This document shows positions 1 through 32,940 of a DNA stretch of 32,940 nt, piece by piece; position 1 is the stretch's first letter; the number at the start of each line of letters is the position of its first letter. The position numbers and the translations under genes were made by a program. The stretch comes from Burkholderiales bacterium (GTDB lineage: Bacteria; Pseudomonadota; Gammaproteobacteria; Burkholderiales; Casimicrobiaceae): contig JADLEZ010000539.1 of assembly GCA_020845855.1 (NCBI GenBank), forward strand, positions 1 to 32,940, read 5' to 3'. The notes beneath the pieces were generated by a model. It was not told where the DNA came from. It made no database searches and worked only from the letters and a program-made list of their open reading frames with translations.

Positions 1-139
1 CCTCGACTGAAAAGGCATGCAGACCGGTGTAATCCGCGATCGACCGATCCCACCGCTGGTTCACCTCGGCGATGAACGCAGTGATATTCGCCCCCTTGAT
101 GCGCTCAGGCGAAGGCGTCCAGATCGGCCCTGAAGTCAT
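1..139 (-). CDS. Acetoacetyl-CoA synthetase-like AMP-dependent ligase, N-terminal fragment running off the window edge
   Basis: The minus strand from 139 reads MTSGPIWTPSPERIKGANITAFIAEVNQRWDRSIADYTGLHAFSVE, matching the typical acetoacetate-CoA ligase N-terminus (PIWTPSPERI...DY..LH.WSVE). Confidence 0.7.
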   Translation of the reverse strand, partial: MTSGPIWTPSPERIKGANITAFIAEVNQRWDRSIADYTGLHAFSVE

Positions 140-468
140 GTGCGACCAAGATTATTTGCCGCGAAATCCGCGACCGCGTGGCGAGAATACACGCTCGCCC
201 GCATGAAAGCACCGCATTGCGGTTGAACGCAAACACCGCCATGCCGGTGATGACGTCCGTCAATCCACCGCATCGATAGGTCCCCAGCGGCGTGACTCCT
301 GTCGCGCTGATGGAGTCCACCTTCGGGACCGACCCCTGCTTCGCATGTCCTTCGCGGCAAAAAACAAGCGCTGGAGCAAAGTCTTATCTGTTGAACGATT
401 CGAAGTCCGTGTGCATCGCCGAATGACCGCGCAGCATCGGCAACGTGAGGAAGCCGTCACCGGTGCCA

Positions 469-780
469 TCATTTTGCGGAAATTGGTTCCAGGAGACGGC
501 GAACCCAGACACCGGTCATCTCGCATCGGCAATCGGTGGAACCCTGACCATTCGATGATGGGTTCGTACTTGCCGCCGTGGACGCAGCGACATCGGCAAT
601 GCCTTCGCGCGTCAGCATGCGGCCGCGTAATAGTACTTCGGCTACCCTTGCGCGGAGCGGCGTCGGCGCAACGCTGCCCAATTCGATGTGCGCATCCGTT
701 CACAACTTTACCCCATCGCGCACGATCGACATTGCCACGGTCACCGTGGCGAACGCTTCTGCCGAAGTAAGGTTCCGCCG
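469..780 (-). pseudogene. Remnant of a molybdenum hydroxylase FAD-binding (CoxM-like) subunit, C-terminal part only
   Basis: The minus-strand reading ...SAEAFATVTVAMSIVRDGVKL*TDAHIELGSVAPTPLRARVAEVLLRGRMLTREGIADVAASTAASTNPSSNGQGSTDCRCEMTGVWVRRLLEPISAK parallels the C-terminus of the intact subunit at 5824-6681. An in-frame TGA sits where the intact copy has Cys (KTCTRA), and the N-terminal half is missing. Confidence 0.8.
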
Positions 781-833
781 AAATTTCGTCTTCCAAGCAG
801 GCTGGGATAAGAAAGGCGAAACGGAACGCTGGA

Positions 834-1085
834 ATGTTCAAGATACCGGAGCAGGAATACACGGTCGAGTTCAAGGAGCTGGCCGTGAAGCGAGTGAAAT
901 CTGGAGAGACGGCGCGCGCCGTCGCACGTGTTCTCGAGTTGGTTAAGCTGACGCTGCGCAATTGGGTCAAGTTGGCGAAGGCCGGCAAGCTACACCCGCC
1001 TGGAGCCAGGCTCGTGACCCCGGAACCGATGGAACTGCCGCGAGTCCGGTCGAGAATGCACGGCTGCGGATGGAGGTCGAATCAC
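834..1085 (+). pseudogene. IS3-family transposase OrfA remnant, frameshifted and truncated
   Basis: MFKIPEQEYTVEFKELAVKRVKSGETARAVARVLELVKLTLRNWVKLAKAGKLHPPGARLVTPEPMELPRVR is an IS3 OrfA helix-turn-helix region. It continues in another frame as ENARLRMEVE, then homology is lost and no OrfB is seen. Confidence 0.75.
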
Positions 1086-1339
1086 GACAAACAACTCCTA
1101 TGGTTGCACAGGTTGTCAAGAGCGCTGCGATTCAAGGTTCTTCAAATCGATTCGGTGAAACGACACGACCGATGCGGCGCCGATGAATCAGACTCCTATT
1201 CGTGGGTTGGTTACCACCGTTCATCGATTCGTCGCGGGATCTGCTTCGCCCTAAAGTCATGTTGAAAATATTCTCGCCAAATTTTTCACGCCGTCGGCTG
1301 CCGTCTGCCTCAGTCAGTGAGTTCAGTAACACAGTAATA

Positions 1340-1846
1340 CTAAGGATTACCCAAGTAGTCGCGCTTGCCGATTTCGATGCCGTTGTGGCGCAGGATGTTG
1401 TATACGGTCGTAACATGAAAATAAAAGTTCGGTAGTGCATGGCCAAGCAGGAATTGCATGCCTTTGTAGTGGGTTTCCTTGTCGCCGCGCTTGATTACGA
1501 TTTCCTTGTCTTCGGTGCTGTCAATCTGCGCCGGCGTCAACGTCTGCATGAAGGCGATTGTCTTTGCGATGCGCGCCTTTAGGTCGACCAGGGTCTTTTC
1601 ATTGTCCTCGTACACCGGAATCTCCACACCGGCCAAGCGGGCCACCACGCCTTTGGCTGTATCGCATGCGATCTGGACTTGCTTCGTCATGGGCAGCATG
1701 TCAGGGAACAGGCGATAGGCAGTCAGTGTTGCGGGGTCGAGCTTTTTGGCGTCTACATGGGACTGCGCCTTGTCGAGGATGTTCGACAGATTACCAAGTA
1801 TGTTGACGAATCGCGGAACACTCGCCTGAAACATGGAAATGGTCAT
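1340..1846 (-). CDS. DUF1993 family protein
   Basis: 168-aa ORF MTISMFQASVPRFVNILGNLSNILDKAQSH...GMQFLLGHALPNFYFHVTTVYNILRHNGIEIGKRDYLG, characteristic of DUF1993. Confidence 0.8.
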   Translation of the reverse strand: MTISMFQASVPRFVNILGNLSNILDKAQSHVDAKKLDPATLTAYRLFPDMLPMTKQVQIACDTAKGVVARLAGVEIPVYEDNEKTLVDLKARIAKTIAFMQTLTPAQIDSTEDKEIVIKRGDKETHYKGMQFLLGHALPNFYFHVTTVYNILRHNGIEIGKRDYLGNP

Positions 1847-1913
1847 GGGAATTCCTTGTAAGAAACGAGGGGCAACAGTAAACGTCCATTCTAGCCGATC
1901 TTCTACAGTTAGC

Positions 1914-2492
1914 TCACCTCGGAACCACTGCTAGGAACGCGATGATCGCCAATACAATCACCGCAAGCCCGGCAAGCGCCCACTGCAGCGGGGAAATTCG
2001 GGTTTCTGGCAACCCTGCCGACGGCGTGATGGCCTGCCTCTCCGCAATCGCCTGCGGCGTGACGATATCGGCGAATCGGCCGAAAAAATCGTCCGCCATC
2101 TGGCGGGCAACGCCGTCGACTACGCGGGACCCCATCTGCCCCAGCTTTCCGCCGAGGCTTGCCGCAACGACATACTGCAGATGCGTGCCGCCGTCGCGGT
2201 CGGCGAGCTGCACCTTTGCTGAACCCTTGGCAAATCCGGCTGCGCCTCCTTTGCCTTCGAACGAAATCGTATATGCGCTTGGTGGATTGATGTCAGAAAG
2301 CGTGACGGACCCCACGAACGTCGTCTTCACCGGGCCGACCTTTGCCGTGATCGTCGCCTCGAATGCGGAGTCCGAGACCTTTTCCAGGCGATCGCATCCC
2401 GGAAGACAGCGCTTCAGCGCCGCGGCATCATTCAGGGTATCCCATATGACCTGACGGGGCGCACCGATCAGGCGCTCTCCCAGCATTTCCAT
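1914..2492 (-). CDS. CoxG-like (SRPBCC) carbon monoxide dehydrogenase subunit G family protein with C-terminal membrane anchor
   Basis: Start at MEMLGERLIGAPRQVIWDTLNDAAALKRCLPGCDRLEKV... with an upstream GGGAGA; the C-terminus has a hydrophobic helix (ALAGLAVIVLAIIAFLAVV). Confidence 0.85.
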   Translation of the reverse strand: MEMLGERLIGAPRQVIWDTLNDAAALKRCLPGCDRLEKVSDSAFEATITAKVGPVKTTFVGSVTLSDINPPSAYTISFEGKGGAAGFAKGSAKVQLADRDGGTHLQYVVAASLGGKLGQMGSRVVDGVARQMADDFFGRFADIVTPQAIAERQAITPSAGLPETRISPLQWALAGLAVIVLAIIAFLAVVPR

Positions 2493-2658
2493 CTTAGATC
2501 TCCCCTCTCGATTGTCCCGACGGCCGCGACGAACGGCGACGATCGCCTCCAGCCTACACAGAACGCGCGCCTGTCTGGATGCTTTTCGGTGTTCGCACGC
2601 GGGGTCCGGCCGGCGGGGTCGTATTGGACACAAATTTTTCTTAGCGCACGCATTGTTG

Positions 2659-3669
2659 TCACTTTCGAAACGACGCGATCTCGTCGATCAGCGCCGGCAT
2701 CACCTGATGGCAATCACCGACGATGCCGTATCTCGCATACCGGAAAATTGGCGCATCGGGGTCGGTGTTGATCGCGACGATATTTTTTGCATTCGCGCAT
2801 CCGGCCATGTGCTGGCCAGCTCCCGAGATGCCGATGGCGATGTAGAGCTCGGGAGCGATCGTCTTTCCCGAGAGGCCGACCTGACGTGAAGGCGGGCACC
2901 ACCCCAAATCACACGCGACCCGGCTTGCCCCAACCGCCCCGCCCAAAGAGTCCGCAAGCCGCGTGACGAGCTCGAAGCCGAGGGCGTTCTGCATGCCGCC
3001 GCCTCCGGCGACGACGGTGCGCGCGCTTTCGAGCAGTGCGCCATCGTCTGCGCCGTGGCGAGTCTCGCGTATCTTCGTGCGCACGCTTGCCGGGTCGAGG
3101 ACTGAATCGAGCCGCATCACCGCGCCGCTCCGACTTTCCAGTTTCGCGATGGGCTCGAAGCATTTCGACTTAATCGTGAACAACGCCGGCGCGGTCCGCA
3201 GCGAGACGACCTCTTCGGCCTTGCCGCCGTAGCAGGGGCGAGTGAGAAGCAGGTCGTCGCCCTCAAAGGAGACCTTGTTGCAGCCGGTGGCGACAGTCGT
3301 GCCAAGGCGAAATGCCAATCGAGGGGCCAGTTCCGCCCCGAGCGCCGTATGTCCAACTATGATGGCACGCGGCCGGACCCGATCAATCAAGGCGGCGAGA
3401 TCCGGTAGCCATGCATCCGCCTGGTACTCGGCTAGGAACGGCGCGTCGATAACAAACACGGAGTCGGCACCATGGGCAATCAGGTCCTCGCCGAGCCCGC
3501 CGAGGCCGCTGCCCACGAGGACGGCGTGAACCGTCCCACCCACGGAATCGGCCAATGTGCGCGCCAGTCCCAGCGCCTCGTAACTGAGGTTAAGGAAACG
3601 ATTCTCGACGACCTCGCAAATTACGAAGAAACTGGACGAATTCTTCACTGGATTCGCGCGCGCGGACAT
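2659..3669 (-). CDS. etfA: Electron transfer flavoprotein alpha subunit
   Basis: C-terminal FAD motif region GASRVACDLGWCPPSRQVGLSGKTIAPELYIAIGISGAGQHMAGCANAKNIVAINTDPDAPIFRYARYGIVGD is diagnostic of EtfA/FixB. Confidence 0.93.
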   Translation of the reverse strand: MSARANPVKNSSSFFVICEVVENRFLNLSYEALGLARTLADSVGGTVHAVLVGSGLGGLGEDLIAHGADSVFVIDAPFLAEYQADAWLPDLAALIDRVRPRAIIVGHTALGAELAPRLAFRLGTTVATGCNKVSFEGDDLLLTRPCYGGKAEEVVSLRTAPALFTIKSKCFEPIAKLESRSGAVMRLDSVLDPASVRTKIRETRHGADDGALLESARTVVAGGGGMQNALGFELVTRLADSLGGAVGASRVACDLGWCPPSRQVGLSGKTIAPELYIAIGISGAGQHMAGCANAKNIVAINTDPDAPIFRYARYGIVGDCHQVMPALIDEIASFRK

Positions 3670-3683
3670 TGCCGGGCCAGCGC

Positions 3684-4487
3684 CTAGATGAGTCTCGCTG
3701 CGGAAAGTCGTTCGAGGAGGTTTCCCGCCAACTCCTTGGGCGTTTCTCCGGCGATGTATTCGCATTGCTCGTTGTTAACCGGAACGTAGAGGCGCCTGAG
3801 AACGCGGCGTGCGCCGCGTGCACCAACGTCGGACGGATCTAGCCCCAGGTCCTCGACGGTCCACACCGTCACCGGCTTGCGGGCAGCCTTCATTGTCTCG
3901 CGCAGGCTCGCATAACGAACCTTGCCGACCTCGTGCGAAACGGTCACTACCGCGGGCATGGGCGTTTCTACCGTTTCCGAACTGTCGCCGAGCACCCGAT
4001 CGACCACGAGGACTCCGTCGGCAACAGCGATGTCTATCGCGAAAGTCACCGCTGGATACCCGAGGAGTTCGGCGATACCGCAGCCAACGACACCGGCATC
4101 GCTATCGGCAGCTTGGCGGCCTGAGAGGACGAGGTCGACACCGCCAATTTTTTCAATGGCGGATGCCAGCGCACGTGCGGTCGTGTAGCTGTCGCCATCG
4201 TCGAACGCGGGGTCGACGAGCATGAACGCTTCGTCCGCACCGAGTGAAAGCCCGTACTTGATCGTCGCCCGAGCAGTCTCGGTACAAAGAGAGAGGAGCG
4301 CGATCGTAACCTCGCCCCGTGCGTCCCTGATACGGAGCGCCAACTCAACCGCCTGCTCGTCGAACGGACTCATCACCGATCGCGTTCCCGAAAGTGGTGT
4401 CACCTTTCTCGCCTGCTCGTCGACGCAGAAAACGCTGGGCGCGATTTCCGGATCGGGAATCTCCTTCACGCAAGCGACGATCTTCAC
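3684..4487 (-). CDS. etfB: Electron transfer flavoprotein beta subunit
   Basis: MKIVACVKEIPDPE...MSPFDEQAVELALRIRD...LVLSGRQAADSDAGVVGCGIAELLGYPAVTF is an EtfB signature; the gene is adjacent to etfA. Confidence 0.93.
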   Translation of the reverse strand: MKIVACVKEIPDPEIAPSVFCVDEQARKVTPLSGTRSVMSPFDEQAVELALRIRDARGEVTIALLSLCTETARATIKYGLSLGADEAFMLVDPAFDDGDSYTTARALASAIEKIGGVDLVLSGRQAADSDAGVVGCGIAELLGYPAVTFAIDIAVADGVLVVDRVLGDSSETVETPMPAVVTVSHEVGKVRYASLRETMKAARKPVTVWTVEDLGLDPSDVGARGARRVLRRLYVPVNNEQCEYIAGETPKELAGNLLERLSAARLI

Positions 4488-4494
4488 CTGCGGA

Positions 4495-5754
4495 TCATTC
4501 TACGGTGACGTGTACCGGCACAATACCGTCGAAGTGCTTGCGCAAGAAATTCCATTCCGTTTGCGGTTGCTTGCGGCCCTTCTCATCGGTTGCACGCGCC
4601 ATGATCGTGAAGCGCCCCGGCTTGTCCGCCCGCCAGCGGAACGACCAGCGCTTCCACAGCCATCGGTCGGGCGCGTACTCGATGTGCGCCTCCTGCCAGG
4701 ACGCGCCACCATCGAGGCTCACTTCGATTCGCGTTATTTCGCCCTCTCCGCTCCAAGCGAGGCCGCGGACCACCTGTTCTCCCACCGGTAGCGGCGAGTC
4801 GCCGTCTGTCGGTTCGGTAATCATGCTCTTGACGCCAAGCGCGGTCATCATCTTCTTGTTTGGATCCTCCGGCGACTTGCCTGAGACGAAGTAGTGCGTC
4901 TGGTGGTAGCAGTCCGGCATGCGGTCCATAACCTCGATCGTGTGGATCCACTTGACCCACCAGTTGCCTGCCCACCCGGGAACGATCAGACGCAGCGGCG
5001 CGCCGTGCACGTGCTGCAGATATTCTCCGTTGTGGGCCCAGGCAAGGATTGTGTCTGGATGCATCGCCTTTTCGATGGGTAGGCCCTTGTCGTAGTTGAT
5101 GACGCCAGGATCGAACGGCTTGAAATCAGTGCGTGCTGCGGAGCGATAGAGCAGGATCGGGTCCGGACGGCCGCGATCCCACCCTTCGAGCCGCACCGCC
5201 ACCGCACCGGGCCTGATCCCGGACCGTTGCAAGACTTCGGCGAACGGCACACCGGTCCACTCGCCGCCAGTCACCATGCAGGTGCTGGGAATCGACTTCA
5301 GTAGCGTCGCTGCGTCCCCAATCGGGCCTTCACGTTTCTTGCCAGAGAGCCGCCAGTGGATGCCGTCATTCTCCGAGAGCTCGAACGAAGGTTTTTCACC
5401 GATGGCCCCTGTCGCGAGGTAGTCGAAAAAATCTGCGTCGTTGCCGGCACATTCGATTACCGCACGCACCGTGCGACCGGGGAGCCTACGAACGTCTTCT
5501 AGCGAAAATTCCATCGACCGGTCGACTTCGCCGAAGATCGAGAAGCTGTATTCGTCCGGATGCACGGGCTCCGGCATCTGCACCTGGGCATTGACGAAAG
5601 CGGCATCTGTGGGCGTGATCAGCCCCTCGAGATCGAGAAACGGCGATCGCGACCCGACCACGCGCCCCTCTGTATCCTTGTAGAATTCGGAACGGGGTCG
5701 CTTGCGATCGGGCCATCCGAGCACCCAATCCCCCTTGATTTCCTTCTTTGCCAT
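4495..5754 (-). CDS. Sulfite oxidase family molybdopterin-dependent oxidoreductase, no export signal apparent
   Basis: AVIECAGN molybdenum-cysteine region, HGAPLRLIVPGWAGNWWVKWIHTIEV, and a C-terminal Mo-co dimerisation domain (EVSLDGGASWQEA...WKRWSFRWRADKPGRFTIMARATDEKGRKQP). Start taken at MAKKEIKG. Confidence 0.9.
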   Translation of the reverse strand: MAKKEIKGDWVLGWPDRKRPRSEFYKDTEGRVVGSRSPFLDLEGLITPTDAAFVNAQVQMPEPVHPDEYSFSIFGEVDRSMEFSLEDVRRLPGRTVRAVIECAGNDADFFDYLATGAIGEKPSFELSENDGIHWRLSGKKREGPIGDAATLLKSIPSTCMVTGGEWTGVPFAEVLQRSGIRPGAVAVRLEGWDRGRPDPILLYRSAARTDFKPFDPGVINYDKGLPIEKAMHPDTILAWAHNGEYLQHVHGAPLRLIVPGWAGNWWVKWIHTIEVMDRMPDCYHQTHYFVSGKSPEDPNKKMMTALGVKSMITEPTDGDSPLPVGEQVVRGLAWSGEGEITRIEVSLDGGASWQEAHIEYAPDRWLWKRWSFRWRADKPGRFTIMARATDEKGRKQPQTEWNFLRKHFDGIVPVHVTVE

Positions 5755-5823
5755 GCTCTTCACCTCTCCTGGGTCCGGGGACCCGTGGAAATTCACCTAC
5801 CGCGGCAACGGGCGAAGCTGCTG

Positions 5824-6681
5824 TCAGGCGGCAAGATCTTCCAGCGCGCGTCGGACCCAGACCCCAGTCATCTCGCGGCGATATTGGGCCGAGCCCTGGC
5901 CGTTGGAGGACGGATCGGTGCAGGCCGCGGCGGCCGCGGCGACTTCGACGATGAGTTCGGCCGAGAGTTTCCGACCGTGCAGCTGCTCTTCGGCAGCGGT
6001 GGCGCGCAGCGGCACAGGAGCGACGCTGCCCAGGCCGATGCGCGCGCGCGTGCAGGTTTTCGCGCCGTCCAGCGTGATCGATACCGCCACGGTCACAGTC
6101 GCGAACGCCTCCGCCGTCGTGGCTGTGTACTTGATGAAACGGCCTCGAGTGCCGGCGACGGCCGGTGGCACGATGCAGGCGACAAGCAGTTCGTCGCCGT
6201 CGAGCGCGGTGGTCAGCGTGCCGCGGAAGAATTCGTGCAGTGGCACTCGGCGCTCCCGCTGCGGTCCGGCTATGATCACCTCGGCATCCAGCGCCAGCAG
6301 CGCCGGCGCCGGATCAGACGCACTGTCGCCGTGGCTCAAGTTGCCACCCAGCGTCCCCATGTTGCGGATCGCAGGCGAGCCGACGCGCCCGCAGGCTTCG
6401 GCCAACAGCGGCGCCCAATTCCGGATCACCGCCGAGCGTGCGACCTCGCTATGCGTCACCATCGCACCGATCGATAGCTCGCCATTGGCCTCGACGCGGT
6501 GAAGCTCGGGAATCCCGGATAGGCTCACGACGACACTTGGGGCCACCATGCGCTCGCGCAGCAGGATTACTGTGGCGAGGCCTCCCGCCATCAGCATTGC
6601 CTCATCGCCGAACTTCTGGCGCAGCGCGACCGCCTCCCCAACGGATTTCGGTGCGCAATAGTTGAAGCGTGGCAGGCTCAT
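5824..6681 (-). CDS. Molybdenum hydroxylase (xanthine dehydrogenase family), FAD-binding medium subunit
   Basis: MSLPRFNYCAPKSVGEAVAL...LMAGGLATVILL...NMGTLGGNLSHGDSASDPAPALLALDAEV; the start overlaps the end of the 2Fe-2S subunit gene. Confidence 0.93.
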   Translation of the reverse strand: MSLPRFNYCAPKSVGEAVALRQKFGDEAMLMAGGLATVILLRERMVAPSVVVSLSGIPELHRVEANGELSIGAMVTHSEVARSAVIRNWAPLLAEACGRVGSPAIRNMGTLGGNLSHGDSASDPAPALLALDAEVIIAGPQRERRVPLHEFFRGTLTTALDGDELLVACIVPPAVAGTRGRFIKYTATTAEAFATVTVAVSITLDGAKTCTRARIGLGSVAPVPLRATAAEEQLHGRKLSAELIVEVAAAAAACTDPSSNGQGSAQYRREMTGVWVRRALEDLAA

Positions 6682-7178
6682 GCGGTTTCGCGGGCCGGAT
6701 CCACGGGCCGCGCTTCTGGAATTGTGCTCGCCGCCAGCACGGCGCGGACGATGCGCGTGTACCCTGTGCAGCGGCAGAGGTTGCCGATCAGCGCCTCGCG
6801 CACTTCCAGTTCGCTGGGCGCGGGGTTTTCCCTTAGCAGCGCAGTCGCCATCATCAACATGCCCGGCGTGCAATAGCCGCATTGCACGGCACCGGCATTG
6901 ACGAATTCCTGTTGCAGGCGGTCGAGCTTGCCGTCGGTCGCCAAGCCTTCGACCGTCGTCACCTCCCGGCCGTCACAACGCACCGCCAGTGCGAGACAAG
7001 CGCGAATCGGGACGCCGTCGAGCAGAACCGTGCATGAACCGCAGACGCCCTGCCGGCAGCTGTCCTTGGTGCCGACAAGATCGAGATCTTCGCGCAGGAA
7101 TTGATAAAGCGTACGATGGTCCGGCACGTCGCGTTCATGCTGAACACCGTTGACCGTCAGCAACAATCGCTGCGTCAT
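6678..7178 (-). CDS. Molybdenum hydroxylase, [2Fe-2S] small subunit
   Basis: MTQRLLLTVNGVQHERDV... with CRQGVCGSCTVLLDGVPIRAC and CGYCTPGMLM...GNLCRCTGY, i.e. both Fe-S cluster motifs. Confidence 0.95.
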   Translation of the reverse strand: MTQRLLLTVNGVQHERDVPDHRTLYQFLREDLDLVGTKDSCRQGVCGSCTVLLDGVPIRACLALAVRCDGREVTTVEGLATDGKLDRLQQEFVNAGAVQCGYCTPGMLMMATALLRENPAPSELEVREALIGNLCRCTGYTRIVRAVLAASTIPEARPVDPARETA

Positions 7179-7218
7179 TTGTCTGCCTCGTTGCCGTGGG
7201 TTGTGGTGGGAAGGATGC

Positions 7219-9549
7219 TCATTTGACGATCTGCCGTAGCGCCTGCAACACTTTTTCTGGCGTGATCGGCAGACTGGTGATGCGTGCGCCGGTGGCGTTG
7301 AAAATCGCATTGGCAATAGCCGGCGGGCTCGCCGCGAGGGCTGGTTCGGCCAGCCCCTTAGCGCCGTAGGGCCCGTCGGCGTGCGGCGCCTCGACCAGTA
7401 CGGGCACGATCTCCGACACGTCCATCGCCGTCGGAATCTTGTACTCGGCGAACGACGGATTGGTGACGATGCCATCACGTACGAGCATCTCCTCGCACAG
7501 CGCCGCGCCGAGTCCCTGGACCACGCCACCTTCGATCTGGCCTTCTGCGCCATCGGGATTGATAATCGTGCCGGCGTCGTGCACGGCGACCATCCTAAGC
7601 ACCTTGACCTGCCCAGTTTCAACGTCGACCTCGACGTCGGCGACATGGGTGGCGTACATCCAGAACGCGGACATCTTGGCAGTTTGACCGGTTTCCTTAT
7701 CCGGCGGCTGCGTTCCCGGCGGTGCGAAACGGCCTTCGCCCTGCACCGTGCTTCCCCGCGCTCCGAACGTCTTCTCGATGATCTCCTTCGCTGTAATGAG
7801 CCTGTCGCCCCCCGTAGGTACCACGCCGCCATCTCGAAACTCGAGACCTTCGACGGGTACGCCGAGCAGGGGCGAGGCGAAAACGCAGAGCCTGTACGCG
7901 AGATCGTCGGCGGCACGCAGCATCGCGTTGCCCATGTGGAAAACCGACCGGCTGCCGCTCGTCGACTGGTCGTAGGGGGTGTAGTGTGTGTCGGCGGGCC
8001 CGATCCTGATGTGCTCGATCGGAACGCCCAGACGCTCCGCGACGATCTGGCGATATACGGTATAGATCCCTTGCCCGAGCTCGACGCTGCTGCACAAAAG
8101 ATTGATCGTCCCGTCCTGATGCATCTTGACGATGGCGCTCGAATTACTTGGCGTATTCGTGAGCTTATGCATCGTGGCGAGCCCGCGACCGCGCGCGAGC
8201 TTCGGGCTCGCGGGCGCGGGCAGCGGCGTGGCGTTGTCCGACACCGCGAGCGCGCGGCGCAGCGTGTCCTTGACGCCGACGCTGGTGTACAGCAATTCGC
8301 CCGTGCAGGTCGAATCGCCGAGGTCATACAGGTTTCGCATCCGCATTTCCGCCGGGTCGATGCCGAGCCGGTGCGCAATCATGTCCATCTGCGATTCGTG
8401 CGCCCAGGTGGCCTGCGGCACGCCGAATCCCCGGAACGCCCCGCCGATCGGGTTGTTGGTGTAGACGCTGTAGCTGTCGATCCAGACGTGGGGTATCCGG
8501 TAGGGGCCGGTGCCGCTGAACGTGGCGTTGCGTGCCACCTGTGGCCCGGCGTCGGCATACCCCCCGGTGTTGTAGACTGCAGTCATCTTGCGTGCGACAA
8601 GCGTGCCGTCGCGCTTGACGCCGGTTTTGACCGTCAGGTGGGCCGGATGCTTGACGACCGCACCAATGAATTCCTCGTCGCGCATATGCGCGTACTTAAC
8701 CGGCTTGCCGCCGGTGCGCATGGCGAGCGCCACGGTCAGCGGCTCGCTGCGCAGGTACATTTTGGCGCCGAAGGCCCCGCCCACGCCAGTGGCGATCACG
8801 CGCACCATGCTGTATGGCAGACCCAGCGCCTTCGACAGGTCGCGTAGCAAGTTGTACGGCGACTGGCAGCTCGACCAGACCGTCACCGCACCGTCGGTGG
8901 CGACCTGCGCGACGCTTACATGCGCCTCCATTGAGCAATGCTGGACGTACTGCGTGGTGAAGATATCCTCAAAGACGAAGTCGGAATCTCGGAATCCCTG
9001 CTCGATGTCGCCCCGCCTGAGCTTCGTGTGCCCGATGATGTTGGTGCCGGTGCAGCGCGTGAACGTCCCTTCCATCTCGTAGGCGGTGTGATCCTCGTGC
9101 ACTAAGGGGCTGCCGGGCTGCATCGCCTCCAGTGGGTCGAAGACGGCGGGTAGTTCTTCGTACTCGACGTCGATCAGGTCGATCGCCTCGCGCGAGATCT
9201 CTTCGCTGATCGCGGCCAAGGCGGCGACCGGTTCGCCAGCATACCGGACCTTTCCCCGCGCGAGGAACGGCTCGTCGCGAACTGCCGAACCAAAGAGGTA
9301 CGGCAAGTCCGCACCGGTGATTGCCGCGCGCACGCCGGCGAGCGCTCGGGCACGCCTGGTATCGACCGAGACGATCCGTGCGTGCGGATATGGCGAGCGC
9401 AACACCTTGGCGTACAGCATGCCCGGGAGCGCGAAGTCCATGCCGTAGCTCCAGGTGCCTGTGACCTTGTCAATGGCATCACCGCGCAGAGTACGCGTGC
9501 CGACATGACGGTGCTGCACAGCTTTCATCGGGGTGGCCCAATCGTTCAA
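7219..9549 (-). CDS. Molybdenum hydroxylase, molybdopterin-binding large subunit (xanthine dehydrogenase/hydroxybenzoyl-CoA-reductase type)
   Basis: 776 aa with GVGGAFGAKMYLR, NPIGGAFRGFGVPQ, and GAKGLAEPALAASPPAIANAIFNATG carrying the expected catalytic Glu. Confidence 0.93.
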   Translation of the reverse strand: MNDWATPMKAVQHRHVGTRTLRGDAIDKVTGTWSYGMDFALPGMLYAKVLRSPYPHARIVSVDTRRARALAGVRAAITGADLPYLFGSAVRDEPFLARGKVRYAGEPVAALAAISEEISREAIDLIDVEYEELPAVFDPLEAMQPGSPLVHEDHTAYEMEGTFTRCTGTNIIGHTKLRRGDIEQGFRDSDFVFEDIFTTQYVQHCSMEAHVSVAQVATDGAVTVWSSCQSPYNLLRDLSKALGLPYSMVRVIATGVGGAFGAKMYLRSEPLTVALAMRTGGKPVKYAHMRDEEFIGAVVKHPAHLTVKTGVKRDGTLVARKMTAVYNTGGYADAGPQVARNATFSGTGPYRIPHVWIDSYSVYTNNPIGGAFRGFGVPQATWAHESQMDMIAHRLGIDPAEMRMRNLYDLGDSTCTGELLYTSVGVKDTLRRALAVSDNATPLPAPASPKLARGRGLATMHKLTNTPSNSSAIVKMHQDGTINLLCSSVELGQGIYTVYRQIVAERLGVPIEHIRIGPADTHYTPYDQSTSGSRSVFHMGNAMLRAADDLAYRLCVFASPLLGVPVEGLEFRDGGVVPTGGDRLITAKEIIEKTFGARGSTVQGEGRFAPPGTQPPDKETGQTAKMSAFWMYATHVADVEVDVETGQVKVLRMVAVHDAGTIINPDGAEGQIEGGVVQGLGAALCEEMLVRDGIVTNPSFAEYKIPTAMDVSEIVPVLVEAPHADGPYGAKGLAEPALAASPPAIANAIFNATGARITSLPITPEKVLQALRQIVK

Positions 9550-9570
9550 GGTGGCAACTCGGGCGTCGAC

Positions 9571-10389
9571 TCAGCGCAGGATCGCGCCCGGCGAGCGTTG
9601 AACCGCGATTTCACGCTCGGTCGCGACGTGCGGCGTACCCACGGGCTCGGCCAGCAATTCGACCAAGTCTCCTCGGCGCTTGAGCAGTAGCTCCAGATTC
9701 TCGACTACGTTCTCGAAGCGTTCAAACGGAATGCCGAAAATCACTTCCTCCGGCTTGATCTTGACGAACTGGCGGAAGCCGAAACAGCCCAGCGTGTAGT
9801 GGACCTGGCCCGTCATCAGTGGTTTCGACATGACCATCGAGCATGTCGATGGGCCCGTCGTCCCCTCGGTCGCCCCACCCGCCTCGTAATCCGCCGCGCG
9901 GGCGAGAAACAGTCCGGCCTTGGCCGTGCAGAAGACATTGATGACGCCGCCGCCATGGCTCGCGTCATAGGGAAAGCTGTCGAGCGGACCGAACAGTATG
10001 TATCTCACCGTGCCGGAAGGCACAATGTGGTAGTGCGGCAGGTTGCGGCGGAACGCGACCGGCGTACGCACGATCGCACGCCCTTTGTCGGGCCAGTCGC
10101 CGGCCGGCCATTCGCCCGAGTATTGGCCCTCGAACGGAGGGGTAAAACCCAAGTAATGGCTGCCGTTCTTGCAGTCCCGGTTATTCTCGACGTCGGTGTA
10201 GAACACCCGCTTCTCGAAACGGGCGACGTCGAGGAATTGGCAGCCCTTCAGCGTGCCGCGGTCGTATTGCGGAATCCCTTCGGGCTTGTGCATCATGAAC
10301 ATGACGCCCACCGGCACCGATTCCAGGTGAAGCGCACTCACCAGTCGGTCGGACAGCTCTTTGAATGGTGTCTTGGAGTCCTGCGTCAT
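9571..10389 (-). CDS. DUF169 family protein
   Basis: 272-aa ORF with LHLESVPVGVMF, GCQFLDVARF and GGATEGTTGPSTCSMVMSKPLMTGQVHYTLGCFGFR, resembling DUF169 (COG2043) architecture. Confidence 0.7.
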   Translation of the reverse strand: MTQDSKTPFKELSDRLVSALHLESVPVGVMFMMHKPEGIPQYDRGTLKGCQFLDVARFEKRVFYTDVENNRDCKNGSHYLGFTPPFEGQYSGEWPAGDWPDKGRAIVRTPVAFRRNLPHYHIVPSGTVRYILFGPLDSFPYDASHGGGVINVFCTAKAGLFLARAADYEAGGATEGTTGPSTCSMVMSKPLMTGQVHYTLGCFGFRQFVKIKPEEVIFGIPFERFENVVENLELLLKRRGDLVELLAEPVGTPHVATEREIAVQRSPGAILR

Positions 10390-10485
10390 GTTGTTCCTCT
10401 CTTCTGCTCGATGTGGAAAGCGGTGGGGATTGCGCGGCGTGCCAAGTTAGACGATCGCAAGGGCTTTCAGCATAAACGTCTGCTG

Positions 10486-10508
10486 TTGAAACTCAAACTG
10501 AATTTCAA
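10486..10508. promoter_or_regulatory. 23-bp near-perfect palindrome, candidate operator upstream of the DUF169/molybdenum-hydroxylase genes
   Basis: TTGAAACTCA-AAC-TGAATTTCAA: 10-bp arms, 3-bp spacer, one mismatch, in an AT-richer gap about 100 bp upstream of the start at 10389. Confidence 0.6.
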
Positions 10509-10585
10509 GACCATAAGTTAATCGCGAGCGCACCATCAAGCAAATTAATGCTACTGCGAGACTGCGAAATCGCTGCAAACAGGGA

Positions 10586-11665
10586 TCAACGTGATGCGCC
10601 ATCCTCGCGTGCGAGGGCCTCGCGCAGCGGTTCCGCATCAACCCACTGTTCAAGCGCAAAGTCGTGAATGATGTAGCCGCGCTCGAACAGGAACGACTTC
10701 AGCATTTCGACCGTACCTAGGAGTTCGGGCGTGATCTCCGGGACGAGGCGCTGGGTGAAGCCAGGCTGCAACCAGCGGTCGAGCAGTTCGGAGTCGATTC
10801 CGCAGTCGTGCGCGATAGCGCTACGCACCTGGTCGGGATGTCGCGCCGCCAGACGTCCTGCCCGCAGCAGCCCCTGCAGGTAGCGAACTATCGCGTCGGG
10901 TTCCTCGCGCACCATCCGGGCACCGGCCGTGACGAGGCGCGGCGTCGAATTGTTGACGCGGTCGCCAATATCCGGGGAAGTCGCCACGTTGAACAGCAGG
11001 CGGATCCGTCCTCGCGCCTCGCGCTCCAGCGGTGCGATTTCTGCGCCTTTGCCGAACATCGCATCGATGTGCCCTGCGAGCAGCGCCTGGAGCTGACCCC
11101 GGTAGCGGCAGGCGCGTTCGCCACTCCGGAGTATGCCGTCTCCGGTACTGTCGGCGTCGCCGTCGCCGCCCTCGATGACATCGACAGCGTTGACGTCGGT
11201 CACCCGCATCCCATGCAGACGCAGCGCGGAGTGGAAACCCTTCTCTGCGGCGAATCGCCAGAAATTGAAAACCAGCCCCGACCAGAGCGGAAGACCGACC
11301 CGGCGCCCGGCAAGATCCGCGACACCCAGCGCTGGGTCGTCGTCGCGCACGAAAATCCCCAGCGTCTCCTCCATGAACGTGATGCCTAGGAGCAGGGTGT
11401 GGGCGCCGCCGGCGCGTGCCCACACTGGCGGCGCGCCGCCTCCTTCCCGAAAGCAGCGGTCGATCGAGTGCGTGTAATGCGCCGCGGTGTTCTCGCTGCC
11501 GGCCTCGGCGATGTCGCGCAGTGCGTACCGCGTGCCTGCGTAGAGTTGGTCGAATATTCCATGGTCGAGCGCGATGCCGGTGGCCGTCGGCACTGGGCAG
11601 CGCGTGTAATAGAGCGCTTGCCGTTCTGCTGCCTGATCGTCTGATTCGTCATCCAGGCCGGTCAT
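10586..11665 (-). CDS. DszB-like (2'-hydroxybiphenyl-2-sulfinate desulfinase family) protein
   Basis: N-terminus ALYYTRCPVPTATGIALDHGIF resembles DszB (TYSNCPVPN); LLGITFMEETLGIFVRDDDPALGVADLAGRRVGLP; C-terminus GFTQRLVPEITPELLGTVEMLKSFLFERGYIIHDFALEQW resembles the DszB tail. No signal peptide is apparent. Confidence 0.75.
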   Translation of the reverse strand: MTGLDDESDDQAAERQALYYTRCPVPTATGIALDHGIFDQLYAGTRYALRDIAEAGSENTAAHYTHSIDRCFREGGGAPPVWARAGGAHTLLLGITFMEETLGIFVRDDDPALGVADLAGRRVGLPLWSGLVFNFWRFAAEKGFHSALRLHGMRVTDVNAVDVIEGGDGDADSTGDGILRSGERACRYRGQLQALLAGHIDAMFGKGAEIAPLEREARGRIRLLFNVATSPDIGDRVNNSTPRLVTAGARMVREEPDAIVRYLQGLLRAGRLAARHPDQVRSAIAHDCGIDSELLDRWLQPGFTQRLVPEITPELLGTVEMLKSFLFERGYIIHDFALEQWVDAEPLREALAREDGASR

Positions 11666-12657
11666 TGCCGTCGACTCGGTGCCGTGGAGGTGTCCGCAGG
11701 ATCGCGTCGCACCCTGACGCTCAACGCGTCACCCATTGCGGGGTTCAGGCGGCGCAATTCTGGGAGCACTTCGGTAGCCAGAATGTGACTTGCCACACGA
11801 GCGAGTCGCCCGGGCAGCGCGCCGAATTCGCCGCTGCGCGCGACGAGGGTCAAGCGGCGGAAAAAACGCGGCTCGGGGAATGGCACGACGTTGATTCTCG
11901 ACAGAAAAACGCGTCCCTGCAGCAGGCACAGCGGCGTCGTGCTGGCCCAGCCGATCCCCGCCGCCACCATGGCGATCAGGCTATCGCTCATGTCCACTGA
12001 GACCGGCCGCGTCGGGTGCACGTTGCGGCGGAGCAATTGCTGCTCGATCTGCCCGCCGAGAAAGGATTGCGGGCGGTAGCGGATCATCGGATGATTGCGG
12101 GCGAGCGCCTCGAGGCCCGCGTCGGTCGATTCGATCGCGACGTCCGCCGGCGCGAGCAGCAGGTACGATTCGCTCATCAAGTCGAAACGCACAAGCCCGT
12201 CGACTTCGTCCAGCGCATCGTTACCGATGATCATATCGACCTTGCGCTGCAGGAAGGCCTCGGTGAGGATCGAGGTCAGCTCCGTCCAAACCGTGAGCCC
12301 CACGGCATGGTCGAGCAACGTCCTGGTCAGTGCGGGCCCGGCCACGGCGGCGAAAGATTGGACCAGACCAAGGCGGACCTCGCCGACTTTGGCGTGGCCG
12401 TAATCGCGCACCGTCGCGACCAGTGTTTCCGTATCTCGAATCAACCGGAGGGCGTGCTCGCGCAGAACGACCCCGGATGGGGTCAGCAGCATCGGCCGCG
12501 TTGTCCGGTCGATCAGCACGACGCCCAGATCCTCCTCAAGCTGCCGAATCGCCTGCGAAACGGCCGATTGGCTGCGACCGAGGCGCTGCGCGGCGCGCGT
12601 GAAGTTGCCACAGTCGCCGATCGCAAGAAAGACGCCGAGTGTGCGCAGGTCGATCAT
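11662..12657 (-). CDS. LysR family transcriptional regulator
   Basis: MIDLRTLGVFLAIGDCGNFTRAAQRLGRSQSAVSQAIRQLEEDLGVVLIDRTTRPMLLTPSG is a LysR helix-turn-helix; its end overlaps the next gene by 4 nt. Confidence 0.95.
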   Translation of the reverse strand: MIDLRTLGVFLAIGDCGNFTRAAQRLGRSQSAVSQAIRQLEEDLGVVLIDRTTRPMLLTPSGVVLREHALRLIRDTETLVATVRDYGHAKVGEVRLGLVQSFAAVAGPALTRTLLDHAVGLTVWTELTSILTEAFLQRKVDMIIGNDALDEVDGLVRFDLMSESYLLLAPADVAIESTDAGLEALARNHPMIRYRPQSFLGGQIEQQLLRRNVHPTRPVSVDMSDSLIAMVAAGIGWASTTPLCLLQGRVFLSRINVVPFPEPRFFRRLTLVARSGEFGALPGRLARVASHILATEVLPELRRLNPAMGDALSVRVRRDPADTSTAPSRRQ

Positions 12658-12675
12658 CGGCGCGACCGCGTGCGC

Positions 12676-13749
12676 CTACGCCTTGCCAATGACCACCCCA
12701 TCGCCGACGTTCCAGCCGATACGCACGCTGCTGCCGATGCGCCCAACCGACTCGCCCGGCCTGCTCTCCATCAGCAGCGTGCTACCGCCGGGCACGCGCA
12801 CGACTTGATGCAGCAGATTGCCGGAGAAGGTCTGGACCTCTATCTTGCCGTCCAGCGTATTCCTGCCAGCGATGCCGTCGCCCTCCGGCCACAGGTGCAA
12901 GCGCTCCGGCCGCACCGCCACCGTCACCGCGGCGCCGATCGCGAGGTTCCCCACACGCGGGCAGAGAACGCGGCCCGCGGGCGTTTCGACCACCGCGTAG
13001 GTGCCCGTATCGCCGGCGAGCGTGCCTTCTAGGAAATTGACCTTGCCGACGAAATCCGCGACGAACCGCGAGTTTGGCGCCTCGTAGATCCGGTTCGGCG
13101 TATCGAGCTGCTCGATGCGCCCACCGTTCATCACGGCGATGCGATCCGACATCGTGATGGCCTCGGTCTGGTCGTGCGTGACGTACACGGTGGTGATCGC
13201 CAGCTGCTGCTGGATCTGCCGCAGCTCGAGCTGCATGGTCTCGCGCATTTTGAGGTCGAGCGCTCCCAGCGGCTCGTCCATTAGCAGCACCTGCGGCGGA
13301 AACGCAATTGCACGGGCCAGCGCGACGCGCTGTTGCTGACCACCGGAGAGTTCCGACGGATAGCGCTGCGCGACTTCCGGCAACCGGATCAGTTCGAGCA
13401 GCTCGGTGACCCGCACCCCGATCCGGTCCCGGGGAACCTTGCGCTCGACCAGGCCGAAGCCGATGTTCTCACCGATCGTCAAATGTGGGAACAGCGCGTA
13501 GTCCTGGAACACCATGCCGATCGAGCGCTTCTGCGGCGGCAGCCGGGTCACGTCGTTGCCGCCAATCAGCAGGCGGCCGGCAGTGGGCTCCACGAAGCCG
13601 GCAATCATCCGCAGCGTCGTCGTCTTACCGCATCCCGAAGGACCGAGCAGGGTAAGGAACTCGCTCGCGCGAACCTCCAGGTTCAACGAGTGAACCGCCA
13701 CGACGTCGCCGAAATGCCTGGAGACGCCTTCGAGTACCACGTTCGACAT
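12676..13749 (-). CDS. ABC transporter ATP-binding protein, PotA/FbpC type
   Basis: Walker A GPSGCGKTTT, signature LSGGQQQRVALARA, Walker B VLLMDEPLGALD, and a TOBE-like C-terminus. Confidence 0.95.
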   Translation of the reverse strand: MSNVVLEGVSRHFGDVVAVHSLNLEVRASEFLTLLGPSGCGKTTTLRMIAGFVEPTAGRLLIGGNDVTRLPPQKRSIGMVFQDYALFPHLTIGENIGFGLVERKVPRDRIGVRVTELLELIRLPEVAQRYPSELSGGQQQRVALARAIAFPPQVLLMDEPLGALDLKMRETMQLELRQIQQQLAITTVYVTHDQTEAITMSDRIAVMNGGRIEQLDTPNRIYEAPNSRFVADFVGKVNFLEGTLAGDTGTYAVVETPAGRVLCPRVGNLAIGAAVTVAVRPERLHLWPEGDGIAGRNTLDGKIEVQTFSGNLLHQVVRVPGGSTLLMESRPGESVGRIGSSVRIGWNVGDGVVIGKA

Positions 13750-13908
13750 GCCCTACCCCTCCGGCCGCACCGGGGTCATGGTCCGCCCGCCCGCCACCCC
13801 GACGACCAACCTAGAGCGGCTTGTTGAAATATCCCCCCGATTCTGTTTACGAGATCGAATGTTAGTGCGCTGAGCAATGCGTCGTATTGAGGCAAGGCGG
13901 TGAGGGAA

Positions 13909-14636
13909 ATGAGTGGAGCGAACGTGACGCAGGAAGGTTTGTTCATCGTAAGGAAGGCCTCGGATTACGTGCCGACGGAGCGTCCGCTGCTGGCGATTCG
14001 AAAGCTTCTCAATAGGGTGCTGTGCGAAATGGGCAGACTGTTCGAGTCGATGTACGAGAAGCATTGCCGATCCTCGGTGGCGCCGGAATGGCTGCTGCGC
14101 AAATTGGTACTGCATACACTGTATCGGATCGGAGCGAACGCCTGCTGTGCGAGCAACTGGGGTACAACATGGTGTTCCGCTGGCTCGTGGGATGGGGAAT
14201 GAAAGACGCGGTTTGGGATCACAGCACTTGCGCCTAGAATTGAGCCTGTCTGATTGATCACGACGCAATCAAGGCGTTGAGCGGACAAGAACTACGACAC
14301 CGAAGACCTTGTCGGCGCCTACTGCGAGTTCAACGCCGCCCCCCATGTCGCGCAGAACACCTACGAGTACGACACCAAGACCAGCAAACGCGAAGCACGA
14401 AAGCGATCGACGGCAGCACGATGCGGCACGACGGGTATCGGGTCAATCAGATGGTGTGCAAGCTGATCGAGACGCTGTTTGGTGATGGCAAGCAGCACGG
14501 CGCAACGATCCACCAGGTCAAGTTGTGCGGCCTGCCAAAGGTCCGCGACGGATTCACGCCGTCGGTGCTGTGGGTCAATTTGCGCCGCTTGCTGAAACTC
14601 TTCATGGTAGCGGCGAACATGGCCGGGAGCGGATAG
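13909..14636 (+). pseudogene. Degenerate IS5-type transposase, frameshifted with an internal deletion
   Basis: MSGANVTQEGLFIVRKASDYVPTERPLLAIRKLLN..LFESMYE, frameshift to SERLLCEQLGYNMVFRWLVGWGMKDAVWDHST, missing middle, then ADKNYDTEDLV..PHVAQN, then IDGSTMRHDGYRVNQMVCKLIETLFGDGK...LLKLFMVAANMAG. Confidence 0.85.
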
Positions 14637-14659
14637 ACGGGAGCGGTGCGTCGACAGTT

Positions 14660-14712
14660 GCGGTTTGCGTGAAAATAGCGTCGCGAAACGCAGTAGCGGA
14701 GGCGCAAACCGC
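14660..14712. repeat. Inverted repeat GCGGTTTGCG...CGCAAACCGC at the 3' end of the IS5 remnant
   Basis: 10-bp perfect arms at 14660-14669 and 14703-14712. A perfect 16-bp palindrome AAGCCTTGCAAGGCTT follows at 14716-14731. Confidence 0.7.
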
Positions 14713-14802
14713 GAAAAGCCTTGCAAGGCTTCCTGTTTCATCTAGAAAATCTCGTCGCAATCCAATGCTGGCGTTCAAGTTGTTGATAACTCCAACGAAC
14801 TG

Positions 14803-15882
14803 CTAGCGCGTGACCGACCTGTTCCACTGGTCGTTCCACTTGCTGAGATCGATCTTGGCCGGATCGAGCTTCGCCATTTTGTTGATCCTGGCCTGGTCCA
14901 GCACAACCAGATCCTTAATCACTGGTGTGGTTGCTAACACTTTGCGCGCCTCCGGGTTGACCGGGACCACGCCGACGTTGATTGCGAACGCCTCCTGCGC
15001 TGCGACTCCCAAATAGGTGTTGATAAAGAACTCCGCGGCGGCCTGGTTCTTGGTGCCCTTGACTACGCCGACGAAGCCTTCTTTGATGATTCCCTGGTAC
15101 TTGCCCATGTTCGCCGGCACCGTCCCCACATTCACACCCGCGCGCGCCGTGCGGATTGCCCAGCCAGAATGCGCGACGGCGACCCAGACGTCACCAGACT
15201 TAAACTGCGTGATCACTTCGCCGCCAGACTTCCAGAATCGTAGGTCGGGTATCTCATTCATGAGCTTCAGTCCGGGCTCAATATTCTGCTCGTCACCGCC
15301 GGCGGACAAAGCGAACGCGCCTACCGCTTCAATGCCCCCACCCGAGGAGATGTCGGGGATCATCACGCGTCCGGCGAGCTTGGGGTTGCGCAGATCGGCC
15401 AGACTCTGCGGCGGCGCCACACCGATTTCCTTGAGTTTGTCCTTGTTGTAGATAATGACTTCCTGGGTATTCCACGTCGCGACCATGTAGTCGTTATACT
15501 GATCTTTCTGCAGGTACTTGACGTTGGGGATCTTGGCGAGATCTAGCTTCGCGAGAAGTTGGCGCCCCATTATCTCTGGAACCATAGTGCCGAGAAAATC
15601 CATCAGGTCGAAGGGTGGCTCGCCGCGCGACGCTATCAGCTTGGCAAAGTTGTCCTGCGGGCTGCCGACGACGAATTCCACTTTGCCGCCTCGCTTTTCG
15701 AACTCCTTGGCCACGAAGTCTCGTAACGTGGTGCGCGTCGCAGCACCCCAAGTACCCATCCGCAGCGTCACGCCGTCGAAGCGCGGCTCGTCGGCGCTGG
15801 CGGCAGTACCTACCAGCAGTAAAGGTACCAGCATACCGATACTGAGTCGCGCCAGCACTCTCCACAACGATTGCTTATTCAT
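14803..15882 (-). CDS. ABC transporter extracellular substrate-binding protein, PotD/spermidine-putrescine-like
   Basis: Signal peptide MNKQSLWRVLARLSIGMLVPLLLVGTAASADEPRF; internal LMDFLGTMVPEIMGRQLLAKLDLAKIPNVKYL..., WAIRTARAG; RBS GGAGGAAGTC upstream. Confidence 0.88.
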   Translation of the reverse strand: MNKQSLWRVLARLSIGMLVPLLLVGTAASADEPRFDGVTLRMGTWGAATRTTLRDFVAKEFEKRGGKVEFVVGSPQDNFAKLIASRGEPPFDLMDFLGTMVPEIMGRQLLAKLDLAKIPNVKYLQKDQYNDYMVATWNTQEVIIYNKDKLKEIGVAPPQSLADLRNPKLAGRVMIPDISSGGGIEAVGAFALSAGGDEQNIEPGLKLMNEIPDLRFWKSGGEVITQFKSGDVWVAVAHSGWAIRTARAGVNVGTVPANMGKYQGIIKEGFVGVVKGTKNQAAAEFFINTYLGVAAQEAFAINVGVVPVNPEARKVLATTPVIKDLVVLDQARINKMAKLDPAKIDLSKWNDQWNRSVTR

Positions 15883-15929
15883 GACTTCCTCCATAGTTAT
15901 CGCGCCGACAAGTGTTCCTGGTCTAAGAC

Positions 15930-17393
15930 TCACTCAAACGATGCCGGCACATCGCCGAGTCCCATCCACACGCTCTTCAACTGCAGATACTCGCGTATTC
16001 CTTCGAGACCGTTCTCGCGGCCATAACCGCTCTGCTTGTAGCCACCTGCCGGCGACTGCGGGGCGACGCCGCGGTAGTTGTTCACATACACGGTACCCGC
16101 CCGCAGGGCACCGGCGAACCGGAACGCGCGCCGCAGGTCGGTGGTCCAGACGCCGGCCGCGAGCCCCAGTGCCGAATCGTTCGCCAACGCGAGAGCCCCG
16201 TCGTCGTTCGCAAACGGTATCACGGCAAGCACTGGGCCGAACACCTCCTCGCGGGCGATGCGCATCTCCGGCGTGACGCCGGTAAAGATCGTCGGCTCGA
16301 CGAACCAGCCGCCGGCGGGCAACTCGACCGCGGCGCCGCCGGCGACGCAGGTCGCGCCCTCGGCCTTTGCGATGTCGATATAGCGGAGAATCCTGCGGAA
16401 CTGCGGCTCGTTGGCGATCGGTGCGACCTGTGTCGCCGGATCGGCTGGGTCGCCGAAGCGCAATCCGCGGATCGCCGCACAGAGCAGGCGCAGGAACGCG
16501 TCGTGCACCGACGCCTCGATGAGCAGCCGCGAACCCGCGACACAGCTTTGCCCGTTGGACGCGAAGATACCGCTCGCGACACCGTTGACCGCTTGCCGCA
16601 GGTCGGCATCGGCGAAGACCAATTGTGGCGACTTGCCGCCGAGTTCCAGCGTCACCCGCTTCACCTGCAGCGCGGCCTGCGCCGCGATCGCGCGCCCGAC
16701 TTCCACCGACCCGGTGAAGCTGACCCGCGCCACGTCGGGCGCATCGACCAGCGGCCGGCCGACCGCCTCGCCGGACCCGGTCACGACATTGACGACCCCC
16801 GGGGGGAGGCCGGAACGCGCGACGAGATGCATGAGTTCCAGCGTCGACGCCGACGCGTGTTCGGAGGGCTTGACGACCAGCGCGTTGCCGGCCGCGAGCG
16901 CCGGCGCGAGCTTCCAGACGAGCAGCATCAGCGGCGAGTTCCACGCGGTGATCGCCGCGACCACACCGTAGGGCTCCCACTGCGTATAGTTGAAGGTATC
17001 GGCGCGGTCGATCGGGATCACCGCGCCCTCGATCTTGTCAGCAAGACCGGCGTAGTAGTGCAGGTACGCCGGTAGGCTGCGCAGCTGCGCCTGCGCGTCA
17101 GGCAGCCGCTTGCCGTTGTCGCGCGTCTCGATTGCGGCGAGCGCGTCGGCGCTCTCGCCCAGGAGGTCGCCGAGGTTCCGCAGCAGCGCGCCCCGTTCGG
17201 TCGGCCGCATCCGCGACCAGCGGCCAGAGTCGAAGGCGCGTCGCGCCGCCGCGACCGCCAGCGCGACGTCCGCCTGCCCGCACTCGGGGATCAACGCCCA
17301 GGGCCGCGCGGTGTACGGATCGAACGACTCGAACCATCGGCCTCCCACCGGGTCGCACCACTGCCCGTCGATGAAGATCCGGTATTGCTTCAC
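15930..17393 (-). CDS. Aldehyde dehydrogenase (NAD(P)+-dependent)
   Basis: 487 aa with VTLELGGKSPQLVFADADL, NGQSCVAGSRLL, FTGSVEVGRAIA, and EEVFGPVLAVIPF. Confidence 0.95.
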   Translation of the reverse strand: MKQYRIFIDGQWCDPVGGRWFESFDPYTARPWALIPECGQADVALAVAAARRAFDSGRWSRMRPTERGALLRNLGDLLGESADALAAIETRDNGKRLPDAQAQLRSLPAYLHYYAGLADKIEGAVIPIDRADTFNYTQWEPYGVVAAITAWNSPLMLLVWKLAPALAAGNALVVKPSEHASASTLELMHLVARSGLPPGVVNVVTGSGEAVGRPLVDAPDVARVSFTGSVEVGRAIAAQAALQVKRVTLELGGKSPQLVFADADLRQAVNGVASGIFASNGQSCVAGSRLLIEASVHDAFLRLLCAAIRGLRFGDPADPATQVAPIANEPQFRRILRYIDIAKAEGATCVAGGAAVELPAGGWFVEPTIFTGVTPEMRIAREEVFGPVLAVIPFANDDGALALANDSALGLAAGVWTTDLRRAFRFAGALRAGTVYVNNYRGVAPQSPAGGYKQSGYGRENGLEGIREYLQLKSVWMGLGDVPASFE

Positions 17394-18001
17394 TGGGCGC
17401 CCGCGTCACTGTCTTGAGGTAGGGCATCGGCGCTCGCGCCAAGCAAAGCGGCACGGAATTCATCGCGTGCCTTCGCGCTGTGCAGGCGATCGTAGTCCTG
17501 CGGGTAGCGCGTGGTCCCCGGCGTCACCCGCAGGTCGACGAAGATGGGACCGTCCTGCGCGAGTATGTCGTCGAGGCAAAGGTCGAGGTTAGCCAGCATA
17601 TCGAACGTGTGGCAATGCGCATAGCCGGCGACGCGCGCGATCGAGGCGAAATCGAGCGTGCCCCTGGCCGGCAGCGGCATGCCGCCGTTCGCTTCGTAGG
17701 TTCCGTTTTGGAAGACGAAGTGCACCAGGTTGCGCGGCGCGGCGGCGCCGATCGTGACCAGCGACCCGAGATTCATTAGCAGACTCCCGTCGCCGTCGAA
17801 GACGAGCACGCGCCGGTCCGGACAGCCGAGGGCGAGGCCCAGCGCGTGCGACGACGCCTGTCCCATCGCCCCGACCGCGAGGTAGTTGAGCGCGTCGGGC
17901 CGCAGCGCCAACCATTCGAAGGCACTAGTGTAAACGGGCACGACGATTTCGCCGGCGTAGTGCGCGGCGATGCAGCGCAGGGCTTCGTCACGTATCAGCA
18001 T
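17390..18001 (-). CDS. TPP-dependent decarboxylase beta/C-terminal subunit, sulfopyruvate decarboxylase (ComE)-like
   Basis: GAMGQASSHALGLALGCPDRRVLVFDGDGSLLMNLGSLVTIG contains the GDG TPP-binding motif; stand-alone pyrimidine/PP half-protein next to an alpha-like partner. Confidence 0.8.
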   Translation of the reverse strand: MLIRDEALRCIAAHYAGEIVVPVYTSAFEWLALRPDALNYLAVGAMGQASSHALGLALGCPDRRVLVFDGDGSLLMNLGSLVTIGAAAPRNLVHFVFQNGTYEANGGMPLPARGTLDFASIARVAGYAHCHTFDMLANLDLCLDDILAQDGPIFVDLRVTPGTTRYPQDYDRLHSAKARDEFRAALLGASADALPQDSDAGAQ

Positions 18002-18004
18002 CGC

Positions 18005-18535
18005 TTACACCGGTGAGCGCCCAAGCAAAAAAACCACAGGAGAGCGTGTCTCGTACGCGCGCTCGATACCTGCCTCGAGGCGCGCCAAGTCGCAATCAGT
18101 GGACAACAGGCAATGCGCAACCCCCATCACGTCGAGCATCGGTTCGATGATCCGCACGCCGTACTTCGCAGAATCGCGCGGACTCGCTTCTGGCTCCTTG
18201 CCGAGTAGCCCGACCATCATGCACACGGGATTGCCGAATTCGACGCCGATCGCGCGCAACGCGTTGAGAGAGTCGAGCAGTCCCGTGTTCTGCATCAGCA
18301 GTAGCGCGCGCCTGCCGCAGAACGACAGCGCCGCGCAGATGGACACGCCCTCGTCCTCCTTGCAGACGCGGATCAGCGCGATGCCCGGTTCCTCGGCCAG
18401 CGGTCGCAGCAACCCTTCACTGGTCACGATGTCCGGAACCGAAATCACGTGCGACACGCCGCAACGCTTGAGCGTATCGATGATCGTGCGCCCTCGCAGC
18501 GCGTCGGCCGCGACAGCCGTCGACGCCGTCAGCAT
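18005..18535 (-). CDS. TPP-dependent decarboxylase alpha/N-terminal subunit, sulfopyruvate decarboxylase (ComD)-like
   Basis: IIDTLKRCGVSHVISVPDIVTSEGLL...IRVCKEDEGVSICAALSFCGRRALLLMQNTGLLDSLNALRAIGVEF; Glu in the KEDEG motif; 3-nt gap to the beta-like gene. Confidence 0.8.
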   Translation of the reverse strand: MLTASTAVAADALRGRTIIDTLKRCGVSHVISVPDIVTSEGLLRPLAEEPGIALIRVCKEDEGVSICAALSFCGRRALLLMQNTGLLDSLNALRAIGVEFGNPVCMMVGLLGKEPEASPRDSAKYGVRIIEPMLDVMGVAHCLLSTDCDLARLEAGIERAYETRSPVVFLLGRSPV

Positions 18536-18658
18536 CGCGCCGCCCCTGCGACCTGCGCGAGCGCCCGCGCGGCGCGCGCCCGGCCCGATGCGCCAGCGCT
18601 CGGGTCGGCTACACGGGTGACCGCACGGCATTGAAGGCGCGACATGCGGCGTGTTTCC

Positions 18659-19567
18659 CTATTTCGCCCGGAGCAGGCTGTCGAGACCGACGATGCGCTG
18701 GGCCACTATCAGCACGATCAGGGCGAACAACGCGGCCAGCGACGCCGAAGCGAGGCTAGTCGGATTGAAGTCCTGTTCCATCGTGTGAAACAGCTCAACC
18801 GGGTACGTCGTCAGGCCCGGCGCCGACAGGAAGATCGCGACCGGGACGTCGACGAACGAGGCGATGAACGCGTATAGGCCGCCGGAGAAGATTCCCGGCA
18901 GGATGACCGGTAGCGTAACGCGTCGCAGCGTTCGCCATTGCGTCGCTCCGAGTATGAATGCCGCCTCCTCGAGCCGGACGTTGAACCGCAGCAGCACGGC
19001 GCCCACGCTGCCGATGACGAACGGCGTGGCAAGGAAGACGTGGCCGACAAACAACCCGAACAGCGTGCCATCAATGTACACACCGGAAAGATCGCCGATC
19101 GTGTAATAGAGCTGCAGGAACGCGATCCCGAGCACCACGTGCGGAATCTGCAGCGGGGCCCGCAGCAGGATGCCGACCAGCGCCTTGCCGCGGAAGCGGC
19201 CGCGCACCAGGCCGAGTGCCGCCGGCACGCCGATGATGCACGCGGTCAGCGCGACGCAAAGTCCCAGCGCGAAGCTGAACCCCAACGCGTGCAGCTGCTC
19301 GCTCGAGATCCCGCGATACCACTTCAGCGTCAGTCGCTCCGGCGGAAACTGCACGTACGACATCACGACAAGGTCGTTGACCGGCGCGCTGAACGATCCG
19401 CCGACGACGACGACCAGCGGCGCGAGCAGGAACGAGAATACGGCGGCAATGTAGGCGACGGCGAGCGCCTTGCGCGGCGAGAACCGGCGCCACCGCGGCG
19501 CGGCAGGCGTGCGTGCTCCGCCGGGCAGGCTGCCCGGACCGGGCGCGCTCGCGGGGCCGGCGTTCAT
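18659..19567 (-). CDS. ABC transporter permease, PotC type
   Basis: Multi-helix protein with the EAA-like segment LEEAAFILGATQWRTLRRVTLPVILPGIFSG. Confidence 0.92.
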   Translation of the reverse strand: MNAGPASAPGPGSLPGGARTPAAPRWRRFSPRKALAVAYIAAVFSFLLAPLVVVVGGSFSAPVNDLVVMSYVQFPPERLTLKWYRGISSEQLHALGFSFALGLCVALTACIIGVPAALGLVRGRFRGKALVGILLRAPLQIPHVVLGIAFLQLYYTIGDLSGVYIDGTLFGLFVGHVFLATPFVIGSVGAVLLRFNVRLEEAAFILGATQWRTLRRVTLPVILPGIFSGGLYAFIASFVDVPVAIFLSAPGLTTYPVELFHTMEQDFNPTSLASASLAALFALIVLIVAQRIVGLDSLLRAK

Positions 19568-20418
19568 GACAGCACCAGGCGGGACGCGCGAAAGCGCCTC
19601 AACACGCCGATTGACAGGAGGTTGAGCGCCACCACGAACACGAGCAGCAACGCGGCGAGCGCGCCGGCGATTCCGTATTTGACGTCGAGCAGCATTGTGC
19701 GCTGGATCAGCACTGGCAGCGTGATCACGCGCCCGCCGCCCAGAAGCGCCGCCGACGTGAACGCGCCCATGCAGAGGTTGAACACCGTCAGGAAGCCGAT
19801 GATGATGCCGGGCAGGCTGAGCGGCAAGATGATTCGCGTGAACACGCGGAGCCGGCCCGCGCCATGGACCGTGGCCGCCTCGTCGAGCGAGACGGGAATG
19901 GTGCGGACGACGGCGAACATCAGCATCACGGCGAAGCCGAAGGTCGAGTAGATCAGCCCGACCACGACGCCGCCGACGCTGCCGACCAGCGAGAATGGCC
20001 GGTCGATCAGCCCCAGCGCCAGCAGCGCGCTATTCACCGGGCCGTCGGCGCGGAAGATGATGATGAGCCCGAACACCTGGATGACGATGGTGATGAACGA
20101 CGTCAGCACGACGATGCTGAGGAGCACGGTGGTCCAGCGCGAACGCAGCCGCGAAAGGATCTGCGCGACCGGAAACCCGACGACGATGCAGCAGGCCGCG
20201 ACGATCAGCGAGATGTAGCAGGTCAGCCACAGCGTGCGCAGGTAGTAGCCATCGGTCAGAATGCGCCGGTAGTTGGTGAGGTCGATCGTCGTCGACAGCT
20301 TACCGAAGCCCAGGTCCGCGTACAGACTTGCCCTGAGGAAGACGAACAGCGACCCCACCAGCAGCACGACACTGATGACGCAGGGGATGATCACCAAAGC
20401 TCCCCAGCGCTTCCTCAT
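19564..20418 (-). CDS. ABC transporter permease, PotB type
   Basis: Start at MRKRWGALVIIPCVISVVLLV; EAA-like segment LDEAATVHGAGRLRVFTRIILPLSLPGIIIG; overlaps the next permease gene by 4 nt. Confidence 0.92.
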   Translation of the reverse strand: MRKRWGALVIIPCVISVVLLVGSLFVFLRASLYADLGFGKLSTTIDLTNYRRILTDGYYLRTLWLTCYISLIVAACCIVVGFPVAQILSRLRSRWTTVLLSIVVLTSFITIVIQVFGLIIIFRADGPVNSALLALGLIDRPFSLVGSVGGVVVGLIYSTFGFAVMLMFAVVRTIPVSLDEAATVHGAGRLRVFTRIILPLSLPGIIIGFLTVFNLCMGAFTSAALLGGGRVITLPVLIQRTMLLDVKYGIAGALAALLLVFVVALNLLSIGVLRRFRASRLVLS

Positions 20419-20449
20419 GCGGTATCCTCCGCCGGCGCAGCGCTCGCGA

Positions 20450-21532
20450 TCACGAGAAATGCTCCCGGATGCGGTCGCGGATGACGTTCGGCGCGAGGCC
20501 TTGCGTGATGAACACCAACCGTGACGAGCGATCGTCGTCGGGCCAGCGGTCGAGCCACGACACCGGGAAGAAGACGTGCTGCACGCCGTGCACGACGGCC
20601 GGCCGCTCGGGGACGCCGGCGACGTGCACGATGCCCTTGGTGCGCAGGAGTTGGCCGCCGAAATCGGCCGCCAGCCCCCGCAGCAGCGCGTCGAATCGCT
20701 CGGGGTCGACCGGGTTCTGCAATTCGACCACGAAGCTCCCGATGCCGGCACTGCGGTAGTCGTGCCGCTGCACGCCCGCGTCGCGATCTCCAGACACCGG
20801 GGCGCCGGCCGGCAATCGGACCGCAGCGTCAACCGCGCGACCTGCGGCGAGCGTGGCGAAGTTCGCGTCGACTCCGTCGCTGGGCGGTCCGAAGATGAGT
20901 TGCGGATCGACGACGCCGCCAACCGTCTCATGAACCCGCGCCTGCGGGTTAAGCGCGCGCAACCGTGCCAGGAGTTCGGCGTACTGCCCGGCATTCGAAT
21001 GCCTCTGAACCAGATCGGTCTTTGCCAGCAGCAGGACGTCAGCCATTGCCACCTGCTTAGTCGCTTCGGGAAAGCGGTCGAGTGCCGCCGTAGCGGTGAT
21101 GGCGTCCACAACCGTGATTACTCTGTCGAGTCGGTAGCGCGCCAGCAGGTCCTGCTCCACCATCAACGTATGCATGATCGGCGCGGGGTCAGCCAGGCCG
21201 GTAGTTTCCACGACGACCCGTTCGACCGCTTGAATGCGCCCGACGTCGAGCCACATCGCGAGCGAGCCGAGCTTGTCCGCGAGATCGCCGCGGATGGTGC
21301 AGCAGATGCAGCCGTTGTTGAGCTCCATCATCATCTCGCTGCTGGTTTCGACCAGCAGGTGATCGATGCCGATCTCGCCAAATTCGTTGATGATCACCGC
21401 CGTCGACTGCATGCCGGGCTGCTTGACCAGGTGGTTAAGCACAGTTGTTTTTCCGCTTCCGAGGAATCCGGTGATGACGACGACGGGTATCCGCGCCGCG
21501 CGTCCGGCGTCCGCGGCGTTTTCGTCCGTCAT
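20450..21532 (-). CDS. CobW-family GTPase (COG0523), putative metallochaperone
   Basis: VVVITGFLGSGKTTVLNHLVKQ, NEFGEIGIDHLLVE, NNGCICCTIRGDL, VVVETTGLADPAPI, LLLAKTDLV, and a CobW C-terminal domain. Confidence 0.93.
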   Translation of the reverse strand: MTDENAADAGRAARIPVVVITGFLGSGKTTVLNHLVKQPGMQSTAVIINEFGEIGIDHLLVETSSEMMMELNNGCICCTIRGDLADKLGSLAMWLDVGRIQAVERVVVETTGLADPAPIMHTLMVEQDLLARYRLDRVITVVDAITATAALDRFPEATKQVAMADVLLLAKTDLVQRHSNAGQYAELLARLRALNPQARVHETVGGVVDPQLIFGPPSDGVDANFATLAAGRAVDAAVRLPAGAPVSGDRDAGVQRHDYRSAGIGSFVVELQNPVDPERFDALLRGLAADFGGQLLRTKGIVHVAGVPERPAVVHGVQHVFFPVSWLDRWPDDDRSSRLVFITQGLAPNVIRDRIREHFS

Positions 21533-21560
21533 GACCGGCACTCCCGCGGCGACGGCGGAT

Positions 21561-21582
21561 GTCCGGTTCGGCCCAACCGGAC
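21561..21582. repeat. Intercistronic hairpin between the PrpD-like and CobW-family genes
   Basis: GTCCGGTT-CGGCCC-AACCGGAC: perfect 8-bp stem, 6-nt loop. Confidence 0.55.
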
Positions 21583-21614
21583 GCACACATGCTCTCCGCA
21601 CCGGCAATTCGCTG

Positions 21615-23000
21615 TCATGATCGCAGCGTCCGGAAGGGGGCGAAGGCCTTCGGTGCGTCCTCCAACGCGGCGAGATGCTCCAGAAGTCCGCGTGCGCGCG
21701 CGTCGTCGATCGCTGCGGCCGCGGTGCAACGAAGGAATTTCTGGTGCAGATCCGCATCGTTCAAAGGATTCCCCGGCATCCCTTTCGGCTCGCCAAGATA
21801 TCCACGAACCTCGGTGCCGCGGTTCGTGATCACCGTGACGCGGGCGCCTTCGGGAGCCTCTTCGGTGTGAAGCGAATCGACCCGCCGCATCTCGACCTTC
21901 GCCATCGCTTTGCGCACCAGTGGCTCCGCAAGCGTCTCGTCGGTCAGGCTCGCGATGTCGAGCCCGCGACCTGCGAGGAGCATGCCGATGGCGAAGGGCA
22001 GCGAGAACTGCGCCTCTTGCCATCGCCTGGGCCGGTCGTAGATGAGGCTCATCGCAACCACGGGCGTGACTTCGCATATCACTCGGCGCACGTCGTCGCC
22101 GGACAATCCATTGTCGCGCAGCAGTTGCTCGGTCAACTCGACAGCGGCGTGCGCACCCGAGCATACGGGGTACTGCTTGAACAGGATCCCCGGTTGCACC
22201 AGACGCCAGACCTTGCCGAGGGTCGCCAGACTGTCGGTGTCGGCATAACCGTCGTTGAGCAGCTGGAGAAACCCGGCCTTCCCCTCGAAGATCGCGGTCG
22301 GTCCCGTGAGACCGCGACCCGCCAGCAGGGCTGCCTCGACGCCGGCGGCGGCGGTCCGGCCCGCAATGACAGGTTTGGCGTCGGTGCCGAACGCGGCCTT
22401 CAACCCGCCGACCTGGCCCCCTGCCAGCGCGACCGCTGCGGTCGTCTCCTGCTCGGCGAGCCCGAAGGCCCGCGCCGCCGCGGCGGCCGCGCCGAACGCA
22501 CCGAACGTCGCCGTGCTCCACCATCCCTTGAAATAGTGACGTGTCGTGCAAAGCATCGCGACGGCATACGCGACCTCGGATCCGGCGATGAATGCCTCGA
22601 GCAACTGGCGACCGTCTCCGCCCGCTTCCTCCGTGGCCGCCAATGCCGCCGGCAACACGACGGTGGACCCGTGCATGATCCCCGTATAGCTCGTGTCGTC
22701 GAAGTCCAACGCGTGCCCCGCCGTGCCGTTCACCAGAGCGGCGCCGACCGACGAAAGACGATCTGCGAAGCCCAGCACGCCGGAATCACCGGGCGCGTAA
22801 ACCCGTCGGGCGTGCTCGAGAACCCGCCGCGGCAGGGGGTGCGCCGTCGCGGCAAGCGAGACGCCCACCACGTCGACGATGCACCGCTTCGCCGCCGCGA
22901 CAGCTTCGCTCGGCACGGCACCAAGATCGACGGCGCTGCTCCACGCGCCGATCCGCTCGGCGAGCGTCTCGATAGGCGCCGGCGCGTTGGTATCCATCAT
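21615..23000 (-). CDS. MmgE/PrpD family protein
   Basis: VVGVSLAATAHPLPRRVLEHAR, GTAGHALDFDDTSYTGIMHGSTVVLPAALA, YADTDSLATLGKVWRLVQPGILFKQYPVCSGAHAAVE. Confidence 0.93.
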   Translation of the reverse strand: MMDTNAPAPIETLAERIGAWSSAVDLGAVPSEAVAAAKRCIVDVVGVSLAATAHPLPRRVLEHARRVYAPGDSGVLGFADRLSSVGAALVNGTAGHALDFDDTSYTGIMHGSTVVLPAALAATEEAGGDGRQLLEAFIAGSEVAYAVAMLCTTRHYFKGWWSTATFGAFGAAAAAARAFGLAEQETTAAVALAGGQVGGLKAAFGTDAKPVIAGRTAAAGVEAALLAGRGLTGPTAIFEGKAGFLQLLNDGYADTDSLATLGKVWRLVQPGILFKQYPVCSGAHAAVELTEQLLRDNGLSGDDVRRVICEVTPVVAMSLIYDRPRRWQEAQFSLPFAIGMLLAGRGLDIASLTDETLAEPLVRKAMAKVEMRRVDSLHTEEAPEGARVTVITNRGTEVRGYLGEPKGMPGNPLNDADLHQKFLRCTAAAAIDDARARGLLEHLAALEDAPKAFAPFRTLRS

Positions 23001-23605
23001 TCGGGTTTCCCGACCTCGCAACCGAACGACTGCGCAGCTTCGGTCAACCACTCCCAGAAGCTCACCGCATAGTCGCTAGTCACGTAGACGTCGAATACGT
23101 TTTCGCCGGCGACGGGGACCCCGTGGACGAGGACAGGGATGTGGTGGATGACGCTCTGCGCGAATGCGTCCGCGGGAAACACAGAGACATCGAGGTCGAC
23201 GGGCAAGCCGCGATTGAGAAGTTCCCGTGCTCCCGTGCCGGTCACACGCACAACCGTGCGGCTGTGCCCGATATCGGTGACGACCGTGTCGGAGCCGAAC
23301 GTGGACTCGTCGAGTCGTCGCAGCGTTTCGTCGCCCTCGGGCCCGGCCAGCCACAACCGCTCGGGAGCGACGCGGAAGATCGAGCGCACTCCCTCGGACA
23401 CCGCCGTTCGCCCGTCGTGGGGCATCCGGCAGCTACAGAGCGCTTCCAACTTCCGGCAGGTCGCGTCGAACGTCCCGGGCCAGCCGGAAACCTGGACCAG
23501 CGTGCGGCCGAGCCGCTCGTGTATTGCGACACCCGCGGTGCCTACCCGCGTACCGATTCGACCGGGTCGATAGACGGCCACCAGAGCCGAGCGCTGGTCA
23601 GACAT
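22997..23605 (-). CDS. soxG: Sarcosine oxidase gamma subunit family protein
   Basis: LVQVSGWPGTFDA, VSEGVRSIFRVAPERLWLAG, GHSRTVVRVTGTGARELLNRGLPVDLDVSVFPADAFAQSVIHHIPVLVH; adjacent to soxA. Confidence 0.88.
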   Translation of the reverse strand: MSDQRSALVAVYRPGRIGTRVGTAGVAIHERLGRTLVQVSGWPGTFDATCRKLEALCSCRMPHDGRTAVSEGVRSIFRVAPERLWLAGPEGDETLRRLDESTFGSDTVVTDIGHSRTVVRVTGTGARELLNRGLPVDLDVSVFPADAFAQSVIHHIPVLVHGVPVAGENVFDVYVTSDYAVSFWEWLTEAAQSFGCEVGKPE

Positions 23606-26600
23606 TAAGCCGTGCTCCTTCGGGATCGACGAAATGCGGCGACCTCACGCGTACCGCTCTGACTTCGCCGCGCATCGGGAAGACGGCATCGATGACCTGC
23701 CCCTCGCGTGCCATCCCGCCGGACACGAACCCCAGTGCGACGTGTCTGCCTAGCGACGGCGAGAAGGTCACCGATGAGACGAATCCGATGCCGTGGCCGT
23801 GGTGGCGTCCCGGCTCGCAGAGTATTGCTCCGGCACGAAGCGCGGCGTCGCCGGTCGCGGCCTCGAGTCCCACGAGCTGCGGCCTTGCTTCGTCGGCGAG
23901 CCCCTCGCGCTGCATCAGGGCACTCCCGATGAACGGCTTCTTCCTGCTTGCCATGCGCGCGAGCCCCATATCGGCCAGCGTCGTCCGGCCGTCGATTTCC
24001 GCGCCTGCAACGTGCCCCTTCTCGATGCGCAAGGCTCCCAGTGCCTCGACGCCGTAGATGATGAGATCGAACGCGCGCCCGGCATCCACGAGTGCCTGCC
24101 ACATCGCCTCGCCGCAGCGCGACGGCGCATAGACCTCGTACGCCATTTCGCCGGAGAAGCTGACGCGCAGGAGGCGCACGGGGATCGCGCCGATGCGTCC
24201 CTGCCTGACCCCCATGAAGGGAAACGCGTCGTTGCCGAAATCAACGTCGCGGGCAACGGAGGCGACGAGTTCGCGGCTGCGCGGCCCGGCCACGGCGACC
24301 CCGGCCCACTGGCTCGTCACCGAGGTCACCTGGACGCGAAGCGTCGGCCACGCGGTCTGCAGCAAGTACTCGAGGAACTGCATCACCTTGCCGGCCCCGA
24401 GCGTCGTGGTGGTCATAAAGTAGTGCTGCGCGGAGAGTCGTGACGTCGTGCCGTCATCGACGACGATGCCGTCCGGCCGCAGCATCACGCCATACCTCGC
24501 CTTGCCGACGGGTAGCGTGTCGAACGCGTTGGTGTAGACGCGGTTGAGGAATTCCGCGGCGTCGGGACCCTGGACGTCGATCTTGCCGAGACTCGACACG
24601 TCGACCATGCCTACGCCACTGCGCACGCCGGCGGCTTCGCGGATGTAGGCATCGCGAGCAGTTTCTCCGGGCTTCGGGTAGTACGAAGGGCGCAGCCACA
24701 ATCCCGTCGTGGCAAAAACCGCACCGTGTCGCGCGTGCCAGTTGTGCATCGGCGAGCGCCGCGTCGGCTTGAAGTGGAGGCCCGTCTCCTGCCCGGCGAG
24801 CGCGCCGATCGCGACCGGGCGGTACGGAGGCCGGAATGTCGTGGTGCCCAACGTCCCTATTGGCCGGCCAAGTATCTGCGCAGCAATCCCCAACGCGTTG
24901 ACGTTCGACGTCTTGCCCTGGTCGATGGCCATGCCGAGCGTCGTGTAGCGCTTCAGATGCTCGACCGATTCGTATCCCTCGCTCAGCGCAAGGGCTATGT
25001 CGTCGTATTTGACATCGTGCTGGAGATCGACGAATTTCTTCCGGTATCCCGTGCCCGGAAGGTCCGGGACCATCCACACCGGAACGATGTCGGTCGACAC
25101 CGGTTCGTCGGGCAGCGCGATCGGTGGCAGAGTTGCCTGCCCCGATGTCGCGAAGCCGCAAACCTCAGCCGCGCGGGCGCCTTCGCGCGCTCCGCCCGCG
25201 ACGCGCTCGCGCAGAGCGAGCTCGCCGGATGCCGAGCCCGCGATACGATAGCCGTCGGGGAACTTCTCCGCGATGAACATCGCGCGCTTCACATCATAGA
25301 CCGGCCGGACGCCGCGCTGACCCAGAAGCTGCAACGTGGGCGACCATCCACCGGAGACCAGCAGTAAGTCGCAGGCCAACCGCGGCTTCGCAGCTCCGAG
25401 CGCAACACGGACTGGATCGAACGCGCACACATCGACGCTGCTAACGCGCTTGCCGCCGTTGGCACGCGCGACAGCGGATCCGACGTGCAACGCAATTCCC
25501 GCCTGCCTCGCCGCACGCTCGAAATCCACGGAGACTGCACATCGGGCGTCGACCACGTTCACGTCAGCTCCCGCCGCCGCGAGGTCGAGTGCGGCGGCGT
25601 AGGCGGTGTCGTTGTTGGTGAAGACGACCACCTTGCGGCCCGGGACTACTGCATGGCGATTTGCATAGCAGCGCCCCGCCGATGCCAGCATTACGCCAGG
25701 CAGGTCGTTGTTGCCGAAGACGATCGGCCGCTCGAGCATCCCGGTGGCGAGGACCACCTGACGCGCTCGCACAATCCAGTATCGCTGACGGGGCTGGCCA
25801 GGCATCGGAACCGTCAGGTGATCGCCGACCCTCTCGATCAAGCCGAAGACCCGGTGGTCGAAAGCGCCGAATGCGGTGGTCCGTATCATCGTCCGGACGT
25901 TGGGAAGCGAAGCGAGCTCGGCGACGACCGCACCGAGCCATGCGTCGGTCTCCCCTCCGGCGGGCCTGGAAAGCAGCGAGCCGCCGAACTCGGCGCCATC
26001 CTCGACCAGCATGACGCGCGCGCCGCGCTGCCCAGCCGCCAGCGCGGCCGCGAGGCCCGACGGTCCACCTCCGACGACCAGCACGTCACAGAACGCGTGC
26101 CCCTTCTCGTAGCGATCGGGATCCGGCGCGAGCGGCGGTTCACCGAAACCGGCCGCCCGCCGGATGAATCGCTCGTAGAACATCCATGCGCCGCGGGTCG
26201 GGCCCATGAAGGTCTTGTAATAGAAACCGGCCGCGAAGATCGCCGAGAATCGGTCAATCACGCGCATCACATCAAAGTCGAGCGACGGCCAGCGGTTCTG
26301 GCTGCGCGCTTCGAGCCCGTCGAAAAGCTCGACAGTTGTCGCCGTGAGGTTTGGTTCGTGGCGATCCCCCTTGCGCAGGCTCACCATGGCGTTCGGCTCT
26401 TCGAGACCCGCCGTGTAGATGCCCCGCGGGCGGTGATACTTGAAGCTCCGCCCCACGAGGTGGACGCCGTTCGCGAGCAGCGCCGAGGCGAGCGTGTCGC
26501 CCGCAAATCCACTGTAGGCTCGCCCGTCGAAAGTGAAGACGAGGGGCAGCGTGCGGTCGATGCGCCCGCCCCGCTCGATACGATACGGCTGTGTGCTCAT
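23598..26600 (-). CDS. soxA: Sarcosine oxidase alpha subunit
   Basis: 1000 aa; GGRIDRTLPLVFTFDGRAYSGFAGDTLASALLANGVHLVGRSFKYHRPRGIYTAG, VVGGGPSGLAAALAAGQRGARVMLVE, and a C-terminal aminomethyltransferase-like domain. Confidence 0.96.
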   Translation of the reverse strand: MSTQPYRIERGGRIDRTLPLVFTFDGRAYSGFAGDTLASALLANGVHLVGRSFKYHRPRGIYTAGLEEPNAMVSLRKGDRHEPNLTATTVELFDGLEARSQNRWPSLDFDVMRVIDRFSAIFAAGFYYKTFMGPTRGAWMFYERFIRRAAGFGEPPLAPDPDRYEKGHAFCDVLVVGGGPSGLAAALAAGQRGARVMLVEDGAEFGGSLLSRPAGGETDAWLGAVVAELASLPNVRTMIRTTAFGAFDHRVFGLIERVGDHLTVPMPGQPRQRYWIVRARQVVLATGMLERPIVFGNNDLPGVMLASAGRCYANRHAVVPGRKVVVFTNNDTAYAAALDLAAAGADVNVVDARCAVSVDFERAARQAGIALHVGSAVARANGGKRVSSVDVCAFDPVRVALGAAKPRLACDLLLVSGGWSPTLQLLGQRGVRPVYDVKRAMFIAEKFPDGYRIAGSASGELALRERVAGGAREGARAAEVCGFATSGQATLPPIALPDEPVSTDIVPVWMVPDLPGTGYRKKFVDLQHDVKYDDIALALSEGYESVEHLKRYTTLGMAIDQGKTSNVNALGIAAQILGRPIGTLGTTTFRPPYRPVAIGALAGQETGLHFKPTRRSPMHNWHARHGAVFATTGLWLRPSYYPKPGETARDAYIREAAGVRSGVGMVDVSSLGKIDVQGPDAAEFLNRVYTNAFDTLPVGKARYGVMLRPDGIVVDDGTTSRLSAQHYFMTTTTLGAGKVMQFLEYLLQTAWPTLRVQVTSVTSQWAGVAVAGPRSRELVASVARDVDFGNDAFPFMGVRQGRIGAIPVRLLRVSFSGEMAYEVYAPSRCGEAMWQALVDAGRAFDLIIYGVEALGALRIEKGHVAGAEIDGRTTLADMGLARMASRKKPFIGSALMQREGLADEARPQLVGLEAATGDAALRAGAILCEPGRHHGHGIGFVSSVTFSPSLGRHVALGFVSGGMAREGQVIDAVFPMRGEVRAVRVRSPHFVDPEGARLNV

Positions 26601-26604
26601 CGAT

Positions 26605-26793
26605 CTACGCGCACGCCGCGGGGTGAGGCCGCTGCACCGCCTCCGAGGGGCGCAGACGCGAGCAGCGTGAAGCCGACCCTCGAAGGGTACGTCCGCGAGC
26701 GCCGCTTGCGGCCGACTCCATGACGCAACGTGCTATCCACCCATTCGTCGAGGCCGCGCAGCGGGCGTCTTGGGACGGTTTGGCGGCGCTCAT
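26605..26793 (-). CDS. Possible 62-aa small ORF between soxD and soxA
   Basis: MSAAKPSQDARCAASTNGWIARCVMESAASG... starts with an ATGA overlap on the soxD stop and ends 4 nt before the soxA start codon. No recognised family. Confidence 0.3.
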   Translation of the reverse strand: MSAAKPSQDARCAASTNGWIARCVMESAASGARGRTLRGSASRCSRLRPSEAVQRPHPAACA

Positions 26794-27068
26794 GGTTGTG
26801 TTGCCCCGGGGCGCTCGCGCGCGAGCGTCACTGACCTGACTTCGTGGGTCACGGTATCGCGCACCACGAAGAGCCACTGTCGGCAGCCGTGCACATGCTG
26901 CCAGAATTCGTGGTGCTCGCCCATCGGGTTGTCCCTGATGAACACCCAGTCCGCCCAGCGATCGAGATCGGAGTCCGTGAGCTCCGGCATGCGGCACGTG
27001 GCGTCGCCGGCATAGACATACTCGACCTGGTCGCGCTCGCCGCAATACGGGCATGCGATTCTCAGCAT
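26790..27068 (-). CDS. soxD: Sarcosine oxidase delta subunit
   Basis: MLRIACPYCGERDQVEYVYAGDA...WADWVFIRDNPMGEHHEFWQHVHGCRQWLFVVRDTVTHEV; CPYCG zinc-type motif. Confidence 0.95.
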   Translation of the reverse strand: MLRIACPYCGERDQVEYVYAGDATCRMPELTDSDLDRWADWVFIRDNPMGEHHEFWQHVHGCRQWLFVVRDTVTHEVRSVTLARERPGATQP

Positions 27069-27078
27069 CGGCCCCCCC

Positions 27079-28335
27079 TCAGTGCGCCCATGGGGTCGGG
27101 CCCATACCCTTCTCGTCCATCTGGTAGCCACGCCGGAACCGGTCGAGCGTGAAGCGTGAATTGAGCTCGTGCGGCTCGTCGTTCGCCAGGGTATGGGCGA
27201 AGCACCACCCCGCTGCGGGCGTCGCCTTGAATCCACCGTAATTCCAGCCGCCGTCGATGTAGAGGCCGTCGATCGGCGACTTGCAGATGATCGGGCTGCC
27301 GTCCATCGTCATGTCCACAATGCCGCTCCACTGGCGGACGATGCGCAGCCGCGACGCGAGGGGAATGAGCGCCTTCACGTCTGCCATCGTCTCCTCGATC
27401 ACGGGTAGATCGCCGCGCTGGCCGTAGGAGTTGTAGTTCTCGAGATCGCTGCCCATCACCAAGCCGCCCTTGTCGTCCTGCGATACGTAGAAGTGCGCAG
27501 CGCCGAACGAGACGACCGAATCGAGCACCGGCTTCACAGGCTCGGTGACGAACGCCTGCAGCACGTGGGATTCGACCGGAAGGCGAAGTCCCGCCATTCG
27601 CGCCAGATGGCTCGTGTGCCCGGCCACGGCCAGACCGACCTTCTGTGCGCGCACGAGACCGCGCGTGGTCTCGACACCGACGATCCTGCCGCCATCACGG
27701 AGGAAACCCTTGACCTCGCAACCCTGGATGATGTCGACGCCGAGGCGGTCCGCCGCGCGCGCGTAGGCCCACGCGACCGCATCGTGCCGAGCGGTGCCGG
27801 CGCGCTGCTGGAAGAGCGCCCCGAAGATCGGGAAGCGCGCATGCTCCGAAAAATCCAGGATCGGGACTTTGCGCTGCACTTCCTCCCGAGTGAGGAGCTC
27901 CGCGTCGATGTCGTTCAACCGCATGATGTTGCCGCGCCGTGCTGCGGCGTCCATCTGCGCCGGCGAATGGCACAGGTTGAGCTGCCCCCGCTGCGACAGC
28001 ATCACGTTGAAGTTGAGGTCGAGGCTCATGCCTTCCCAGAGCTGCAGCGACTTCTCGTAGAATCGCGTGTTGCCGTCGATCATGTAGTTGGATCGGATGA
28101 TCGTCGTATTGCGGCCGGTGTTGCCGCCGCCGACGTATCCCTTCTCGATCACCGCGACACTCGTGACGCCGTGCTCCTTGGCCAGGTAATACGCGGTGGC
28201 CAAGCCGTGACCGCCGCCGCCGACGATCACGACGTCGTACCCGGGCTTTGACTCCGCGTTGCGCCACGCACGGGTCCAGCCCTGGTTCCCGCCCAGGGCC
28301 TTCCTGATCAGCGTAAGCGCGGAATAGTGCGTCAT
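27079..28335 (-). CDS. soxB: Sarcosine oxidase beta subunit
   Basis: YDVVIVGGGGHGLATAYYLAKEHGVTSVAVIEKGYVGGGNTGRNTTIIRSNY, GLYIDGGWNYGGFKATPAAG. Confidence 0.96.
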   Translation of the reverse strand: MTHYSALTLIRKALGGNQGWTRAWRNAESKPGYDVVIVGGGGHGLATAYYLAKEHGVTSVAVIEKGYVGGGNTGRNTTIIRSNYMIDGNTRFYEKSLQLWEGMSLDLNFNVMLSQRGQLNLCHSPAQMDAAARRGNIMRLNDIDAELLTREEVQRKVPILDFSEHARFPIFGALFQQRAGTARHDAVAWAYARAADRLGVDIIQGCEVKGFLRDGGRIVGVETTRGLVRAQKVGLAVAGHTSHLARMAGLRLPVESHVLQAFVTEPVKPVLDSVVSFGAAHFYVSQDDKGGLVMGSDLENYNSYGQRGDLPVIEETMADVKALIPLASRLRIVRQWSGIVDMTMDGSPIICKSPIDGLYIDGGWNYGGFKATPAAGWCFAHTLANDEPHELNSRFTLDRFRRGYQMDEKGMGPTPWAH

Positions 28336-29201
28336 ATCAAGGCGTCGTAACCCGGCTTACTGTAGTACTTCACGTAGAAGTCGTTGCGGATGTCGCGCAG
28401 CGTCGGCACTGCAATGCGCGCCTCGTCGACCAGCGCGAGATCACAATCGGCGGCGATGACGGCGTTCTCCTTATCGCCGCCGTGCGCGATAACCTCTCCG
28501 TGCGGATTGACGATCATGCTCTCGCCGAAATACTTCTTGTTGCCCTCGGGCCCGACGCGGTTCGAGTAGATGCAGAACATGCCGGTGTCGACCGCGCGCG
28601 CGGTATTGACGACGCTCCAGTGCACGCCGCCCGCATAGCCGGGTGCCGCCGTCGGGCAGAACATCATCTCGGCGCCCAGCATCGCCAGGATGCGGGAAGT
28701 CTCCGGGTAGCGGCGATCGTGGCAGATGATCGTTCCGAACCTCGCGTGCGGCTCGAACGTGGTCTCCCAGACCTTGAAGTCCTGGCCGGCGCGGAAATAC
28801 AGCTTCTCGAGGACCTGCACGCCCGCGACGTGCGTCTTCCGATAGTTGCCGACCACGGTGCCGTCGGGGCCGATTGTCGCAGCGGAGTTGTAGTAGATCC
28901 CGGGCGCCGCCTTCTCGAACATCGGAAAAATCACGTAGTTCTTGAACTTCTTTGTGAGTTTGCCGACGGCATCCGTCGAAGGACCGGGAATGGACTCCGC
29001 CTCGGGAAACAGGCTCACGTCCTTCTCTCCGTAGAAGCGGTCGTAGTCGGACGTGCAGAGCTCGCCAGCGACGATGATCTGGCAGCCGTCCTTCGACGCC
29101 TTCTCGATCAGCTTCAGTGTGCGGTCGAGCTTCTCCTGCACGCTCGTTCGCGGCATCGCTTTCTCCTGCAGTGCAGCTACCCTAATCATTCGTTTCGACA
29201 T
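28332..29201 (-). CDS. Carbon-nitrogen hydrolase (nitrilase superfamily), carbamoylase-like
   Basis: Catalytic Glu (IIVAGELCTS), Lys (GNYRKTHVAG) and Cys (GTIICHDRRYPE) all present; next to a hydantoinase gene. Confidence 0.88.
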   Translation of the reverse strand: MSKRMIRVAALQEKAMPRTSVQEKLDRTLKLIEKASKDGCQIIVAGELCTSDYDRFYGEKDVSLFPEAESIPGPSTDAVGKLTKKFKNYVIFPMFEKAAPGIYYNSAATIGPDGTVVGNYRKTHVAGVQVLEKLYFRAGQDFKVWETTFEPHARFGTIICHDRRYPETSRILAMLGAEMMFCPTAAPGYAGGVHWSVVNTARAVDTGMFCIYSNRVGPEGNKKYFGESMIVNPHGEVIAHGGDKENAVIAADCDLALVDEARIAVPTLRDIRNDFYVKYYSKPGYDALI

Positions 29202-29221
29202 GTCGTAGTCTCCGTTGAAAA

Positions 29222-30601
29222 TCAATGACCCATCGCTTCGAGAAAGCGGGCCCGGCCCTTCGCAGCCTTGAGCTCGCCGTTCTCGAGCAGCACTTCACCT
29301 CTCTGCATCACTAGCTCCGGGGCCCCGAGCACACTGCGGTTCTCGTACATCGAGTAGTCGGTCTTGGTGTGCGTGCCGGCTGCGGTGATGATGTGCTCCT
29401 TCGTCGGATCGAAGATGAGCACGTCGGCGTCCGACCCTTCCTGCAGCACCCCCTTGCGCGGATAAAGCCCGAAGATCCGGGCGGGTTTCTCGGCCATGAG
29501 CTCGACCAGCCGGCAAAGACTCACACCGCGCCGGTTGAAGCCCTCGTCGTAGGTAACCGTGAACATGGTCTCCTGCCCCGGAAGGCCCGAGGCGGCGTCG
29601 AAGACGTTGCCAAAGCGCGGCTCCTTGCTCTTCAGCATGTGGCCGGCGGTGTCCGAGCCGATGACGTCGATCTTGCCCGCGTTGATCGCCTGCCACAGCG
29701 CGTCGACGTCGTCCCGTCCGCGCAGCGGCGGGCTCACCTTGGCGAGCGTGCCGAGACGCAGAGTGTCCTCGTTCGTCAGCGTCAGATAGTGCGTGCAGGT
29801 CTCCACGAAGATCGACGCCGAATTCCAGTTGCGGAACATGTCGATCACGTCCAGCGCTTCCTTCGTGCTCACGTGGACGATGTACATCGGGCAGCCGAGG
29901 ACGTTGGCAAAGCTCAGGATCCGGAACGTGGCTTCCGCCTCGGTGATCCCGGGTCGGGACGGACCGTACCATTCCGGTCCGGTCTTGCCCTCGGCCGCAA
30001 ATCCCTCCTCGAGGAAATCGCACAGGTCCCCGTTCTCCGCGTGGACGCAGAAAAGCCCCCCGTTGGCCTTCAGGGCGGACAGGATCCTGAGCAGGTCCCG
30101 ATCGCTCAGGTACATTCCCCGTTTCTTGTAGGCCATGAACCCCTTGAATGACCGGACGCCCCGGGCGCAGATCCTCGGAATGAGATTCTCCAGCTCGGCC
30201 ATATCACCTGCGACCAGACTGCAGTGCAGCCCGAAATCGATGACCGAATCCCGCGCTCCCTCCTCGATGAAGTAGTTCACCGCGTCCCAGAGATTACCCT
30301 CGACGCCCCACGCCTTGACCGCGCCGATATAGGGAATCAGCGTCGTGATTCCGCCATAGACTGCGGCCTTCGACAGCGTGTCCAGGCGGTCGGCGTACAC
30401 CGGGTGCAGGTGCGCCTCGACGATCCCCGGAAGCACAAACTTGCCCTTCGCATCGATGACGCGCCGCGCCTCCTTGCCGCTTCCGGGCAACTCGATGCTG
30501 TCGACGATCCCATTGCTTATGAACACGTCGGCCAGCCGCAACTCCTTGCTGTTGACCAGAACGCCGCCCCGGATCACCACATCACACGCGTCTTGCGTCA
30601 T
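29222..30601 (-). CDS. Hydantoinase/dihydropyrimidinase family cyclic amidohydrolase
   Basis: 459 aa; metal ligand motifs LPGIVEAHLHP, SFKGFMAYK (candidate carboxylated Lys), FCVHAENGD, YIVHVST, VIGSDTAGH. Confidence 0.9.
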   Translation of the reverse strand: MTQDACDVVIRGGVLVNSKELRLADVFISNGIVDSIELPGSGKEARRVIDAKGKFVLPGIVEAHLHPVYADRLDTLSKAAVYGGITTLIPYIGAVKAWGVEGNLWDAVNYFIEEGARDSVIDFGLHCSLVAGDMAELENLIPRICARGVRSFKGFMAYKKRGMYLSDRDLLRILSALKANGGLFCVHAENGDLCDFLEEGFAAEGKTGPEWYGPSRPGITEAEATFRILSFANVLGCPMYIVHVSTKEALDVIDMFRNWNSASIFVETCTHYLTLTNEDTLRLGTLAKVSPPLRGRDDVDALWQAINAGKIDVIGSDTAGHMLKSKEPRFGNVFDAASGLPGQETMFTVTYDEGFNRRGVSLCRLVELMAEKPARIFGLYPRKGVLQEGSDADVLIFDPTKEHIITAAGTHTKTDYSMYENRSVLGAPELVMQRGEVLLENGELKAAKGRARFLEAMGH

Positions 30602-30656
30602 TGGAGCTCCCCCTTTTCGTCGACTGACCGCCCATGCTCGCGCACGCCGATGAGAC

Positions 30657-31601
30657 TCACCGCAGCGGATCGCCGGCGCCCGTGCGCTCGACGATCAGCC
30701 GGTAATGCTCGGGCCTGCGGTGCTTGGCGAAATTGAAGACGTGCTGCCTGAATTTGTCGGAGAGTCCCAGGTCGATCCGGGCCGCGATGACTTCGTCGCC
30801 TTCGCTGGTTGCCTGTGCGACGATCTCTCCCGTCGGGGCTACGATCACGGACCCGCCGATCATATGAAAGCCGTCTTCGCGGCCGCACTTCGCAGCAGCA
30901 CCGATCCAGAGTGCGTTCTGATAGGCACTGGCCTGGAGGCACAGCAGGTGCGTGAACATGCGCAGGTGCGCTGGCTCGTCCCAGTGGATGTTGTGCGACG
31001 GCGTGTTGTAGCCGAGGACCACGAGTTCTGCGCTCTGCAGCGACAGCACGCGGAACGTCTCGGGCCAGCGCCGGTCGTTGCAGATGCACATGCCGATGCG
31101 CGTCTGCCCTAGGCGCGAGACTCGGAAGCCCACATCGCCCACTTCGAAGAACTTCTTCTCCAGGTGCTGGAACGGCGCGTCCGGCTTGTGCTCGGCATGG
31201 CCCGGAAGGTGGATCTTGCGGTACTTCCCAATCACCTCGCCGTTCCGGTCGACCAAGATCGACGTATTGAACCGGCGTCCCTGCGGCGTCAGTTCCGCGT
31301 ACCCGAGACAGAACCCGATCTCCAGCCTGCGCGCTTCGTCAAATAGCGGCTGCACGGCGGGATTCGGCATCGTCTTCTCGAAGAATCGCCCGACCGCTTC
31401 CTCTTCGCTCATCCAGTAGCGCGGGAAGAACGTCGTCAACGCGAGTTCCGGGAACACGACGAATTCAGCCTGCAGCGCCTGCGCCTGGCGCATCATCTCC
31501 ACGAGGCGCGCGACTACCGCCTGGCGCGTATCGGCAAGATGGACCGGTCCCAACTGGGCGACGGCGAGACCGAGCGTCCTGATGGACCCGTGCGCGCTCA
31601 C
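30657..31601 (-). CDS. N-carbamoyl-D-amino-acid hydrolase-like carbon-nitrogen hydrolase
   Basis: FVVFPELALTTFFPRYW, GFCLGYAEL, RRFNTSILVDRNGEVIGKYRKIHLPGHAEHKP..FQHLEKKFFE, CICNDRRWPETFRVL, GYNTPSHN closely track D-carbamoylase sequences. Confidence 0.92.
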   Translation of the reverse strand: MSAHGSIRTLGLAVAQLGPVHLADTRQAVVARLVEMMRQAQALQAEFVVFPELALTTFFPRYWMSEEEAVGRFFEKTMPNPAVQPLFDEARRLEIGFCLGYAELTPQGRRFNTSILVDRNGEVIGKYRKIHLPGHAEHKPDAPFQHLEKKFFEVGDVGFRVSRLGQTRIGMCICNDRRWPETFRVLSLQSAELVVLGYNTPSHNIHWDEPAHLRMFTHLLCLQASAYQNALWIGAAAKCGREDGFHMIGGSVIVAPTGEIVAQATSEGDEVIAARIDLGLSDKFRQHVFNFAKHRRPEHYRLIVERTGAGDPLR

Positions 31602-32497
31602 GCCCCGCCCCTATCCAGTGGTTCCACGCGCCGTGCCGCCGCGAGCACCGGAGACGCTCGCCCATGGCGACCGGCGCGTGCCGCACCCAACGGCCGGCTC
31701 GACCCGTCCGAGCTCGCTGGTTCGCCCCGATGGCCGAGGGCCAGCGAGATCTGCTGTGCGCTGTTCATCAGGCGCGGAGCCAGATCGGCGATCAGTTCCT
31801 GGTTCATCCGCTGGGACGGCACCGATATGCCGAGTGCGGCCACGGCGAAGCCGGTGTGGTCGCGGATCGGCACCGCCAGGCCCCACACGTCGATGCGGTA
31901 TTCCCCTCGGTTGACCGCGTAGCCGAGCCGGCGGACCTCGCCGAGTTGCGCCAGCAGTTCGCTCTTCCGCGTGATGGTGGAAGGCGTGAACAAGCGCAGC
32001 TTGCCGCGCAGCACGCTTTCCACTCGTGATGGTGGCAGGAACGCCAGTAGCGCCTTGCCGTTGGCGACGCAATAGGCGGGAAGCAGTGCGCCCACCTCGA
32101 TGTTCGGGCGGATGGCGCGGGTGGAATCGAGCTTGTCGAGGAAGACGATCTGGTCCTTCTCCGTCAGTACGGTGAGGTGGACGGTCTCCTGCGTCGCGCT
32201 GTTCAACGCCTTCATCACCGGCCGCGCGATGTCGCGGATGTCGAGCCGCGACACGGCTCCATTGCCGAGCTCCCATATCTTCATGCTCAGCCGGTACTTC
32301 GCGGTCTCCGGGTCCCGCGTCAGGAACGACTGCTCGACAAGCGTAGCGACCAGCCGCGAGATCGAGCCCTTGGCGAGTCCGAACTGACGACTGAGCTCGG
32401 TGATGCCGAGCGGTCGGTCTGCCCGCGCAACGGCCACCAGGATTTCGAGGCCCCGCTGGAGCGATTGCACCGTCTTCTTGCGACTGCTGTCCTTCAC
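31598..32497 (-). CDS. IclR family transcriptional regulator, GTG start
   Basis: VQSLQRGLEILVAVARADRPLGITELSRQFGLAKGSISRLVATLVEQSFLTRDPETAKYRLS is an IclR helix-turn-helix, followed by an effector domain (AVNRGEYRIDVWGLAVPIRDHTGFAVAALGISVPSQRM). Confidence 0.95.
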   Translation of the reverse strand: MKDSSRKKTVQSLQRGLEILVAVARADRPLGITELSRQFGLAKGSISRLVATLVEQSFLTRDPETAKYRLSMKIWELGNGAVSRLDIRDIARPVMKALNSATQETVHLTVLTEKDQIVFLDKLDSTRAIRPNIEVGALLPAYCVANGKALLAFLPPSRVESVLRGKLRLFTPSTITRKSELLAQLGEVRRLGYAVNRGEYRIDVWGLAVPIRDHTGFAVAALGISVPSQRMNQELIADLAPRLMNSAQQISLALGHRGEPASSDGSSRPLGAARAGRHGRASPVLAAARRVEPLDRGGA

Positions 32498-32508
32498 CGG
32501 CCTCTCCT

Positions 32509-32551
32509 TACGTACGCCAGGACGAAACTGGATTGCGCCGTTGCGTACGTA
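32509..32551. promoter_or_regulatory. Inverted repeat TACGTACGC-N25-GCGTACGTA, candidate regulator site upstream of the IclR gene
   Basis: Perfect 9-bp arms at 32509-32517 and 32543-32551, between the predicted promoter and the GTG start. Confidence 0.55.
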
Positions 32552-32558
32552 CAGTCGA

Positions 32559-32588
32559 ATTTTGAACGTAAGGTTGCGTGCATGTCAA
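32559..32588 (-). promoter_or_regulatory. Candidate sigma70 promoter for the IclR-led operon
   Basis: On the minus strand, TTGACA (consensus -35), 18-nt spacer, CAAAAT (-10, 4/6 match). Confidence 0.5.
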
Positions 32589-32838
32589 GATCAAGTCTCT
32601 CCCAATGACAGTCGGGTGACTGTGGAGAGCGAGGTGATTCCCGTGGACAGCAACCTGGGCCAGATCGCAGGCTGACCCGGCGGGTTGGCATAGTGATCTC
32701 GGTTGCCGAGGCGAAAAGGTCGGCGTGTGCTCCAGACAATGCCACCAAGCTGCCTTGACGTCCGCGCAATACTCGCCAGGTTTCCGAACCGATTTGTTCT
32801 CCCGCTACGAGGTGAAGGCGTCCAGATCGGTCGCGCGG

Positions 32839-32940
32839 TCATGCCCCGCCGAGACGCACTGCAGCGAAATCCGGATACGTTTCGGCGACCTGCTCGCGCA
32901 CGGGTCCGCGCAGAAGCTCCAGCCATTCCGCCGGCGGCTC
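32839..32940 (-). CDS. C-terminal end of an unidentified protein running off the window edge
   Basis: Minus-strand frame EPPAEWLELLRGPVREQVAETYPDFAAVRLGGA* has coding-like codon usage; its TGA overlaps an ATG followed by MTARPIWTPSP. Confidence 0.4.
   Translation of the reverse strand, partial: EPPAEWLELLRGPVREQVAETYPDFAAVRLGGA

Follow-up and report, generated by a model that had tools for sequence, protein, structure and literature searches.

The 2'-hydroxybiphenyl-2-sulfinate desulfinase DszB of Rhodococcus IGTS8 (PDB 2DE2 and 2DE3) catalyzes a step of biodesulfurization that is slow and product-inhibited; to our knowledge, few desulfinases of the DszB fold have been characterized. The active sites of two other enzymes on this fold, THI5 (HMP synthase) and 4,5-dihydroxyphthalate decarboxylase, probably differ from that of the protein described below. 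The fold is also that of the periplasmic binding proteins SsuA and TauA, from which the automatic annotation of DszB-like proteins originates. C27, H60, and R70 of DszB have been implicated in desulfination, with R70 lying within an RXGG motif common to DszB homologs; S25 pairs with H60, G73 forms a bond to the sulfinate in the transition state, and calculations favor a mechanism in which C27 donates a proton to the carbon and SO2 is lost (PMC6100217). A DszB homolog is also known from the chromosome of Rhodococcus IGTS8, where the "SsuA/DszB" protein peg4802 is encoded in an ssu-like cluster and is more abundant during growth on dibenzothiophene (DBT) (PMC8557817).

The gene considered here lies in a 32,940-nucleotide stretch of DNA from a Burkholderiales bacterium of the Casimicrobiaceae (the window), and its product, judged by sequence, resembles DszB far beyond chance. 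We think that it is probably a sulfite-releasing, cysteine-dependent lyase of the DszB type that acts on a non-DBT sulfinate. Like peg4802, the window gene encodes a DszB homolog outside a dszABC operon, a likeness drawn from the published description of peg4802; unlike the window gene, peg4802 sits in an Ssu cluster. Since such a homolog had already been seen outside dsz operons (PMC8557817), what is new is not a kind of enzyme but a distinct, apparently uncharacterized clade with a changed pocket.

In a phmmer search of PDB structures, DszB was the sole strong match to the window protein (2DE2; E=6.8e-24, residues 10-353; identity approximately 30%), and in the same single-sequence search the structure of the DszB C27S mutant gave E=1.7e-22 and SsuA E=0.055. 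A family profile of 33 relatives matched DszB with E=3.5e-48 (167 bits) and SsuA with 30 bits. An AlphaFold2 model built from 21 sequences, all from genome loci, had a mean pLDDT of 89.8, and its best Foldseek match was DszB 2DE3 (E=1.3e-23); three DszB chains headed the list (E from 1e-23 to 2e-22), followed by SsuA (2.5e-16), with THI5 and dihydroxyphthalate decarboxylase ranking lower than SsuA. The initial annotation had proposed a DszB homolog with a DszB-like C-terminus and had called for an alignment with DszB. That proposal is borne out by sequence, profile, and fold, and the C-terminal likeness by the extent of the DszB match to residue 353 and by W341, which is invariant in 33 relatives. 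The family libraries returned only NMT1 (Pfam) and a sub-threshold SsuA match (NCBIfam SsuA_fam), which at 51 bits falls well short of the curated family's cut-off of 163.5. These matches explain why annotated relatives carry the name "ABC transporter substrate-binding protein," the automatic label that had been anticipated for this gene.

The same NMT1 and SsuA-family matches, together with the ABC transporter ATPase and LysR-family regulator genes directly upstream (Table 1), might point to a non-catalytic binding protein, cytosolic or exported, that holds a sulfonate-like ligand for the nearby transporter or as a LysR sensor. We regard this as highly improbable. The N-terminus of the 359-residue protein is hydrophilic (MTGLDDESDDQAAERQALYYTRC), and Cys23 is already near the N-terminus with no lipobox ahead of it; the protein is thus judged, from a reading of its N-terminus, to be cytosolic and free of a signal peptide, as had been claimed, whereas SsuA and TauA are exported. 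The transporter encoded in the window is of the PotA/PhnT2 type and has its own SBP_bac_8 protein (14803-15933), and the window gene has no cognate Ssu/Tau permease-ATPase. SsuA was weaker than DszB in every search, by sequence and by fold. Moreover, ligand binding alone does not account for conservation of the Cys, the His, and the RXGG motif. In a multiple alignment, three genuine binding proteins (16-21% identity) had neither Cys nor His at the DszB catalytic positions. The stop codon of the LysR gene and the start codon of the DszB-like gene share four bases (ATGA), which suggests translational coupling, and this overlap and the short spacing between the ATPase and LysR genes indicate that all three genes probably form one transcription unit. 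The DszB-like gene is therefore probably expressed together with the regulator and the ATPase.

Table 1. Coordinates of the DszB-like gene, its active-site codons, and the two genes upstream of it
Feature	Position	Strand	Basis or remark
DszB-like desulfinase homolog, 359 aa, ATG start	10586..11665	(-)	phmmer, AF2 model, Foldseek
Gly76 codon (DszB Gly73)	11438..11440	(-)	G in 35/35
Arg73 codon (DszB Arg70; RXGG motif, here REGG)	11447..11449	(-)	R in 35/35
His63 codon (DszB His60)	11477..11479	(-)	alignment; H in 34/35
Cys23 codon (DszB Cys27, catalytic Cys)	11597..11599	(-)	alignment; C in 34/35
Thr21 codon (DszB Ser25, hydroxyl partner of the His dyad)	11603..11605	(-)	T in 34/35
LysR-family regulator	11662..12657	(-)	Pfam HTH_1 and LysR_substrate
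PotA/PhnT2-like ABC transporter ATPase	12676..13749	(-)	18 bp upstream of the LysR gene

The active-site equivalences in Table 1 were taken from the phmmer alignment and a multiple alignment, with conservation counted across 35 sampled family members that span Pseudomonadota and Streptomyces relatives. As the initial annotation had read by eye, the Cys of the CPVP motif and a His and an Arg corresponding to those of DszB are kept, the latter two in AHYTH and FREGG, respectively. The RXGG motif appears as R73-E-G75-G76, in which the Arg and both Gly residues are invariant among the 35. A best match to binding proteins and lack of the triad had been named as the outcome that would contradict the proposal; instead DszB came out on top, and hardly any family member departs from the triad. 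The exceptions are a relative whose catalytic Cys is replaced by Ser (L037:13007) and one that has Asp for the His (L028:7486). The Ser-for-Cys copy (L037:13007-14038) is clustered with two intact DszB-like copies and is possibly an inactive or binding paralog.

By homology with DszB, the window protein would be a cytosolic, cofactor-free C-S lyase that takes the sulfinate group off an organic sulfinate as sulfite. Its two-lobed binding-protein fold would shut over the substrate, and Arg73 and the REGG loop would grip the sulfinate. Cys23 would then give its proton to the sulfinate-bearing carbon and SO2 would depart as bisulfite, while the His63-Thr21 pair may steady the developing thiolate. 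We infer from these correspondences that the protein is catalytic and that sulfite is the leaving group.

Conservation of the reaction centre does not extend to the substrate pocket. The segment of DszB that contains L152 and W155, which we take to be part of its substrate pocket, is absent from all 35 family members in the alignment, with the exact edges of the gap being uncertain because of the low identity to DszB. The position of DszB Y63 is His in 33 of the 35 (H66 in the window protein), and that of F71 is Glu, Gln, or His across the family and Glu here. The window protein is therefore like DszB in its fold, its full-length alignment, the residues equivalent to C27, H60, R70, and G73, the hydroxyl at S25, and the lack of a signal peptide, but it differs in these pocket positions, in its modest overall identity, and in the clade to which it belongs, and its gene adjoins neither dszA nor dszC. 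With five active-site positions kept and the pocket insertion lost, the reaction centre is common to both proteins and the pocket is not, which suggests that the window protein probably removes sulfite from a sulfur compound other than the fuel molecule. We infer that its substrate is not 2'-hydroxybiphenyl-2-sulfinate, and it is probably a smaller or more polar sulfinate. The suggestion of a different substrate had been made in the initial annotation, and it agrees with the lost insertion, the Tyr-to-His change, and the lack of a DszA ortholog among the genes found in the genome.

The window protein is not a DszB ortholog but a member of a sister clade. In a maximum-likelihood tree, whose root is uncertain because the outgroup branches are long, DszB and the DszB of pMyong1 formed one clade (100/99), and all other sequences, the window protein included, formed a second (88/85), which is marked by the motif YTRCPVPT. 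Within the latter, the window protein grouped with five metagenome relatives from Alpha- and Gammaproteobacteria (approximately 48-52% identity; 100/98), and these six then joined three loci that belong to a single other family of the same class as the window (99/95). The gene is patchily distributed, with matches (E<=1e-30) in 4 of 200 genomes of the order and 3 of 369 genomes of the class besides the window's own, often in several copies per genome; the window's genome has a paralog of it elsewhere (34%). A plasmid search with DszB largely agreed in genera, and in many individual records, with one made with the window protein. In the literature covered, which did not extend to subscription journals, no characterized member of the YTRCPVPT clade and no activity data were found.

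No DszA- or DszC-type gene is present within the window, in line with the initial annotation, nor is there an obvious sulfinate-producing monooxygenase gene. The window's genome (96.5% complete) has no DszA match at 1e-10, and its DszC matches are ACAD proteins with only 28% identity; it has seven PF00296 and 26 PF08028 matches. The nearest relatives, L001-L005 (approximately 50%), share no gene surroundings with the window, nor is any of the partner genes that were surveyed close to them. Elsewhere in the family, both Sinorhizobium sp. B11 and genome G655 have the order SBP-LLM-DszB-like-ACAD, of which the LLM-DszB-like-ACAD portion reproduces the dszABC arrangement of the bona fide dsz operon on pMyong1. 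On S. meliloti pSymA, the DszB-like gene occurs with genes for an ACAD and for NtaA/DmoA-type and FAD monooxygenases. SsuD-type monooxygenase genes lie near the DszB-like gene in Sphingobium, as does an ACAD gene in Paracoccus, Agrobacterium, and Ensifer; LLM-type genes alternate with DszB-like copies in G916, and a flavin reductase gene is immediately downstream in three genomes of the window's subclade (L029, L030, and L031). Because relatives adjoin genes for DszA-like or DszC-like flavin monooxygenases or flavin reductases, cleavage of a sulfinate with release of sulfite is the most likely function. A separate arrangement was seen at L034:1657-4963, where a gene for a DHDPS-family aldolase stands between two DszB-like genes.

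The main rival to this function is that the protein is a cysteine-dependent enzyme of the NMT1/binding-protein fold with other chemistry, such as protodecarboxylation or desulfonation. The DszB reaction, with a proton passing from Cys to carbon and SO2 leaving, is chemically near protodecarboxylation; 4,5-dihydroxyphthalate decarboxylase and THI5 have the same fold and appeared in both the profile and the fold searches; the pocket is unlike that of DszB; and the surroundings of the window gene include catabolic genes unrelated to sulfur, among them those for a split TPP enzyme, an aldehyde dehydrogenase, and a Mo hydroxylase. We nevertheless consider such chemistry unlikely, since the full DszB constellation is present, the contexts of the wider family are sulfur-related, and the similarity to the two enzymes is weak, their matches being much poorer than that of DszB (profile E of approximately 1e-3 to 1e-2; fold E of 5e-13 and 3e-8).

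Desulfination remains the reading that we prefer, and a broader form of it can be offered tentatively for the whole clade. Proteins with the YTRCPVPT motif may constitute a large group of C-S (or C-C) lyases that go by the name of substrate-binding proteins and act on natural, not fossil-fuel, sulfinates, with the window subclade, which is free of DszA/DszC partners, using a sulfinate supplied by another enzyme of carbon metabolism. Such a broad sister clade, alike in its reaction centre though not in its pocket, would supply new enzymes, mend a systematic mis-annotation, and hint at bacterial use of organosulfur compounds not yet charted, whether naturally occurring sulfinates or sulfones.

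Downstream of the DszB-like gene, on the same strand (2659-5796), are genes for a Mo protein of the sulfite oxidase family, which shows no obvious export signal, and for EtfB and EtfA. One could extend the desulfinase proposal to a dissimilatory pathway in which the DszB-like enzyme supplies sulfite to the SoxC/SorA-like Mo protein (4495-5796) for oxidation, with EtfBA as the electron acceptor. In its favor, the Mo protein has matches among sulfite dehydrogenases, its gene lies 5-7 kb from the DszB-like gene, and on S. meliloti pSymA the gene for a Mo oxidoreductase with 31% identity to the window's Mo protein is approximately 4 kb from a DszB-like gene. We find the extension quite improbable, as 196 bp separate the DszB-like gene from the next gene, which begins the downstream block, and the Mo protein-EtfB-EtfA module is conserved in seven further genomes of the order, in none of them beside a DszB-like gene. 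In the sample of the order, the window's own genome is the only one that has both a DszB-like gene and the Mo protein; among the others, DszB-like genes were found in G068, G072, G116, and G119 and the Mo protein in G005, G006, G055, G100, G140, G144, and G169. Given that the module occurs without DszB-like genes and the genome sets are disjoint, a strong pathway link with the sulfite-dehydrogenase-like gene was rejected. Conservation of Mo-EtfB(-EtfA) without a DszB-like gene nearby marks it as a separate module that gives no clue to the substrate. The module, possibly an ETF-coupled Mo sulfite or sulfur oxidase, is found in L068-L074, where the Mo protein is sometimes duplicated, and in L068, L070, and L072 it is followed by apparent acyl-CoA carboxylase genes, as read by eye.

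The remainder of the window includes further catabolic genes. A three-subunit Mo hydroxylase of the xanthine dehydrogenase family is encoded at 5824-10389 (-) and is preceded by a DUF169 protein; the latter was considered as a partner of the DszB-like protein and set aside, having no relative in 274 genomes of the class (E<=1e-25, the window's own aside) or on plasmids. At 14803-21111 (-), an operon encodes a TPP decarboxylase split into N and C subunits, together with a PotBC/PhnS2-like importer and an aldehyde dehydrogenase. The split enzyme resembles sulfopyruvate and phosphonopyruvate decarboxylases but scores below every curated cut-off, and its reading as the sulfopyruvate decarboxylase ComDE was rejected. 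A second catabolic block at 21615-32497 (-) encodes an MmgE/PrpD protein, sarcosine oxidase alpha and gamma subunits, a DAO oxidase, two CN-hydrolases, a dihydropyrimidinase-like amidohydrolase, and an IclR regulator. Finally, a frameshifted remnant of an IS5-type transposase gene (13750-14802, +; DUF772 at 14016-14234, E=3e-7) lies between the binding-protein and ATPase genes of the transporter.
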